Part shown: positions 1 through 64,000 of the stretch, one piece after another
How positions within the stretch are numbered: position 1 is the first letter of the stretch
Layout: each line of letters starts with the position of its first letter
Source of the DNA: Gemmatimonadota bacterium
GTDB taxonomy: Bacteria; Gemmatimonadota; Gemmatimonadetes; Gemmatimonadales; Gemmatimonadaceae
Direction of reading: 5' to 3'
Length of the DNA: 64,000 nt
Assembly: GCA_027307165.1 (NCBI GenBank)
Contig: DAHUXM010000026.1
Coordinates: 1-64,000, forward strand
Translations under genes and position numbers: made by a program
The notes under the pieces: generated by a model
The model's input: the letters and a program-made list of their open reading frames with translations, nothing else
Told to the model about the DNA's origin: nothing
Database searches by the model: none

Positions 1-405
1 CTTGAATGGAATCTCGGGCTGATGCTCGCGCTGGGTTGGCGTGGCGCCGACTTCCTGCTTGACGTTCCAGAGGTACTGTCTGGGCCCTGACGTGCCGGCG
101 AAGTAGGGACTGGATTCATAGACAACGGAGACCTTGAGTCCCTCCGTGTCCGTCTGTCGCGGGCGGGTCACGTCCACGTGCATGCGGTCGGGTTTGCCGT
201 CACCGTCGGTGTCGAAGCCGGTCTCGACCCAGAGCTCCTGGCGGACCCAGCTGGTGGAATCGGCAAATCCTGGGACGATCTGCGCCATGCCGTCTTTGAA
301 GACGGGGACGGATCTGTCCTGGGCGGCAGCGGTGTGCGGAAGCATGACACCGAAAGCCGCAATGGACACCAGTGCGGCGGCCCCGCGAGCGGCGCTGTAA
401 ATCAT
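1..405 (-). CDS. Xaa-Pro dipeptidyl-peptidase / CocE-NonD hydrolase, N-terminal part (runs off window)
   Basis: The first 135 codons of a leftward gene that continues beyond the window edge, read in one open frame from the ATG at 403-405. A signal peptide ending in HTAAAQ is followed by WVETGFDTDGDGKPDR and VVYESSPYFAG, which are typical of the N-terminal strand region of secreted S15/PepX-type Xaa-Pro dipeptidyl-peptidases. Members hydrolyse X-Pro dipeptides from peptide N-termini outside the cytoplasm. The catalytic Ser-Asp-His are not in view, so activity cannot be judged. A conserved promoter-like motif lies about 100 bases upstream (507-523). Confidence 0.75.
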   Translation of the reverse strand, partial: MIYSAARGAAALVSIAAFGVMLPHTAAAQDRSVPVFKDGMAQIVPGFADSTSWVRQELWVETGFDTDGDGKPDRMHVDVTRPRQTDTEGLKVSVVYESSPYFAGTSGPRQYLWNVKQEVGATPTQREHQPEIPFK

Positions 406-506
406 GGTACGGCTATCCCGAGATTGCATCCAGGTCACCTGTGCGAGAGGGCGGAAATGGAGATTGGCGGACTGGTCGCCGGCCCGAAGTCTTGTTCTTC
501 AACAAC

Positions 507-523
507 GGATAAAGTATACGATT
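507..523 (-). promoter_or_regulatory. Promoter-like motif shared with the sialidase-like gene
   Basis: On the minus strand this reads AATCGTATACTTTATCC. The same 17 bases with one change occur at 25290-25306, also just upstream of a leftward secreted-protein gene. The TATACT portion could be a -10 element. It may be a promoter or a common regulator site; only the sequence match is seen. Confidence 0.4.
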
Positions 524-578
524 CGTTGGAATGAGTCGTATGGATATGGCGCGCAGGTCATCGCCTCTATGCTTGGCG

Positions 579-965
579 CTATACCTTCCGAACCGGCCCC
601 GGATACAGAGCCAGTCGAGCGTCGCTGGTGAGAAGAGTGATGCCTTCCGTGAGGGCCTGTGCCAACAGCAATCGGTCGAATGGGTCCTTGTGTAGAGGAG
701 GCAAGGTATCGATGCTGACGGCGTGCTGGCCGCTTATTGGCAACTCGGTATAACCATTGTCGAGCAGGCCACGGCGCAGAAGTCGCGGGTCGACGCGAAA
801 ATCGTCTCGTCCGAGTCCGCGCTTTATAGCGATTTCCCAGAGGCTGGCGGCGCTGAACAGTAGCTCGTTCTCAGCGTCCCGCAGCAACTTGCTGGCGGCC
901 TTCGACAGGCGCTTCGGCTGGCCAGCTGCCCAGAGCAGAAGTTGGGTATCGAGAAGGAGCTTCAA
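579..965 (-). CDS. vapC: VapC-type PIN-domain ribonuclease toxin
   Basis: A 128-aa PIN-domain protein. The acidic metal-binding residues expected of the family are visible: Asp6 (LLLDTQLLLW), Glu44 (SLWEIAIKRG), Asp94/Asp97 (KDPFDRLL) and Asp115 (LLTSDARL). VapC toxins are Mg-dependent endoribonucleases, often cutting tRNA or rRNA. The start overlaps the antitoxin stop by four bases (ATGA), the usual antitoxin-toxin arrangement with translational coupling. The target RNA cannot be told from sequence. Confidence 0.92.
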   Translation of the reverse strand: MKLLLDTQLLLWAAGQPKRLSKAASKLLRDAENELLFSAASLWEIAIKRGLGRDDFRVDPRLLRRGLLDNGYTELPISGQHAVSIDTLPPLHKDPFDRLLLAQALTEGITLLTSDARLALYPGPVRKV

Positions 966-1201
966 TCTTCGATGCCGAACAGAGCGGCGAGCTCGGCGTC
1001 GCCCATTGTATTGAAATCATCGGGAACGGAAATCTCGCCTTCCATGAAGCCGAGTCGCTGTGGCGTCGCCGGAGCGTCCAGCGCGGTCACCTTCACCAGC
1101 GGCTTGCCGGCTTTCGCGATCACAAACGAGTCGCCCTTCACAGCCTGATCGACCAGCTTCGAAAGCTGGGTCTTTGCTTCGTGGATATTGATCGTGGTCA
1201 T
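962..1201 (-). CDS. Phd/YefM-type antitoxin of the VapC pair
   Basis: A 79-aa protein whose N-terminal MTTINIHEAKTQLSKLVD is the dimerisation/DNA-binding signature of the Phd/YefM fold, followed by FVIAKAGKPLVKV. The C-terminal tail should wrap the PIN toxin. It is first in a two-gene operon, and a 25-base inverted repeat ends about 10 bases before the ATG, consistent with autorepression by the antitoxin or the complex. The family call is secure; the label vapB is by partnership only. Confidence 0.9.
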   Translation of the reverse strand: MTTINIHEAKTQLSKLVDQAVKGDSFVIAKAGKPLVKVTALDAPATPQRLGFMEGEISVPDDFNTMGDAELAALFGIED

Positions 1202-1211
1202 GAGTAGAATA

Positions 1212-1236
1212 AGACTAAGTTCACCAAACTAAGTCT
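1212..1236. promoter_or_regulatory. Inverted repeat, probable toxin-antitoxin operator
   Basis: Arms AGACTAAGTT and AACTAAGTCT separated by CACCA form a near-perfect inverted repeat (one mismatched pair) immediately upstream of the antitoxin start. Position and symmetry suit a Phd-type dimer. Confidence 0.6.
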
Positions 1237-1302
1237 AAATGGGAAAGCGCCCTCGGTCAACCCGCTCGATTGAACCGCTCGCATCGACGGAATTGGCGGT
1301 GA

Positions 1303-1318
1303 CGGCCATATATGGCCG
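1303..1318. promoter_or_regulatory. Perfect 16-bp palindrome upstream of the dehydratase
   Basis: CGGCCATATATGGCCG is perfectly self-complementary and lies 21 bases before the TTG start of the dehydratase. It could be an operator for either flanking divergent gene. No regulator gene is adjacent. Confidence 0.4.
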
Positions 1319-1339
1319 CTCGGTTGGGTCAGGTTATCA

Positions 1340-2317
1340 TTGGAACGAACCAGCAGACCCACCAACCTCTTCACTTTTCGCCATGAGTTTCGCGTGACCG
1401 ACAAGCCGACGAATCTGCGCCCCACTACTTTCATCGAGGCGCCGCGGCTGAGCGAGCGGTTGGGTGCGACGGTGGTTCTCGCAAGCGAGACATTCCAGTA
1501 CACGGGCAGTTTCAAGCTCCGCGCAGCCTACAACGTAGCGACATCGGTGCCGCACCCGATGATCATCGCGGCGAGCAGCGGCAACTTCGGTCAGGCGACG
1601 GCGCTAGCGTGCAAGCTGACGGGCAAGCGTTGCATAATCGTGATGCCGCAGAACTCCGCTCGCGTCAAGGTCGATGCAGTGATCGCATACGGAGCAACTG
1701 CAGAGCTGATCGATACGACCGTCATCACGCGTGAAGCTCGCGTCGCCGAGCTCGCCGCGCAGTATCCGGAAGCGTACATCGCGAGCGCATACAACGATCC
1801 ACTCGTCATTGCAGGCAACGCAACGCTGGGACACGAGCTTGCCAGCGCGCCGTACTCCTTCGATGCAGTCATCGCTCCGATAGGCGGTGGCGGACTGTCG
1901 TCCGGTATCATTCAGGGACTCCGCGAATCCGGAAGCGAGCTTTCTGTATACGGGGCCGAACCACTCGTTGCGAACGATGCGGCGCAGTCGCTCCGCGCAG
2001 GACACATCGTCGTGAACGAGCACGAGCCACAGTCCATCGCGGACGGCGCGCGTACGCGCTCACTCGGCGCACACAACTGGGCGATTCTGCAGCACGAACT
2101 CGCCGGCATCATCGAAGTTCCCGAATCGCAGATCACCGAGGGCGTGCGATTGCTCTTCTCGCTCGCCAATGTCAAGGCGGAGCCGACAGGCGCGTTGACC
2201 ACCGGCGCGATGCTCGCCGATCCGTCGCGGTTTGCGGGGAAGAGCGTCTGTCTGGTAGTCAGTGGCGGCAACGTCGATCCGGCGATTTACGGAAGGGTTC
2301 TGGCCGGAGAGATCTAG
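1340..2317 (+). CDS. PLP-dependent threonine/serine dehydratase family protein
   Basis: A fold-type II PLP enzyme of up to 325 aa, the usual length for short threonine/serine dehydratases and serine racemases without an ACT domain. Lys59 in GSFKLRAAYN is the Schiff-base lysine, SSGNFGQATA binds the substrate carboxylate, and IGGGGLSSG (about residues 181-189) is the phosphate-binding tetraglycine loop. It would deaminate L-Thr or L-Ser to the 2-oxo acid, or racemise Ser; sequence does not separate these. The TTG at 1340 is the longest start and a GTG at 1394 (MTDKPTNLRP) is equally plausible. Neither has a strong Shine-Dalgarno. Confidence 0.85.
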   Translation: MERTSRPTNLFTFRHEFRVTDKPTNLRPTTFIEAPRLSERLGATVVLASETFQYTGSFKLRAAYNVATSVPHPMIIAASSGNFGQATALACKLTGKRCIIVMPQNSARVKVDAVIAYGATAELIDTTVITREARVAELAAQYPEAYIASAYNDPLVIAGNATLGHELASAPYSFDAVIAPIGGGGLSSGIIQGLRESGSELSVYGAEPLVANDAAQSLRAGHIVVNEHEPQSIADGARTRSLGAHNWAILQHELAGIIEVPESQITEGVRLLFSLANVKAEPTGALTTGAMLADPSRFAGKSVCLVVSGGNVDPAIYGRVLAGEI

Positions 2318-2350
2318 CCGCTGCGGCTGCGTTGCGCGCGGGTAGAACGA

Positions 2351-2390
2351 AGAGCGGGGTCGAGAATGAACTGATTCTCGACCCCGCTCT
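2351..2390. terminator. Bidirectional hairpin terminator between convergent genes
   Basis: A perfect 17-bp stem (arms 2351-2367 and 2374-2390, beginning AGAGCGGGGTCGAGAAT) with a 6-base loop lies between the stop of the dehydratase and the stop of the S10 peptidase gene. There is no long T-run, so it is either a weak intrinsic terminator or an end-protecting hairpin. Confidence 0.7.
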
Positions 2391-2431
2391 CAATTCGACC
2401 GCTCTCAAATATTCATGAGCGGCTCACGCGG

Positions 2432-4027
2432 CTACTGTGAAACTTTCCCGCCCTTCTTCGTCGACGCGATGAAGTTCGCGATGTCGGACTTCAGCTGCTT
2501 CGCCGATGCCTGGTTGAGATATGCCATGTGGCCGCTCTCGTAGTACTTGAACTCGACGCGATCGCTGTACGTCTTGTCGAAGCCGAGGTGATCGAAGGTG
2601 TACTCGGCGTTCGCGAATGGTGTTGCGGTGTCGTAGTAGCCCGCGCCGACCATCACGTGAAGGTACGGATCCTTTGCCATCGCAATGCGCAGGTCTTCGA
2701 CGGTGCTGGGGTATCCGGCGTAGCCACCGGGGCCCCAGTCCCAACGCCCGCTATGGCCGCCCATGTAGTATTGCAGGTTGCTGGAGTAGCCGAGGTCGTC
2801 GTGCAGGTAATGCATGAAGGCGGACATGAACGCGCCGGACGGTGCGACGTCCGAGGGATCGTAATCCTGGCGCGTGCTCGAGGCGTTTCCGTTGATACCG
2901 ATCATGCGGCTGTCGTAGCGTCCCAGCATCTCGCGCTGGTCGCGCAGCAGCTCGGTGCGGAAGGTGCCGGCGTCGATGCGGAGATTCGTGTTCAACACGA
3001 ATTGCTGCGACAAGCCCGTGAGTCGCGCAACCTTCTGTGCAACTGCTGTACGCTCGGCCTGTGTCAGCTTGTTGCCCTTGGCGAGCGCGGTCATGTAATC
3101 ACCGAAAGCATAGTCGCGCGATTGCTGCACGACTTGTTGCAGCGTCTGACTCTGCAGATCGGATGGCAGCTTCTTGTGATACCATGCCGTCGCGGTGTAG
3201 GTCGGCAGGAACGTCGAATAGCCGATGTCGTTGGTCGCGGATGGCGCGATGTACTGCAAGTCGAGCACGGTGCCGAGCAGCATGATGCCGTTGAGCTCGA
3301 CGCCTTCGGCCGACTGCAGGTGCGACGCGAGTCCAGCCGAGCGGAACGTGCCGTAGCTCTCACCGAAGAGATACTTGGGTGACTGCCAGCGCTTGTATTT
3401 GTCGAGGTAGTCACGGATGAACTCACCGAACATCGCGATATCGTTCTGCGTGCCGGTGAAGTCGGTTTCCTTGACACCCTTGGCGGGGCGCGAGTAGCCG
3501 GTGTTCATTGCATCCACCTGAACGAGATCGGTAACGTCGAGCGGAGAGTTGGGGTTTTCGACCAGGTTGTACGGAGGCGCGGGCTGTGATCCGTTGGGTC
3601 CCATGTCGGGGTGCATCGGTGCCATGATGCCCATGTCGAGCCAGAGCGACGCCGATCCGGGTCCGCCATTGAAGAAGAACGTCAGCGGCCGTGTCGCCGG
3701 ATCTTCCTGATCCTTTGTATAGGCGATGAAGAAGACCGACGCCTTGGGCTTTTCGTTTTCGTCGCGCAACACCATCGTGCCGGTGTGGACCGTGTAGCTG
3801 ATCGACTTGCCATTGATGCTCGTGGTGTGATGGGTCGTCGAGATCTTCTCGATCGCCGAGACGCCAAGCGTGTCCGCAGCCGTGTCGGCTCTGGCACCAC
3901 GTTGGGCGCCGGATGCGGCCGATGCACCTGGGGGTGCTCCCGGTCGTCCTCCTGGACGCTGAGCCGAGACTGTTCCTGCGACGAGTAAGGAGGCTGTGGC
4001 GCTAAGCAACAGCTGGCGCATCTGCAT
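2432..4027 (-). CDS. Secreted S10-family serine carboxypeptidase-like protein
   Basis: A 531-aa exported protein. The signal peptide ends VAGTVSAQ and is followed by a Gly/Pro-rich linker. FFFNGGPGSASLW is the oxyanion-hole region and LFGESYGTFR carries the nucleophile Ser224. A C-terminal MVGAGYYDTATP segment (Asp) and YYESGHMAYL (His) complete the S10 triad. The family removes C-terminal residues from peptides, here outside the cytoplasm. The ATG at 4027 has GGAG eight bases upstream. It converges on the dehydratase across a shared hairpin and is preceded by a hairpin-repeat cluster. Confidence 0.88.
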   Translation of the reverse strand: MQMRQLLLSATASLLVAGTVSAQRPGGRPGAPPGASAASGAQRGARADTAADTLGVSAIEKISTTHHTTSINGKSISYTVHTGTMVLRDENEKPKASVFFIAYTKDQEDPATRPLTFFFNGGPGSASLWLDMGIMAPMHPDMGPNGSQPAPPYNLVENPNSPLDVTDLVQVDAMNTGYSRPAKGVKETDFTGTQNDIAMFGEFIRDYLDKYKRWQSPKYLFGESYGTFRSAGLASHLQSAEGVELNGIMLLGTVLDLQYIAPSATNDIGYSTFLPTYTATAWYHKKLPSDLQSQTLQQVVQQSRDYAFGDYMTALAKGNKLTQAERTAVAQKVARLTGLSQQFVLNTNLRIDAGTFRTELLRDQREMLGRYDSRMIGINGNASSTRQDYDPSDVAPSGAFMSAFMHYLHDDLGYSSNLQYYMGGHSGRWDWGPGGYAGYPSTVEDLRIAMAKDPYLHVMVGAGYYDTATPFANAEYTFDHLGFDKTYSDRVEFKYYESGHMAYLNQASAKQLKSDIANFIASTKKGGKVSQ

Positions 4028-4177
4028 GACGAATTTCTCCAGGTTGTGGTCCGCACGGGTACCGGAAATCGGACGAACGACGCCAGACGGCGGGTCGGCC
4101 TATGGAGGCGACCCGCCGTCTGAGTTCATTGCGTCCCATACATATCGCGCGAGACGGCGAATTTGTTGAGATAAGAC

Positions 4178-4193
4178 AATCGAACGACCGTTC
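4178..4193. promoter_or_regulatory. Operator-like site AATCGAACGACCGTTC
   Basis: Contains GAACG-AC-CGTTC, a short dyad resembling TetR-family operators. The identical 16 bases occur in inverse orientation at 61528-61543. It lies about 150 bases upstream of the S10 peptidase start. Regulation is inferred only from symmetry and recurrence. Confidence 0.35.
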
Positions 4194-4233
4194 TAAAGAT
4201 GATTCCTAATCGATTGGGCGTACCGCACCAGTT

Positions 4234-4292
4234 CGTCATTCCTGCGGAAGCGGGCTCAGAGACCCGTCATTCCCGCGAAAGCGGGAATCCAT
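4234..4292. repeat. Two short REP-like palindromes (GTCATTCC...GCGGG family)
   Basis: GTCATTCCTGCGGAAGCGGG at 4234 and GTCATTCCCGCGAAAGCGGG, continuing AATCCA, at 4266 are two copies of a short palindromic repeat (stem ATTCCCGC/GCGGGAAT, loop GAAA). The motif is widespread in bacterial intergenic DNA. They point opposite to the two longer hairpin units that follow. Confidence 0.7.
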
Positions 4293-4336
4293 CTGCTGCG
4301 GACCTGCTTTCATAGCCATCGCAGCCAAAGATCGAT

Positions 4337-4444
4337 AACATGGATTCCCGAGGCGCGGATGTATCCGCGCCCTACAGCGGGAATGACGGGCACATGGATC
4401 CCCGAGGCGCGGATGCATCCGCGCGCTACAGCGGGGATGACGGA
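4337..4444. repeat. Tandem pair of 54-bp nested-hairpin repeats with covariation
   Basis: Two adjacent direct copies (about 4337-4390 and 4391-4444). Each has an outer stem (ATTCCCG/CGGGAAT in copy 1, ATCCCCG/CGGGGAT in copy 2) enclosing an inner hairpin (GCGCGGAT/ATCCGCGC). The outer-stem difference is compensatory on both arms. Structure rather than primary sequence seems conserved, as in REP/BIME elements mobilised by RAYT transposases. No RAYT gene is in the window. Confidence 0.75.
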
Positions 4445-4460
4445 CAGCTAGCCTTGACGC

Positions 4461-7400
4461 TCACGGGGCTCGGACCTTCGGCACGATGACAATCGCCTTG
4501 CCACCGAGCTTCGTGTTGAATGCGGTGAGGTCGGCGCCGAGCAGGGTGTCGATGCGGGATTGCACGGGCAGCCACTGCTGCTGAAGGTCGGCGAGGCGTT
4601 GCTTGTCGCCGCCGGTCACCGGCATGTAGGAGCCGTCGATGTTGCCGGCCAGATACAGCCAGTCATCCACAACGCCGTTCGGGAAGCCGATGATGTCCTG
4701 CCCGTTGGTGTGCTGCGGCTGCACGAGTTCGATGCTCAGTGAATCGAGCCGCGCGGCGAGATGCTTGCCTGTGGACGACACCTCCGCGCTGTCTGGAAGA
4801 TCACCAGCGTGCGCCACGATCGCCTTCACCTGATCGCGCACGTCATCGAGGCGCTTTGCATCGCGGAAGATCGCGTTGACGCGATCGGTGATGACTCGCA
4901 TCGTCTGACTCTGCTCGGCGATCTGCGCAGTGGTCAGATGCACGCGCGGATCCTGCAGCACCTCGAGCGGAGCAGTGAGCGTCTTTCCATCTGCGGTAAG
5001 ACGCACGGTGTACTGGCCGGGCGCAACGCTCGATCCCGAGATCGATCCGAAAAACGTGAGGCCCTTCGGCGCATCCAGCTGTGCAGATTGAAGGTTCCAC
5101 ACCATGCGGTGCATTCCGGGTTTGCCCGAAATGACGCTGTTGGCGTCGGTTGGCTTCGGCTTGCTCGTGAAGGTGCGAACGGTGGCGCCAGCCGCGTCGA
5201 CCAGATCGAGCTTCACCTTTGTCGAATCGGTTCCGGCGGCGATGTCGTAATAGATAATCGCCCCGCTCGGCGGGTTGGCACCGGCGTCCGGTGCGTTGGT
5301 CGCTCCCCAACGCGTGAGGTGCGCCGGTCGCGGATTGAAGATGCGTGATTCGTTTGCCGGGATCGATTCAGCGTGCTCTTGGAGGGGCGAGATGTCGTCC
5401 ATGATCCAGAATGCGCGTCCCTCGGTGGACGCAACGAGATCGCCGTCGCGAATCTGAAGATCGGTGACCGGCACCACGGGAAGATTGGCTTGCAGGCTTT
5501 CCCATTTCTGCCCATCGTCGAACGAGACGTATGCGCCAGTCTCCGTACCGGCGTAGAGCAGGCCGCGGCGCACGGGGTCAGCGCGCACGACGCGCACCTG
5601 ATCGCCATCGCGGATGCCGTTCACGAGTTTGGTCCAGGTGCGACCGTAGTCGGTAGTCCTGTAGATCTGTGGCGACCAGTCACTCCACTTGTAGCCATCG
5701 TACGTCATGTACGCAGTGCCAGCCTCGAACGGCGATATCTCGATCGCATTCACGAAACCGGGACGAAGTCCCTTCGGCGTGACATTCGTCCAGCTGTGGC
5801 CACCATCGCGTGTGAGCTGCACCAGGCCGTCGTCGGTGCCCACCCAGATGGTGTTGGTGTCGCGCGGCGATGGCGCGATGTAATAGATAGTGTTGTAAAC
5901 CTCGCCGCCCGCGCCTTCATTGGTGATCGGCGCGCCGCCAGGACCCTGGTGTGCCTTCTCGTTACGCGTCAGGTCGGGGCTGATCGCGGTCCAGTTCTGG
6001 CCGCGGTCGCTCGATCTGAACAGAACGTTGCCGCCGTGATAGATGATGTTGCGCGCGAGTGGCGAGGTTGCGATCGGAGCGCTCCAGTTGAAGCGATACT
6101 TCTGCGTCTCCGGCGACGTCGAAAGACCAAGCGATGGGTACTCCATGACGCTTCGCTGCTGCTGCGTGACGCGGTCGAACTCGCTGATCGCACCCTGATA
6201 ACATCCCGCGTACAGGTAACGCGGATCCGCGGGATCGAATGCGATGTGCGAGCTCTCGCAGCCACCTACGGGATACCAGTCCGATGTCGTAATACCACCG
6301 TGCGCTGTCGCGCTTGCGATCGCCACCGACGTATTGTCCTGCTGTGATCCGTATACCCAGTACGGATACTGAGCGTCGGTATTGACGCGGTAGATCTGTC
6401 CTGTCGGCTGGTTGTCCTGTGACGACCACGTCCTGCCGCCGTCGAGGGTGATTGCCGCGCCGCCGTCGTTGCCGTTGATCATGTCGTTGTGATTCAACGG
6501 GTTGATCCACAGGTCGTGATTGTCACCGTGCTTTGCAGGCAGGACCTGAAACGTCTTGCCGCCATCGATGGATTTCACGATTGGTGCATTCATTACATAG
6601 ACGACGTTCTCATCCTGCGGATCCGCGGTGATGCGCGTGTAGTACCATGCGCGCGAGCGAATCAACCGCTCCGCGGAAAGGTGATGCCAGCTCTCGCCCG
6701 CATCGTCGGAGCGGTAAAGTCCGCCCGCGTCGGCGGCGGCCTCGATGATTGCGTAGACGCGGTTCGGATTCGCCGGTGACACGGCAACGCCGATACGGCC
6801 CACGATCCCGGCGGGAAGTCCATGACCGCGGAGTCGAGTCCAGGTGTCGCCACCGTCTGTGCTCTTGTAGATCGCGCTGCCGGGTCCGCCGCTCCGGATC
6901 TGCCACGGCAGCCGCTGAAAATCCCACATGGCGGCGTACAGGATGCGTGGGTTGGACGGATCCATGCTCACGTCGATCGCCGACACGCTGTCGCCGGTGT
7001 GAAGGACCAGCTTCCAGTTCGCGCCACCGTTGGTCGTCTTGTAGATGCCGCGGTCGGCTCCCGGTGTCCACCGGCTGCCCTCGGCTGCAGCGATGACGAC
7101 GTCGGGGTTGTGCGCATCTATTACGATCTGTGCGATCGATCTGGTGTTTTCGAGACCGCGCGAGACCCAGGTCTTTCCTGCATCGGTCGATCTGTAGATA
7201 CCATCGCCCCACGTGGACGACTGACCACGCGGTTCGCGTTCGCCCATCCCCGCGTAGATGACGTTCGGGTCACTCGCCGCAACCGCGAGCGAGCCAACGG
7301 AGCCGGTGTGAAGCTTTCCGTCGGAGATGTTCTGCCAGGAATTACCAGCATCGCTGGTCTTCCATATGCCGCCGCCGGTCGCGCCCATGTAGTAAGTGAG

Positions 7401-7628
7401 CGGCTGCGTCGGAACGCCGACCACCGTTGTAACACGGCCGCCGCGATACGGTCCGATGCTTCGCCAGTGCAGCCCGCCGAAATGCGCCGAGTCGAACGCG
7501 ACGGCGCCGGGCGCACGCGCGGCGGGCTCCTGCGCATTGTGAGCCTGCGCTGCGAGATGTGGTACAGCAAGGAAGAGCAACGCGGCAGTTGCGGTTGTCG
7601 CAGCGATAGAATCGGATATAGCGCGCAT
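4461..7628 (-). CDS. Large secreted BNR/Vps10 (sortilin-like) beta-propeller protein
   Basis: A 1055-aa exported protein with a signal peptide (LFLAVPHLAAQA). Repeated Asp-box motifs (S/T-x-D-x-G-x-T/S-W) are visible throughout the first 700 residues: TSDAGNSWQ, STDAGKTWV, STDGGDTWT, SDDAGESWH, SIDGGKTF, SSDRGQNWT and TTDYGRTW. This is the sortilin/BNR propeller often annotated glycosyl hydrolase, though no glycosidase active site can be assigned. The C-terminal third (IYYDIAAGTDSTKV, MVWNLQ) looks like an Ig-like accessory domain. Such proteins are common in Bacteroidota and Gemmatimonadota, with unknown ligand. It lies 48 bases downstream of the gamma-glutamyltransferase and is possibly co-transcribed. 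Confidence 0.82.
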   Translation of the reverse strand: MRAISDSIAATTATAALLFLAVPHLAAQAHNAQEPAARAPGAVAFDSAHFGGLHWRSIGPYRGGRVTTVVGVPTQPLTYYMGATGGGIWKTSDAGNSWQNISDGKLHTGSVGSLAVAASDPNVIYAGMGEREPRGQSSTWGDGIYRSTDAGKTWVSRGLENTRSIAQIVIDAHNPDVVIAAAEGSRWTPGADRGIYKTTNGGANWKLVLHTGDSVSAIDVSMDPSNPRILYAAMWDFQRLPWQIRSGGPGSAIYKSTDGGDTWTRLRGHGLPAGIVGRIGVAVSPANPNRVYAIIEAAADAGGLYRSDDAGESWHHLSAERLIRSRAWYYTRITADPQDENVVYVMNAPIVKSIDGGKTFQVLPAKHGDNHDLWINPLNHNDMINGNDGGAAITLDGGRTWSSQDNQPTGQIYRVNTDAQYPYWVYGSQQDNTSVAIASATAHGGITTSDWYPVGGCESSHIAFDPADPRYLYAGCYQGAISEFDRVTQQQRSVMEYPSLGLSTSPETQKYRFNWSAPIATSPLARNIIYHGGNVLFRSSDRGQNWTAISPDLTRNEKAHQGPGGAPITNEGAGGEVYNTIYYIAPSPRDTNTIWVGTDDGLVQLTRDGGHSWTNVTPKGLRPGFVNAIEISPFEAGTAYMTYDGYKWSDWSPQIYRTTDYGRTWTKLVNGIRDGDQVRVVRADPVRRGLLYAGTETGAYVSFDDGQKWESLQANLPVVPVTDLQIRDGDLVASTEGRAFWIMDDISPLQEHAESIPANESRIFNPRPAHLTRWGATNAPDAGANPPSGAIIYYDIAAGTDSTKVKLDLVDAAGATVRTFTSKPKPTDANSVISGKPGMHRMVWNLQSAQLDAPKGLTFFGSISGSSVAPGQYTVRLTADGKTLTAPLEVLQDPRVHLTTAQIAEQSQTMRVITDRVNAIFRDAKRLDDVRDQVKAIVAHAGDLPDSAEVSSTGKHLAARLDSLSIELVQPQHTNGQDIIGFPNGVVDDWLYLAGNIDGSYMPVTGGDKQRLADLQQQWLPVQSRIDTLLGADLTAFNTKLGGKAIVIVPKVRAP

Positions 7629-7676
7629 TTATTGGAGGAAAAATGGAAGTTCGAAGATCTGGAGCTGGCGCCGTCG

Positions 7677-9719
7677 TTACCAGGCTATCCCGTAATCTTC
7701 GCCGTGATTGCTCGATCCACCCCACATGCTGTGGTGCTGCGTGTCAAAGAAAATGGCATTGATGGGGCCTGAGGTTCGCTCAGCGAACTCGAGCTTGTAG
7801 CCCATCCGCTTGAGCGCATCCCGGGTGGAGTCGGGAAGCGACGTCGCAACCAGCATTCTCCCAGGCTCCAGCTCGTGCATGCCGAACGACGACCGCATCT
7901 GATAGCTGTTGAAGTTTGGCGCTTCGGTCGCCTGCTGCACGGTCATTCCAAACTCGACGACGTTGAGGAAGAACTGCAGCAGATTCTGATCCTGCGAATC
8001 TCCGCCCTGCACTGCAAACGCGAGATACGGGACGCCATTCTTGAGCGCGAGCGTCGGTGTGAGAGTCACGCGGGGCCGCTTGCCGGGCTCGATCACGTTG
8101 AACGGTCCGTCCTTCGCATCTGTCACAAAGCTCTGCGCGCGCTCGCTCAGACCAATTCCAGTTCGTCCTGCGATGACCGCCGGCACCCAACCGCCGCTTG
8201 GTGTCACCGATACGACCCAGCCTTCCGCGTCGGATGCTTCGATGGACGTGGTGCCTGCGTAGAAGTCCTTCGTAAATGCGGAGTCCGCAGGTGTTGCGTT
8301 GTCAGGGAGAAACTCCATCGCACCACCGGATGCTCTCGCAATGCTCTCAGTCGTCGTGTCCGCCTTCGTCGGTGTCTTGTCCTGCTGTCCGCTCCGGGGT
8401 TGCATCTTCGCCGGCGCGAAGTCTGCCGGATTCCATTGCGCCAACAAGGCCTTGAACGGATTCGTGCCACCCTGATATGGATACGGATCGCCCGGCTTGA
8501 CGTTCGGGTTGTTCTTTGCTGGATCGATCTCGGCGAATCGCGCTTTTGCATACGCCTTGGACATCAATCCCTTCACCGGTTCTTCAGGAGGGAAGTACGG
8601 ATCGCCGTAATAGAAGTCGCGATCTGCGAATGCGAGGCTCATCGTCTGGTACAGCGTGTTGATGTACCTGGGCGAGTTGTAACCCATGCTCTTGACGTCG
8701 GTATTCTCGAGCATGTTGAGCGACTGCAGCAAGGCTGGGCCCTGCTGCCAGATCGGAAGCTTGTATACCTCGATGCCCTTGTAGTTCGTATGGAGCGGCT
8801 CTTCGACATGGACCTTCCAGTTGGCAAGGTCCTGCATCGTGAAGAGCCCGCCTTCCTCGCGCACGCCACGCACCATCTCCTCTGCGATATCGCCCTTGTA
8901 GAAGCGGTTGTACGCTGCATAGATCGCCTGCTTGCGCGTCTTGCCCTGCTTCAATGCCTGCTGCTCGGTGTCGACGAGCTTGCGCCAAGTTGCAGCAAGA
9001 TCCTTCTGTCTGAAGATCTCGCCAGGCTCGGGCGCGGGATGCGCAGTGCCAGGATGCGTGAGCATCACGGCGCTCGAGTACTTCCACTGCATGATGGTAT
9101 CGCGATAGTGCTCGATGGTATTGGACAGTTGAGCTTCCATCGCGTAGCCGTCTGCCATCTGAATGGCGGGTGCCAGTACCTGCTTGAGCGACAGCTTGCC
9201 GTATTCGGCGAGCATGGTGAGCAATCCGCCCACGGTGCCCGGCGTGACTGCGGCGAGCGGTCCGTACTCGGGCGGGAATCGATAACCTTTCGAGTGATAG
9301 TATGCCGCAGTCGCGCCGGTGGGTGCGACACCGAGTGCGTCGATTCCGATCACCTTTTTAGTGTGCGGATTGTAGATGAGCGCCTGAGTCTCACCGCCGC
9401 AAGACAGCGTGTCCCACATCGTGCAACCGGCCGCGAGCATCGCGGCTGCAGCGTCGACGGCATTGCCGCCCTGGGCGAAGATCAGCGCGCCGGCGGTCGC
9501 GGAAAGCGGCTTACCGGTAATTGCGAGCCAATGAGTGGCGTGGAGCGGCGGTTTCTCGGTCTGGGAATATCGCGGATCTTCCGCCTGGCGCGGCTGCGCG
9601 GTTCTCGGTCTCGCAGCGCGTTGTGCGCGAGCTGCAAGTGGTACGAGTGCGAACAGAGCAGCGGTCGCGAGCGAGGCGACGGTGGCCGACGTCGAGATTG
9701 AGCGGGAGAAGACTCGCAT
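7677..9719 (-). CDS. ggt: Gamma-glutamyltransferase (T3 family), exported
   Basis: 680 aa with signal peptide VPLAARAQ. The large subunit carries IFAQGGNAVDAAAAM and AVTPGTVGGLLTM. The self-cleavage site is AGTTSIEASDAEGW, with Thr490 as nucleophile and N-terminus of the small subunit, followed by PSGGW and FAVQGGDSQDQNLLQ. It hydrolyses or transfers the gamma-glutamyl group of glutathione and related peptides in the periplasm. The ATG at 9717-9719 was chosen because the signal peptide begins there; the frame stays open for 124 codons upstream without features. A TATAAT lies about 50 bases before it. Confidence 0.92.
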   Translation of the reverse strand: MRVFSRSISTSATVASLATAALFALVPLAARAQRAARPRTAQPRQAEDPRYSQTEKPPLHATHWLAITGKPLSATAGALIFAQGGNAVDAAAAMLAAGCTMWDTLSCGGETQALIYNPHTKKVIGIDALGVAPTGATAAYYHSKGYRFPPEYGPLAAVTPGTVGGLLTMLAEYGKLSLKQVLAPAIQMADGYAMEAQLSNTIEHYRDTIMQWKYSSAVMLTHPGTAHPAPEPGEIFRQKDLAATWRKLVDTEQQALKQGKTRKQAIYAAYNRFYKGDIAEEMVRGVREEGGLFTMQDLANWKVHVEEPLHTNYKGIEVYKLPIWQQGPALLQSLNMLENTDVKSMGYNSPRYINTLYQTMSLAFADRDFYYGDPYFPPEEPVKGLMSKAYAKARFAEIDPAKNNPNVKPGDPYPYQGGTNPFKALLAQWNPADFAPAKMQPRSGQQDKTPTKADTTTESIARASGGAMEFLPDNATPADSAFTKDFYAGTTSIEASDAEGWVVSVTPSGGWVPAVIAGRTGIGLSERAQSFVTDAKDGPFNVIEPGKRPRVTLTPTLALKNGVPYLAFAVQGGDSQDQNLLQFFLNVVEFGMTVQQATEAPNFNSYQMRSSFGMHELEPGRMLVATSLPDSTRDALKRMGYKLEFAERTSGPINAIFFDTQHHSMWGGSSNHGEDYGIAW

Positions 9720-9767
9720 TTGCGGAATATGGGAGTGCTGCGTGGAACGAGGGAGGGGCTCGTTCAG

Positions 9768-9773
9768 ATTATA
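9768..9773 (-). promoter_or_regulatory. Candidate -10 box for ggt
   Basis: A perfect TATAAT on the minus strand, 48 bases upstream of the ggt ATG. No convincing -35 hexamer is seen. Confidence 0.35.
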
Positions 9774-9817
9774 CGGGTTGCGGGGGTGTGGCGCGAGATC
9801 GGTTGCTCGATTTCGAG

Positions 9818-10210
9818 TTACGGTAACCGTGGCCCACGCTTCGACCGCGCAATGACGCCGCCGAGTGCCGCGAATCCGGTGGCCAGAGCGGTGACGAAAA
9901 TCGCCGTGAACAACCATTGTACAGGGGTAATTCCACCCGCGACCTTGCCCGGCCCGATGGACCACGATGTCAACCAGCCGAGTGATGCATCGGCGATTCC
10001 TGCCACGAGTCCGGTGATTGCTGCCGTGCGTATAGGAGATTCCGGAATGGTGCGGCCGGCGAAGTAACCGATTCCGATGTACAGGATCCACGATCCGAAA
10101 CTTGCCCAGAAGTACGGAGTACCGGTCGTGCGGGACGCGATCGATGCAAGCGCGTCGAACGCGACGATGGCGATGATCGCCGTTATGAAGATGCGGGTGC
10201 GAGGTGTCAT
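9818..10210 (-). CDS. Small four-helix membrane protein of unknown function
   Basis: 130 aa from the ATG at 10208-10210 (MTPRTRIF). Four hydrophobic segments are visible, roughly residues 7-25, 37-52, 65-85 and 100-122, with short polar loops. I recognise no family. A longer frame exists upstream but runs through kinase-derived sequence, so this start is preferred. Its 5' end abuts a kinase gene fragment, and ggt follows about 100 bases downstream. Confidence 0.6.
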   Translation of the reverse strand: MTPRTRIFITAIIAIVAFDALASIASRTTGTPYFWASFGSWILYIGIGYFAGRTIPESPIRTAAITGLVAGIADASLGWLTSWSIGPGKVAGGITPVQWLFTAIFVTALATGFAALGGVIARSKRGPRLP

Positions 10211-10211
10211 G

Positions 10212-10346
10212 TGATTGGATGATGTCGTGTGACAGGCGCGCGGCCAGCCGGATCTCGCGTAAAAAGCGCTCGCGCCCAAGCGACTCGGCGAGGTCGGACT
10301 TGAGAACTTTGAGCGCTACGTCGCAGTCGTGCAGCCGCTTCCAGTC
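10212..10346 (-). pseudogene. Fragment of a fourth Ser/Thr protein kinase (N-lobe only)
   Basis: Between the stop of the complete kinase gene and the membrane protein, the minus strand reads VALKVLKSDLAES then LGRERFLREIRLAARLSH, an unmistakable beta3-alphaC segment with the ATP-binding Lys of an STPK, closely like the neighbouring kinases. No start, glycine loop or catalytic loop remains. It is too short to act as a gene and is best read as a deletion remnant of the tandem kinase array. Confidence 0.8.
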
Positions 10347-10348
10347 AT

Positions 10349-13024
<2,676 letters not shown>

Positions 13025-13046
13025 TCACACAGATCCCATAATTGGA

Positions 13047-15206
13047 TCACCCTTGTCCCGGCGGGCAGACGTGTACCTTCATCCGCGCCATGAGCACACC
13101 GAAGCGTGGATCGGACTTGAGCGGGTCGAACATCGGATCGCAGCTCACTCCCCAGGATGCGGGAGCCTCCTCGTGTGCGTCGATGCTGCGTGTCAACCAT
13201 CGGAGCGCACCTTCGCGATCTCCGATTCCCATCCGCGCCAACGCTGCGGTGTACGCAGAGCCCCCGCTTTTTACCATGGCTTCGACAATTGCGACCTGCT
13301 GGCGTGCCTCATCATTACGCTTAAGACGCGTGAGTGCCGCGGCGCGTATAGCGGCTCGCATGCCGGCCCCCTGCTGGTCCTGTCCACCACCATCCAGTCG
13401 CTGCGCTGTCGCGAGTGCCTCCATCGCCGAGTCGGGATATCCCATGAGGATGAATGCCGGCGCGTAGTTGAGATACGTGAAGCCGAGGAGGGGATCCATT
13501 GCACTTGCGCGATGTCCGGTAGCGATTGCCTCGGCGTATCGGTGTTTATCGTATAGTTCATTCGCGATCTCCGCGACGACGATAGCCGCCGTTGGGTCGA
13601 GTTGCTGCGAGCGTCGCTGCTCGTTCAGCGCGCCGTCGATGTCACCGCGTGCGTACAGCAGGTCAGCGTGCCAGTGGTGCGCCTCCGGATTCAAGGGTTC
13701 AAGTGCGAGAGCCCGGCGGAAGCTTGTTTCGCTCCCATCCCAATCCCACCGTGCGATGAGCCCGTATCCCTGAGCGACGTATGCGTCGGCGAGTGTGGAG
13801 TCGCGTGCAATGGCCCGCGCCGCGTTGCGCAGACCGGCAGTGATCATCGTATCGCGGGTCTGCTGTCCGGCAGTGGTCGCGCTGACGGCTGACAACTGCG
13901 TGTACTCGGGGAGCACCACCTGCACCGTGCCATCGTGTACGCCGACGAGTTCCGCCGAAAGGCGAATGCGCGGTCCGGAACGGCGTACTGCGCCTTCGAG
14001 TACCGTCGCGACGTCGAGACGCCTGCCCGCCGCCATCGCATCGAGGGTGCGTAGCGCGGGTGCGAAGGCTGCGCTGCGTGCGGTGACGCGGAGCCCCGGC
14101 GTCCGAGCGAGCGCGGTCGTCAGCTCATCGGCCAGACCGTCGGCAAAGTACTGCTGCGTGGTATCACCGCTAAGGTTGGCGAACGGAAGCACCGCGAGCG
14201 TGTGCGCGCCGGGTAATTGCGCCGCACGGCCAACACTCTCGCGCCAGCGCCACGCGACTCCTCCAATCGCGGCAATCGTGAGCAGCACAACACCTGCTGC
14301 TGCCGCTCGACGCAAGCCGATGATGCCGCCGAATCCACTCTGCGATCGCTGTGTGCTCATCACTTCGACCAGCGCTGCCGCAGAATCGGGGCGCCGGATC
14401 GGATCTTTCTCCAGACAACGCATGACCAGCTTGGCCAGCGCGGGCGACACACCCGGCGCTTCGCTGCGCAACGGCGCGGGACGCTCCGACATGTGCGCTG
14501 CGAGCAACTGCTGCGGCGACGTACGGCTCGCGAACGGATGGTGCCCCGACAGCAGCTCGTACGCCACCACTCCCCATGCGTAGATATCGGCGCGGTGGTC
14601 CGTCGCAGGATCTCCCGCGGCCTGCTCGGGAGCCATGTACGCCGGCGTGCCGATTGACGTGCCAAGCTGGGTGAGCGTGCTTCCCGGTGCAACGGTTTTG
14701 GCCGCGTCGATGGCTTTCGCGATGCCGAAATCCGTAACCACCGCGATGCCATCCGAGAGAAGTATGTTCTCCGGCTTGATGTCGCGATGAACTACTCCGC
14801 GACGATGCGCGTAATCGAGTGCACGTGCGACTTCCGCTAGAACCTTGACGGCCGCGGGACCGTCCAGTCGGGTGCCACCGCCGAGGTGTGCGCGCAGCGA
14901 CTCGCCGGCGACGAACGGCATCACGTAATACGGTTGTGCGTCGGTGGCTCCCGAAGTGATCACCGGCACGATGTGCGGATGCTGCAACTGTGCGGTAACC
15001 CGTACCTCGCGCTCGAAGCGCTCGGCTGACAGCTCCTGGGCAAGCTCCGATGTGAGCACCTTTATCACCACATCGCGGCCGAGCGTGTTGTCGTGTGCGC
15101 GAAAGACGCGCGCCATGGCTCCGCCGCCCAGCTCGCGCTCGATTGCATATGCAGCACCCAACGTGAGCTGCAGCCGGTCGCGAAGATGTGTCGATGGCGA
15201 CGTCAT
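13047..15206 (-). CDS. Receptor-type Ser/Thr protein kinase with FlgO-like and TPR sensor region
   Basis: 719 aa from the ATG at 15204-15206, whose ATGA overlaps the stop of the upstream kinase. Kinase domain: ELGGGAMARVF (note GGGAM in the loop), Lys49 in DVVIKV, HRDIKPENIL with Asp142, DFGIAKAI, GTPAYMAPEQA. A transmembrane segment (AAAAGVVLLTIAAIGGVAW) follows at about residue 335. Next comes a TolB-N/FlgO-like motif (LAVLPFANLSGDTTQQYFAD) and a TPR-rich half (RRALALEPLNPEAHHW, LDPTAAIVVAEI). A longer in-frame start at 15335 lies inside the upstream gene and adds no domain. Confidence 0.92.
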   Translation of the reverse strand: MTSPSTHLRDRLQLTLGAAYAIERELGGGAMARVFRAHDNTLGRDVVIKVLTSELAQELSAERFEREVRVTAQLQHPHIVPVITSGATDAQPYYVMPFVAGESLRAHLGGGTRLDGPAAVKVLAEVARALDYAHRRGVVHRDIKPENILLSDGIAVVTDFGIAKAIDAAKTVAPGSTLTQLGTSIGTPAYMAPEQAAGDPATDHRADIYAWGVVAYELLSGHHPFASRTSPQQLLAAHMSERPAPLRSEAPGVSPALAKLVMRCLEKDPIRRPDSAAALVEVMSTQRSQSGFGGIIGLRRAAAAGVVLLTIAAIGGVAWRWRESVGRAAQLPGAHTLAVLPFANLSGDTTQQYFADGLADELTTALARTPGLRVTARSAAFAPALRTLDAMAAGRRLDVATVLEGAVRRSGPRIRLSAELVGVHDGTVQVVLPEYTQLSAVSATTAGQQTRDTMITAGLRNAARAIARDSTLADAYVAQGYGLIARWDWDGSETSFRRALALEPLNPEAHHWHADLLYARGDIDGALNEQRRSQQLDPTAAIVVAEIANELYDKHRYAEAIATGHRASAMDPLLGFTYLNYAPAFILMGYPDSAMEALATAQRLDGGGQDQQGAGMRAAIRAAALTRLKRNDEARQQVAIVEAMVKSGGSAYTAALARMGIGDREGALRWLTRSIDAHEEAPASWGVSCDPMFDPLKSDPRFGVLMARMKVHVCPPGQG

Positions 15207-17644
15207 TGCACGCTGCGCGTTATGCCAGGTCGCACCATGAGGTTCGCCGGATCGAGATTGTAGCGGCGCAATACTGCGGCGACGCGCGAGCTCGGGGACA
15301 GATCTCTCGCATACGTGATCCCGAACGTCGGCCACTCGTCACCGTCGCCTGCCGCGGCGCGATCCATTGCGGCGAACGCACGAGTGGTATCACCCAACCC
15401 ATTGTACGCGAGGCTCAGCGCGGTCCAGCGCGTCCATGCATTCTCCGGTGTCGCTTCCAACTGTCGCGTCAACAGCTCGGCGGTGCGTCGATCACCGTTC
15501 CGCGCGAGCACGTATGCAGCCTCGCCAATGCGCGCAGGCTGCGATGAAGTCTCGAGTATCCGATGGGCATACAGACGCGCGGAGTCGGGCAATCCGGCGC
15601 GGTCGTATGCAAGCGCAATCAGGCAAAGTCCGGTTATGCTCTGCGGCTCCAGGCCGAGCCCACGACGTATCTCCGCGATGCCTTCGGGAATCTGGCCCGT
15701 ACGCACCTCCCCCCAACCGAGATAGATCGCGGGCAGAAAATACAACGGATCGCGCGCTTCGGCGCTCCGGAATTGTGGAATTGCATCGGTCACGCGACCC
15801 TGATTGAACAGTGTGTAGCCGAGTCTGTACCGTGCTTCCGCGTTGTTCGGATCGAGCACAATCGCCCGACGCAGCTCGGATTCCGCGGCTTTCCATTGAA
15901 ACTGTTCGGCGTCGACATATCCAAGCGCCATGTACCCGTCCGACAGCGCCGAGTCGAGACGTATCGCGCGTTCCGCCGCCCGGCGCGCTCGCGGAAGGAC
16001 GTCGCCTGCGTGCGTGCTCAGATAGGAAGGCGATACCGTGAGCGCATTGGACAGGCCCGCCCATGCACGCGCGAATGTGGAATCCTGCGCCGTCGCCTGG
16101 TCGAGCGTGGAAATCGCGTCCGCTATTCCGGGTCCGCGGCGACGGTAGAGGTACATACCCTTCAGATACAGATCGTATGCGGTGGCATCACGCGTTCCGC
16201 TCGCGGCGAGCGACGCTGTGCCGGCATTGCCGAGCGTGACTTGTAACTGTCCCGCGATCGCGCGAGCGATCTCGTCCTGCACGGCAAAGATGTCCTTTGC
16301 CGCGCGCGTGTAGCTGTCGTGCCACACCACGGCACCGTCGCTCGCATTCGACAGCTCCGCAGTGACGCGAATCCGGTCACCTTCGCGGCGCACCGTGCCG
16401 TCCAGCACGGAAGCAACCTTGAGAGCGACGCCGGCCTCCTGTGGCGTGCCGTTGCTTCTTGCGAATCGAGCGGCCGAGCTCCGTCCCGCGATTCGCAACC
16501 CCGGGATCTGTGATAGTGTGTTGTTGACTTCATCGGCGATCCCCTCGGCGAGGTATGTATTCGCCGTATCGCCGGCGGACGTGGTGAACGGCAATACAGC
16601 GAGCGACTTGTCAGTCGTCGCTGCAGTTGCGTGACGGAAGTGCTGGATGACGAGCACGGATACGACGGCGATAACGATCGCAGCGGCGATTGGAATCGCC
16701 CTGTTCCGTCGTCTCCAGGGAGCGGCTGGTGGCGTCGCACTCTCACGCGATGTGTTGACCGATTCGACAGATGCAAGCAACTCACTCGCGGATTGCGGTC
16801 TGCTCTCGGGATTCTTGTCGAGACAGCGCATCACGAGCGCGGCAAGCGCTTCGGGCACTTCAGGACGCCGTTCGGAGAGTGATGGCGGTTTCTCGGTAAC
16901 GTGTGCAGTGATCAATGCCTGCATCGTCTTCCGTTCCGCGAATGGGTGCGCTCCGGCGAGCAATTCCCATGCGACGACACCCCAGGCGTAGATGTCGGCG
17001 CGTTGATCGGTATCTGGATCGCCGAGTGCCTGCTCGGGCGCCATGTAGGCCGGCGTTCCGAGCGATACGCCAGCCATCGTGATTCCAGTGGTGGAACTGG
17101 CATCCAGCGTTCGCGACGCGACGATCGCTTTCGCGATTCCGAAATCCGTGACGACCGCTGCGCCGCCGGAGAGCAGGATGTTCTCCGGCTTGATGTCGCG
17201 GTGCACCACGTGCTCCGCATGTGCGTACGCGAGGGCGCGTGCTACGTCGCGGAGGATGCTCACTGCTTCTGGTACGCCGAGCGCCGATCCACTGGCCAAC
17301 CGCGCGCGGAGCGACTCGCCGCGGACGAACGGCATCGTGTAGTACGGGAGAGTACCTGACGTGCCTGCTGCGAGCACCGGAACGATATTCGCCTGCTGGA
17401 GACGTGCAGCGAGCTTTACTTCGCGCGCGAACCGCTCCGCGCTCAGCCCTTGAGCGTTCTCCGGGGCAATGACTTTCACCACAACGTCACGACCGAGCGT
17501 GAGGTCGCGCGCGACGAACACGCGCGACATGCCGCCGCCACCGAGCTCGCGCTCGACGGCGTAGCACTCGCCAAGTGTGGCCTGAAGTTGTTCGCGGAGA
17601 TCGGTCAACGTTTGCTCACTTCGGTAATTGTGCCGAGTCCGCAT
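15203..17644 (-). CDS. Receptor-type Ser/Thr protein kinase with FlgO-like and TPR sensor region
   Basis: About 813 aa if begun at the ATG 17642-17644; the frame stays open to 17710. Motifs: ELGGGGMSRVFVARD, DVVVKVIAPENAQG, HRDIKPENIL, DFGIAKAIV, GTPAYMAPEQALGD. The transmembrane helix is AIPIAAAIVIAVVSVLVIQH. The C-terminal part starts SLAVLPFTTSAGDTANTYLA and continues with TPR helices (RRAIVLDPNNAEARYRLGY). It is the first gene of the kinase operon and a close paralog of the next one. The start is uncertain because no Shine-Dalgarno is evident. Ligand and phosphotargets cannot be predicted. Confidence 0.9.
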   Translation of the reverse strand: MRTRHNYRSEQTLTDLREQLQATLGECYAVERELGGGGMSRVFVARDLTLGRDVVVKVIAPENAQGLSAERFAREVKLAARLQQANIVPVLAAGTSGTLPYYTMPFVRGESLRARLASGSALGVPEAVSILRDVARALAYAHAEHVVHRDIKPENILLSGGAAVVTDFGIAKAIVASRTLDASSTTGITMAGVSLGTPAYMAPEQALGDPDTDQRADIYAWGVVAWELLAGAHPFAERKTMQALITAHVTEKPPSLSERRPEVPEALAALVMRCLDKNPESRPQSASELLASVESVNTSRESATPPAAPWRRRNRAIPIAAAIVIAVVSVLVIQHFRHATAATTDKSLAVLPFTTSAGDTANTYLAEGIADEVNNTLSQIPGLRIAGRSSAARFARSNGTPQEAGVALKVASVLDGTVRREGDRIRVTAELSNASDGAVVWHDSYTRAAKDIFAVQDEIARAIAGQLQVTLGNAGTASLAASGTRDATAYDLYLKGMYLYRRRGPGIADAISTLDQATAQDSTFARAWAGLSNALTVSPSYLSTHAGDVLPRARRAAERAIRLDSALSDGYMALGYVDAEQFQWKAAESELRRAIVLDPNNAEARYRLGYTLFNQGRVTDAIPQFRSAEARDPLYFLPAIYLGWGEVRTGQIPEGIAEIRRGLGLEPQSITGLCLIALAYDRAGLPDSARLYAHRILETSSQPARIGEAAYVLARNGDRRTAELLTRQLEATPENAWTRWTALSLAYNGLGDTTRAFAAMDRAAAGDGDEWPTFGITYARDLSPSSRVAAVLRRYNLDPANLMVRPGITRSVQ

Positions 17645-17966
17645 TCGTCGGCGCGGCGTCCGGCTACTGCTGTGCTGCGAGCGTTCGCCGATCCATGGTC
17701 GACGAGTCACAAAAGTACAGGGCGGCGCCTTGCAGGCGCGCGAAAGAGCGCGCCTTTACCTATTGGCAAACACTTGTATCGACTGCTGGAGTCCGGGTGT
17801 GGGACCGATCGACGTAAACGTACGGGTCTCCAGGGTGACTGTCTAATCGGACCGCGGACGTCTTCGACGGGGCCCGGGCTTCGCGCACCCCGGCTCGGCT
17901 GAATACGGTGGTTTGGAACTCGACCGGCCAGCCGAATGGCTGTCCTTCTGACCGATACTGGAAGAG
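17645..17966. other. Intergenic region upstream of the kinase operon
   Basis: About 320 bases between the leftward kinase operon and the rightward membrane-protein/XRE pair. It must hold the kinase promoter. The only structure I see is a hairpin at 17734-17755 (8-bp stem AGGCGCGC/GCGCGCCT, loop GAAAGA). No credible coding sequence. Confidence 0.4.
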
Positions 17967-17997
17967 ATCGATACTTGTCTAAAAGAGAAGTATCGAT
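17967..17997. promoter_or_regulatory. Inverted repeat ATCGATACTT - AAGTATCGAT, probable operator
   Basis: Perfect 10-bp arms at 17967-17976 and 17988-17997 with an 11-base spacer; a related half-site CCGATACT lies at 17952-17959. It is about 60 bases upstream of the membrane protein/XRE pair, suggesting autoregulation by the XRE protein. Confidence 0.55.
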
Positions 17998-18058
17998 TAC
18001 TTATGCTTCCGTAACACAGGCAGTCTCACCGATCCCAACCCACCGGACAGAGTCCACC

Positions 18059-18532
18059 ATGCCCGAATCACTCGAGTCACGCCCCGAGCGATACCTTCGC
18101 TTCAGCCACCGGAGCTTGGTGGCCCTCTTCATCATTATGCTGGTCGTCGGGGGCCTCTGCCTCAGGATGGCGCTCACGCCCGGCGATACGCCGCGGTGGA
18201 TGACGTCGTTGGTCGCTCTGCTGCCTACCGCGATCGCCATCGGGGTGGTCACGCTCCAGAGGACGACGTTGCGTGGCGATCGCTGGGATTCCACATCGCC
18301 GGAAGTCCAGGCGGTGCTGCAGGATGAATGGCGCCGAGTCAGCATGGACCGGGCGATCCGTGTAGCGTTCTTCGTTATTCTCATCGCGCAGATCCCGATC
18401 GGCTTGCTGGTCGCGCCACTCCCATCGCTTCGCGCGGCGATGGCGATGGCTACGACGACGCTCACGCTCGGCATGGCGACGTTCCTCGCGCTGTTTCTCT
18501 TCTTCAGCCGGCAGGGTCAGGATGAGCAGTGA
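18059..18532 (+). CDS. Four-helix membrane protein paired with an XRE regulator
   Basis: 157 aa from the ATG at 18059. Two hydrophobic hairpins are visible: LVALFIIMLVVGGLCLRMAL with WMTSLVALLPTAIAIGVVTL, and VAFFVILIAQIPIGLLVA with AMATTTLTLGMATFLALFLFF. A polar central stretch separates them. The next gene, an HTH regulator, overlaps it by 11 bases. This pairing of a small membrane protein and a short XRE protein is common and often autoregulated, but its function is not known. Confidence 0.75.
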   Translation: MPESLESRPERYLRFSHRSLVALFIIMLVVGGLCLRMALTPGDTPRWMTSLVALLPTAIAIGVVTLQRTTLRGDRWDSTSPEVQAVLQDEWRRVSMDRAIRVAFFVILIAQIPIGLLVAPLPSLRAAMAMATTTLTLGMATFLALFLFFSRQGQDEQ

Positions 18533-18752
18533 CCGATTGCGAAACACGCTCAAGGTTCAGCGAGCGATGCGCGATCTCACCCAAGCCGAACTTGCATCGC
18601 TCGCGGGCGTGACGCGCAGATCGGTGAACGCGATCGAAACGGGACACATGGTACCGTCCGTGCTTCTCGCCCTCAAGCTTGCGCACGCACTCGGAACTTC
18701 GATTGACACGATCTTCAGTCTCGACGACGACAGCGCCCCCGCCGGATTCTAG
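18522..18752 (+). CDS. XRE-family helix-turn-helix regulator
   Basis: A 76-aa protein consisting of one Cro/CI-type HTH: LTQAELASLAGVTRRSVNAIE is the helix 2-3 region, followed by MVPSVLLALKLAHALG. It resembles the short YgzD/YozG type that occurs with four-helix membrane proteins. It overlaps the upstream gene by 11 bases and the convergent exonuclease gene by 4 (shared CTAG). The inverted repeat at 17967-17997 is the obvious candidate target. Confidence 0.9.
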   Translation: MSSDRLRNTLKVQRAMRDLTQAELASLAGVTRRSVNAIETGHMVPSVLLALKLAHALGTSIDTIFSLDDDSAPAGF

Positions 18753-19528
18753 TTCTTCGCCAGTTCTATCCACGTCGGCGCGTGATCGCTCGGCTTTTCC
18801 CATCCGCGCACCTCACGGTCGACACCAGCACCGGTCAGACGTGCGGCTGCTGACGGATTGAGCAACAGATGATCGATGCGCAGTCCCGCGTTTCGGCCCC
18901 AGGCATTCCGGAAGTAGTCCCAGAAAGTGTAGATCTTTTCATCCGGATGCAGCGTGCGCAGCGCGTCGGTCCAACCCTGTGCGACGAGCCGATGAAATGC
19001 GTCGCGCACCTCAGGGAGAAATAGCGCGTCAGTCTGCCAGCGTGCAGGGTTGTACACGTCGAGATCGGTGGGGATCACGTTGTAATCGCCCGCGAGTACG
19101 ACGGGCCCATCGGCCGTGGTGAGCAAATCTTTCGCGTGCAGGCTCAGCCGCTCGAACCAGCTGAGCTTGTACTCGAGCTTTGGGCCAGGAGCGGGATTGC
19201 CATTCGGCAGATACAGGCATCCGACCACCACTCCATCGACGATCGCTTCGATGTAGCGGCTGTGCAGATCTTCCGGATCGCCCGGCAGGCCGCGTCGCCT
19301 TTCCACCGGTTCCGTTCCGCGCGTGAGAATCGCCACACCGTTCCAGCTCTTCTGCCCGTGCCAGATGGCACCGTATCCCGCGTCTCTGATAGCCGCTATG
19401 GGGAATTTTTCTTCGGGTGCTTTCAGTTCCTGGAGACAGGCGACGTCGGGCTCGGTCTCTCCGAGCCAGCGCAGCAGTGAAGGCAGGTGGCCGTTCACGC
19501 CGTTCACGTTGAAAGTCGCGATTTTCAT
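18749..19528 (-). CDS. xthA: Exodeoxyribonuclease III
   Basis: 259 aa, the standard length for XthA. Motifs of the exonuclease/endonuclease/phosphatase fold are complete: IATFNVNGVNG, CLQELKAPEEKFP (metal Glu), VVLAGDYNVIPTDLDVYNP, RIDHLLLNP and SDHAPTWIEL (catalytic Asp-His). It acts as AP endonuclease and 3'-phosphodiesterase in base-excision repair in the cytoplasm. It is a stand-alone gene, convergent with the XRE gene. Confidence 0.95.
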   Translation of the reverse strand: MKIATFNVNGVNGHLPSLLRWLGETEPDVACLQELKAPEEKFPIAAIRDAGYGAIWHGQKSWNGVAILTRGTEPVERRRGLPGDPEDLHSRYIEAIVDGVVVGCLYLPNGNPAPGPKLEYKLSWFERLSLHAKDLLTTADGPVVLAGDYNVIPTDLDVYNPARWQTDALFLPEVRDAFHRLVAQGWTDALRTLHPDEKIYTFWDYFRNAWGRNAGLRIDHLLLNPSAAARLTGAGVDREVRGWEKPSDHAPTWIELAKN

Positions 19529-19638
19529 GTGGCTGGGATTACCGGGTTGTCTGCATGTGTGGCGTCGACGCTAGCGTCGATAGTACGATCGTCCCGTCAT
19601 CTTCAGTGATGGAGCGCACTCGTCATACTCGAGTATCT

Positions 19639-20214
19639 CTAATGGATCTCGATCAGATATGCCAGCACCGACGCGTCGCTCGAGATCCTGAGCGTAGCGG
19701 CCCCCTCTTCCACAACAAGAAGAGCGTCAAGCGCCATGAGCGCGGCTGTCTGTGCGTTCATTTCGATCTGGAGCGAACCCTCTGCGCAAATCAGCAGCGC
19801 CAATGGTGCCTGCAGTGGGACCTCGACGCTCCCTGCGATGCGCAGTCGTCGCATGGAATGTGTCGAGCGCTCGCGACGGGTCATCACGTTGAGATCGGTG
19901 ACAGGGGCGCCCAGCAGAGTTGCAGCGGCCGCGACATCGCCGGGAAATGAAAGCGGTTCGGAATCACGCGTGAGTTCGAGCGGCGCACTACCCGCGATGG
20001 AGAGGCACAGGCCATCGCCACGCAGCACGGCGAGCGTGCGATCGGTTTGCGGAAAGATGGAAAATGGTCCATCGCCATCGATGCGCGCCATGCTGACGCG
20101 CCAGTCGAAGTCGTCAAGCGTGGCGCCTGTCGGACTGATGGCTACTTCTGCGGTTTCGCCTCGACCGTTCCGCCACCGCATGCGACGGTATTCATTGGAT
20201 TTCAGTATGCGCAT
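19639..20214 (-). CDS. hutD: HutD/Ves family cupin protein
   Basis: 191 aa. The N-terminal MRWRNGRGETAEVAISP and FDWRVSMARIDGDGPFSIFP are diagnostic of HutD/Ves, a bicupin often encoded near histidine-utilisation genes and thought to influence that pathway. No hut genes are nearby, so the role here is open. It follows exonuclease III at about 110 bases in the same direction. Confidence 0.85.
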   Translation of the reverse strand: MRILKSNEYRRMRWRNGRGETAEVAISPTGATLDDFDWRVSMARIDGDGPFSIFPQTDRTLAVLRGDGLCLSIAGSAPLELTRDSEPLSFPGDVAAAATLLGAPVTDLNVMTRRERSTHSMRRLRIAGSVEVPLQAPLALLICAEGSLQIEMNAQTAALMALDALLVVEEGAATLRISSDASVLAYLIEIH

Positions 20215-20266
20215 CGGGGTGGATGTCGATCCTGCCGTCGTCGATGTATGAGTGACGATCGCACGA

Positions 20267-20758
20267 TCACTCAGCGGGCCATGCGCCGAGCATCAGGCGC
20301 ACCGCGATCAGTTGACCGACGTGATAAGCAGTGTGGTCGATCGCGACGAGGATGGTGCGCAGGTATGTCTGTCCATCGCCCCATGGGATCTTCGCGGCGA
20401 GATCGAGTGCGGGACGCATGGCGATGGCCTTGAGTTCCTCCCGGTCGCGTTGCACAGCCGTGATGCTTTCGTCCCACGCGGCGGCAGTTGATGGTGCTGG
20501 ATGGGATGGCCAGTAATCGTCGGGCCACTTTGGCGCGGTGTACGATGCGTTCTGCATGAACGCGATCAGATCGGCCTGCGCCAGTCGAATGTGTTCCACC
20601 AGCTCCCACGCGGAGTGCGGGTAGTGATGAGGCCGGCGACCGCGGAGCTCGGCGCTTAGACCTGCGACCGCGTCATCGAACGTCGCGTGTGCTTCGCGCC
20701 AGTCGACTGATGAAGCAACAATACCGCGCCATGGGGGAGTTGCATGATCTCGTTCCAT
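20267..20758 (-). CDS. DinB-family putative metal-dependent protein
   Basis: 163 aa from the ATG at 20756-20758. A four-helix DinB/YfiT-like bundle is suggested by SAWELVEHIRLAQADLIAFM near the N-terminus and IDHTAYHVGQLIAVRLMLG at the C-terminus, which supply the three His metal ligands. DinB relatives include thiol S-transferases (bacillithiol, mycothiol), but the substrate cannot be inferred. The start was chosen over an in-frame codon 54 bases upstream because the bundle begins just after it. Confidence 0.8.
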   Translation of the reverse strand: MERDHATPPWRGIVASSVDWREAHATFDDAVAGLSAELRGRRPHHYPHSAWELVEHIRLAQADLIAFMQNASYTAPKWPDDYWPSHPAPSTAAAWDESITAVQRDREELKAIAMRPALDLAAKIPWGDGQTYLRTILVAIDHTAYHVGQLIAVRLMLGAWPAE

Positions 20759-20973
20759 TGTTCGATCCAGACCGATGGTTATCAGCTCATCCGCGTCAGC
20801 CGTGCAAGCCACGGCGCCGTGTCCGGGGTGACGGAGCGTTTGCCGCGATACGATATCGCATCGCCGATGCGAATACTGTGTTGACGACGACGTGATCCGG
20901 ACGGTGACTCAAGTCGGTGTCCCGGCGAAATAGCCAACTCTCTCGGTTCGCGAACGTCCGTATCACACTATGT

Positions 20974-20979
20974 ATTATA
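20974..20979 (-). promoter_or_regulatory. Possible -10 box in the DinB upstream region
   Basis: TATAAT on the minus strand within an AT-rich patch of the roughly 300-base gap (20759-21057) upstream of the DinB gene. It is about 215 bases from the start and has no clear -35. The rest of that gap shows nothing recognisable. Confidence 0.2.
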
Positions 20980-21057
20980 ACGGATATCGTTCAGCAGTAT
21001 GACGCGTGGCGCTGCCACTCCCGGCCTGCTCAGGAAAGTGTTCCGACAGTCCCGCTC

Positions 21058-22260
21058 TCAACGGCGCTGTATGTCCGTTATCCTGGAGAGCGTATCGATC
21101 AACGGCGCGGGCCAGAGCGGAAGCGTTGTGTGTTCCATCGAGTTCAACCGCCGCGCGGCGTCGTTGTACTGTGACAGAAAAGCGACCGGACTACAGAGTG
21201 TCCGGATCAGCGCGTCACGTCCTGCCTCACGCTCGACGGTCGATGCCATGAGCCAGCCGACGGTGTACCACGCGCCCTGCACTCCAAAATAGGAGTTGCC
21301 CCGACGTTGAACGGAATCCGCGGTTGCGATCCGGCCGGCGATTACATCCGTAATGAATCCCGACAAGTCGGCGATGTCTGCCGGTGCATGCGCGACATCG
21401 CGATCCCAGCGCGCGCGAATTGAATCCGCATCGGTTGCATGAGGATGTACGTCGGGGCCGCCAGCAGCGGCGAGCATTGCGCGGCCTTCGCCGAACGCCG
21501 TCAGGTACTCGAGCAGCATCCGCTCCGCGGGTGTCGTGTGCGTCGAATCGGCACTCGGTGCGTTGCGACATGCTGCATTCGTGCCGATGTGGTGCAGCTC
21601 GTGAGCGAGTGTGTTATTGAGCTGGGCCGCGGTTTCGTCGGTCTTAACATAGATGAAGATCGACGGCACCGAGTCCCGTCCTGTGAACACGAAGCTGTTG
21701 GTGTGAGGCTTGATCTCGAGATAGAGCCGCGCGCGAATCGGCGTTCCCACCGGCAGGTACGCGAGCGCCATGCGCGCCGCCGAAGTCACATCGATGCGCT
21801 CGAGCTCAGGTACCACGCGCGCTATTGCGGGTAGCCGAGCTGCAACGGAATCCGAGGTAAGGAACTGTGCAAACGACGAATCGGTGAACGCCCTGCCCAT
21901 CGACGCTTCGCGCTCCTTGAGGTGATTGTAACCCTGCGATTCAAAGAGCGCAGACCATTGTCGAGCGGTCGGCATTTCACCGGACGCGGCGCTCCGGATT
22001 ATGCTGAGCGCAGCATCGACCTCATCGGTGACGAGCGTCACGTCCACGCCACGTGGCGCGCGCTCGGTTGCTGGAGAGGCGTTTACGCTGGTACGTGCAC
22101 AGGCAATGAAGGCGACCAGCGATACGAGTTGGGCCGGCCGCGCGACGGCTTTGGCGATGGACCTGGCGTCCTGTGACCTGGTGCAGCGCAGAAATATGGA
22201 CAACGGTGATTTCACTGTATCGTCAGTAATGGAGGATCTGCAGCGGAGCGACGTCAACAC
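21058..22260 (-). CDS. Exported putative Zn-dependent protease (HExxH), DUF5700-like
   Basis: Up to 400 aa from a GTG start. A hydrophobic stretch ending LVSLVAFIACARTS looks like a lipoprotein or signal peptide. The metalloprotease signature is LAHELHHIGTN (HELHH), followed after a Cys-containing insert by YLTAFGEGRAML, whose Glu may be the third metal ligand. The layout is reminiscent of the DUF5700 putative zinc-protease family, but I am not certain of the family. Substrate unknown. The gene is divergent from the M20 amidohydrolase across 146 bases. The start is uncertain because the leader before the hydrophobic stretch is long. Confidence 0.7.
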   Translation of the reverse strand: MLTSLRCRSSITDDTVKSPLSIFLRCTRSQDARSIAKAVARPAQLVSLVAFIACARTSVNASPATERAPRGVDVTLVTDEVDAALSIIRSAASGEMPTARQWSALFESQGYNHLKEREASMGRAFTDSSFAQFLTSDSVAARLPAIARVVPELERIDVTSAARMALAYLPVGTPIRARLYLEIKPHTNSFVFTGRDSVPSIFIYVKTDETAAQLNNTLAHELHHIGTNAACRNAPSADSTHTTPAERMLLEYLTAFGEGRAMLAAAGGPDVHPHATDADSIRARWDRDVAHAPADIADLSGFITDVIAGRIATADSVQRRGNSYFGVQGAWYTVGWLMASTVEREAGRDALIRTLCSPVAFLSQYNDAARRLNSMEHTTLPLWPAPLIDTLSRITDIQRR

Positions 22261-22406
22261 ATTGGATGCTGCGGACCACGAATTGGTTTTGTTCGGGGTC
22301 AGCTCTCGCGTCGCGCGCGGCTAGCGATGGCGCCTTTCGCCGCTATTGACGTCGATGCACGTCTCTGCCACATTCGGGCACGTTTCCCCACTTCCTCCGC
22401 CTGCCA

Positions 22407-23840
22407 ATGCGCATCCTCCCGCTTGCCTCGCTCGCACTGCTCGTCCCATTTGCCCTCAGCGCTCAGGAAACGCCGACCGAGCGGGAATCGGCGCGCGACG
22501 TCGTTCGGCAACTGGACTCGCTGGAGAGCTCGCTCAAACTCCCTGCACTGGTTGCGCGGCTGACCGGTCCGAACGCAGCCCGGGATCAGGTCGTGGCTCG
22601 AGCGAAGCAATTGATGGATACCGATCTGCTTGCGCTCGGCGACGACATCACGCGGCATCCAGAGATCGGCTTCGAGGAGAAGCGCTCAGTGCAGTTGCTA
22701 ACCGACTACCTCAAGCGACACGACTTTACGGTGCAGATGGGAACGCCCGGACTGCCGACCGCGTTCGTAGCGCGCTACACGAAGAGCCATGGTGGACCGA
22801 GTCTGGGTGTGATCGTCGAGTACGACGCACTGCGCGGAACGAAGGGCGCATTTCACGGCGACCAGCACAGCACCCAGGGGCCGATCGGGCTGGCTGCCGC
22901 AATCGCCGTCGCGGAATTTCTTTCGAAAACCGGAACGCCTGGAACGGTGACTGTGTTCGGCACTCCTGGAGAGGAGATGATGCCGCCTAATGCGAAGACT
23001 GTGATGTATGAGTCGAAAGTCTTCGATGGAATGGACATCCTCGTGCGAAGCCACTCGTCCAGCGCCACGACTCGTCCTGCCGCCGGATTCGGCACGTGCT
23101 GCATGAACATCGACGGCGTCAAGTACATATTCAGCGGCGCACCAGCGCACCAGCTCACAGCATGGAATGGGCGCAACGCACTAACTGCTGCGATCCACCT
23201 GTTCAACAACATCGACGCGATGCGCAGCAACATGCGTCCGGAGACGCGAATCCAGGGCGTCATCACCGAAGGTGGTACTGCACCGAACGTCGTACCGGAT
23301 AGAGCCGTCGCCGATTTCTACGTTCGCTATCCGGACGAAGTCTACCTCGCGCAGGTGTCGAAGATCGTCGACGATGCCGCGCGCGCCGCGGCTCTCGCCA
23401 CGGGAACGAAGGTGAAGATCGAGCACTATGGTGCAGATCGCGACGGCATCGGCGTGGGCGCACTCAACGAGCTTGCGTTCGCGTACATGAAGAAGTACGG
23501 CGCCGTTGGTGTCATACCAGAGCCTGGCAAGCCGCAAGGCTATGAAGAGACCGGGAGCGTTTCGAGCGCCATTCCCGGGGTGGGCTTTCAGGCCCGGACG
23601 TCGAACGCGTCAAACCACACGTACGAGATGGAAGCCGACGCACTCACCGACGTCGGCCACAAGGGTTTCGTAGTCGACGCACAGGCGATGTCAGCCCTGT
23701 TGTTCGACTTCGCGACCCATCCGGAATATCGCGCGACCGTGAAGCGCGAGTTCGATACGATTCGCGCGCTCCACGGTGAGTATCTCGATGCCCTTCGGAA
23801 GACTTACGTGGTGCCCAACGTGCCGACACCGGAGCAGTGA
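22407..23840 (+). CDS. Secreted M20D-family amidohydrolase (AbgB-like)
   Basis: 477 aa with signal peptide LVPFALSAQE. DDITRHPEIGFEEKRSVQLL is the M20D N-terminal motif, and FGTPGEEMMPPNAKTVM supplies the catalytic Glu pair. FHGDQHSTQGPIG replaces the usual CGH-type metal site of aminoacylases, as in AbgB-like members. The dimerisation domain begins near YIFSGAPAHQLTAWNGRNA. The family hydrolyses N-acyl or aryl-amino acids such as p-aminobenzoyl-glutamate; export suggests a scavenging role. The end is only 34 bases from the convergent sialidase-like gene. Confidence 0.85.
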   Translation: MRILPLASLALLVPFALSAQETPTERESARDVVRQLDSLESSLKLPALVARLTGPNAARDQVVARAKQLMDTDLLALGDDITRHPEIGFEEKRSVQLLTDYLKRHDFTVQMGTPGLPTAFVARYTKSHGGPSLGVIVEYDALRGTKGAFHGDQHSTQGPIGLAAAIAVAEFLSKTGTPGTVTVFGTPGEEMMPPNAKTVMYESKVFDGMDILVRSHSSSATTRPAAGFGTCCMNIDGVKYIFSGAPAHQLTAWNGRNALTAAIHLFNNIDAMRSNMRPETRIQGVITEGGTAPNVVPDRAVADFYVRYPDEVYLAQVSKIVDDAARAAALATGTKVKIEHYGADRDGIGVGALNELAFAYMKKYGAVGVIPEPGKPQGYEETGSVSSAIPGVGFQARTSNASNHTYEMEADALTDVGHKGFVVDAQAMSALLFDFATHPEYRATVKREFDTIRALHGEYLDALRKTYVVPNVPTPEQ

Positions 23841-23874
23841 GTGTCAGGCACGATGCACGATCCGACACCTTCGC

Positions 23875-25260
23875 TTACTTCACTCCGTGAAAATCTGCAG
23901 TCCCCACCCTGAAGATCGTCGGTGTGCGCCTCACCGTCGGCGACGGTCGATTCGCATTCCCATCCACCTGATATCCTTCCGGTGCAGCCTCGGCCCATAC
24001 TCCGTACACGCGTCCGTCGTACGCGACCATCCACATGTAATCGCCGAGGCTCGCGTTCTCGCCGGCGAATGAGCGGTCCGACCAGTCGTAGTTCCTGAAA
24101 GTCTTTCCGCCGTCGGTCGAGCGCGCGAGCGTGAGGCGGGTGTTCCTGTTATTGGGATCGTCGCGACGGTCGTAGAACTGCACGTACACGTCACCGTTGA
24201 CGGGATCGACCGCCATCCACTGGAAGAACTGATCGTTTCCGTCGTGAATCGGATCGTTGTTCACGCGCATCGCTGGCGTCCAGGTTTTGCCGTGATCGGA
24301 CGAGCGTGAGATGAATACATCCACGTCGCCATTTCTGAAATCACTCCACGTCACGTACAGCTCGCCCGACTTGCGGTCCAGACTGATCTGCGGAAAGCCC
24401 ATCGTTCTCACGACGCCCGGAACACCGCCCGTCCCGCCGAAGTACGGCGGTCCAACATCGATGATCGGTCTGGACGGAGCGAAGGTCGCGCCTCCGTCCT
24501 TCGACACAGCGAGCGTGATGTTGAGTCCCTGATTCCAGACGATGTACACCGTTCCGTCGGGCGCGACGGTTCCGATGATTCCGACCACCGATCCGTTGTC
24601 GTCGCGCGGATAACCAGCGATCGTGCTGATGCGCACCGGTTTGGACCAGGTGGCTCCCTGATCTGTCGAGCGCGAGTACAGAACTATGGAATTCTCGATA
24701 CCCCACTCGATCCACGCGTAGTAGATATTGCCGCGATGCGGACTCTTCTCGTTCTGGTCGGCCCAGATACGCGGCATGTCCTCGAACTTGATGTTGCTCT
24801 CGTGTCCCGTCCACGTCTTCACGCCCACTGGCTTCTTCCACGTCTTTCCGCCGTCGGGTGAGCGCACTACCCAGACGCCATTTTCGGTGGCGCCGTGTGC
24901 CCAGTAGGACGCGGTTCCGAGCTTACGGAATGCGAGATATGAGAAGTAGAGATTGCCCTTGTCGTCGAAGGTCATCGACGGATCGCCGCCAGTCGTACCG
25001 CCTTCGCCGGCGGGATTCACCGTGGTGAAGGTGCGGGCTGAATCGGTGGAATAGGCCAGCAGCCCGCTGCCGGCTGTGACGGCTATCTGGTTGGGGCTGT
25101 AGTGATTGATGGCGATCGAGGGTTCACTTCCGGTCTTGCCCGTGGGTGTAACGGTGACGATTCGGGCACCGGGTGCGCGTGGGAGCGACGATTGAGCTGT
25201 AGCACCAACGGGTGCGATCAGCAGTGCGACGGCGATGATACGGGAGGCGGTCACGGTCAT
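23875..25260 (-). CDS. Secreted sialidase/BNR-repeat protein
   Basis: 461 aa, signal peptide LIAPVGATAQ. Asp-box repeats include STDSARTFTTV, SPDGGKTWKKP, STDQGATWSKP, SKDGGATFAPS, SSDHGKTWTPA and STDGGKTFRNY, indicating a six-bladed sialidase-type propeller. The Arg triad of true sialidases cannot be assigned with confidence, so enzymatic function is open. It lies 82 bases downstream of the oxidase operon but has its own promoter-like motif (25290-25306), so it is probably transcribed separately. Confidence 0.85.
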   Translation of the reverse strand: MTVTASRIIAVALLIAPVGATAQSSLPRAPGARIVTVTPTGKTGSEPSIAINHYSPNQIAVTAGSGLLAYSTDSARTFTTVNPAGEGGTTGGDPSMTFDDKGNLYFSYLAFRKLGTASYWAHGATENGVWVVRSPDGGKTWKKPVGVKTWTGHESNIKFEDMPRIWADQNEKSPHRGNIYYAWIEWGIENSIVLYSRSTDQGATWSKPVRISTIAGYPRDDNGSVVGIIGTVAPDGTVYIVWNQGLNITLAVSKDGGATFAPSRPIIDVGPPYFGGTGGVPGVVRTMGFPQISLDRKSGELYVTWSDFRNGDVDVFISRSSDHGKTWTPAMRVNNDPIHDGNDQFFQWMAVDPVNGDVYVQFYDRRDDPNNRNTRLTLARSTDGGKTFRNYDWSDRSFAGENASLGDYMWMVAYDGRVYGVWAEAAPEGYQVDGNANRPSPTVRRTPTIFRVGTADFHGVK

Positions 25261-25289
25261 CTATCGATTCCTCGTTTGGATCCAGGTAT

Positions 25290-25306
25290 GGATAAAATAT
25301 ACGATT
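25290..25306 (-). promoter_or_regulatory. Promoter-like motif shared with the Xaa-Pro peptidase gene
   Basis: The minus strand reads AATCGTATATTTTATCC, 16 of 17 bases identical to the motif at 507-523. It lies 30 bases upstream of the sialidase-like ATG. Confidence 0.45.
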
Positions 25307-25341
25307 TATCACACCCGGCATGCCAACGTATCGCGCCGTCA

Positions 25342-25803
25342 TCAACATGGCTTGACTACCACGATCGCGGCCACGTCCACGAGAATCGCCAGCAGGAATA
25401 CCGCGCTCGTCATCACGCTCGACACCGCCATGAACCGCGTGCGCCCCTCACCGGTGTCGAGTGCCCAGTGCGTATTACCGCTGATTTCCCCGCTCGTGCG
25501 TCGCCAGTTTCGCATGGACACCAGGCCCGCTGCAACGCCGACGATCACGGCGGCACACGAGATGATGATCAGCGACACATACAACGTCCTGGAGCCCATT
25601 GTTGGAATCGACAGCGGCACCATCCGGGGGTAACATGCCTGTGCCGCGATAGCGTAGATCGCGATCGTGAACACACTCCACGCAATCGGGCCACCGCCCA
25701 ACCCGAACCACAACGACGCAAGGCCCACGGTACCGCGCGATGGCGATGGATGGTCCACGCTGCTCCCACCGAGCGTCGGCGCTGTATTGTTCCGCGTACT
25801 CAT
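25342..25803 (-). CDS. Small membrane protein, last gene of the oxidase operon
   Basis: 153 aa from the ATG at 25801-25803, which overlaps the stop of the fused oxidase gene by four bases. Three or four transmembrane helices are visible: ASLWFGLGGGPIAWSVFTIA, LYVSLIIISCAAVIVGVAAG and SSVMTSAVFLLAILVDVAAI. I recognise no family. By position it may be an accessory oxidase subunit or assembly factor, like the small CtaF-type subunits of other caa3 operons. Confidence 0.7.
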   Translation of the reverse strand: MSTRNNTAPTLGGSSVDHPSPSRGTVGLASLWFGLGGGPIAWSVFTIAIYAIAAQACYPRMVPLSIPTMGSRTLYVSLIIISCAAVIVGVAAGLVSMRNWRRTSGEISGNTHWALDTGEGRTRFMAVSSVMTSAVFLLAILVDVAAIVVVKPC

Positions 25804-28304
25804 CGTACGTGCGGTAGGACGTAAAGCGACGCGAAGACGCAGATCCAGACCACATCGACGAAGTGCCAGTACATCGTCACGTTCGCGATGGCGAGCCATC
25901 CGCTGTTTCCTCCGTGCGCGGCGCGGCGCGATCCACGCACCAGGACAGTAACGAGCATTACCAACCCGGCCAGGACGTGCGCGCCGTGGAAGCCCGTGAT
26001 CGTATAGAATAGTGAGCCATACGCGTCCGTCGTCGGCCTCACGGTCGCGAGCCTGCTGTGAAACTCCGCCGCCTGGATCACGAGAAATACAATACCGAGC
26101 AACACTGTGACGAGCATGGCCCCGCGCAGGCGTGACGGGCGTCCATTCTCACCCTGTCGACGACCGTACTGAAGCACGATGCTACTCGCGATGAGAATGA
26201 TCGTGTTCGGCAGCGCAAGACGAAGATCGGGACTCGCGCCTGGCCACGGGTTGATCGAGGACGCCGAGAGATAGGCGTAGCTTGCGAGCAGATATGCGAA
26301 GAACGCAGCTTCGGTGGCGATGACGCACGCCATTCCCCACCACGCCACGGAGTGATATCCCTCGCCGTCTACCGGAAGCATTCCGAACAGCGTCTCCACG
26401 GTCTCGTTCTGCCTCGCTCCGAACCGTGGACTGAACCACGCTATTACGGAAAGGGTTGCGATCAGCAGCCCCGCCGCCGTCCAGGCAGTGGACGGCCACA
26501 CGAGCCCTAAGCACGTCAACGTCAGCGATATCGCAAGCATGAATGGCCAGATGCTGTCGGACGGCATCTTCATCACCACATCCGGCTCGGCGTCCAGTGG
26601 AGTTATCCCGAACGTCTCGCGTCCGCTGTCGAGCAATGGCCCGTTGCCCAGCACGCTGTGGCCGCCCCCCTCGTCGGGGAGCCGATCCTCCCACAAGGGG
26701 TGCCGACTCGCGACCACCGGAATCGTCGCGAAGTTGTACGGTGGTGGCGGTGAGCTCACCGACCATTCCAGAGTCGGCGCATCCCACGGATTGTTTCCGG
26801 CCAGAACGCCATGTTTCAGCGAACGAATTGCGTTGATGATGAAGAGCAGTACTCCGATTGCAAAGAGATACGCGCCGATCGTGACAACGAGATTCGTCGT
26901 ACTCCAGCCGAGCCCGGAATCATAGGTGTAGATGCGTCGCGGCATTCCCATTAGTCCGAGCCAGTGCATCGGAAAGAACAGAACATTCACGCCAACGAAC
27001 ATCGTCCAGAAATTCCAGCGCCCCAGTCGCTCATCCAGCATCCTGCCGGTCATCTTCGGGAACCAATAGTAGAATCCGGCGAATACAGGAAACACGTTGA
27101 TGCCGACGAGCACGTAATGCAGGTGCGCGACTATGAAATACGTGTCGGTGAGTTGCCAGTCGAACGGGACAGCCGCTGTCATCACGCCGGAAACACCGCC
27201 GATGGTGAACAGCAGTATGAATCCAACCATGAACAGGAACGCGGTGGTTCGGACGGGACGGCCGTACCATATGGTCGCGAGCCACGCAAACACTCCAACC
27301 GCGCTGGGTATCGCGATGATCATGCTCGCACCGCCGAAGAACGCGAGTCCCAGCGGCGGAATTCCGGTCGCGAACATGTGGTGCAGCCATACTCCGAATC
27401 CCAGCACGCCCGTAGCCATGGTGGCGAGCGCGACAAAAGTGTAACCCACCAGTGGCCGCCGGCAGAACGTAGGGAGCGCATCCGACACGATTCCCATCGC
27501 CGGCAACACAATGACGTACACCCAGGGGTGTCCGAAAATCCAGAACAGATGCTGCCAGAGCAGCGGCTTGCCACCCGACGTGGGATCGAAGAAGTGTGTG
27601 CCGTAGCGTCGGTCGAGATACAGGAAAATCAGAGCCACCGATAGCGACGGCAACGCGAACAGATTGACGATCGACGCGGTGAGCGTTCCCCACACAATGA
27701 TGGGCAACCTGTTGAGAGACATTCCCGGTGCACGCGTCTTGAACAGCGTGACGATGAAATTTGCCGATCCCACGGTCGTGGATATGCCGAGAAGCAACAG
27801 CCCCAGAGCGTAGAAGTCGATATTGCGACCGGGATCGAAAGCGCGCTCCGCGTACGGCACGTAGTCGAACCAGCCCGCATTTGGCATCTGGCCGTTGAAC
27901 ACGCTCGAATAAATGAACAGCCCGGCACCGACGAACAGCCAGTAGCTCAACGCGTTCAATCGCGGGAATGCCATGTCGCGCGAGCCGAGCATCAGCGGCC
28001 ACAGGTAGTTGCTGAACCCCGACAGAATTGGTGCGGCGTAGAGAAAGATCATCGTCACGCCGTGCACGGTGAACAGCTGGTTGTACTGTTCCGGTGTCAG
28101 CAGATGCAGGTTAGCGGCTGCCAGCTGCGCCCGCATCGCGGCGGCCTCCAGTCCGCCGAGCAGGAGAAAGACGAATGCGGTCACCAGATAGCGCTTGCCT
28201 ATCGTCTTGTGATCGACCGATGTCAGGAACCCGCGGATTCCGGGCGGTGTTTCCCAGGTTGCCTGGAGAGAAGTGTTCACGGCCGGTTCGAGCGTTGCTG
28301 CCAC
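25800..28304 (-). CDS. Heme-copper oxidase subunits I and III fused (CtaD-CtaE)
   Basis: 834 aa, GTG start with AGGAG six bases upstream. Subunit I covers about residues 1-560. Heme a ligands are His81 and His396, heme a3 ligand His394, and CuB ligands His259 and His308/His309. Tyr263 of the His-Tyr crosslink and Arg-Arg of GMPRRIYTY are also present. Subunit III covers about residues 600-834 (FYTITGFHGAHVLAG, YWHFVDVVW). It reduces O2 to water in the membrane. Unusually, the Glu of GHPEVY is Trp261 (GHPWVYVIVLP) and the K-channel Lys of PTGIKVF is Gly337 (PSAVGVF), while the D-channel entrance Asp110 (SRDMAFPR) remains. Both substitutions lie in gap-free, otherwise conserved segments. Confidence 0.95.
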   Translation of the reverse strand: MAATLEPAVNTSLQATWETPPGIRGFLTSVDHKTIGKRYLVTAFVFLLLGGLEAAAMRAQLAAANLHLLTPEQYNQLFTVHGVTMIFLYAAPILSGFSNYLWPLMLGSRDMAFPRLNALSYWLFVGAGLFIYSSVFNGQMPNAGWFDYVPYAERAFDPGRNIDFYALGLLLLGISTTVGSANFIVTLFKTRAPGMSLNRLPIIVWGTLTASIVNLFALPSLSVALIFLYLDRRYGTHFFDPTSGGKPLLWQHLFWIFGHPWVYVIVLPAMGIVSDALPTFCRRPLVGYTFVALATMATGVLGFGVWLHHMFATGIPPLGLAFFGGASMIIAIPSAVGVFAWLATIWYGRPVRTTAFLFMVGFILLFTIGGVSGVMTAAVPFDWQLTDTYFIVAHLHYVLVGINVFPVFAGFYYWFPKMTGRMLDERLGRWNFWTMFVGVNVLFFPMHWLGLMGMPRRIYTYDSGLGWSTTNLVVTIGAYLFAIGVLLFIINAIRSLKHGVLAGNNPWDAPTLEWSVSSPPPPYNFATIPVVASRHPLWEDRLPDEGGGHSVLGNGPLLDSGRETFGITPLDAEPDVVMKMPSDSIWPFMLAISLTLTCLGLVWPSTAWTAAGLLIATLSVIAWFSPRFGARQNETVETLFGMLPVDGEGYHSVAWWGMACVIATEAAFFAYLLASYAYLSASSINPWPGASPDLRLALPNTIILIASSIVLQYGRRQGENGRPSRLRGAMLVTVLLGIVFLVIQAAEFHSRLATVRPTTDAYGSLFYTITGFHGAHVLAGLVMLVTVLVRGSRRAAHGGNSGWLAIANVTMYWHFVDVVWICVFASLYVLPHVR

Positions 28305-28323
28305 GTTGTGCTCCTTGCGCTCG

Positions 28324-29352
28324 TCAGTGAAGCGTCGTGAGATAAGAGACGACGGCGGCGACGTCGTCGTGGCGGAGGTCCATCCTGGGCATGAGCACGC
28401 CCGGCTTCATCGCCTGTGCATCAGATACCCATCGCATCAGATTTGCCGGCGTGTTGTCGATCAGTCCCGCGCCAATGGTCTGGCGGCTCGCGAGGTGAGT
28501 GAGATCCGGCCCGAGACGCCCCAGTGCGTTCGTCCCGCGAACCGCGTGGCATCCGCTGCACGTCGAAACGAAGATGGTCTCGCCACGAAGCACGTTCGGC
28601 GGCAGCGCTGCATTCGGCGGTAGCGAATTGGCGCTGGTGGCGCGCTGCGCCGCCGCCCATTTGTCGTACATATTCTGGGGTTCCGCGGTGATCGCGAACG
28701 CCATGTGCGCGTGTTGCAGACCGCAATACTCTGCGCAGGCGCCTCGATACGTTCCGCTGTGATCGGCTCGCATCCAGGTCACGTTGATCTGTCCGGGGAT
28801 GACATCCATCTTGCCAAACAGCTCCGGAACCCAGAACGAATGAATCACATCCTGCGACTGGACTCGAATTTCCACCGGGACTCCGACCGGTACATGAATC
28901 TCGTTCGCCGTAACGAATGCATCGCTCGGCACCGAGTCTTCCATGCGCACTTCCCACCACCATTGGTGCGCGGTTATGTCCATCGTGATCTTCGGCGGTG
29001 ATGGCGCGTGCGCCGAGCTGGCGAGCGATACGACCGTTGCACTGAACGCTCCCAGCAGGATCACCACGGTGATCGCGAGACCAACGTAGATCCAGGACAG
29101 GCCGGATACCAATCTGACGCGATACGTTCCGTCGGACGCATTCCGTGTAGTGGTGCTGTCCGGATCCTCGCGCTTTCGCAGCACCGCAACCACGAGCAGA
29201 ATCGCTATGACTACTGTTACAGCGACTGCAATGATCGTGAGCGCCCAGCCGAGCATCGCCTCGCCGCCGGCTGGAGCGCCGGCGGGGCGCATGTAACTCG
29301 GCGCATGCGAGTCGAGCCGCGTTTGCGCAATGATGTATGGGAGTGACATCAC
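28324..29352 (-). CDS. coxB: Cytochrome c oxidase subunit II with fused cytochrome c (caa3 type)
   Basis: 342 aa. Two transmembrane helices at about residues 35-57 and 84-110 are followed by the cupredoxin domain. CuA ligands are His171, Cys206, Cys210, His214 and Met217 (CAEYCGLQHAHM), with Glu208 between the cysteines. The aromatic electron-entry patch is HQWWWEV. A C-terminal class I cytochrome c has CSGCH (Cys265, Cys268, His269) and a probable axial Met in LMPRMDL. It passes electrons from the preceding cytochrome to subunit I. Spacing is 2 bases to the upstream gene and 19 to the fused subunit I-III gene. Confidence 0.95.
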   Translation of the reverse strand: MMSLPYIIAQTRLDSHAPSYMRPAGAPAGGEAMLGWALTIIAVAVTVVIAILLVVAVLRKREDPDSTTTRNASDGTYRVRLVSGLSWIYVGLAITVVILLGAFSATVVSLASSAHAPSPPKITMDITAHQWWWEVRMEDSVPSDAFVTANEIHVPVGVPVEIRVQSQDVIHSFWVPELFGKMDVIPGQINVTWMRADHSGTYRGACAEYCGLQHAHMAFAITAEPQNMYDKWAAAQRATSANSLPPNAALPPNVLRGETIFVSTCSGCHAVRGTNALGRLGPDLTHLASRQTIGAGLIDNTPANLMRWVSDAQAMKPGVLMPRMDLRHDDVAAVVSYLTTLH

Positions 29353-29354
29353 GT

Positions 29355-29939
29355 CTACGGTTCGCTCTGGCGGCCCTTCAACACGCCGGTTGCGGTGTCC
29401 AGTGTGGTGCCAAGGTTACCCTGCTTCCCCTGCTCGGCCAGCGCCGCTGGAAAACTGCCGCCAAGACTCTGAACGTACGCCGTGAGCTTCCATAATTCGT
29501 CGCTCGTAAGCATCGCTCCCCACGCCGGCATTCCCTGCGGCCGTCCTTCACTAATCGACTTGTATATCTCGGCAGGTGATCCACCATAACGCCAGTACGT
29601 ATCGGTGAGATCCGGACCCATGCCGCCTCTGGCGTCGTAACCGTGACACGCAACACAGTTCATGCGAATGAAAAGCTCACCTCCGGCTTCGATTGCACCC
29701 GTGTTGCCCTCGTAGGGGTTCTTGATGGAGGTGAGAAGCGTGTTGCGCGTGGATCCCGCGATGTCACCAAGTGCAACACGTGCGAGAGTGGAATCCTTTG
29801 GCAGCGGAATGCCACCAGTGGATCCTTCCCGCAGCAGTTCAGGCTGCCCCTTGCACGCCTGAACGCTGCCGATCAACAACGCAATCGCCGCGGCGCGAAA
29901 ACATGGCGCCTTGCGAAAGGCGAACGCATGGATAGTCAT
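29355..29939 (-). CDS. Membrane-anchored cytochrome c (lipoprotein), partner of the PQQ dehydrogenase
   Basis: 194 aa. The leader ends IGSVQAC, a lipobox with Cys29 as lipid site. One heme c site, MNCVACHGYDARGG (Cys95, Cys98, His99), is present with a probable axial Met in PQGMPAWG. The start overlaps the stop of the PQQ dehydrogenase gene by one base (ATG within CATCA on the plus strand), so the two are translationally coupled. It most likely accepts electrons from PQQH2 and feeds the CuA/cytochrome c subunit encoded next. Confidence 0.9.
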   Translation of the reverse strand: MTIHAFAFRKAPCFRAAAIALLIGSVQACKGQPELLREGSTGGIPLPKDSTLARVALGDIAGSTRNTLLTSIKNPYEGNTGAIEAGGELFIRMNCVACHGYDARGGMGPDLTDTYWRYGGSPAEIYKSISEGRPQGMPAWGAMLTSDELWKLTAYVQSLGGSFPAALAEQGKQGNLGTTLDTATGVLKGRQSEP

Positions 29940-31885
29940 CAGCGCTTCTCCTTTGCTTGGGCGCCATTACTGGATGCGCCACTCTGTGACCCCTGAACGC
30001 CCTGCGCCGGTACGGACGAGTCGAGCGCGAACGTGTAGAGCGTTCCACCGCGCGCAGGAAATCCTGGCATTGCCTTTGTAACCATCGCGGCGCCGCCAAC
30101 ACCCGCCAGTACTGATACGTATTGATGTCCGTCCGGTCCGCGGAACGTCATCGGTGCACCAATGATTCCCGAGCCGAGCTTCTGGGACCAGAGAATCTTT
30201 CCAGTTCGCGCGTTGACAGCGCGAAACCAGCCGTCCACTGTACCGTAGAACGCGACGTCGCCACCGGTGACGAGAACGCCACTGTACACCAGAAATTTCT
30301 CCGGAATGCCCCAGACCTTCTTGCCGGTGGATGCGTTCCAGGCGATGAACTCGCCGTAGTTGCCGCCGGGCCCCACGTGGCGCGTCATGTCGGCTCCCCA
30401 GTACGGAGTGCCCGCGATGTAGCTCACTTCGCGTCCCTTGTAATCCATGCAGATGTTCTGCACTGGCACGTAGAACAGACCCGTGCGCGGCGAGAACGCT
30501 GCCGGTTGCTCGTCCTTGACGCCGATATCCGCGGGACAGATGTCGCGCACCCAATGTCCCGGCACCTCTGTCTTCTTTTCCGGAACAACGATTGGCATCT
30601 TCGTCACTGAATCGATTCCGGACGCCCAGTTCTCGTGACCGAACGGACTTACCATCAGTACTTCGCCGGTCGCGCGGTCGATCGTGTACGCGAAACCGTT
30701 ACGGTTGAATTGCACCATCACCTTCCGCTGCTTTCCGTTGATCGGAAGGTTTACGAGAATGTTCTCGTTCACGCCGTCGTAGTCCCACTCGTTGTGCGGA
30801 GTGAACACGAACGCCCATTTCGCCATACCGGTATCCGGATCGCGGGCAAACACGCCACTGGTCCAGAGATTGAGCCCGGGGCGCTGCTGCGCGTTCCATG
30901 GTCCCGTGTTGCTCGTGCCGGCGTAGATGAGATTGAGGTCCGGGTCGTAGGTGATCCATCCCCACACCGCGCCGGCGCCGTTCTTCCACGCTCCCGCGGG
31001 CCACGTAGTCTCTCCCAGATTTTTCCCCTGCATCCACGAGTAGAAGGGCTTGAAGTCGGGGCCGATCTTGACGAGCGAATCCGGGCCCGTGCTCGTCGCC
31101 TGCCAGTCGATCTTTCCCGTCTTGAGATCGAGCGCGGTCAGCGAGCCAAGCACACCCATCTCTCCACCGCTGTTGCCAACAAGCACCTTGTCCTTCACGA
31201 TCACCGGCGCCATCGTCATCGTCACACCCTGCGTCACGTCGTACACCTGCGTGCGCCACAATTCCTTTCCCGTCGCGGCGTCCACGGCAACGGTGTGACC
31301 GTCCAGCAGATTGTAGATGAGCTTTCCGTCGGCGAGCTGCCATCCGCGATTCACCACGTCGCAGCACGCCTTTCCAATCGCGATCGGCGAGGGGTTGGGT
31401 CTGTACGTCCACTTGATCGGTGCGCCGGGCTTGGTGAGGTCGAGTGCGTAGGCGATGTCCGGAAAGGGCGTGACGAGATACATCGTGTTGTTCGCGACGA
31501 GCGGCGTCCCTTCATGACCGTGAAGCACCCCATCATTGAAGCTCCACGCAATTCGCAACGATGAGACGTTGCTGGTATCTATCTCGGCGAGTGGACTGTA
31601 TCGCGTATTGGCGTAGTCCCGCCCCTGCGTCGTCCAGTCGCCGTCCGCCGGAATTCCCCAGCCCGGACCGGTTGGAGCTGTTGCGCCAGTCACGTTCTCA
31701 CCCGCGGGAGTACTTGTGCTGGTTGTTGTGGCGGCCGATACACCCGATGAATCACCCGCGTCATTCGCGCGGCGACCAGGATACTCATGAGTAGTGCAGG
31801 CGGTGACAGCAACGCCCGCGAACGTCAGAGAGATCAGCGAGCGGAGCGCAATGCGAATCGAGGGATTGTCCACTGGCTGCATCAC
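29939..31885 (-). CDS. Lanthanide-type PQQ-dependent alcohol dehydrogenase, lipoprotein
   Basis: 648 aa eight-bladed quinoprotein. Lipobox FAGVAVTAC gives lipidated Cys30. PQQ-site features: vicinal Cys174-Cys175 (GKACCDVVNRG), Glu242 (SGGEMGVLG), Asn326 (GTSNTGPWN) and catalytic Asp368. Asp370, two residues on (NEWDYDGVNE), is the extra metal ligand that marks lanthanide-dependent XoxF/PedH-type enzymes, where Ca-dependent MxaF has Ala. It oxidises a primary alcohol to aldehyde (or further) outside the inner membrane. The alcohol cannot be predicted. Start ATGA overlaps the upstream stop; the cytochrome c gene follows directly. No PQQ biosynthesis genes are in the window. Confidence 0.92.
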   Translation of the reverse strand: MMQPVDNPSIRIALRSLISLTFAGVAVTACTTHEYPGRRANDAGDSSGVSAATTTSTSTPAGENVTGATAPTGPGWGIPADGDWTTQGRDYANTRYSPLAEIDTSNVSSLRIAWSFNDGVLHGHEGTPLVANNTMYLVTPFPDIAYALDLTKPGAPIKWTYRPNPSPIAIGKACCDVVNRGWQLADGKLIYNLLDGHTVAVDAATGKELWRTQVYDVTQGVTMTMAPVIVKDKVLVGNSGGEMGVLGSLTALDLKTGKIDWQATSTGPDSLVKIGPDFKPFYSWMQGKNLGETTWPAGAWKNGAGAVWGWITYDPDLNLIYAGTSNTGPWNAQQRPGLNLWTSGVFARDPDTGMAKWAFVFTPHNEWDYDGVNENILVNLPINGKQRKVMVQFNRNGFAYTIDRATGEVLMVSPFGHENWASGIDSVTKMPIVVPEKKTEVPGHWVRDICPADIGVKDEQPAAFSPRTGLFYVPVQNICMDYKGREVSYIAGTPYWGADMTRHVGPGGNYGEFIAWNASTGKKVWGIPEKFLVYSGVLVTGGDVAFYGTVDGWFRAVNARTGKILWSQKLGSGIIGAPMTFRGPDGHQYVSVLAGVGGAAMVTKAMPGFPARGGTLYTFALDSSVPAQGVQGSQSGASSNGAQAKEKR

Positions 31886-32817
31886 CTCAGAGGGAGAAGG
31901 TAAAGCTTGTTGTCCTGCATCGACGTGATCGCCAGTTTGTCGTGCGTCGTATCGTAGGCAACACCTGCTGGGGAGGTGATGCCAGTCAGCACGGCCTGAA
32001 CCTTTCCGTCCGGCTCGATCCTGTAAACCGTCCTTGCGCCCCAGCTGGTCACGATGTACGAGCCGCCCGGTAGCTGTCGAAGACCATCGACCTGTTTGTC
32101 CGGAAGCGTTGCGAACACGCGGTGCGTGCCCGACTTGGAGATCGCTTCGACGCTGTGTCCCTTGAACGTTGCGTAAAGAATTCCGCTGTCGCTGACGATC
32201 AGTCCATCGGGACCCATCAGACTGGGACTCTTCGCGATAGTCGCGGTACGGCCGTCGTGATATAGCCGGTAGATGGCGTCATGATCTGCGCTGTCGGGTT
32301 TTCCCGCGTCGGGACCTGTGTCGGTGACGTAAACGCTTCCATCGGCGGCGAACGCGACGTCGTTCATCAACTGACCTGGCACCATGCGAACGCCCAGCGC
32401 CGCGCCTGTGCGACGGTCGAAGAAACGCACTGCCCCCAGGTCGGCTACAGCGAGCGTGTCTCCGTGAATGGCGAGGCCTTTCGGACCATCGAGCCGCGTA
32501 CCTGCGTGACTTCCGTCGATCCACTTGAGCTGGAGGATCTTGCCGTCGGGCGCGACTCGGCTGATGAATCCGTTCGCATCGCGCGCACGCGCGCCTCCGT
32601 TGATGTTGGAAACCAGGTACACATTCGATTGCGGATCGTATACCAGGTTCTCCGGTGACGAGAATCCAACACCGGCGATGGTGACGACGCTGCTGCTGTT
32701 GACGCTAACCGGCTGTTGGGCACGAGCCGTTACGGGTCCGAATGCAAGCAGGATTGCGGTGGCGATTGCAGGCGCTGCGGTGATGCGCGGAGCGACAGGG
32801 TATGAGTGAATTGGCAT
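31882..32817 (-). CDS. Exported SMP-30/NHL-like beta-propeller
   Basis: 311 aa with signal peptide FGPVTARAQ. Propeller repeats such as GFSSPENLVYDPQSNVYLVS, DGPKGLAIHGDTLAVADLG and ITSPAGVAYDTTHDKLAITS resemble SMP-30/gluconolactonase and NHL proteins. Co-transcribed just ahead of the PQQ dehydrogenase (4-base overlap), it could hydrolyse a lactone formed by alcohol or aldose oxidation, or act as a periplasmic binding or maturation partner. Lactonase activity is inference only. Confidence 0.8.
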   Translation of the reverse strand: MPIHSYPVAPRITAAPAIATAILLAFGPVTARAQQPVSVNSSSVVTIAGVGFSSPENLVYDPQSNVYLVSNINGGARARDANGFISRVAPDGKILQLKWIDGSHAGTRLDGPKGLAIHGDTLAVADLGAVRFFDRRTGAALGVRMVPGQLMNDVAFAADGSVYVTDTGPDAGKPDSADHDAIYRLYHDGRTATIAKSPSLMGPDGLIVSDSGILYATFKGHSVEAISKSGTHRVFATLPDKQVDGLRQLPGGSYIVTSWGARTVYRIEPDGKVQAVLTGITSPAGVAYDTTHDKLAITSMQDNKLYLLPLR

Positions 32818-32820
32818 TGT

Positions 32821-33606
32821 CTATTTCGATGCGAGGGGGAATGCGAGCCCGACGATCAGCGACGCCGAGTGAACGCCTGTCAGGAACACGCGCTCGCCTT
32901 TGGGAACCTCGTCGCCCGCTTTCGGCAGGCCGGTTGCTACGTAGTCCACCAGCGTGGAAAGCACGACATCGTGCATGTAGGTGTGCGTCGGCAAGTCTGC
33001 GAACAAGGACCAGTTCGCGGCGAGCCCGAGATCCAGCTTGTGCGTGTACGCCCCCGAGTCATGCGGCCGCGCTGCGCTGCTGTACAGATCACCGATGTGC
33101 GCGTCCAGGCCGAGCCACCCGCTCGTGTCCTTCGCGTCGACGATGCCGAGTGAGATGCCAGCGCTGGCGGTCGGTGCGTTTGCGCGCACCTTGTCGCCGA
33201 TTTCGCTCGCGCCGTACAGGGTGAACGGATTCCGCCTTTCGCTGGCGTTCGGGAGCCACTGTACGCTGCCGTAAAGTGAGAGCCGCTCGATCGGCGTCGA
33301 TGCGCCCACCGCGAAAATGAGCTCGAGATTGGTCGTGGACGGCAGCCGCTGCACCGCGCCGGTCGCGAGTGTGCGCGTGGTCGGGTGCGAGAAGAGATGG
33401 TTCTCGATCATGGCCGGCTCGACGGAGATCGTCGGCTTGCAGATGAAACCGCAACTGTTCTGCGCCGCCGCCGGCCGTGCGACGATCAGCGCCGCGCTCC
33501 CGACCAGCAGGACCGACAAATGCCGCAACGCGAGACGCGTTTCCGTACGGCGCAAGGTTGCTTCTCCCCCTTCCGGGTCGAAATCCGGTTGTGCGAGCGA
33601 TGGCAT
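32821..33606 (-). CDS. Outer-membrane-like protein heading the PQQ/oxidase operon
   Basis: About 261 aa from the ATG at 33604-33606. After a long polar leader there is a signal peptide (LLVGSAALIVARPAAAQ), then CGFICKPTISVEPAM. Alternating amphipathic strands rich in aromatic residues (RLSLYGSVQWLPN, TSGWLGLDAHIGDLY, HKLDLGLAANWSLFADL) end in ASLIVGLAFPLASK. This suggests an outer-membrane beta-barrel, perhaps a channel for the alcohol substrate. No family is recognised. It is first in the operon, 3 bases before the propeller gene, with the GntR regulator divergent. Confidence 0.65.
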   Translation of the reverse strand: MPSLAQPDFDPEGGEATLRRTETRLALRHLSVLLVGSAALIVARPAAAQNSCGFICKPTISVEPAMIENHLFSHPTTRTLATGAVQRLPSTTNLELIFAVGASTPIERLSLYGSVQWLPNASERRNPFTLYGASEIGDKVRANAPTASAGISLGIVDAKDTSGWLGLDAHIGDLYSSAARPHDSGAYTHKLDLGLAANWSLFADLPTHTYMHDVVLSTLVDYVATGLPKAGDEVPKGERVFLTGVHSASLIVGLAFPLASK

Positions 33607-33672
33607 CGTGTCATCGCTTGGGGGTGCCAACGCATAGGGAATGCCGTAATGATGCAGATGATATGAGCACAA

Positions 33673-33720
33673 GTGCCGATCGGTCGATTCATCGGGCACA
33701 TGATATGCCGCATAAATGGC
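33673..33720. promoter_or_regulatory. Divergent control region with two GTGCC/TGCC-type dyads
   Basis: Between the operon and the divergent GntR gene are two inverted repeats: GTGCCGAT...ATCGGGCAC (33673-33699) and ATGCCGCATAAATGGCA (from 33705). Both have TGCC/GGCA half-sites. They are natural candidates for GntR binding; no experiment or alignment is behind this. Confidence 0.4.
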
Positions 33721-33755
33721 AAAATCTCATTTAAACACCTGATCACCCCCTTTTC

Positions 33756-34688
33756 ATGCGACGAAGAGACGACGTTCTGGCCAGGCTCAGAGAGCGCATC
33801 ATGAACGGAGTCCACTTCGGACGCATCGCTAACGGGGACCGCCTACCCAGCGCGAGGCGCCTCTCGGCGGAGTTGGACGCTGATCCGCGCGTGGTCACTG
33901 CCGCGTATCGGGCTCTCGAGCGCGAGGGGATGGCCGCACGGCGTCCTGGCTCGCGAGGTTACTTCGCGTCGATTCGGAGGGCACCAGGCGGTCGGCCGGT
34001 TCCGACCGCGGAGTGGCTGCTGCCGGTCCTTGCAGACAGCATCGGACACGGCGTCCCCGTGAGACAGTTCATCGACTACGCTCGCAGCAGTCTGGAGTCG
34101 GTGCACTTTCACGTCGCCTGCCTCGAATGCAACGACGATCAGCTGCGATGGTTGTGCGGGGAGCTGGAAGACGATTACGGTTTTGTGAGTCACGCCGTCA
34201 ATACCCAAATTCTGACTGGCGAGCCGGGCGACGATCCCGAGATCGAGCGAGCGGAAATACTCGTCACCACCTCGGCACACGCTCTCGAGGCGCATGTGCT
34301 CGGAGCGAGACTGCAGAAGCCCGTGGTGCTGGTCACGTTGAAGCCGGAGCTCATCGCCGAAGTGACGGAGCTGCTGAGCAAAGGGCCGCTTTACTTTCTT
34401 TGCACCGACCAGCGTTTTGTCGGCAAATTGACGGAGCTCTACGACGGCCTGCCCAACACATTCAACATCCGCACGGTGCTGCTGGGCCGGGACGACCCGC
34501 AGGACATCCCGAGCGGAGCGCCAGTGTGGGTGATGCGGCGCGCGAGCGAACAACTTGGCGGCGTACCATCCCATATTTGCCCGCTGAATACAGCGCGAAT
34601 ATTCTCCCGCGAAACGCGAATGGAGCTTCTGTCGTACCTGGTTCGCGCGAACCTCACTGCCTCCGTCGCACCGCGGCCGGCCGATTAG
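33756..34688 (+). CDS. GntR-type winged-helix regulator with unassigned C-terminal domain
   Basis: 310 aa. Residues about 5-75 form a GntR winged helix: LRERIMNGVHFGRIANGDRL, PSARRLSAELDADPRVVTAA, YRALEREGMAARRPGSRGYF. The remaining 230 residues (CDDQLRWL-like helices, EILVTTSAHALEAHVLGARL, GPLYFLCTDQRFVGKL) do not show FCD, UTRA or MocR aminotransferase signatures; they may form a Rossmann-like ligand-binding domain. Divergent from the PQQ/oxidase operon across 150 bases, it is the likely regulator of that operon and of itself. Confidence 0.8.
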   Translation: MRRRDDVLARLRERIMNGVHFGRIANGDRLPSARRLSAELDADPRVVTAAYRALEREGMAARRPGSRGYFASIRRAPGGRPVPTAEWLLPVLADSIGHGVPVRQFIDYARSSLESVHFHVACLECNDDQLRWLCGELEDDYGFVSHAVNTQILTGEPGDDPEIERAEILVTTSAHALEAHVLGARLQKPVVLVTLKPELIAEVTELLSKGPLYFLCTDQRFVGKLTELYDGLPNTFNIRTVLLGRDDPQDIPSGAPVWVMRRASEQLGGVPSHICPLNTARIFSRETRMELLSYLVRANLTASVAPRPAD

Positions 34689-34760
34689 CGTCTTGCTGCC
34701 CAACGGCGACTGGCGGGAAGCGCGGCAAGAACTGACCCCTCAAAAAGAAAACTGTGGTGC

Positions 34761-34784
34761 ACCGGGCCCGGTTCACCTATACTT
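34761..34784 (+). promoter_or_regulatory. Palindrome ACCGGGCCCGGT next to a TATACT box
   Basis: A 12-bp perfect palindrome (34761-34772) flanked by GTG and CAC is followed by TATACT at 34779-34784, about 70 bases before the lipoprotein ATG. It could be an operator-promoter or the tail hairpin of the GntR gene. Confidence 0.3.
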
Positions 34785-34851
34785 GCTAGCCCAATTGATC
34801 ATCCCCGGCGCCGGGCCCGCCTATACCGTCTGTGCTGTGGAGTGATCCAAG

Positions 34852-35274
34852 ATGAACCAACGTCCGATGAGGTCCGTGGTCGTCGTCCTGTCGCTTCTTG
34901 TGCTCGCAGGTTGCTCGGCTGGTGTGAACGGACCGACGACGCCGAGTGGCGTCGCGCAATTCAATGGGTCGTACAACTTCTTCTTCAAGTATCCCAGCCC
35001 CTCCGGCATCACGTCGCGCACACTGACGCGGTATCTCTACATCAACGGCGGCGTCGTTACCAGCAGTGATGGCCTCTCTTCCGGAAGCGTCGACCACTTC
35101 GGCGCCATCCGGTTCCAGACGCCATGCCCGATCAACAGCAGCACGGCCACGTGGACCGGCAACATGAATGCGTCTGCGCAGTCCGGGTCGAACTTCGGAC
35201 AGGGCACTTACACATGCAGTATCGCGATCGGCGGTGGTTCCCAGGACTCCTGGCAGGCTAACCAGACGCCTTGA
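34852..35274 (+). CDS. Small secreted lipoprotein, unknown function
   Basis: 140 aa. Signal peptide with clear lipobox LLVLAGC (Cys22). The mature part is Ser/Thr/Gly-rich with aromatic residues (FNGSYNFFFKY) and two distant cysteines (QTPCPIN, GTYTCSIA) that could form a disulfide. No family recognised. It sits alone between the GntR gene and the decarboxylase cluster. Confidence 0.75.
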   Translation: MNQRPMRSVVVVLSLLVLAGCSAGVNGPTTPSGVAQFNGSYNFFFKYPSPSGITSRTLTRYLYINGGVVTSSDGLSSGSVDHFGAIRFQTPCPINSSTATWTGNMNASAQSGSNFGQGTYTCSIAIGGGSQDSWQANQTP

Positions 35275-35333
35275 GGTCAGTGGAAGCCGCTCGCATGGTT
35301 AGGCGCGTGTAAGGCGGACTTCAAAGGTGCATT

Positions 35334-35362
35334 CCGGAGCGGCTCATATAATGCCGCTCCGG
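35334..35362 (+). promoter_or_regulatory. Hairpin CCGGAGCGGC/GCCGCTCCGG enclosing a TATAAT
   Basis: A perfect 10-bp inverted repeat with the 9-base loop TCATATAAT, 160 bases before the first decarboxylase ATG. A -10-like hexamer centred in the loop suggests an operator straddling the cluster promoter. Alternatively it terminates the lipoprotein gene, although no T-run follows. Confidence 0.4.
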
Positions 35363-35523
35363 CGACCCGACATGTCTCTCAGAGTGGCAAGAGCTGGCCA
35401 CGGACCGCAAATTGGCATGGGGCGACACGAAGCCAGGTCGTCGCCCGCCTCGACACGCCACGCGACTTACACGATACTTCGCGCGGGTGACCGAAACCGT
35501 GTTCCGTCTTCCGCCGCACCGCA

Positions 35524-36033
35524 ATGACCGTCTCGTACGACAACAGCAAGATCATCTTCGACGGCATCAAGGCCGCCGGTATCAAATCCGTATCGGCGCT
35601 ACCCGAAACGTGGCTCGGGCTGCTGCTCCAACGCGCCGAGAGCGACCCCGACGTCCAGCTCGTTCAGGTTGCAAAGGAGGAAGAGGCGGTCGGCGTCGCG
35701 GCAGGCGCGTACTTCGCCGGCACGCCGCACGCGCTTCTCATGCAGAACCACGGCTTCCTCGGCGCGATCAACGGCATCGTCTCGCTCGCTCAGCTCTATC
35801 ACGTTCCGCTCTGCATGCTCATCGCGCTGCGCGGACACTGGGGCGAGCCGTATCCATGGCACACGCGCGGCGGCATCGTCACCGAAGCCGTTCTGCGCGC
35901 ACTCGGCATTCCATTCGAGTACGCGCGCGAGCCAGCGCAGGTGGCGAAACAGATTCGGGAGGCGTGGACGTTCTCGCAGAGTTCCCTCTCCCCGGTCGCG
36001 TTGTTGCTCACGCGCGACCTCATGGAGGATTGA
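35524..36033 (+). CDS. TPP-dependent decarboxylase, alpha (Pyr-domain) subunit, sulfopyruvate-decarboxylase-like
   Basis: 169 aa, the size of ComD-type subunits. VAKEEEAVGVAAGAYFAG carries the Glu that activates TPP, and LLMQNHGFLGAINGIVSL with RGHWGEPYPWHTRGG matches the conserved region of sulfopyruvate/phosphonopyruvate decarboxylase alpha subunits. The stop overlaps the beta-subunit ATG by one base. A complex with the next product should decarboxylate a 3-substituted pyruvate to an aldehyde. Which substituent (sulfo, phosphono, other) is not readable from sequence. Confidence 0.85.
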   Translation: MTVSYDNSKIIFDGIKAAGIKSVSALPETWLGLLLQRAESDPDVQLVQVAKEEEAVGVAAGAYFAGTPHALLMQNHGFLGAINGIVSLAQLYHVPLCMLIALRGHWGEPYPWHTRGGIVTEAVLRALGIPFEYAREPAQVAKQIREAWTFSQSSLSPVALLLTRDLMED

Positions 36034-36623
36034 TGGAACGCGCACGCTGTCTCGAGATGATCTATTCCGAGCTCACAGACACGCTCGTCGTCACGATCAT
36101 GGGGGCTTCGGCCCAGGAACTCTACAACCTCGGCCATCGCGAGAATTTTTTCTATCTGCAACATGCCATGGGACTCGCGTCATCCATCGGTCTTGGGCTC
36201 GCGATGCACCTGCCCGCCGAGCGCGTTGTCGTACTCGATGGTGACGGCTCGGTGCTCATGAACCTCGGCACGTTCGCAACGCTCGCACGCTACAGGCCCA
36301 GGAATCTCATTCATATAGTATTCGACAATGGCAGCCTGCTCTCGACGGGCGGATTCGATTCGCACACGACTTCCGGAATCACCGACCTCGCCGCGATCGC
36401 GCGCGGCGCCGGCATCGAGCATGTCGCCGCAGTGGATACGGCTGTCGGTTTCGGTGAAGCCTTCATCGCCGCGCTCGAGCGCAACGACCTGAGCGTCATC
36501 GTCGCAAAGGTCGCCGCAGTCGGGCCCGAGCGCTACGGAATGGATCTGCAACTTCCCGAGAACGCGTTCCGCTTCAGGCGCTGGATTCAGCATCGCAAGC
36601 GCGCGACGGAACAAACCTCGTGA
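36033..36623 (+). CDS. TPP-dependent decarboxylase, beta (PP-domain) subunit, sulfopyruvate-decarboxylase-like
   Basis: 196 aa from the ATG at 36033. NFFYLQHAMGLASSIGLGLA and DGDGSVLMNLGTFATL (TPP pyrophosphate/Mg motif) with IVFDNGSLLSTGG are hallmark ComE segments; TDLAAIARGAGIEHVAAV follows. The frame is open further upstream within the alpha gene, but the coupled ATG and the domain start make 36033 the natural start. Partner of the preceding gene. Confidence 0.88.
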   Translation: MERARCLEMIYSELTDTLVVTIMGASAQELYNLGHRENFFYLQHAMGLASSIGLGLAMHLPAERVVVLDGDGSVLMNLGTFATLARYRPRNLIHIVFDNGSLLSTGGFDSHTTSGITDLAAIARGAGIEHVAAVDTAVGFGEAFIAALERNDLSVIVAKVAAVGPERYGMDLQLPENAFRFRRWIQHRKRATEQTS

Positions 36624-37771
36624 CGGTCACTCATCCGCCATACGATATCGACGCATGGCGCCGGCGCATTCCGCTGCTCGCGTCGTGCATTCCGATGAAC
36701 AACTGCTCGCAGGCGCCGCAGACAGACGCCACGCGCGCGGCTGCCGAACGATATCTGGATTCGTGGAACGGCAGCGGGATGGACTGGGACGCCTGGATGT
36801 CCGAGGTGGCGCTGGCCAAGGCCGAATTCGCAAAGCTGATCGGAGCCACCGCAGATGATATCGCCGTGTTCAGCTCAGTCTCCGAAGCGGCGAGCGCTGT
36901 CGCGAGTGCGCTTCCGCTGCAGGGCCGGCGCGCGAACATAGTTGTGAGCGACGCCGAATTTCCGACGGTGGCGCATGTGTGGCTGGCGCAGGAGCGACGC
37001 GGCGCGCGGGTGTCGTGGGCTCCCGTACCGGACGACGCCGACGTGTCTGCCTACGATGCGATCATCGATGATCGGACTGCGCTGGTTTCGGCGTGCCATG
37101 CTTACTACATGAATGGTCTCGTGCAGGATTCGGCGCGCATCGCGTCCATCGCGCGCGACGCCGGTGCCCTGTCGTTCGTCGATGCATACCAGTCGCTTGG
37201 TACCGTTCCATTGGATGTGCGCGCACTCGGCGTGGATTTTCTGGCGTCGGGGAACCTGAAGTTCCTCATGGGGATTCCGGGGATCGCATTTCTGTACGTG
37301 CGACCGGAGATCGTGGGTACAATGCAGCCGAGCGTCACGGGATGGTTCGGTCGCGCCAATCCGTTCGCATTCGACGCGAGGTCGCTCGACTGGTCGCCGA
37401 CTGCGAGCCGGTTCGACACGGGGACGCCGCCGGTAATCAACGCGTACGTAGCGCGCGCCGGAATGGAGATCATCAACGCGCTCGGTCCCTCGACCATCCG
37501 CGCGTGGCTCGTCCAGCTGGGTCAGCGCCTGATCGATGGCGGCCGCGCGCGTGGAATGGTGCTGAATGGTACGGACGACATGCGGCGGAAGACCGCGACG
37601 ACTGCGTTCGTCGTTGGCGACTCGCACGCTGTGGAGCAGGCAATGCGCGAGCGCGGCGTCATCGCTTCTGCGCGCGGTGACGTGATCCGGCTCGCGCCGC
37701 ACTTCTATTCCACCACCGACGACGTCGATCGCGCGCTGGATGTGCTCGCCGAAGTAGTGCGTACCGCGTGA
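36620..37771 (+). CDS. Class V aminotransferase / kynureninase-like PLP enzyme
   Basis: 383 aa, GTG start overlapping the upstream TGA (GTGA). Fold-type I features: FSSVSEAASAVASAL near the PLP phosphate site, SFVDAYQSLGTVPLDVRALG with the pyridine-binding Asp and Gln, and Schiff-base Lys214 in SGNLKFLMGIPGIAFLYV. It is closest in style to selenocysteine-lyase, isopenicillin-N-epimerase and kynureninase relatives. Within the cluster it would supply the 2-oxo acid for the TPP decarboxylase by transamination, or cleave a C-C or C-S bond. Confidence 0.85.
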   Translation: MTVTHPPYDIDAWRRRIPLLASCIPMNNCSQAPQTDATRAAAERYLDSWNGSGMDWDAWMSEVALAKAEFAKLIGATADDIAVFSSVSEAASAVASALPLQGRRANIVVSDAEFPTVAHVWLAQERRGARVSWAPVPDDADVSAYDAIIDDRTALVSACHAYYMNGLVQDSARIASIARDAGALSFVDAYQSLGTVPLDVRALGVDFLASGNLKFLMGIPGIAFLYVRPEIVGTMQPSVTGWFGRANPFAFDARSLDWSPTASRFDTGTPPVINAYVARAGMEIINALGPSTIRAWLVQLGQRLIDGGRARGMVLNGTDDMRRKTATTAFVVGDSHAVEQAMRERGVIASARGDVIRLAPHFYSTTDDVDRALDVLAEVVRTA

Positions 37772-39105
37772 CCGAACCCCGCGAAACTTTCTCGTCCCGC
37801 TTCGGCGGGCTCATGACGATCGTCGGGGTATCGATAGGGCTTGGCCACGTCTGGCGCTTTCCATACATGGTGGGAAAGTTCGGCGGCGCGGCGTTCGTGC
37901 TCTTCTACACACTCGTATCGGTGGTCATTGGTGTGCCGGCGTTGATGGCCGAGTTCGCGCTTGGCCGCCATACACGCCGCGGACCGGTCGGCGCGTTCCA
38001 GCGCGGCGGGCTGCCCTACGGTCGATACGTCGGCTGGTTCCTCTTCTTCGTGGTCACCGCTGCAACCGGCTACTACTCGGCGGTGATCGGCTGGGTGCTC
38101 TACTACACGGTGGGCCAGGTCGCCGCGCTCGCGCGCATTTCGTTCGAGGCCGCCGCGATACTGCCGCCGGATCACGGTTTCGTGTTGAAGTCCTTTCTGT
38201 TGCAGATGGCCTGCACCGGCATCGTGCTCCTCGCCTGCGCGCTCGTCGTGCTCAAGGGCGTGCGCAAGGGAATCGAGGTGGTGAGCATCATCGTGCTGCC
38301 GGCGATGACGATCGTGACCATTCTCGTCATGGTCCGCACGCTGACACTGCCCGGAGCGATGATCGGCGTGCGCTGGTATCTGCTCGAATTCCGCTTTGCC
38401 GATCTCACTGCGAACGTCATGGCAGCCGCGATCGGTCATGCCATTTTCGCGCTTTCGCTGGGCGGCACGTTCATGGTGGTCTACGGCTCGTATCTGCACG
38501 CCGACGAACCGCTGGCGCGTCCCGCGATCTGGACGGTGATTGGAGATACGGGCTCGTCGCTCATAGCTGGACTCGCCGTGATTCCGGCGGTGTTCTCGTT
38601 CGGCCTGCAGCCTGCATCGGGGCCGGGACTCATCTTCGATACGTTGCCGCGCGTGTTCGCGGCGATGCCCGCGGGTTGGCTCTTCGGCGCGCTCTTCTTC
38701 GCCAGCCTGTTCGGCGCCGGCTATCTGTCGGACATCGGTGCGCTGGAAGTGCTCGTCGCTGGACTGACCGACAACACTCGCCTCACGCGCACGCGTTCGG
38801 TGTGGGTGATGTCGGCTGCGTGTTTCATTCTGGCAATTCCGCCGAGCGTAAACAACGCGATCTTCGTTCCGTGGGATCTGACGTTTGGCTCGGGGATGCA
38901 GACGCTCGGCTCGCTGCTCGCTGTCGTTACCGTCGCGTGGTGCTTGAACCGCGCAGCGGCTCTGAAGGAGCTGTTCGGTGCCGGCGAGAAACCGGTTCCG
39001 ATGTGGGTCTTTTATTGGATTCGATTCGGAATCCCCGTGATCATACTGGGCGTCGGCGTGTACTGGCTGCTGACGCAGGTGTTCGGCACATTTAGCGGTG
39101 TGTGA
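37768..39105 (+). CDS. Sodium:neurotransmitter symporter (NSS/SNF) family transporter
   Basis: 445 aa with about 11 transmembrane helices. SIGLGHVWRFPYMVGKFGGA is the NSS signature of TM1 (unwound Na+/substrate site), and LMAEFALGRHTRRGPVGAF follows TM2. Bacterial members such as LeuT and MhsT import amino acids with Na+. The GTG start overlaps the aminotransferase stop by four bases, so import and metabolism are translationally coupled. Substrate specificity is not predictable. Confidence 0.92.
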   Translation: MTEPRETFSSRFGGLMTIVGVSIGLGHVWRFPYMVGKFGGAAFVLFYTLVSVVIGVPALMAEFALGRHTRRGPVGAFQRGGLPYGRYVGWFLFFVVTAATGYYSAVIGWVLYYTVGQVAALARISFEAAAILPPDHGFVLKSFLLQMACTGIVLLACALVVLKGVRKGIEVVSIIVLPAMTIVTILVMVRTLTLPGAMIGVRWYLLEFRFADLTANVMAAAIGHAIFALSLGGTFMVVYGSYLHADEPLARPAIWTVIGDTGSSLIAGLAVIPAVFSFGLQPASGPGLIFDTLPRVFAAMPAGWLFGALFFASLFGAGYLSDIGALEVLVAGLTDNTRLTRTRSVWVMSAACFILAIPPSVNNAIFVPWDLTFGSGMQTLGSLLAVVTVAWCLNRAAALKELFGAGEKPVPMWVFYWIRFGIPVIILGVGVYWLLTQVFGTFSGV

Positions 39106-39165
39106 CGCCCGTGCCCCTCGCAGTGTTGTGGATAGTGAACCCTTTTCCATAGTAGAGCTTGCTCG

Positions 39166-39942
39166 ATGCCATTACTCGCCGATCTCGTCGCCGCGCTCGA
39201 TGCCGGCACTCTCAGGATGGTGGACCTCTCGCAGCCGCTTGGCCCTGACACGCCGGTAATCGGACTGCCACCCATCTTCGCGTCCTCACCTGGTGTGTCG
39301 ATGGAAGTGATCTCGCACTACGATGAGAAGGGGCCCGCCTGGTACTGGAACACCATCCACATGGGTGAACACACCGGCACGCACTTCGACGCGCCCGTGC
39401 ACTGGGTCACCGGCAAGGATTTTCCCGACAACCGGTGCGACACGATTCCGCCGCGTCGCTTCGTCGGCCCCGCCTGCGTGATAGACGTGACTGCCGAGGT
39501 CGCGAAGAATGAAGATTTTCTACTGATGCCGGAGCATGTAGTGGCGTGGGAGAAACAGAACGGCAGGATCCCGCGCGGGGCGTGGGTTCTACTTCGCACC
39601 GGCTGGAGCACACGCACAGATCCGGTCAAGTTCCTCAACGTGAAGGAAGACGGCGCGCACAGTCCGGGCTTTCACAAGAGCACGTCCGAGCTGCTGGCGA
39701 AAGATCGCGACGTTCTCGGTGTTGGCGTGGAGACAGTCGGCACCGACGCGGGCCAGGCAGGCACGTTCGATCCACCGTTTCCGAATCACACGACGATGCA
39801 TGGGAACGGGAAGTTCGGACTTGCGAGTCTGTGCAATCTCGATCAGCTGCCGCCGACGGGCGCGGTGGTGATCGCGGCGCCGCTCAAGATCGTGAACGGG
39901 AGCGGGAGTCCGCTGCGCGTGCTGGCGATCGTGCCGGCGTAA
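39166..39942 (+). CDS. Cyclase-family metal-dependent hydrolase (kynurenine-formamidase-like)
   Basis: 258 aa. The metal-binding signature HxGTHxDxxxH is present as HTGTHFDAPVHW; VDLSQPLGPDTPVIGLPP at the N-terminus and GVGVETVGTDAG (Glu/Asp region) are typical of the cyclase/KynB-like family. It hydrolyses amide, formamide or cyclic amide/lactone substrates in characterised relatives. It lies 60 bases after the transporter gene and probably belongs to the same operon; about 50 bases later the leftward export operon ends. Confidence 0.85.
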   Translation: MPLLADLVAALDAGTLRMVDLSQPLGPDTPVIGLPPIFASSPGVSMEVISHYDEKGPAWYWNTIHMGEHTGTHFDAPVHWVTGKDFPDNRCDTIPPRRFVGPACVIDVTAEVAKNEDFLLMPEHVVAWEKQNGRIPRGAWVLLRTGWSTRTDPVKFLNVKEDGAHSPGFHKSTSELLAKDRDVLGVGVETVGTDAGQAGTFDPPFPNHTTMHGNGKFGLASLCNLDQLPPTGAVVIAAPLKIVNGSGSPLRVLAIVPA

Positions 39943-39996
39943 GGAAGCCGATTCACTGCGCGCTTGCCGTCGCATTCCGCGCGCATCGTCAACAGA

Positions 39997-41397
39997 TCAG
40001 CGACTCCTGGCGCGGACGCGCGTACCATCGCGCAGCGCTTCAGATGGGAACACGATGACGGTATCTCTTTCACCCACACCCGACAGCACTTCGGCGGATC
40101 CACTGCCGGTGTGTCCAATGTTCACATCGCGCAGATGAGCACGGCCGTCCTGCAGCGCATATAACTGCCACCGTTCATCGTTCCTGAACAGAGCGCTCGC
40201 GGGTACGGTGAGCACTCGCGGCGCCTGCCAGACCACGATGCTGCTTTCGAGACGGTAGCCGTCGCCGAGTGCGGCAGGGTGTGTGGTGAGATCGATGATC
40301 ACCGAGAGACGTTGCTCTTCAACGCCGAGCGCCGAGATGCGTTTTCTCGCTGAAGGCTCGACGCGGCGAACCGATCCGTAGAGCGGTGCGCCGCCCCAGC
40401 CTCGTAGAGTGACGGATTGGCCAGGGCGGATGGACGCGGCGTCGCTCGACAGCACATCGGCGGCGATCTCCAGTGATGACGGATCGCCCACCTCCACGAG
40501 TGGGGTACCGGGCGTCACGACTCGCTCGCTTCGCTCGGGGATGAGCAGAATGCGTCCAGCCGCCGGCGTACGCACCGTCGTCGTCGCCTGCGAAGAGCCG
40601 GTCGTCGACAGTAGTGAGGCGCGTGCCTGCGCAAACTCGGCATCCGCACTGTTGACCTGCGCGCGTGCGGCGGCAACATCGCTGCGGCGGCCGTCAACCT
40701 GCAATTGCGCCATCTCGACATCCCGGTTGGCCAGTGCGCCGGCGGCGGCGAGAGTGCGCGTCCGGGCTGCATCGCGCTCTGCTTGCGCAAGGCTCGTCGT
40801 TGCGCGTGCAAGATTTGCACTGGCGTTCGAGCGCGCAGCCTCGGCGGCACGCAACGCAGCCTGTGCAACACCGCGTGCAGTGGGATCCGTTGGCGGCGGC
40901 GCAATTACCGCGACGACGTCTCCCGCGTTGACAGAATCACCCTCGGAGTAAGTGATACGGCTCACGAGACCGGCAACGGGTGCGGTAATTGTGAAGCGCG
41001 AGCGGACCCGCGTGACTGCATCCGCATCGACGGTAACCTGCAACGGACCGCGTGTTACCTGTGCAACTTCCACCGACAGGGGCGTGCCACGCAGCAGCCG
41101 CACAGTGATTGCGATGATGGCAAGCAGGACAACGGCGGCTATGATGCGGCCGCGTGTAAGTATGCGGCGTGGACGCTCACTCGTTTTGCGAACCGTGGTA
41201 GTCGTTGGCGGCTGCGCCGGGGGAATCGTTGCCGGTAGCGTCGCTGGTGCCGTTTCTGGTGCCACAGCTGGCGCCGGCACTGGCGACGTTTCTGGTGACG
41301 GTTCCGGTTGCGGCGTCCGAGCGACGACTGGAGCTGGATCGTCTGACGCCGGTTGAAGATCCGGATCGGGGACAGGAGTACGGTCGGACATCGTCAT
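39997..41397 (-). CDS. HlyD/MacA-type periplasmic adaptor of the ABC exporter
   Basis: 466 aa. A long Pro/Thr/Ala-rich cytoplasmic N-terminus (about residues 10-75) precedes one transmembrane helix (IIAAVVLLAIIAITVRLL). Then come a lipoyl half-motif (TAPVAGLVSRITYSEGDSVNAGDVVAVI), a coiled-coil hairpin of Ala/Arg-rich heptads (about residues 175-255), the second lipoyl half (TVRTPAAGRILLIPE) and beta-barrel domains. The low-complexity N-terminal extension is unusual for MacA. The start overlaps the permease stop (ATGA). It links the inner-membrane pump to an outer-membrane channel that is not encoded here. Confidence 0.88.
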   Translation of the reverse strand: MTMSDRTPVPDPDLQPASDDPAPVVARTPQPEPSPETSPVPAPAVAPETAPATLPATIPPAQPPTTTTVRKTSERPRRILTRGRIIAAVVLLAIIAITVRLLRGTPLSVEVAQVTRGPLQVTVDADAVTRVRSRFTITAPVAGLVSRITYSEGDSVNAGDVVAVIAPPPTDPTARGVAQAALRAAEAARSNASANLARATTSLAQAERDAARTRTLAAAGALANRDVEMAQLQVDGRRSDVAAARAQVNSADAEFAQARASLLSTTGSSQATTTVRTPAAGRILLIPERSERVVTPGTPLVEVGDPSSLEIAADVLSSDAASIRPGQSVTLRGWGGAPLYGSVRRVEPSARKRISALGVEEQRLSVIIDLTTHPAALGDGYRLESSIVVWQAPRVLTVPASALFRNDERWQLYALQDGRAHLRDVNIGHTGSGSAEVLSGVGERDTVIVFPSEALRDGTRVRARSR

Positions 41398-43760
41398 TCC
41401 CGTGTCTTGAGGACGGCAACGAGATCGAGACGCGTCGAGCGTCGGTACATGAGCGCCCCTGCGAGCGCTGAAGCACTCAGCACAACGGCGGTTGCGAATG
41501 CGTACGTCGCTGCGCGCGTCACGATCGGAACCTGATAATTCTCACTGGTGAATCCGTAAGTCAGATATGCAGCAAATGCGCGTCCGAGGACCCAGCCGAT
41601 CGGGATCGCTGCGATGGTGAGGATTGCCTCCTCGCCCAGCAGCATCACCCCGACCTCGCGATTCGTGAAGCCAAGTACGCGAAGACTTGCGAGCTCCCGG
41701 CCGCGTTCCGACAGCGCGATGCGCGCGCCATTGTACACCACACCCAGCGCGATTATGGATGCGAACAACACGACGACGACCGCCGATATTCGGAAGCTCT
41801 TCGCCATCATGCGATCGAACTGTGCCACCATCGCAGTGCGCGATGTTACGCCACCGACGAGCGGCATCGCCCTCAGCTGCTCGAACAGCTCCGGTCGCGG
41901 CGGGCTATCGAGTCGCAGGTACGCACCGTTGATCAGATTTCCGTCACCCACCAGTGAGCCCGCCGCGGTGAGATCCATATATGCGTTGGGCGACATGAGC
42001 TCGTTCAGCAGCGCAGTCACCACGACTCTGCGCGTCGTGCCTCGTTCGAGCAGATCCATGTCCAGCGTATCGCCGGTGTGAATCGCGAGGATGCCTGCGA
42101 CCTTCGTGCTGAGCACGATGCCGGCCGGCGGGATTGCATGTATCTGCCCATCCACGTCGACCAGCCTGTGCATCTTTCCGTCGCGCTCGAGCGCCGTGAG
42201 ACCGACCGTTCTGGACCGTCCCATGTGCCGGAGGCGGACCGGAACGACGCGAACGAGCTCGACGTTGGTGACTCCGGGGAGGGACGAAAACACTGGGCGC
42301 GTCGATGCTGGAACAGCTGTTACAAGCTGTACCGAGAGCGCCTGACGTTGTCCAACCCGGAACTGGAGACCGATCATATTGTCCGTTGCGTCGTAGAGAG
42401 AAAGAGCGCCGGCCATCATTGCGAGTGCCGCCGCGACGCCCATCGCGCCGAGCAGTGCACGGCGCGGCTGCCGTTCGAGGCCGCGGATTATCATGCGTAC
42501 TGGCGTACTGAGAGTCAGGCGCCTGCCGATCGTGTCGAACGGCAGCGCACGATAACGCGCAGGCGCCGGTGGCTGGAGCGCCTCTGCTGGTGGCAGAATT
42601 GCGACTTTGCGGACGGCGCTGAGCGCACCGCTGAGCGCGGCGAGAAAGATCACGATGATCGCGCGACCGATCGTCACCCAGTCGGCGTGAAACTGGAGGC
42701 CGGGGATGCGGAGCACGTCACTGTAAATGCCTGTATAGAGCCGTCCCACCCAGACACCGACCCCGATGCCGAGTGGTATGCCCACGGCGGCTGCTGCCGC
42801 CGCATAGGCGAGGTAGTGCAGACCCACGGCGCCGCTGGTGTATCCAAACGCCTTGAGCACCGCGATCTGTTCGCGTTCGGTTGCGATGAGGCGCGAGACG
42901 ACGGATCCGACGAGGAACGCAGCGACGGCGACAAAGACCGCCGGAAATGCGAACGCCATCACTCCCAACTGAGTCAGCTCGTTTGAAACAACGCGGTCCG
43001 ACAGTTGATCCTTGCGACCGATCGCCCCGCGGCCACCGTACGGCGCGAGCAGCGTATCGACCGCGGCTATCACTTCGGACGGACGTGCACCTGCTGCCAG
43101 CCCAATCGAAACATCATTGAACGCACCACGCATGCCCGTTGCAGCGGCAGCGAGCTCGTGCGGGACCCAGAGGATTCCGAAACCGCGCGCGTCGGACGGA
43201 AACGCATTGCCCGGCTCCTCGTACAGATAATCGGGCGCCGCGCCGATACCGACGATTCGGAGTTCGACGTAGCGCTCATTGATGATTGCTGTGAGCAGCG
43301 AGCCCGGCCGCAATCCGTTCGCCTCAGCAAAGCGGCCGCTCACGAGTATTTCCTTGTCAGCACCTGGCAACACGGCGCGCCCGCTCGTGATGTGTACCGC
43401 GTTCAGCGGCACGCCTCCGCTGCCAGGGAGTGGGAGCGACACCATGCGTCCGATCGCCGGCATGTCGAGACCGGGGACGTCGAGCCTTACATCCTTCACG
43501 ACACGTGTCGCCACGCTGTTCACACCGGGGATCGCTGCGAGCCGGACAGCGACGGCGTCGGGGGCGCGTGTGAGCGTCGCAAATACATCGGCAAAGTGAC
43601 CGCTGAGGTAGTATTCGCGCGTTGCGGAATCCAGAGAGCTCGATGTGCCGCCGAGTGCGACCACCGTCATGACACCGCCAGCCATGACGGCCGCTATGGA
43701 GAATACCTGTGCGCGAATGCGCCAGAGATCGCGTCGCAGTTTGCTCGTGAGCGCGCTCAC
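41394..43760 (-). CDS. FtsX-type ABC transporter permease with two FtsX modules
   Basis: 788 aa. An N-terminal transmembrane helix ([16 protein letters not shown]), a large periplasmic domain, then repeated FtsX-type three-helix modules: [20 protein letters not shown] with [20 protein letters not shown], and [20 protein letters not shown] with [15 protein letters not shown]. The long form with duplicated modules resembles permeases of macrolide/lipoprotein-type exporters. It is translationally coupled to both the ATPase and the adaptor by four-base overlaps, forming one export machine. Confidence 0.9.
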
Positions 43761-44548
43761 CAGGACAGTTCCTCTGCCGAGATCCGGTGCGCGTTGCGGT
43801 ACGAATCAGAGATGCGCCCGCTGGTCATGTGAACGACGCGATCGGCCATGCCGGCTATCGAGACGTTGTGCGTGATGACAACTGTCGCCGCACCAAGTTG
43901 TCTGTTGACCAGATCTATCGTGCGCAGTACAAGGCGCCCCGTCTCGACGTCGAGCGCTCCGGTTGGTTCGTCGCAGAGGAGCACGTCCGGGCGTTTGGCG
44001 ACGGCTCGCGCGATTGCGACGCGTTGTTGCTCGCCGCCTGACAGTTGCGCAGGAAAGTGATCCATTCGATCGCCGAGTCCGACCAGTGCAAGCGCATCGT
44101 CGGGTCGCATCGGATCGCGTGCTATTTCGGTGACGAGCGCGACATTTTCACGCGCAGTGAGACTCGGGATGAGATTGTAGAACTGGAAGACGAATCCAAT
44201 GTGATCGCGCCGGTATTGCGTGAGCTCGCGCTGGTTCATGCTGGTGAGGTCGTGATCCTCGAATCGCACCATCCCGCTCGTTGCGGTATCGAGCCCGCCC
44301 AGGATGTTCAGCAGGGTGGACTTGCCACTGCCCGAGGCCCCGAGCAGGACCAGCAGCTCGCCGGCATAGAGCTCCATGTCGAGTTCCCGGAGCGCCCGAA
44401 CCTCCAGGTCGCCGGATCGATAGATCTTCGTCAGTCCACGCGCGAGAAATACCGGCGCCGGCGGAGGTGGTCCGTCGTCAGAGCGTGCTGTGGCAGCTGG
44501 CTGGGCAGTGTTGCTCGCGACGGCGCTGGTCGGCATGGAATAGTCCAC
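43757..44548 (-). CDS. ABC transporter ATPase (MacB/LolD subfamily)
   Basis: 263 aa. Walker [20 protein letters not shown]-loop [17 protein letters not shown], signature [15 protein letters not shown], Walker [12 protein letters not shown] and switch His in VVITHN are all intact. This is the LolD/MacB-like subfamily that energises FtsX-type permeases. A GTG at 44548 or an ATG at 44536 may start it. It is first of the three-gene export operon; the cargo is unknown. Confidence 0.93.
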
Positions 44549-44666
44549 GCTTTTGGCGCGTGGAACCTCCTCATGAAGGAGGAGGTTAGGGCATTACTGG
44601 CGCCGGTGCTATCGGGGAATCACTGGTTTGGAGTCAGGAGTTTGCGGACACGCGTGGGGAGCCTCG

Positions 44667-45314
44667 TCACGTCGCCCGCCGCGGCCTCCGGATCGCTCTC
44701 ACCGTACTACTCTTTCCGCCGCCGCAGAAGAACCGGTCGGCACCATCGGACTCCAGTCCGGACACACCGACTCCCGCCGGCATCTCGAGCCGCTCCAGTA
44801 CTTCTCCGGACTGCGGATCGATACGCCGAACATCGGCGTCATCGCCTTCCCAGGTGGCGTGCCAGAGGTCGCCGTCCACCCATGTAACTCCGGTGACGAA
44901 TCGGTTGGACGTGATCGTACGCAGGATCGCGCCGGTCTCGGGATCGATCTGGTGGATGCTCCGGTCGCGGTATGCTCCCACCCAGAGCGTCCCTTCGGCC
45001 CATGTGAGTCCCGAGGCGCTGCTGCTGGGCGCGGGGATCGTGGCGAGCACGCGACCGCTCCGGGGATCGATCTTCTGAATCCGATCCTCAGCGAGCTGGA
45101 ACAGGTGTTCTCCATCGTATGCAGTTCCCGCATGCGCCGCGACATCGATCGCGCGCACCGCCTCTCCGCTCGCGGGATCGAATGCGCGCAGACTGTCTCC
45201 TGCGGCAAACCATACGTGACGCCCGTCGTACGACACGCCACCCACGTTGGGTGTGCCCGCGAACGGTCCGTACTCCCGAATTATCTCGGCCTTCTCGACA
45301 ATCGATTTACGCAT
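44667..45314 (-). CDS. Small beta-propeller (glutamine-cyclotransferase/YVTN-like) protein
   Basis: 215 aa without a signal peptide. Four to five repeats of the type SYDGRHVWFAAGDSLRAFDP, AEGTLWVGAYRDRSIHQIDP and VDGDLWHATWEGDDADVRRI form a propeller resembling glutamine cyclotransferases and PQQ-like proteins. Cytoplasmic location is inferred from the missing leader. It follows the winged-helix regulator gene by nine bases and may be in an operon with it. Function unknown. Confidence 0.75.
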   Translation of the reverse strand: MRKSIVEKAEIIREYGPFAGTPNVGGVSYDGRHVWFAAGDSLRAFDPASGEAVRAIDVAAHAGTAYDGEHLFQLAEDRIQKIDPRSGRVLATIPAPSSSASGLTWAEGTLWVGAYRDRSIHQIDPETGAILRTITSNRFVTGVTWVDGDLWHATWEGDDADVRRIDPQSGEVLERLEMPAGVGVSGLESDGADRFFCGGGKSSTVRAIRRPRRAT

Positions 45315-45323
45315 GTGTCCAGT

Positions 45324-46544
45324 CTAGTCCATCGGTAGCGGAGCGGGGAGTAACAATGTTGTCGTGAAGCCCGCCGCCGGCGTCGTGATCCAGCGACGCG
45401 CGCGCCCGCGGCCGAACGCCTGCACCTTGCCCGCCGCAGCGAGCGAATCGATCGTGCGCTGCACGGTACGCTGGCTCGCACCAAGTGCGAGCGCAAGTGC
45501 CGAGCTCGACCAAGCCTCGCCGTCACTGAGGAAGGCGAGCACCGCACCATGCTCCTCTTCGATCGGCCGCGCCAGAACGACGATCTCCTTCGCGTGGTGC
45601 GGTGTCATGGCGAATCCGCGTTTCGTCGCGCGCACGTCCGCGACCGATCGGAGAACGTTGCGAAGTCGTGCGACTTCGACACGCAACCGGGCGCGATGCG
45701 ATGCGTCGATGAACTTCGCTCCGAAGGCGCGCACAAGAAGCACGTCTCTCGCCACATCTCCGGGCCACGCTTCACCCATCGCGCGTGCGAGCGCGAACAG
45801 CACCGGCCGTGATGCGAGCGAGACTACTGTCCGTGCATCGCGAATCACTCCGCGACACGCATCGATAACGAGCGCGTCCGACGCCAGCAGTCCCTCGACG
45901 TCCTCGAGCAGCAAAAACCGCTCTTCGCCGCTCGCGATCAGGCGTGCAGCGGGCGTGTCGAGCGCAAGCCACGCAGTCTCGACCTCCGCCATCAGCGCAG
46001 GAATGCGCGCCTGTTGTGCAACACGCTCTGCGCGCATCAGCGCCGCACGCGCCGCCGTCCCGCGAATTCGCCGCACCGCGATTCCTGCAACGAGCAGCTC
46101 GTGCACGGTTTGCAGTCCGGGCGGAAACGAAGCTAGATCGACCTCGGCGAGCATGTGCTCCGCTTCGTCCACGCGACCTATCAGAAGCAGGCGTCGGATC
46201 TCGAGGTAGCGTGCGTGTGCGGCGTTCATGCGGTCGCCGTGTTCTTCGAGCGTCGCGCGCGCTGCATTCAGTGCTTTCGCGGGCCAGCTCAGATCTCGCG
46301 ACGCGAGCGCAACTTCCGCTTCCGCAACGATGCACCGTGCGCGCGCCACGGATTCATTCTGACCGAAGGCGCGCGTCGCGCTACGCAGGAGCTCCTTCGC
46401 GCGCGCGAGATCGCCGAGCTGCGCCATCGCGATGCCCCGAAGCGCGAGCGCGGGCGCGTCGTCGCGCAGTGCGACCCGGTTCAGCGCGCCGAGTGGGTCG
46501 CCCGCGGCAAGTGCGCGCGCCGCGGCGGTGATCAACGAGTCCAT
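45324..46544 (-). CDS. TPR-like protein with C-terminal winged helix (transcriptional regulator)
   Basis: 406 aa. The first 220 residues are Ala-rich helical repeats (LAAGDPLGALNRVALRD, LGDLARAKELLRSATRAF), the middle has LRVEVARLRNVLRSVADVRA, and the C-terminus is a winged helix: SSSALALALGASQRTVQRTI followed by DSLAAAGKVQAFGRGRARRW. The layout recalls BTAD/MalT-like helical regulators but the HTH is at the C-terminus. The propeller gene follows nine bases downstream. Ligand and targets unknown. Confidence 0.75.
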   Translation of the reverse strand: MDSLITAAARALAAGDPLGALNRVALRDDAPALALRGIAMAQLGDLARAKELLRSATRAFGQNESVARARCIVAEAEVALASRDLSWPAKALNAARATLEEHGDRMNAAHARYLEIRRLLLIGRVDEAEHMLAEVDLASFPPGLQTVHELLVAGIAVRRIRGTAARAALMRAERVAQQARIPALMAEVETAWLALDTPAARLIASGEERFLLLEDVEGLLASDALVIDACRGVIRDARTVVSLASRPVLFALARAMGEAWPGDVARDVLLVRAFGAKFIDASHRARLRVEVARLRNVLRSVADVRATKRGFAMTPHHAKEIVVLARPIEEEHGAVLAFLSDGEAWSSSALALALGASQRTVQRTIDSLAAAGKVQAFGRGRARRWITTPAAGFTTTLLLPAPLPMD

Positions 46545-46698
46545 CGTAATCCCGTCACACTTGTAACTCCCACCGTTTCGATGTGTTGTGCCAGACTTGT
46601 CTCACGACCGATAACGAGCCGTGAGCGGCGAATGGATTCGCGCTTCGCGCTCGCAATGCGGAAACTCGACCTCGATCAAACCAGGAGATTTCAGAGCC

Positions 46699-47475
46699 AT
46701 GTCTACATCAACGCAGCCAGTCATGCACACACCACCGGTCGTGTCGTCTGAGGAATGGGAGGCCGCCCGCAAGGAGCTGCTCGTCAAGGAAAAGGCCAAC
46801 ACCCGCGCTCGTGATGCACTGGCCGCCGAGCGCCGGAAGATGCCCTGGATGGCCGTCGACAAAGCGTATTCGTTCGATGGGCCTCGTGGCAAGGTAAGCC
46901 TGCTCGACCTGTTCGAGGGCAGGCGTCAGTTGATCGTCTACCGCGCATTCTTCGAGCCCGGCGTTTTTGGCTGGCCGGACCACGCCTGCCGCGGCTGCTC
47001 CCTGGGCGCCGACCAGGTTGCGCACGTCGCGCACCTGAACGCCCGTGATACCACCCTCGTCTTCGCATCGCGTGCACCGCAGCCGGACCTCGCGCGGCTG
47101 AAGGAACGGATGGGCTGGAACAATATTCCGTGGGTCACCATCACCGACAGCTTCGACGCCGATTTCGGCGTGGACGAGTGGCACGGCACGAACGTCTTCT
47201 ACCGCGACGGCGACCGCTTATTCCGCACCTACTTCCTCAACAACCGCGGCGACGAGCAGCTGGGCGGCACCTGGAACTACCTCGACATCACCCCCCTCGG
47301 CAGGCAGGAGCTCTGGGAGGATTCACCCCAGGGCTATCCCCAGACGACGACCTACAAGTGGTGGAACTGGCACGACAGCTACGTCGCGGATGCAGCGCCG
47401 GACGAGAAGTGGGTCCAGATATCGACCGCGGGAGAGGAGGCGTTCCGGAAGCAGAGCGCGAGCGAGAAGCGATGA
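46699..47475 (+). CDS. DUF899 thioredoxin-like family protein
   Basis: 258 aa from the ATG at 46699, with AGGAGA ten bases upstream deciding the start over an earlier in-frame codon. DUF899 hallmarks: EEWEAARKELLVKEKANTRA, ERRKMPWMAVDKAYSF, GPRGKVSLLDLFEGRRQLIV and a CRGCS pair in WPDHACRGCSLGADQ. Also present are WVTITDSFDADFG and the C-terminal KWWNWHDSY. The fold is thioredoxin-like and the biochemical role is not established. Translationally coupled to a small membrane protein. Confidence 0.9.
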   Translation: MSTSTQPVMHTPPVVSSEEWEAARKELLVKEKANTRARDALAAERRKMPWMAVDKAYSFDGPRGKVSLLDLFEGRRQLIVYRAFFEPGVFGWPDHACRGCSLGADQVAHVAHLNARDTTLVFASRAPQPDLARLKERMGWNNIPWVTITDSFDADFGVDEWHGTNVFYRDGDRLFRTYFLNNRGDEQLGGTWNYLDITPLGRQELWEDSPQGYPQTTTYKWWNWHDSYVADAAPDEKWVQISTAGEEAFRKQSASEKR

Positions 47476-47741
47476 GCGACGGCTGTTCCGGCGGGTCGGA
47501 AGCAGGTGCGATCCGCCGGAACGGCGTCGCGGTGAGGGTAGCCGACGCGCTGGCCCTCGCAGCGTCGCCAACCTTCGCCATGATGGCGCTGCTGACGGCC
47601 GTCATGGGCGGCGGCTCATCGAAAATGTTCGGCATGACCACACACGCATCGCCCCTGAGTGGCATGGTGACGATGTACGTGCTGATGAGCGCGTTCCATG
47701 CATCGGCATGGCTCAAGCTGATTCGTCCCGGCGGGCGCTGA
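47472..47741 (+). CDS. Small membrane protein coupled to the DUF899 gene
   Basis: 89 aa. The ATG overlaps the DUF899 stop (ATGA). Two hydrophobic segments (ALAASPTFAMMALLTAVMGG and GMVTMYVLMSAFHASAWLKL) separated by a Met/Thr/His-containing loop. No signal peptide. This probably acts with the DUF899 protein; function unknown. Confidence 0.75.
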   Translation: MSDGCSGGSEAGAIRRNGVAVRVADALALAASPTFAMMALLTAVMGGGSSKMFGMTTHASPLSGMVTMYVLMSAFHASAWLKLIRPGGR

Positions 47742-47801
47742 CGGTCTATCATGATCGCCGCGAGGAAATCGACGACAACCGGAATCAACGCAGAGCACTC
47801 G

Positions 47802-48440
47802 TCACCGCCCGAACGGTACCGTGAATGACGTCTTTGCGATCGTGTTCGCGTGGATGTTGAACCCCACGAACGCCGTGGTTGCCGTCGCCGGAACGTCGAG
47901 ACGTGCGACTTTCAATGCGTACAAGGTGAATACGTATCGGTGCGGCGGGTCTCCCACGGGAGGACATGGCCCACCGTACCCCTTTGTGCCGAAGTCCGTC
48001 ATTCCCTGTACTGCGCCCCGTGGCATCGCGCCCTGGGCCGCTCGCGCAGGCAGCGCGCGTACGGAAGGAGGAATATCATAGACGACCCAGTGCCACCACC
48101 CACTCCCCGTCGGCGCATCGGGATCATACACAGTGACGGCCAGGCTCTTCGTTCCGGCGGGAACGCCCGTCCAGACGAGCTCAGGAGAGATGTTCTGACC
48201 CGAACAGCCGAACCCGTTGTAGATGTGCTGTTCTGTTATGCGGCCATTCGCAACGAGGTCTGGGCTGCTGAGCCGGAAGGGGGTTCGGGCCGAGCTCCCC
48301 GTCGGCAATTGTGCGCCAGCGACGATGCATGGTACGAATGCGGCTAGAACGATCGGGATGGCCAGCCAAACGCTCGCTCGCCGGACCGCCACTTGAGAAG
48401 TTGTCGGCCAACCGGTTTCGGTGAAACGTGGATTTCCCAT
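47802..48440 (-). CDS. PEBP-family (YbhB/YbcL, Raf-kinase-inhibitor-like) exported protein
   Basis: 212 aa from the ATG at 48438-48440, which has GAGG seven bases upstream; an ATG 12 bases earlier is less well placed. A signal peptide or anchor (LAIPIVLAAFVPCIVAGAQ) precedes the PEBP core: YNGFGCSGQNISPELVWTGV, VTVYDPDAPTGSGWWHWVVY, GYGGPCPPVGDPPHRYVFTL. Bacterial PEBPs bind small anions or phospholipid-like ligands; physiological role uncertain. Convergent with the DUF899 operon. Confidence 0.88.
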   Translation of the reverse strand: MGNPRFTETGWPTTSQVAVRRASVWLAIPIVLAAFVPCIVAGAQLPTGSSARTPFRLSSPDLVANGRITEQHIYNGFGCSGQNISPELVWTGVPAGTKSLAVTVYDPDAPTGSGWWHWVVYDIPPSVRALPARAAQGAMPRGAVQGMTDFGTKGYGGPCPPVGDPPHRYVFTLYALKVARLDVPATATTAFVGFNIHANTIAKTSFTVPFGR

Positions 48441-48530
48441 GGTGCGCCTCATCTGTGAGTTGGATAACGCTGACGAAACAGATATAGCAACTGTGCGCGC
48501 AATCTGGTTGATTGGTGCGGCGAACGGAGC

Positions 48531-49073
48531 TCAGATCAGATTGGTCGTGATCAGCCGCTCTACGATGACAACGTCCCGCCACGCACCATCGAGCGAAGCG
48601 TGTTTTTCGTAATAGCCTACTTCCCGAAAGCCATGCCGCGCGCACAACGCACGCGATGCCAGGTTCTCTGGGAAGATACGTGAAAGGATCTTCCACATCC
48701 CGGCTCTCTCGCACGCAGGGATGAATGCGGTCATCAGCGCATCTCCAACGCGCGCACCACGTGCGGACGCGCTCACATACACCGAAAATTCCGCGATCCC
48801 TGCATAACAGACCCGCGGACGATATGCGGATGCGCGCACCCATCCGACGACCTGTCGGTCAGTGACACCATCGCGCTCCGCTACCAGAAACGGGTGTCTC
48901 GCGGCGTCACTGGCGAGGAACCAGGACATCACGTCGTCTGCCGTGCGCTCAGTTGTCTCGAAGGTCGCCTGACGACCTCGAATTCCTTCATTGTAGATCG
49001 CAGCGATCGGTTCAGCGTCTGCCGGCTCGCCATCGCGGATCCAGCAGCCGTTTCGCTCCAGATGGATGGTCAC
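48531..49073 (-). CDS. GNAT acetyltransferase, phosphinothricin/arsinothricin (ArsN/Pat) type
   Basis: 180 aa. Pat/ArsN1 features: IAAIYNEGIRGRQATFETTE, the acetyl-CoA loop VYVSASARGARVGDALM, FPENLASRALCARHGFREVG and YYEKHASLDGAWRDVVIVER. Relatives acetylate the amino group of phosphinothricin, methionine sulfoximine or arsinothricin. It lies directly downstream of the ArsR gene in the same direction, which favours arsinothricin detoxification over a housekeeping role. A paralog follows the SoxCD-like genes. Confidence 0.85.
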   Translation of the reverse strand: MTIHLERNGCWIRDGEPADAEPIAAIYNEGIRGRQATFETTERTADDVMSWFLASDAARHPFLVAERDGVTDRQVVGWVRASAYRPRVCYAGIAEFSVYVSASARGARVGDALMTAFIPACERAGMWKILSRIFPENLASRALCARHGFREVGYYEKHASLDGAWRDVVIVERLITTNLI

Positions 49074-49179
49074 GGGATCGCTCCTCCATGGTTCATAATC
49101 GGGTAGAGATGCACCATTGATGTTCTTCGATATAATGGGCCGGACGAGTGACGCATTGGATCGAGCATGCGACTTCGCC

Positions 49180-49545
49180 CTACCGGAATGCTGCGAGTTG
49201 GCCGCTGATGCGGTCGAGGAGCGTGTCCAGGGCCTTTCGGTTCACAGCGTAGTACACGTACAGTCCCCGGCGCTTGCTGTGCACAAGTCCTGCAGCGCGG
49301 AGCAGCTTGAGATGGTGCGACACGGTGGGTTGCTTCACCGGGACCGCCGCCTCGAGATCGCAGACGCAAACCTCTTCGGCCCGCGACACCAGCATACTGA
49401 GGAGCTGCATGCGAACTGGATGGGCAAGAACCTCCAGGTTGTCTGTTGCCCGCGTCGCCTCCGCCATCGTCAGCGGTCGGCCAAGAACGGGGTGAGCGCC
49501 ACTCGCGCGGTAGAGGGGAACGGTCATCACGGATCGGGTAGCCAT
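49180..49545 (-). CDS. arsR: ArsR/SmtB-family metalloregulator-type repressor
   Basis: 121 aa. Winged helix with EVCVCDLEAAV (the Cys-x-Cys-Asp-Leu As(III)/thiol-reactive site of ArsR), VKQPTVSHHLKLLRAAGLV as recognition helix, and KRRGLYVYYAVN as wing. Such repressors leave DNA on binding arsenite or, in sulfur-responsive relatives, on persulfide formation. A perfect 9-3-9 palindrome sits 24 bases upstream of the ATG. The same operator design precedes the SoxC-like operon 1.3 kb away. The acetyltransferase gene follows 106 bases downstream. Confidence 0.93.
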   Translation of the reverse strand: MATRSVMTVPLYRASGAHPVLGRPLTMAEATRATDNLEVLAHPVRMQLLSMLVSRAEEVCVCDLEAAVPVKQPTVSHHLKLLRAAGLVHSKRRGLYVYYAVNRKALDTLLDRISGQLAAFR

Positions 49546-49568
49546 GGAAGCCCTATTTTATTGATTGT

Positions 49569-49589
49569 CGTCAATATCTTATATTGACG
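49569..49589. promoter_or_regulatory. ArsR-type operator (9-3-9 palindrome)
   Basis: Core GTCAATAT-CTT-ATATTGAC flanked by C and G, perfectly symmetric except for the 3-base centre. It is just upstream of arsR and overlaps a likely AT-rich -10 region. Confidence 0.8.
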
Positions 49590-49726
49590 TTTGTCGATGT
49601 GCAATGGGGTCGGACTTAAGGGGGCCCCTGGGGTCTGTCCCAACGTTAGTTGAAATTCAGGTGGTGAATCGGTGTAACCGCTAGGCGTTCACGCACTCAG
49701 CTCTTGGGGACTCACGTCAAATGCAA

Positions 49727-50110
49727 TTACTCACGATTGGTCAACAGTGTTACGACCCACCCTTTCATCCACGCAGCTAGAACGATCAGGAAACCGAAAG
49801 CAATCACTACCCACAGGTGGTAGAACGCTCCTAGCACCATAATTATATCTCCGGCAAGACGCACTACTTCCATCGCGCGACTCATATGTCGCTTTACATA
49901 GCGCCCGAAACTAGACCGCTCTTGTTTCTGCAGATCGGAAAGAATGATCACAAGCAATGAAGCGATAATCGACGGAAGGAGATGCACGGTTAACGCAACG
50001 ACGGTGGCATGCTGCCAGAAGAAGTACAGCGAGACGATAGAGGCGAGAACGTCCGTCGAAAGCTTCGCCGGATGAATTTGGCTATAAAGACTCTGGTCAC
50101 GAGTAATCAT
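49727..50110 (-). CDS. Small membrane protein with lower-GC codon use
   Basis: 127 aa from the ATG at 50108-50110 (MITRDQSL). Four hydrophobic segments: LASIVSLYFFWQHATVVALT, LLPSIIASLLVIIL, GDIIMVLGAFYHLWVVIAF and FLIVLAAWMKGWVVTLL. No family recognised. The sequence is visibly less GC-rich than its surroundings and lies beside an IS256 relic, which suggests acquisition with that accessory segment. Confidence 0.55.
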   Translation of the reverse strand: MITRDQSLYSQIHPAKLSTDVLASIVSLYFFWQHATVVALTVHLLPSIIASLLVIILSDLQKQERSSFGRYVKRHMSRAMEVVRLAGDIIMVLGAFYHLWVVIAFGFLIVLAAWMKGWVVTLLTNRE

Positions 50111-50185
50111 GACATCATCGTAGCATATGGAATAATTACCTTCCAAACGAAAGTTGTCGGGACTTGTGCATAGAATTCGGTGGTT

Positions 50186-50650
50186 TCACAGGATCTCCTG
50201 GAAGTGTGCGACACTCACGCGAATCAGGCTCGCTTCATTCGGGAAGATACGTACGACGCGTGTTCTGCGCCGGATCCCCGCATGATCGTGTTCAATCAAA
50301 TTCGTGGTCTTCATGCGCCCTTGAGTGAGGCCGCTACGTTGCGCTTCATGGTCTCGGGGCTGATGTGCGGGAGTGCGTTGCGGAGACAGTGCACCGTGCC
50401 GCGCTGGCGCGTCGCGTCAGGGAAATAAAGCGAGAGGGCCTGGACCAAGCCTGCGTGCTCGTCCGAGACCGCGTACGCCACACCTGTGCACCCGCACTGT
50501 ACCAAGTCCTGGGATACAGAGCCCCAGCTCGCCAGACTCTCGCTGTTGCCGGTCCAGAGGCCCAGGTGCTCGCGAAAGCCGTCGCCAGACACACCGACCA
50601 CGCAGAGCACGGCCGTCGATCTCACGCGATCCTCGCGCCGGACAGGCGAG
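50186..50650 (-). pseudogene. IS256-family transposase relic (frameshifted, truncated)
   Basis: Two reading-frame pieces on the minus strand. 50311-50650 gives RVRSTAVLCVVGVSGDGFRE, GLWTGNSES, AYAVSDEHAGLVQAL and TVHCLRNALPHIS, the catalytic core region of IS256/Mutator transposases (the Asp of VSDEH and the RVHFLRN-like motif). 50186-50314, in another frame, gives TTNLIEHDHAGIRRRTRVVR and IFPNEASLIRV, the conserved C-terminus. The N-terminal third and the stretch between the pieces are missing, so the element is dead. No terminal inverted repeats identified. Confidence 0.88.
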
Positions 50651-50817
50651 ACTACTGAACTCTATGCACACTCCCAGTGCCCGCGAGTTTCTCAAGACAC
50701 CCTGTAACGTTCAGGACCACCGCGCTCCTTTCGTCGCTGATCGTAACTCGGCGACCCTGCGCTCTCGCATTAGAACCAACGCACACAAGCACCGTTCACA
50801 GGACCGTACGTACCGCT
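50651..50817. other. Non-coding remainder beyond the IS256 relic
   Basis: No gene or clear transposon end is visible here. The sequence leads into a 30-bp palindrome and the operator of the SoxC-like operon. Confidence 0.3.
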
Positions 50818-50847
50818 CGCCCTTCCACGCGCGCGCGTGGAAGGGCG
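50818..50847. repeat. 30-bp perfect palindrome
   Basis: CGCCCTTCCACGCGC and its exact complement meet at the centre without a loop. Within the accessory segment between the IS256 relic and the SoxC-like operon it could be a transposon-end scar, a cruciform-forming site or a protein-binding site. Confidence 0.7.
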
Positions 50848-50900
50848 CTCCGTCACGGCGAAGTGCCGCGTCTGGAGTACGGGATTGCGTATTGAGAGGT

Positions 50901-50919
50901 GTCGATATATTATATCGAC
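50901..50919. promoter_or_regulatory. ArsR-type operator upstream of the SoxC-like operon
   Basis: GTCGATATATTATATCGAC is perfectly symmetric in an 8-3-8 frame (GTCGATAT-ATT-ATATCGAC). Compared with the arsR site (GTCAATAT-CTT-ATATTGAC) only one symmetric position and the first spacer base differ. It is 118 bases before the soxC-like ATG. Confidence 0.7.
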
Positions 50920-51037
50920 GGATTTCGATGGATACCCACCGTCTTGACGGCGGGCACGATGCCACGCCCAGCCACTCGGGGCTGGTTGGACGGTTTCACC
51001 ATGCTCGACGGTCACCGCAGGAACCCTGGAGGTCCCC

Positions 51038-52273
51038 ATGAGAACGGAAATCAGCAGGCGAGCTTTTCTCGCTACCACTACCGCTACACTGGGTGCGGTC
51101 GCCTCCTCTCCGGGGTCGCTTCCGGCTCCGTCTCAGGTGTCGGTCCCGCCTGAACGACTGCTGGCGCCACACCGGTTGTTGGGCGCACCTCGGAGGCAGT
51201 ACGGCGATCGCTCGCCATACGAAAAGTCCGTCCGTTACTTCAAGCCGTCATCCACGCCGGGAACGGGCGCCAGCCGCACGCCGCTTCAGGATCTACACGG
51301 AATAATCACGCCTTCATCTTTGCATTTCGAGCGTCATCACGCCGGCGTGCCGCAGATCGACCCGAGTCACCACGAGCTGTTGATTCATGGCCTTGTTGAA
51401 CGGCCGCTCATCTTCACGATGAAGGATATTCTCCGACTGCCGCCAGTTTCGCACGTTCACTTTCTCGAATGCGCGGGCAACACCGCGAGCGATCAGCTGG
51501 GGCAGCCGGGAGTTGATCCGCAGATGAGTCACGGCCTGTTGAGCTGCAGTGAGTGGACCGGCGTCTCGTTGCGGACCTTACTCGAGGACGTTGGAGTCAA
51601 GCCGAAGGCACGCTGGCTCGTTGCCGAAGGTGTGGACGCGTCTCGACTCTCTCGGAGCCTTCCGCTGGAAAAGGCTCTGGATGATGTCATCGTCGCGTAC
51701 GGTCAGAACGGCGAAGCACTACGGCCAGAGCAGGGCTATCCATTACGTCTCGTCGTACCGGGCTGGGAAGGAAACGTCAATATCAAGTGGCTTGGCCGGA
51801 TAGATCTGGTAGACCAGCCATACATGACGCGTGATGAGGCGGCATTCTATACCGACCTGATGCCGAATGGTTTGGCGCGAATGTTCACCTTCGTGATGGA
51901 AGCGAAATCGGTGATTACGCGACCTGCGGGTGGCCAGCACCTGGATGGCGCCGGCTTCTACGAGATAGAAGGAATGGCCTGGTCTGGGAGGGGGCGGATC
52001 ACGCGCGTAGAAATCTCCACCGACGATGGGCGGAGTTGGCGAGATGCGGAATTGAACAGCCTGGTGCTGCCCAAGGCAGTAACACGATTTCGTTTACCCT
52101 GGCGATGGGACGGCTCCGAAGTGTCACTGCAATCGCGATGCACTGATGAGACGGGCTACACGCAGCCGACTCGCGAGGAACTCGTATCCGTGCGGGGGCT
52201 GAATGGAACGGACCACTACAACGGCATCAAGGCCTGGTATGTACACCGCGATGGGAAGGTGACACATGTCTGA
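51038..52273 (+). CDS. soxC: SoxC-like molybdenum sulfite/sulfane dehydrogenase
   Basis: 411 aa with a twin-arginine leader (ISRRAFLATT). The Mo-molybdopterin domain carries Cys145 in HFLECAGNTASD, the cysteine that ligates Mo in sulfite oxidase-fold enzymes. GYPLRLVVPGWEGNVNIKWL and VEISTDDGRSWRDAEL mark the rest of the Moco and the dimerisation domain. It oxidises sulfite or Sox-bound sulfane sulfur in the periplasm, passing electrons to the cytochrome encoded next (8-base overlap). No soxXYZAB genes are nearby, so free sulfite is a plausible substrate. Confidence 0.9.
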   Translation: MRTEISRRAFLATTTATLGAVASSPGSLPAPSQVSVPPERLLAPHRLLGAPRRQYGDRSPYEKSVRYFKPSSTPGTGASRTPLQDLHGIITPSSLHFERHHAGVPQIDPSHHELLIHGLVERPLIFTMKDILRLPPVSHVHFLECAGNTASDQLGQPGVDPQMSHGLLSCSEWTGVSLRTLLEDVGVKPKARWLVAEGVDASRLSRSLPLEKALDDVIVAYGQNGEALRPEQGYPLRLVVPGWEGNVNIKWLGRIDLVDQPYMTRDEAAFYTDLMPNGLARMFTFVMEAKSVITRPAGGQHLDGAGFYEIEGMAWSGRGRITRVEISTDDGRSWRDAELNSLVLPKAVTRFRLPWRWDGSEVSLQSRCTDETGYTQPTREELVSVRGLNGTDHYNGIKAWYVHRDGKVTHV

Positions 52274-52868
52274 CTTCACGTCCAATGCCAAGCCGAGTGG
52301 CTGGCTCGTCCTTTCGGTCGGAATATTCGCCGCCGCCCACACTGCGGCAGCACAGACTCCGCGATACGACGTCGGGCGGCCGGCGACACAAGCGGAGATA
52401 CGAGCGCGCGACATTTCAGTCGCACCAGATGGGACAGGGCTTCCTGCCGGTCACGGCAGCGTCGCCGAGGGCCGCACCGTTTATCGCAATGCATGTGCGG
52501 CCTGTCATGGGGAGCGTGGACAGGGAATCGGGGACTATCCCGCACTTGTCGGAGGGCAGGGAACGTTGACCAGTAAAGCACCTGTTCAGACTGTCGGAAG
52601 CTTCTGGCCCTATGCGACAACCGTGTGGGACTACATTCATCGCGCCATGCCCTATCAGCGACCGGGGACGCTGAGCAATCGAGAGGTCTATGCGGTAACA
52701 GCGTACATCCTCTACGAGAATCACATAGTTCCGGCAAATGCGGTGCTGACGGAAAAGTCACTTCCCAAAATCAGGATGCCTAATCGCGACGGATTCATTC
52801 CCGACCCGCGACCCGATGTGAAGCAGCCCAGTCCGCGAGCGACAAACAAGAGCGAATCGCACCAGTAA
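52266..52868 (+). CDS. soxD: SoxD-like cytochrome c
   Basis: 200 aa. Signal peptide IFAAAHTAAAQ, one heme c site NACAACHGERGQG (Cys77, Cys80, His81) and a probable axial Met in HRAMPYQRPG. The segment DVGRPATQAEIRARDISVAP with GLPAGHGSVAEG is typical of SoxD/SorB-like partners of SoxC. It starts inside the soxC-like gene and takes electrons from its Mo centre towards the respiratory chain. Confidence 0.88.
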   Translation: MSDFTSNAKPSGWLVLSVGIFAAAHTAAAQTPRYDVGRPATQAEIRARDISVAPDGTGLPAGHGSVAEGRTVYRNACAACHGERGQGIGDYPALVGGQGTLTSKAPVQTVGSFWPYATTVWDYIHRAMPYQRPGTLSNREVYAVTAYILYENHIVPANAVLTEKSLPKIRMPNRDGFIPDPRPDVKQPSPRATNKSESHQ

Positions 52869-52892
52869 ATCCGAAACCGTTTGGACTCAATC

Positions 52893-53444
52893 ATGACCGA
52901 AGTGCCGTATGATTCTCCCCTGCCGCGTTCGATCTCCCAGGCAGTATCGTGCAGGACCGCCGGGCCCGGGGACGCATTCGCGATAGCTGAGATCTACAAT
53001 CAGGCCGTGAAGTCTCGGCTTGCCACGTTCGAGACGACGCTCAGAACACCGCTTGATCGCCGTGAATGGTTAATCGAGCACGGCGCACAGTATCCGATCG
53101 TCGTCGCCGAGTTCGCCGGAAGCGTGGTGGGGTGGGCATCCATCGCGCCATTCAGTCCCCGACAGTGCTACCGAGGGATCGGGTACTTCTCGATCTACGT
53201 CGAAGAAGACATGCGCGGACGCGGCGTAGGACGCGTCCTGCTGCCTTTCCTGGTCCATGAAGCCGCTAGACGTGGGTATTGGAAATTGTTGTCCGGGATA
53301 TTCGCCGGTAATGCTGCAAGCCGAAGCCTATGTGCGGCGTGCGGCTTTCGTGAGGTTGGAGTGTACCAGCGCCACGCGCAACTTGACGATCGGTGGATCG
53401 ACGTAGTGATGGTGGAACGCTCGCTCTCCACGTCCGAAGGCTGA
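52893..53444 (+). CDS. GNAT acetyltransferase, phosphinothricin/arsinothricin (ArsN/Pat) type
   Basis: 183 aa from the ATG at 52893 (a TTG four codons earlier is possible). The same family marks as the enzyme at 48.5 kb: IAEIYNQAVKSRLATFETTL, acetyl-CoA loop YVEEDMRGRGVGRVLLPF, FAGNAASRSLCAACGFREVG, YQRHAQLDDRWIDVVMVER. It follows the SoxD-like gene by 24 bases and is probably in its operon. The pair suggests a role in detoxifying an amino-acid toxin, induced together with sulfur or arsenic chemistry. Confidence 0.85.
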   Translation: MTEVPYDSPLPRSISQAVSCRTAGPGDAFAIAEIYNQAVKSRLATFETTLRTPLDRREWLIEHGAQYPIVVAEFAGSVVGWASIAPFSPRQCYRGIGYFSIYVEEDMRGRGVGRVLLPFLVHEAARRGYWKLLSGIFAGNAASRSLCAACGFREVGVYQRHAQLDDRWIDVVMVERSLSTSEG

Positions 53445-53644
53445 GAAAACCGGCTTCCCGCCAGGTCCTCGGAAGGCTCTCCATTCTTCAGCACAATTCC
53501 TCGGCCACTCTGACCACTGTTTTCCACCGTGAGGGTGGCTGACACGCTGGCCCTTGCATGGTGGGTTCGAAAATCCCCGGTATTCTGGCGTCGGGGCGCG
53601 CGTTGCTGTAGCGTTTATTTCAACCGCAGAAACAGGACGCCCCA

Positions 53645-55711
53645 ATGAAAAGCCTCGTTACTGTATCGTTGCTCGCCCTCACCGCCGCTCCCGGAATGGC
53701 CCAGACTTCCTCGCATCCGTTCAACGTCCATGACCTGGTGATGATGGACCGGGTCTCCGATCCGCAAATTTCCGCGGACGGCAGCAATCTGGCGTTCACG
53801 GTGCGCACCACGGATTACGAGGCCAACAAGGGCGTCACAAGTGCGTGGCTGCTGGAGCTGAACAAATCGGGATCGGCGCCGCGCCGCCTCACCGAACCCG
53901 CGCAGAACGCGAACAACGCGCGGTTCTCGCCCGACGGGAAGACGATCTACTTCCTCGCCGCGGAATCCGGTGTCAGCCAGTTATGGCAGATGCCCGCAAC
54001 CGGCGGCGAAGCGAAACAGCTAACGCATTTTCCAGTCGACATCGACAACTACCGGATCTCGCCGGACGGTCGAGAGGTGCTGTTCTCGGCACAGGTATTC
54101 GCCGATTGCGAAACGCTGGCGTGCACCGCGGCTCGTCTCGAAGCGGTCAAGAACGACAAGGCGACCGGCAGGGTGTACGATCGTCTCTTCATTCGTCACT
54201 GGGATACATGGTCCGACGGACGCCGCTCGCAGCTTTTCATCACGCCGCTCGGCGCAACCAGCGAGCCGTTGCATCTCACGCGCGGCATCGACGGCGACGT
54301 TCCCTCCAAACCGTTCGGTGACGAGACCGAGTACAGCTTCTCGCCCGATGGAAAGACGGTGTACTTCGACGTGCGCATTGCCGGCAACACCGAACCGTGG
54401 TCGACGAATTTCGACATCTACTCCGTACCGGCCGATCGCTCGTCCGCACCGAAGAATCTCACCGCCCGAAATCTCGCCTGGGACGCAACGCCGGTGCCTT
54501 CGAAGGACGGCAGAACTCTGTACTACCTGGCGATGAAGACACCTGGTTTCGAGTCCGACCGTTTCGGAATCATGGCGCTGGATCTCGCGAGCGGCGCGAC
54601 GCGCGAGATCGACCCCAAGTGGGACCGCTCCCCTGGCGGACTCACACTGTCGGATGACGGCAGAACTCTCTACACCACGGTCGACGACGAAGGGATGCAC
54701 GCGCTCTACGCCATCGACATCGGGAGCGGCGCGCCGCGTAAGCTGCTCAGCGATGGAACCGTGACAGGCTTCGCGATCGCTGGCGATCGCATAGTTGCCG
54801 CTCGTCAGGACTTCAAGCATCCCACTGATCTGTACACGCTCGACGCGCGCGGTGCGGGTCTCACGCAGGTGACGCACTTCAACGCCGACCGGCTGCGCGA
54901 CATTCGGTTCGGCGACGCCGAGTTCTTCAGCTTCAAAGGTGAGCACGGCGAGACGGTCCACGGATACGTCATGAAGCCAGTGGACTACCAGCCTGGCAGG
55001 AAATACCCTGTTGCGTTCATGATACACGGCGGCCCGCAGGGCGCGTGGAACGAGGACTTCCACTATCGCTGGAATCCGGAGGCATACGCGGGCGCAGGTT
55101 TCGCCGTCGTCGCGATCAATCCACGCGGATCGACCGGCTACGGTCAGGCATTCACCAACGCGGTGTCCGGAGACTGGGGCGGCGCACCGCTCGGCGATCT
55201 CAAGAAAGGCTGGGCAGCGGCGCTCGGGCGATATTCATTCCTCGACGGCAACGAAGCGTGCGCACTCGGCGCGAGTTACGGCGGCTACATGGTGTACTGG
55301 ATGGCTGGTGTGTGGAACCAGCCGTGGAAGTGCCTGGTGGACCACGACGGTGTGTTCGACACGCGCATGATGGCGTACGCGACCGACGAGTTGTGGTTCG
55401 AGGATCACGAGAACGGTGGTACGCAGTACGAGCACCCGGAGAACTACGAGAAGTTCAATCCACTGAATCACGTAGCGCAGTGGCGCGTGCCGATGTTGAT
55501 AGTGCACAGCGGACACGACTTCCGGATTCCCGACAGTCAGGGAATCGCCGCGTTCACCGCACTACAGCGGCGTGGCATTCCGAGCAAGCTCCTGTACTTC
55601 CCGGACGAGAGTCACTGGATACAGAAGCCGCATAACAGCGTGCTCTGGCACGATACAGTCATCGACTGGCTGAAGCAATGGACCGGAGGGAAGGGCAAGT
55701 CAGGACCATAG
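53645..55711 (+). CDS. Secreted S9-family dipeptidyl/acylaminoacyl peptidase
   Basis: 688 aa with signal peptide LTAAPGMAQ. The N-terminal propeller has PD40 repeats (FSPDGKTIYFLAAESG, ISPDGREVLFSA). The C-terminal alpha/beta hydrolase carries the oxyanion region MIHGGPQGAW and the catalytic triad: Ser544 (GASYGGYM), Asp625 (HSGHDFRIP) and His657 (DESHWIQKP). It removes N-terminal dipeptides or acylated residues from peptides in the periplasm. AGGA lies ten bases before the ATG. Its end overlaps the convergent winged-helix gene by 12 bases. Confidence 0.93.
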   Translation: MKSLVTVSLLALTAAPGMAQTSSHPFNVHDLVMMDRVSDPQISADGSNLAFTVRTTDYEANKGVTSAWLLELNKSGSAPRRLTEPAQNANNARFSPDGKTIYFLAAESGVSQLWQMPATGGEAKQLTHFPVDIDNYRISPDGREVLFSAQVFADCETLACTAARLEAVKNDKATGRVYDRLFIRHWDTWSDGRRSQLFITPLGATSEPLHLTRGIDGDVPSKPFGDETEYSFSPDGKTVYFDVRIAGNTEPWSTNFDIYSVPADRSSAPKNLTARNLAWDATPVPSKDGRTLYYLAMKTPGFESDRFGIMALDLASGATREIDPKWDRSPGGLTLSDDGRTLYTTVDDEGMHALYAIDIGSGAPRKLLSDGTVTGFAIAGDRIVAARQDFKHPTDLYTLDARGAGLTQVTHFNADRLRDIRFGDAEFFSFKGEHGETVHGYVMKPVDYQPGRKYPVAFMIHGGPQGAWNEDFHYRWNPEAYAGAGFAVVAINPRGSTGYGQAFTNAVSGDWGGAPLGDLKKGWAAALGRYSFLDGNEACALGASYGGYMVYWMAGVWNQPWKCLVDHDGVFDTRMMAYATDELWFEDHENGGTQYEHPENYEKFNPLNHVAQWRVPMLIVHSGHDFRIPDSQGIAAFTALQRRGIPSKLLYFPDESHWIQKPHNSVLWHDTVIDWLKQWTGGKGKSGP

Positions 55712-56785
55712 CATCTCCACCGGAGATCCGACAAAGCGGCCGAGCTTCCGAGCGGCTGCGTCAACCGCTCGTCGTTCCGCTTCGTCAAGCCGGATCAACG
55801 GCTTCGGTTCGACAATTACAGTTCGCGTTGCCAGGATCCGCTTCCATCCACCGACGATCTGTCCGTTGACGACGAGCGCGTGCCCCGAAAGCACGCGCGT
55901 CTTCGCCTTCACTCCGGCGGCCTCGAGCCTCGCGCCGAACGCGCTGCGATCCTTGAGTCCGACGAAGAACTCGTCGAAGTTCGGCAGCAGGTGTACTGCG
56001 GGGGAAGCGATGCGCACCGCGCGTTCAGCGGCTGGACCCCAGTAGGACCGCCCATCGATCGACACGTGTAGCAGATGCGTCGCAGCCGCTTCCACAGCTC
56101 GCTTTGCGTCAGCCTTCGTGAGCCCTGACCACCATGCAAAATCTTCGACCGTTGCAGGTCCCCTCGTCGTGAAGTATCGCCGAGCCATCTCGCACAAGGC
56201 GGCGTCGCGCTCGAGGACCACGGGTTTCGGCACACGCTCTTCAAGCAGTGCGTACGTGAACTGCTTCCCGCGTCGTGCGCCGTTGCAGATCGCTCCGTCG
56301 AGCTCAGCGCGCATTACGATGCACGCCAGTCGCATGGAATTCGTGACCTGAATATTTGCTTTCGTCAGCGCCCGTGCCAGCTCGGCGCGCGTGAGCTGCT
56401 TCCCATCGCTCAACGCCTTCGTCAACACGGCTCGGCCCCGCCGCGCAACAGCGTCATCCACCTCGAGCCAGCGATACCAGTGCGCATTCGCTGCGTGGAC
56501 CCGCGGTGCGGTGAGAGCCAGCATCCAGTGAATGTCGGCAGCAGCGACGAAGTGCCACGTCGGGCGCAGGATGTGAGTGCGAACTATGCTTCCGTCGTCG
56601 ATCTCCCGCTCGATCCGGGCGTCGGTGAGACCGGCAGTGCGCTGAGCGATTCCCCACTTGGACGCAGCGTAATCCTGTGCCTGCACTGCGCCGAGTGTTG
56701 CTACCACCGCGCTTGCAGTCTTCAACGCGGGCTTGACGAGTCCCTGGTTGATCAGACGCTGTCTTGTGATGTCTGGCTGTGGCAT
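55700..56785 (-). CDS. Winged-helix DNA-binding protein of the AlkZ (YcaQ/AZL) family
   Basis: 361 aa from the ATG at 56783-56785. The N-terminal region has LGAVQAQDYAASKWGIAQR with the Gln-x-Gln pair (Gln35, Gln37) that is catalytic in AlkZ/YcaQ glycosylases. VRTHILRPTWHFVAAADIHW and FAWWSGLTKADAKRAVE are conserved family segments of HTH_42. Characterised members excise alkylated bases or unhook DNA interstrand crosslinks. This one resembles the broader AZL clade, whose members sit in natural-product clusters, but no such cluster is present. Confidence 0.85.
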   Translation of the reverse strand: MPQPDITRQRLINQGLVKPALKTASAVVATLGAVQAQDYAASKWGIAQRTAGLTDARIEREIDDGSIVRTHILRPTWHFVAAADIHWMLALTAPRVHAANAHWYRWLEVDDAVARRGRAVLTKALSDGKQLTRAELARALTKANIQVTNSMRLACIVMRAELDGAICNGARRGKQFTYALLEERVPKPVVLERDAALCEMARRYFTTRGPATVEDFAWWSGLTKADAKRAVEAAATHLLHVSIDGRSYWGPAAERAVRIASPAVHLLPNFDEFFVGLKDRSAFGARLEAAGVKAKTRVLSGHALVVNGQIVGGWKRILATRTVIVEPKPLIRLDEAERRAVDAAARKLGRFVGSPVEMLWS

Positions 56786-56901
56786 GGGAGCATCATAGTA
56801 TACGTCGCGGGCGGACGACCCGTCGCGTGCGCCAGATAGTCGGAGCATGAGTCGGACCCCACGGACGATACGCGACTCCGGCGCTGATTGCACAACCCGG
56901 C

Positions 56902-58164
56902 ATGGGCGCTATCTTCCCGCGCATGACCGCCTCCGCGGCCGCTGCTCCCGGCGTTCGGCACCCGTGGGTCTGGGCCGTGTTGTATTTCCCCTACGGTCTC
57001 ACCTTTGGTTTTCCCGCGATCGCGCTTGGCTTCCTCGGCAGGCGCGCCGGAGTACCGCTGTCCGCCATCGCCGGCGTGGTGGGCATGTCGTTCCTTGCCG
57101 CGGGGTGGAAGTTTCTCTGGGCTCCGCTCGGCGACTACACGCTGTCGCGCAAGCGCTGGTATCTGCTGGCCGTTGCGATGCTGTCCGCAGGTCTGGTTGC
57201 GCTGACGACCATTCCGATCTCCGTTCACACCGTGCCGCTCCTGTCACTGCTGGTGCTGCTTACGAGCGCCGCCGGAACGTTCCTCGCTTTCGCAACCGAG
57301 GGACTGATGGTGCACAACACACCCGACGCGCTGCGTGGCCGCGCAGCAGGATGGTTCCAGTCGGGTAATCAGTTCGGACAGACTGCAGGCGGCGGAGTGG
57401 GATTGTGGCTCATGACCCACGTTCCATCGCCGTGGATGGCGGGGTTGATACTCGCTGCGATCGTCTGTGTATGTGCGGCAGTGTTGCCGTTGTTGCACGA
57501 GCCGGAACGACTGCTCACGAACGCATCCGTCGCGACGCGCGCGACCGACGCACTGCGCAATCTGAACTTGATGATTCGCTCGCGCGCCGGTCGCATCGTG
57601 CTTCTGCTTGCGATACTGCCCATCGGCACCGGTGCGGCGCAGTTCCTGTTCGGCTCGCTTGGCGCGGAGTGGCACGCGCCTGCGGATACCGTTTCCGCGG
57701 TACTCGGACTGGGCGGCGGACTGGCCATCGTCGCCGGTTGCATTGCAGGCGGATGGCTAGCCGATCATCTGCACAAGCCTGCGGCATACGCCGTATCGTG
57801 CGGCCTCGGGCTTGCGGCGTGTGTCGTGATGGCACTGTCACCGCGCACTGCCGCCGGTTACGCGACATCGACGCTCTTCTACACGTTCACGCTTGGAATG
57901 GTGGCCGCATCGTTTACCGGAATGGTGCTCGCGATCGTCGGAAACGCAGCTGCCGCGACCAAGATCAATCTGTTCTTCGCGCTCAACACACTGTTCAGCT
58001 TCGGCATGCTGCGCGTGGATGGCTGGAGCCACGATGCGTGGGGAGCGAACGGAATGCTGTTTACCGAAGCGTTGGTGGGAGTGGTCGCTCTGGCTGTGTT
58101 CGTTGCCGTTGTGAGCCGCGTGCGTGGAGCGGCGCTGGTGCTGGATGGAGAGAGTGTGGTGTAA
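56902..58164 (+). CDS. MFS transporter (AmpG/BtlC-like 12-helix)
   Basis: 420 aa with about 12 hydrophobic segments. VWAVLYFPYGLTFGFPAIAL leads TM1, followed by the cytoplasmic loop KFLWAPLGDYTLSRKRWYLL, which resembles the AmpG/PAT-type motif. GWFQSGNQFGQTAGGGVGLW follows in the first half. An alternative ATG is seven codons in. Substrate unknown; the family includes muropeptide and acetyl-CoA transporters. About 75 bases of its 5' part recur as a decayed copy at 61.8 kb. Confidence 0.82.
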   Translation: MGAIFPRMTASAAAAPGVRHPWVWAVLYFPYGLTFGFPAIALGFLGRRAGVPLSAIAGVVGMSFLAAGWKFLWAPLGDYTLSRKRWYLLAVAMLSAGLVALTTIPISVHTVPLLSLLVLLTSAAGTFLAFATEGLMVHNTPDALRGRAAGWFQSGNQFGQTAGGGVGLWLMTHVPSPWMAGLILAAIVCVCAAVLPLLHEPERLLTNASVATRATDALRNLNLMIRSRAGRIVLLLAILPIGTGAAQFLFGSLGAEWHAPADTVSAVLGLGGGLAIVAGCIAGGWLADHLHKPAAYAVSCGLGLAACVVMALSPRTAAGYATSTLFYTFTLGMVAASFTGMVLAIVGNAAAATKINLFFALNTLFSFGMLRVDGWSHDAWGANGMLFTEALVGVVALAVFVAVVSRVRGAALVLDGESVV

Positions 58165-58291
58165 GTTACCGATGATCGCAGCTGGCGCGATCATCATTGG
58201 CGGCGTAACGGCGGATCATGCCGGATTTCTTGCGTTGTCTCTGCGACAAAGACATCTTGGTCCTCGTCGAACGCTGGCCAAGCGCAACCAA

Positions 58292-60088
58292 ATGAAAAAA
58301 ATGATACGCAACACTCTCGCAGCCGCTCTGCTGCTGTTGGTAGCATCTCCTCTCCGGGGCGACCCATATCCCCGCCAGACGGGCTTCCGGGTTGTCAACT
58401 ACAGCTTCACTGTCCTGCTCAGCGACGCATCCAACGAACTGGTCGTCACCGATACAGTGAATCTCGCCTTCACGGCTGCCGGCGTTACCGGCATGGATCT
58501 CGACTTGTGCCAGCTGCGCACCGCGGCTGAGGTTGCCAATCCCTCGAATCCATGCCTCGTTCCCGCCGTTCGTACGCGTCGCGGAGAGCCAGCCGCCCCG
58601 CCGGTCTCGAGCGTGGGGCGGGGGATGGTCGTCACCTCTGTCACCTCCGCCGGACAGGCACTGCGCTACACTCAGGCCAACGATCGATTGCACGTCGTTT
58701 TCCCCGCCGCGTCTCGCGTCGGTGATCGGCTCAGCTTCGCGGTGTCGTATCACGGGGTGCCCGCGACCGGCATTCTTATCGCCGACAACAAGTACGGTGA
58801 TCGCTCGTTTGTCTCAAACCCGTGGCCCGACAAGGCCCGCAACTGGCTCGCCGTAGTGGACCATCCCTACATGAAGGCGCCCAAGACAATCGCAGTCACC
58901 GCGCCCGCGAAGTACCAGGTCATCTCCAACGGCACCCGAATCGAATCCACCGACCTGGCAAATGGACTACGTCGCACCGTGTGGAAGGAATCGGTGCCCA
59001 TCGCCACGTGGCAGTACTCGTTGGCCGCAGCCCCGTATGCGGTGGATTACTACGGAACCTTCCACGGCATCCCCATGTCGGGATGGACATACCCCCAGGA
59101 ACAGGCGGTCAGCTCAAAGGCATTCGGCGAATTTACCCAGCCCATTCTCGAGTTCTACATCGACCACATCGGTCCGTATTCCTACGAAAAGCTGGCCCAG
59201 GTGGAAGCCAATGGCATAGGCGGCGGCATGGAGCTCGCTTCCGACATTTTCTACGGATACCCAGCTACAGGCCCCGATCGCCAACTGCTCGCCCACGAGA
59301 TGGCGCATCAGTGGTTCGGCAACTCCGCCACCGAAGCGAGTTGGGATGACGTGTGGCTCAGCGAAGGCTTCGCCACGTACTTCGCACTGTTGTATCAGGA
59401 GCATCAGGATGGTCGCGATGCATTCATCGATGGAGTGAAGAAGAGCGCCGCTTCGGCACGTCGCTACGCAGAGGCGAATCCGACGTCGCCGCTGGTCCAC
59501 AACAATCTGTCGGACGTCAGCAAGGTGATCGCCAACAACGCCCAGATCTATCAGGGTGGCGCCCAGGTCCTCCACATGCTGCGCGGCGTACTCGGCACCG
59601 AAAATTTCTGGTCGGGAATTCGGTTGTACTACTCTCGCTACCGCGACTCCAACGCATCCAGCCTCGACTTCCAGCATGCAATGGAGGATGCCTGCGCAGC
59701 CGCAGCCGCAGCCGACTGCCCCGCCTACGGCAAGGACCTCTCGTGGTTCTTCCCGCAGTGGTTGCACCGCGGCGGGGTAATGAAGGTGAATGGAAGCTGG
59801 CACTACGATGCCGCGAGCAAACAGCTCGAGGTAACGCTCGACCAGACGCCCAACCAGGGGGAGCTCTACACCATGCCGTTCCAGATCGGCATTGAAATGC
59901 CCCCTGCGGCCGCGCCCGCTGGCAGCGGCGCCCGCACTGCCCCTCCGATGCCGACGCCACCGCATCTACTATGGGTGCGCGCGGCGCACAACACTCTATC
60001 CATTCCGCTAGCCAGCGCGCCGGTCGGCGTCACACTCGATCCGGAAAGCTGGGTCACCATGGTGGAAGCGAGCTTCGTCGCTCGCTAA
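58292..60088 (+). CDS. Secreted M1-family zinc aminopeptidase
   Basis: 598 aa from the ATG at 58292, where a signal peptide begins (KKMIRNTLAAALLLLVASPL). The M1 signature is complete: GGGMELAS (GxMEN-type exopeptidase motif), HEMAHQW with Zn ligands His335 and His339 and catalytic Glu336, and third ligand Glu358 in WLSEGFATYF, exactly 18 residues after the HExxH. The C-terminal helical domain ends in a short Ala/Pro-rich linker and a beta-rich tail. It trims N-terminal residues from peptides outside the cytoplasm. Confidence 0.92.
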   Translation: MKKMIRNTLAAALLLLVASPLRGDPYPRQTGFRVVNYSFTVLLSDASNELVVTDTVNLAFTAAGVTGMDLDLCQLRTAAEVANPSNPCLVPAVRTRRGEPAAPPVSSVGRGMVVTSVTSAGQALRYTQANDRLHVVFPAASRVGDRLSFAVSYHGVPATGILIADNKYGDRSFVSNPWPDKARNWLAVVDHPYMKAPKTIAVTAPAKYQVISNGTRIESTDLANGLRRTVWKESVPIATWQYSLAAAPYAVDYYGTFHGIPMSGWTYPQEQAVSSKAFGEFTQPILEFYIDHIGPYSYEKLAQVEANGIGGGMELASDIFYGYPATGPDRQLLAHEMAHQWFGNSATEASWDDVWLSEGFATYFALLYQEHQDGRDAFIDGVKKSAASARRYAEANPTSPLVHNNLSDVSKVIANNAQIYQGGAQVLHMLRGVLGTENFWSGIRLYYSRYRDSNASSLDFQHAMEDACAAAAAADCPAYGKDLSWFFPQWLHRGGVMKVNGSWHYDAASKQLEVTLDQTPNQGELYTMPFQIGIEMPPAAAPAGSGARTAPPMPTPPHLLWVRAAHNTLSIPLASAPVGVTLDPESWVTMVEASFVAR

Positions 60089-60097
60089 GCGGCCGGG

Positions 60098-60129
60098 TGC
60101 GCGGCGTCGCCGAGTGATGACGCCGCGCA
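60098..60129. terminator. Hairpin between convergent genes
   Basis: An 11-bp stem TGCGCGGCGTC/GACGCCGCGCA with a 10-base loop, directly after the aminopeptidase stop and before the stop of the reductase gene. No T-run. Confidence 0.55.
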
Positions 60130-60168
60130 TGAGCACCGCCTATGTACGGGCGAACTATTTCGTCCGCA

Positions 60169-60951
60169 TCAGCTCGCCGAGCTCGCTTCCCTCATACGGT
60201 GAAGAACGCCGTCCAATGCATCGGAAACAGCCTTCAGCGCGCCCACCTGAGTGAGATGCGCCATGACCTGCTCGTTGATTCCACCGGCAGTCGCGAACTT
60301 CTCGGCAAGCGTCGGGAAAGGCTCTGCTGACGAATTCGCTGCGATAGTAGCGAGGCCGTGGAACACGCCTCCGACGTAGCTGCGAGCAGTAGTTGATGGT
60401 ACTCCTTGCCGGATCAGCCAGTCGGTAATCTCACCGGCGAAAGCGAAGTACGGCGCCATGGTGGCAGTTGCCGTACTGAACGCGTTGAAATGCTCGGGAG
60501 AGTCCAGCGCAATAGTCGATCCGACCTGGTTGAAGATGGCTCGGGCCGTGGCGTCATCCGGATAGAGGACCGTCACGCCAGCACGTGCAGCAACCATCGG
60601 CAGCGGAATTGCTCGGACGACGCGAGTCGCCGGTGCCACCATGGCCTGCACGCGTTCGATGGAGATAAGCGCCACGAGGCTGATCACGTGATGATCGGGT
60701 CGAAAGTGAAGCGACTCGAGCACGTCGGAAGCTACTTGAGGACGAACAGCCAGCATGACGATGTCGCAGCCATCGAGCACCGCCTGATTGGACGCGGCCA
60801 CGGTGACATTGTCGAACGCAGAAGCAAGTGACGCCGCCACGCCGGCGTTGCGTGGCGACAAGAGGAAAGTAAAGGCTGTGGAATCCGAGGCATTCAATCC
60901 CGACACGGTGGCGGAGGTGATTGTCCCGGTTCCGATGAAACCGATGCGCAT
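60169..60951 (-). CDS. Pyrroline-5-carboxylate reductase-like oxidoreductase
   Basis: 260 aa. Rossmann start MRIGFIGTGTITSATVSGL (the Gly motif is GTGTIT instead of the usual GxGNM/GxGxxG). DIVMLAVRPQVASDVL and ISLVALISIERVQAMVAP match ProC. The C-terminal dimer domain has ARSYVGGVFHGLATIAANSS in place of the usual proline-binding segment. NAD(P)H-dependent reduction of an imine is likely. The altered motifs make true proline synthesis uncertain. Confidence 0.75.
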   Translation of the reverse strand: MRIGFIGTGTITSATVSGLNASDSTAFTFLLSPRNAGVAASLASAFDNVTVAASNQAVLDGCDIVMLAVRPQVASDVLESLHFRPDHHVISLVALISIERVQAMVAPATRVVRAIPLPMVAARAGVTVLYPDDATARAIFNQVGSTIALDSPEHFNAFSTATATMAPYFAFAGEITDWLIRQGVPSTTARSYVGGVFHGLATIAANSSAEPFPTLAEKFATAGGINEQVMAHLTQVGALKAVSDALDGVLHRMREASSAS

Positions 60952-60991
60952 GGTTGTCAGAGATTGTTGGTGGGTCTGCTTGCAGTCGGTC

Positions 60992-61390
60992 TCAGGCGGC
61001 GAAGTTCAACTGCCACGACACACCAAACCGATCGTTGACCCAGCCGAACCGCTCACTGAAGCCGTAGTTGTTCAATGGCATTAGAACCTGGCCGCCTTCG
61101 GAGAGAATACCAAATACGCGTTCCAGCTCCTCTACCGAATCAAAGTCGACGAAAGTGGAACTCGAAGGAGTGAACGTGAAGCCGTGCTTGATCGGACTGT
61201 CGGAGCACATGAACTCTCGGCCGCAAATTGTGAACACTGCGACCTTGATGGAACCAACTGGACCGGGCTCGCCTTCAGCGTAGCGCTCGACTCGTACCAT
61301 GCGCGAGTCGGGAAGCGTAGCGAAGTACAGATCCAGTGCAGCTTGCGCGCTGCTGTCCTGGAACATGAGGAACGGCGTGGCTGTTGTCAT
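60992..61390 (-). CDS. VOC/PhnB-type glyoxalase-fold protein
   Basis: 132 aa from the ATG at 61388-61390. FLMFQDSSAQAALDLYFATL, AVFTICGREFMCSDSP and FDSVEELERVFGILSEGGQV are typical of PhnB/3-demethylubiquinone-methyltransferase-like VOC proteins, ending GWVNDRFGVSWQLNF. Function of most members is unknown. An open frame upstream of the start shows no domain. Confidence 0.85.
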   Translation of the reverse strand: MTTATPFLMFQDSSAQAALDLYFATLPDSRMVRVERYAEGEPGPVGSIKVAVFTICGREFMCSDSPIKHGFTFTPSSSTFVDFDSVEELERVFGILSEGGQVLMPLNNYGFSERFGWVNDRFGVSWQLNFAA

Positions 61391-61527
61391 GAGCACCAAT
61401 TCTACTGACCGACGCCGGCCGCGGCCATCGGTGCCGCAAGGCGTTTCTGCACCGCTTCGATATCGGCAGCGTGCTGCTGCAGGAAGTGAACGTTCGCGAG
61501 CGTGACACCGTTCTTTTTCTGCTAACC

Positions 61528-61543
61528 GAACGGTCGTTCGATT
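61528..61543. promoter_or_regulatory. Second copy of the operator-like 16-mer
   Basis: GAACGGTCGTTCGATT, the exact reverse complement of 4178-4193, about 138 bases upstream of the VOC gene. Likely the same TetR-like binding site. Confidence 0.35.
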
Positions 61544-61736
61544 ACGGCAAGACTGTACTGTCGTGCTCCCGCATCGAATCGCTGCCGAAGCGGTCAATCA
61601 CGACTTCACGAAAGGGCGATGGCTGCTTCGCCAATAGCGCTCCGTCCGTCCCACGGACATATCGATCGAGAAATGCGCGCGTATACGCGGACATGATCTC
61701 GAAGCCGCGCGACGCATCGATGACCGTCCCGATCAT
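61542..61736 (-). pseudogene. C-terminal fragment resembling an alpha/beta hydrolase
   Basis: The minus strand encodes SAYTRAFLDRYVRGTDGALL and AKQPSPFREVVIDRFG, which look like the last helices and tail of secreted alpha/beta hydrolases or dienelactone-hydrolase-like proteins. No nucleophile region or signal peptide is present upstream. The fragment sits in a stretch of decayed sequence (61391-61877). Confidence 0.45.
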
Positions 61737-61799
61737 GATCCAGCACGACGCCTTCCGAGATCTCGCGCCTTGATACGCTGGTCTGCTCGGATAGATCTA

Positions 61800-61877
61800 T
61801 ACGGTCTCGCCTTTGGGTTTCCCGCGATCGCGCTTCGTCTCTTCGGCAAGCGTGCGCGAGTGCCGCTGTCTGTCGGC
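61800..61877 (+). pseudogene. Decayed partial copy of the MFS transporter gene
   Basis: Translates as YGLAFGFPAIALRLFGKRAR then VPLSV, matching the TM1 region of the transporter at 56992-57066 (about 62 of 75 bases identical). No start and no further homology on either side. Confidence 0.75.
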
Positions 61878-62630
61878 TCAGCGTACGAACATCACAGAGG
61901 TTGCGCCCTCTCCCGATACCGTTCGCAGAAGATCATGGCTTGACTTGGCCACCCAAAACCTGGTAAAGCCTCCGGGCAGGACGATTTTTGTCACCCAGCA
62001 GGCTGCGGCCTTGCCGGTACGATCAGGCAATGTGTCTGTACCGATTGTCGTAAATTCGCTGGAGATAATCCTGAATGGAGCCGGGAATGGATAGAACATC
62101 GAAACTCGTGTTCGATTACCTGGCTTAGCTGGTATAGCTCGTGCGAGTGCATCCATCATGGATGATGAATACACAGCGTCCTGGACGCTGGTATCGCGTA
62201 CAGTACGTTTGCCTGAGCTTAGTTTCACCACGGTACGTACACGTGCAGATGTATATCCCACGTGCGCGTTGCCCATATTATTGTACCGGACCTCGGTAAT
62301 CGGAAGCAGCGTACGTAGATCCATCGTTAGAGAATCAATCGTTGAAAAATTCTTTCTGTCATCAAAACGGTACGTCTGTAGCCATACAGGGCGACCTGCG
62401 ATGGTTCTACGCACGAGCGACTGCACGATTCGACCAGTCGTATCAGCATGACCGCGGATATTGGAGACCATGTAGAATGTGTCGACACCCGGACGGAGCA
62501 GGCGACCGTCGATCGTGGCTGTCGGTGGCGACTGTGCGCTCAATGCGACGATTGGAGCGAAGATCAGGGCCCATGCGCGCAGATAGTGCGTGGCCAGAGC
62601 AATTCCAGCACGAGTACGGTGACGATTCAT
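61878..62630 (-). CDS. Exported protein, DUF3108-like, unknown function
   Basis: 250 aa with signal peptide LIFAPIVALSAQ. The mature protein is beta-rich (VDTFYMVSNIRGHADTTGRI, VWLQTYRFDDRKNFSTIDSL, TDTLPDRTGKAAACWVTKIV, FTRFWVAKSSHDLLRTVSG) and is similar in pattern to DUF3108 / LolA-like periplasmic beta-sheet proteins. I cannot assign a family with certainty. Its stop abuts the decayed MFS copy. Confidence 0.7.
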   Translation of the reverse strand: MNRHRTRAGIALATHYLRAWALIFAPIVALSAQSPPTATIDGRLLRPGVDTFYMVSNIRGHADTTGRIVQSLVRRTIAGRPVWLQTYRFDDRKNFSTIDSLTMDLRTLLPITEVRYNNMGNAHVGYTSARVRTVVKLSSGKRTVRDTSVQDAVYSSSMMDALARAIPAKPGNRTRVSMFYPFPAPFRIISSEFTTIGTDTLPDRTGKAAACWVTKIVLPGGFTRFWVAKSSHDLLRTVSGEGATSVMFVR

Positions 62631-62722
62631 TAGGCGACGCAGTCAAGCAGTGCCCATGTGTCTACATCGACAACGCGCAACTCAAGGCAGCACGGAATGT
62701 TCATCTCAAATGATCTGACAGG

Positions 62723-62847
62723 TTATGCGTAGCCCGACGCTCTAGTTCAGCGGCAAACCCTTCACCAAATTGCGCCCGTACGTCGTACGCTGTCCATAGC
62801 GCGCTCGTCCGCTGCAGCGCCGTATTGAGTGGCAGGGGCGTAATCCT
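62723..62847. repeat. Imperfect dyad element with attC-like core GTTATGC and CTGCAGCGGACG
   Basis: The gap between two small exported-protein genes is bounded by GGTTATGC and GGCGTAATCC and contains AGTTCAGCGGC and GCTGCAGCG blocks arranged as an imperfect inverted repeat. These blocks recall integron attC sites, but orientation and core do not fit cleanly. No integrase is in the window. Confidence 0.25.
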
Positions 62848-62850
62848 CAC

Positions 62851-63378
62851 TCAGGGAAGCACGCTGAGATCGAGCGGAGCTGGTTCCTGCTTGCCGAAGC
62901 TGGCGATGACGCGATACCGGCCCGGTGTTATACCCATCAAGCCTGAACCGGAGCTGGACTCGATACCAGTTGTCCCTAGAGTGACTGTGTGCTTCAGAGT
63001 TTGCCGCGCACCCAGGCGCATCGTCTGCTGCCCCCAGGTCCACTGACTCGGGCCGCGCGACGGCCCGCTGTCGACCGAAACCACGCGCACGCCGAAGCCC
63101 ACTCCATGTGTCATGGCTGCCGGCATGTTACCACTCGTGTACGGGGGTCCGCCGAGCTGCACGACCACGGGCCGCCAGCGCGGATTGGTCACGCTCACAG
63201 TCACCTGTGTCGTGTCGCGGCCCTGAGGCGCGGACGCCGTTATCACCGGCGCCGTGATCGTCGCCCGGACCTCCAATTTCGAGGCGTCCACATTCACCGG
63301 CGACTGATGACAAGCAGCGAGCGCCAGACCGATGACGGGAATGGTACGCACTGCGCAGCAGGATCCGCGTCGTTCCAT
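62851..63378 (-). CDS. Small lipoprotein, unknown function
   Basis: 175 aa from the ATG at 63376-63378, which has GGAGG six bases upstream and so is preferred to an ATG 24 bases earlier. Lipobox GLALAAC. The mature part has an Ig-like beta pattern (EVRATITAPVITASAPQGRD, TTQVTVSVTNPRWRPVVVQL, LMGITPGRYRVIASFG), similar in style to intracellular-proteinase-inhibitor BsuPI-type domains. It follows the DUF1579-like gene by about 30 bases. Confidence 0.7.
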   Translation of the reverse strand: MERRGSCCAVRTIPVIGLALAACHQSPVNVDASKLEVRATITAPVITASAPQGRDTTQVTVSVTNPRWRPVVVQLGGPPYTSGNMPAAMTHGVGFGVRVVSVDSGPSRGPSQWTWGQQTMRLGARQTLKHTVTLGTTGIESSSGSGLMGITPGRYRVIASFGKQEPAPLDLSVLP

Positions 63379-63409
63379 GAATCGCCTCCGTGGAATGTCC
63401 ACGATTTGA

Positions 63410-63922
63410 TTATCGTCGTGTCAACGTGACCCGTGCGAATGGACGGCGTACTCCGGAACTGTCGTTATCCATGTGCCATTGCCAGGACTCTTTCGACGCG
63501 TCGTAGAGGAACGTCGTATGAAAGCTCGTCGTGGCGGTGTACTGGAAGAGGAAGGAGATCGAATCCCCGGTGACCGTACCGCGGCCAGTACCCTCGGGTG
63601 GGAAGGCCGCCGCGGCGGTGTTGTCCATCCACACGCACGCGTATTCGCCAGTCTTGGGATCGCGTCCGAAGAGTACCACGGCTTCGTAGGCGGGACTGCC
63701 ACTGGGCGTTCGCTCGCGAGATACCTCGTGCATCTGAACGTACTCGCGGCCAAGCAGCCACTCGAAGTCCACATCATGGACGGTCTGCTGGTGCGCGATG
63801 GTGCCGCGCAGTACCCAATGCCCCACCAGGCGTGGAAAGAGCGAGTCGGGAGGTATCTCCTGCGCCAACACCGCTGCGGGCGAGCACAGTAGTGCGACAG
63901 CGAACATCAATGCATTGAGCAT
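63410..63922 (-). CDS. Exported DUF1579-like protein
   Basis: 170 aa with signal peptide LLCSPAAVLAQ. A lipocalin-like beta pattern begins LVGHWVLRGTIAHQQTVHDV, with FEWLLGREYVQMHEVS, AVVLFGRDPKTGEYACVWMD and SFHTTFLYDASKESWQWHMD, as in DUF1579/DUF1794-type barrels. Ligand unknown. The remaining 78 bases to the window edge hold its upstream region. Confidence 0.75.
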   Translation of the reverse strand: MLNALMFAVALLCSPAAVLAQEIPPDSLFPRLVGHWVLRGTIAHQQTVHDVDFEWLLGREYVQMHEVSRERTPSGSPAYEAVVLFGRDPKTGEYACVWMDNTAAAAFPPEGTGRGTVTGDSISFLFQYTATTSFHTTFLYDASKESWQWHMDNDSSGVRRPFARVTLTRR

Positions 63923-64000
63923 GAGAAACCGGGTGAGAGTGCAGTTCTTTCACGGCCGTCCGAAATCCTTGATTCCGCAAAGCGCGTTCTGGCCCTGGTT

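Follow-up and report, generated by a model that had tools for sequence, protein, structure and literature searches.

Organisation of the locus

The window, i.e. the whole stretch of 64 000 nucleotides analysed here (contig DAHUXM010000026.1 of assembly GCA_027307165.1), comes from a member of the Gemmatimonadota, a soil-type bacterium. Between positions 25342 and 33606 the ORF list and the translations reveal seven tightly packed leftward genes, every one on the minus strand (Table 1). From the coordinates, a gap of 3 nucleotides separates the OMP-like and SMP-30-like genes, the latter overlaps the alcohol dehydrogenase (ADH) gene by 4, and the ADH gene overlaps that of cytochrome c by 1; then come a gap of 2 before coxB, another of 19 before the coxA-coxC fusion and an overlap of 4 between the fusion and the gene for a small membrane protein. 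Coordinates, translations and domain matches thus confirm the positions, strand, gene order and overlaps or small gaps of the seven ORFs reported in a preliminary description of this DNA. We infer that the operon is read as one transcript. Promoter and terminator scans gave 2 promoter-like sites vs 2.9 expected and 12 terminator-like sites vs 6.8 (sd 2.7) expected, counts that were rejected as evidence for operon borders.

Table 1. Features of the dehydrogenase-oxidase operon and of its divergent neighbour
Feature	Position	Strand	Evidence
GntR-type regulator, divergent	33756..34688	+	Pfam GntR
OMP-like first gene, small secreted protein	32821..33606	-	ORF; beta-rich by prediction
SMP-30/gluconolactonase-like beta-propeller	31882..32817	-	Pfam SGL 42.6 bits; N-terminus signal peptide-like
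XoxF-like PQQ alcohol dehydrogenase (P0005)	29939..31885	-	TIGR03075 over cut-off; metal ligands
Mono-heme cytochrome c (CVACH)	29355..29939	-	Pfam Cytochrome_CBB3/Cytochrom_C
CoxB, caa3-type subunit II (CuA site; cytochrome c at the C-terminus)	28324..29352	-	TIGR02866 over cut-off
CoxA-CoxC fusion (subunits I+III)	25800..28304	-	TIGR02891 705 bits, over cut-off; COX3
Trp261 codon, place of D-channel glutamate (E286, Rhodobacter numbering)	27522..27524	-	alignment, group consensus
Gly337 codon, place of K-channel lysine (K362, Rhodobacter numbering)	27294..27296	-	alignment, group consensus
Small membrane protein, 3' of oxidase	25342..25803	-	ORF; ATG at 25803

Neither the OMP-like first gene nor the small membrane protein matches any Pfam or NCBIfam family. 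The former, for which an alternative upstream GTG start is possible at 33699, has homologues of 42-53% identity at the equivalent position in loci L039-L041, but its designation as an outer-membrane protein is a guess; a fold search was dropped, the AlphaFold (AF2) model being too poor (mean pLDDT 39). An SMP-30-like gene occupies the equivalent position in L038-L041, and the place of the small membrane protein after CoxC is kept in eight relatives, with homologues of 28-45% identity. The divergent GntR-type protein, found in the equivalent divergent position in L038 (93%) and L039 (39%), is a candidate regulator of the operon.

The alcohol dehydrogenase and its cofactor

P0005 matches the PQQ_enz_alc_DH family TIGR03075 with 593.6 bits (curated cut-off 480.05) and possesses CysCys174-175. 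The Asp368-x-Asp370 lanthanide signature announced in the preliminary description is correct in P0005 numbering and, together with Glu242 and Asn326, constitutes the complete set of metal ligands found in XoxF; MxaF has Ala in place of Asp370, the extra Asp of the D-x-D motif. These residues suggest that P0005 uses a lanthanide. The best solved structure is 4mae, the XoxF of Methylacidiphilum fumariolicum, with identical metal ligands and a core identity of 54%. However, P0005 differs by its lipobox and its link with an oxidase, and it lies outside the branch of 4mae: in a tree that contained no named XoxF3 reference sequence, it falls in a branch of 9 rows (SH-aLRT 99) that includes neither 4mae nor the 6oc5/6dam/4tqo group. 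The lipobox, VTAC, was detected by pattern match near the N-terminus and would tether the enzyme to the membrane. As a marker of oxidase linkage it was dropped, since it poorly separates linked (31/64) from unlinked (16/52) ADH loci.

A search of the genome, whose assembly is 98% complete, gave no match to PqqC, and matches to PqqB and PqqE below cut-off only. The absence of PqqC was not relied on by itself, because no control genome was positive; it is backed by PqqB and PqqE and by 60 relatives, among which PqqB and PqqC were over cut-off in 8. With no PQQ synthesis gene over the family cut-off, the cell would have to obtain PQQ externally or make it by some unrecognised route. It could be argued that the dehydrogenase stays an empty quinoprotein for want of PQQ in this host, and that the operon is a relic, given that all three Pqq proteins lack an over-cut-off match and that P0005 also matches the PQQ-less homologue family TIGR04528. 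But this last match is below cut-off, and at 319 bits it is far weaker than that of the methanol/ethanol PQQ model (593 bits); moreover, the ADH ligands are all intact and the ADH gene is under purifying selection (dN/dS ~0.08, window vs L038). Genomes having XoxF without PQQ synthesis were also noted, and uptake suggested, by Voutsinos et al. (PMC10875860). We consider a relic very improbable.

The claim that the operon encodes an entire respiratory chain is too strong: the genome lacks over-cut-off PQQ synthesis genes, and the assembly factor CtaG was not found in the operon, its two copies being located elsewhere in the genome. XoxJ was not found within the operon either.

Cytochromes and oxidase

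The operon cytochrome c, presumably the electron acceptor of the dehydrogenase, resembles cytochrome cL in part (TIGR03872, 48 bits, below cut-off). CoxB combines Pfam COX2 and cytochrome c domains, with CAEYCGLQHAHM as its CuA motif and CSGCH as its heme motif. The fusion is a single 834-aa protein with COX1 (516 bits) and COX3 domains. For both proteins the best solved structure is the caa3 oxidase of Thermus thermophilus (2yev_B and 2yev_A, respectively), which likewise has subunits I and III fused and a cytochrome c fused to subunit II. The heme and CuB histidines, the cross-link tyrosine, the CuA site and the cytochrome c of CoxB are those of an A-family (caa3) enzyme, which also retains D110, N117 and the polar residues of helix IV. 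Where Thermus has Y-S-H-P and PTGVK, the window CoxA has F-G-H-P-W (motif FGHPWVY, around Trp261) and a glycine instead of the lysine. Of the A1 and A2 marks, it contains neither the K-channel lysine, nor the D-channel glutamate, nor the Tyr-Ser motif, the channel residues being assigned from alignment alone. The gene is under purifying selection (dN/dS ~0.05, window vs L038) and its active site is intact. The sampled housekeeping CoxA proteins of the order are canonical, the genome's own, on another contig (C23), included.

In a quick tree, with SH-aLRT as its only support, the linked oxidases fall in one CoxA clade (75 rows, support 100). The K-channel lysine is absent from all 75 rows, whereas the canonical sister clade (26 rows) has K/E/D throughout. 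Trp, and once Phe, replaces the D-channel glutamate in the subclade of the window; in the other subclade it is the aspartate at the D-channel entrance that is mostly lost. Over the clade as a whole, the K channel appears to be lost throughout and the D channel to be altered, at either end, in most members. Unusual proton uptake is to be expected, because the clade has no K-channel lysine and the window branch has Trp or Phe for the D-channel glutamate: judging from these residues, the route should differ from that of textbook A-type oxidases, and the window enzyme may pump fewer protons or none.

Is this nevertheless a normal, fully pumping A-family enzyme, using an alternative proton path, with the substitutions compensated elsewhere? 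The residues retained in the window, from the active-site histidines and the cross-link tyrosine to D110, N117 and the polar residues of helix IV, would agree with it, and for family A oxidases of archaea a repeated loss of the K channel has been discussed (PMC8239418). However, when columns specific to one group were sought (at least 88% in the W group, <12% in the canonical one), no acidic residue newly conserved in the W group came to light. In A2 oxidases a Tyr-Ser pair replaces the D-channel glutamate; F-G-H-P-W is not Y-S-H-P, and this known replacement is therefore missing. We would give full pumping a little less than an even chance. At this point we may tentatively propose, with somewhat greater doubt, that the clade, in the sampled cases mostly found beside XoxF-type ADH, has abandoned the canonical proton channels and acts as an electron sink that pumps no protons or is coupled in another way, periplasmic alcohol oxidation then serving speed or safety instead of energy.

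Association of dehydrogenase and oxidase across genomes

The check for a conserved neighbourhood was run: the ADH/oxidase order recurs in relatives and, as ADH-cytochrome c-CoxB-CoxA-CoxC, in four phyla, which excludes a chance arrangement. CoxA lies within 5 kb at 70 of the 95 assessable ADH loci, a few genomes being sampled twice, and is lacking within this distance at the other 25. The ADH and CoxA identity matrices are correlated (r 0.46; 0/2000 permutations), which may be partly due to shared ancestry, and the nearest ADH neighbour has the same CoxA type in 55 cases out of 56. A search for FGHPWVY in 201 genomes of the order found 19 sites in 17 of them (reversed control: 0), with ADH nearby at 13 of the 17 assessable sites. 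Mesorhizobium ciceri WSM1271, Mesorhizobium sp. INR15 and Methylocella tundrae are cultivable organisms that carry a linked coxA.

Members of the clade also occur beside a PQQ glucose dehydrogenase, a sorbosone dehydrogenase family gene or FdhF/YdeP oxidoreductases; some are on plasmids beside other cytochromes or oxidoreductases, and some have no obvious donor gene nearby. ADH linkage was consequently rejected as the cause of channel loss, since the whole clade is affected, the members beside other donors included. In a genome of the same genus (G001) the oxidase is present, yet the ADH search gave no match. The variety of neighbours, and the second, canonical CoxA of the genome, could mean that the oxidase is a mobile general-purpose spare module that came to lodge beside the dehydrogenase, ADH donating to the general cytochrome c pool. 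But a spare module would be at odds with an order conserved in four phyla, with the co-variation of ADH and CoxA types and with a cytochrome c encoded between them; also, when coordinates were compared by eye in 60 relatives, the canonical CoxA matches never shared a neighbourhood with the close ADH matches, being on a different contig or at a distance of tens to hundreds of kilobases. We find this alternative unlikely.

Since the order is conserved between phyla and the ADH and oxidase types co-vary, a route from ADH through cytochrome c to the oxidase appears to be the best reading of the sequences. A periplasmic XoxF-type PQQ alcohol dehydrogenase, probably lanthanide-using, would oxidise an alcohol, with PQQ supplied externally or by a pathway that escapes recognition; electrons would pass to the adjacent cytochrome c, then to the cytochrome c/CuA subunit, and from there to the heme-copper centre of the A-family, caa3-like oxidase, where O2 would be reduced. 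We give a probability of roughly 0.72 to this explanation as a whole, in which the block represents, in Gemmatimonadota, an already known type of ADH-cytochrome c-caa3-like oxidase unit. The proposal that the oxidase is hard-wired to one ADH goes too far: the conserved order and the co-variation of types support it in part, and it is weakened by the other donors and by the oxidase of G001.

Relation to described systems

The preliminary description knew of no described operon with this content; published cases do exist. According to Degli Esposti et al. (2014; PMC4013037), a PQQ dehydrogenase akin to methanol dehydrogenase is frequent in 'COX operon type a-II', a cytochrome c oxidase operon. 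The window too has a PQQ dehydrogenase inside a COX operon, but its CoxA is fused to CoxC, a fusion assigned in that work to caa3 oxidases and COX operon type a, and not to Cox4/CtaF as in type a-II. Clusters of XoxF3 with CoxI/II/III, CtaG and CytC in Gemmatimonadetes and Acidobacteria were described by Voutsinos et al. (2024; PMC10875860). These clusters share with the window the phylum, the lanthanide ligands, an XoxF-type dehydrogenase, CoxI, CoxII, CoxIII, a cytochrome c and a small hypothetical protein; the window operon differs in that no XoxJ or CtaG was found in it, in the SMP-30-like and OMP-like genes placed in front and in the CoxA-CoxC fusion. The article states that there are no biochemical data for XoxF3; the passages of it consulted here make no mention of the proton channels of the oxidase.

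Operons in which a periplasmic PQQ dehydrogenase comes with an oxidase of its own are therefore known, and we found no study of the proton coupling of such oxidases. Our literature search, which covered few subscription papers, did not find channel loss in dehydrogenase-linked oxidases, which is no proof that it is undescribed; in these terms, the apparently K-channel-less CoxA clade linked to PQQ dehydrogenases has no earlier description that we could find. If linked oxidases in several phyla do work without both proton-entry residues, the energy yields assumed for the oxidation of methanol and alcohols by soil bacteria may be incorrect; the oxidases themselves would be natural experiments on heme-copper function without the K and D channel residues. 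Annotated copies of the ADH-oxidase unit are also present on rhizobial plasmids.

Organization of the operon and earlier descriptions

Seven open reading frames, every one on the minus strand, were found in the order given in the preliminary description, and the coordinates bear out their tight spacing: no gap exceeds 19 bases, and the overlaps are 1–4 bases long, if the ATG at 25803 is taken as the start of the small membrane protein. Family profile searches placed the alcohol dehydrogenase (ADH) in the PQQ methanol/ethanol dehydrogenase family (593.6 bits, for a cut-off of 480). They identified the gene that follows it as a cytochrome c, CoxB as a CuA protein with a C-terminal cytochrome c, CoxA as fused to CoxC, and the SMP-30-like product as an SGL propeller; no family was matched by the first gene of the operon or by the last, small membrane gene. 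The closest solved structure is 4mae, the XoxF of Methylacidiphilum, for the ADH, and 2yev, the Thermus caa3 oxidase, for both oxidase proteins. A gene for a BNR-repeat protein (a sialidase-like propeller) lies on the same strand, 81 bases downstream of the operon; among the four related loci L038–L041, it is present in L038 only.

Coordinates of the features discussed
Feature	Record	Positions	Strand
Operon	window	25342–33606	−
XoxF-like PQQ alcohol dehydrogenase	window	29939–31885	−
CoxA–CoxC fusion	window	25800–28304	−
BNR-repeat gene	window	23875–25260	−
pqqABCDE to second cytochrome c	L231 (Mesorhizobium sp. INR15 plasmid)	14236–25719	

The preliminary description knew of no described operon of this content, but such operons have been published. 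The ‘COX operon type a-II’ contains PQQ dehydrogenases related to methanol dehydrogenase (PMC4013037), for Acidobacteria and Gemmatimonadetes PMC10875860 reports XoxF3 clusters with CoxI, CoxII, CoxIII, CtaG and CytC, and rhizobial plasmids carry annotated examples. Because such published clusters and plasmid copies exist, the operon of the window is of a kind already known. Nor is the chain ‘entire’, as had been claimed: it is not self-sufficient as encoded, because no PQQ synthesis genes above the cut-off were found in this genome, which is 98% complete. The copy on the plasmid of Mesorhizobium sp. INR15 has pqqABCDE directly in front. There, one same-strand run continues with a XoxF-like dehydrogenase, cytochrome c, coxB, coxA, coxC, ctaG and a second cytochrome c, uniting cofactor synthesis with the respiratory chain.

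Proton-channel residues of the oxidase

Alignment of the ADH-linked CoxA proteins revealed the K-channel lysine (K362 in Rhodobacter numbering) in none of them. In a quick tree of 116 CoxA rows with a single support measure, these proteins fall within a clade of 75 rows (support 100), all 75 of which have Q, A, S, T, G or N at that position. The D channel is altered in two ways. In a subclade of 25 rows that includes the window, the glutamate (E286) is replaced by Trp (once by Phe). The remaining 50 rows keep an acidic residue at the glutamate position (E in 49, D in 1), and in 40 of them the entrance aspartate is replaced by N, S, E, A or H. The 26 canonical CoxA rows from the same order, the second CoxA of this genome among them, have K, E and D throughout. 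We found no published account of this loss of channel residues in the open-access collection searched, and an earlier description may exist elsewhere. Another CoxA group in the order (L222–L226), which the CoxA tree shows to be unrelated to the ADH-linked clade, has V, A, L or I in place of the K-channel lysine and keeps the aspartate and glutamate.

The alignment shows intact catalytic histidines and an intact cross-link tyrosine, and dN/dS of the CoxA–CoxC gene is about 0.05 between the window and L038; for these reasons the gene is not decaying. With channel residues replaced in a gene that is not decaying, proton uptake should differ from that of textbook A-type oxidases. Proton pumping may also be reduced or lost.

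Linkage of dehydrogenase and oxidase

A conserved neighbourhood, as expected of such an operon, was looked for and found. Among loci taken around the ADH from 60 relatives, the order ADH, cytochrome c, CoxB, CoxA, CoxC, small membrane protein is found repeatedly; the outer-membrane-like and SMP-30-like genes in front are common to L038–L041. A scan of named genomes brought 80 loci, from Gemmatimonadota, Acidobacteriota, Verrucomicrobiota and Proteobacteria, many with the same core. Of 95 loci that could be assessed, 70 have CoxA at most 5 kb from the ADH, the collections overlapping in that certain genomes contribute loci to two of them. The DNA pattern for FGHPWVY, the motif of the Trp-type CoxA of the window, matched 19 sites spread over 17 of the 201 genomes of the order, where the reversed control gave 0 sites. 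Two of the 19 sites lie at contig ends; at the 17 assessable ones, the ADH is near in 13 cases and absent nearby in 4.

Identity matrices of ADH and CoxA are correlated (r 0.46; 0 of 2000 permutations), and nearest ADH neighbours have the same CoxA type in 55 of 56 cases. This correlation may stem in part from shared ancestry. At two loci (L245, L056), Trp-type and Gln-type CoxA are both found near a single ADH cluster, which suggests that oxidases were recruited more than once.

The proposal that the oxidase is hard-wired to one ADH is only partly supported: linkage is frequent (the 70 loci) but not exclusive. Clade members on plasmids adjoin other donors, and a genome of the same genus (G001) has a CoxA of the clade although no match was obtained when it was searched for the ADH. 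On a Pseudosulfitobacter plasmid (L204), a membrane-bound dehydrogenase of the PQQ glucose/quinate/shikimate family is encoded a few genes upstream of a same-clade oxidase, a possible sugar-to-oxygen counterpart.

The dehydrogenase

The lanthanide signature Asp368-x-Asp370 noticed earlier was upheld by alignment with XoxF structures, in which the metal ligands Glu242, Asn326, Asp368 and Asp370 and the Cys-Cys pair 174–175 all find their equivalents; MxaF, in contrast, has Ala where the ADH and XoxF carry the second Asp. In a quick ADH tree, the window and L039, L040, L041, L084, L085, L083, L115 and L231 form a branch of 9 rows (SH-aLRT 99), separate from the 4mae branch and from the 6oc5/6dam/4tqo group, these four references including no named XoxF3. 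A lipobox (VTAC) ahead of the mature protein, present also in most of the Gemmatimonadota relatives listed, suggests that the ADH may be tethered to the membrane.

PQQ-propeller proteins adjoin the same oxidase type in L197, on a plasmid of Roseomonas marmotae, and in L148; having neither the metal ligands nor the Cys-Cys pair, they resemble ‘empty’ quinoproteins.
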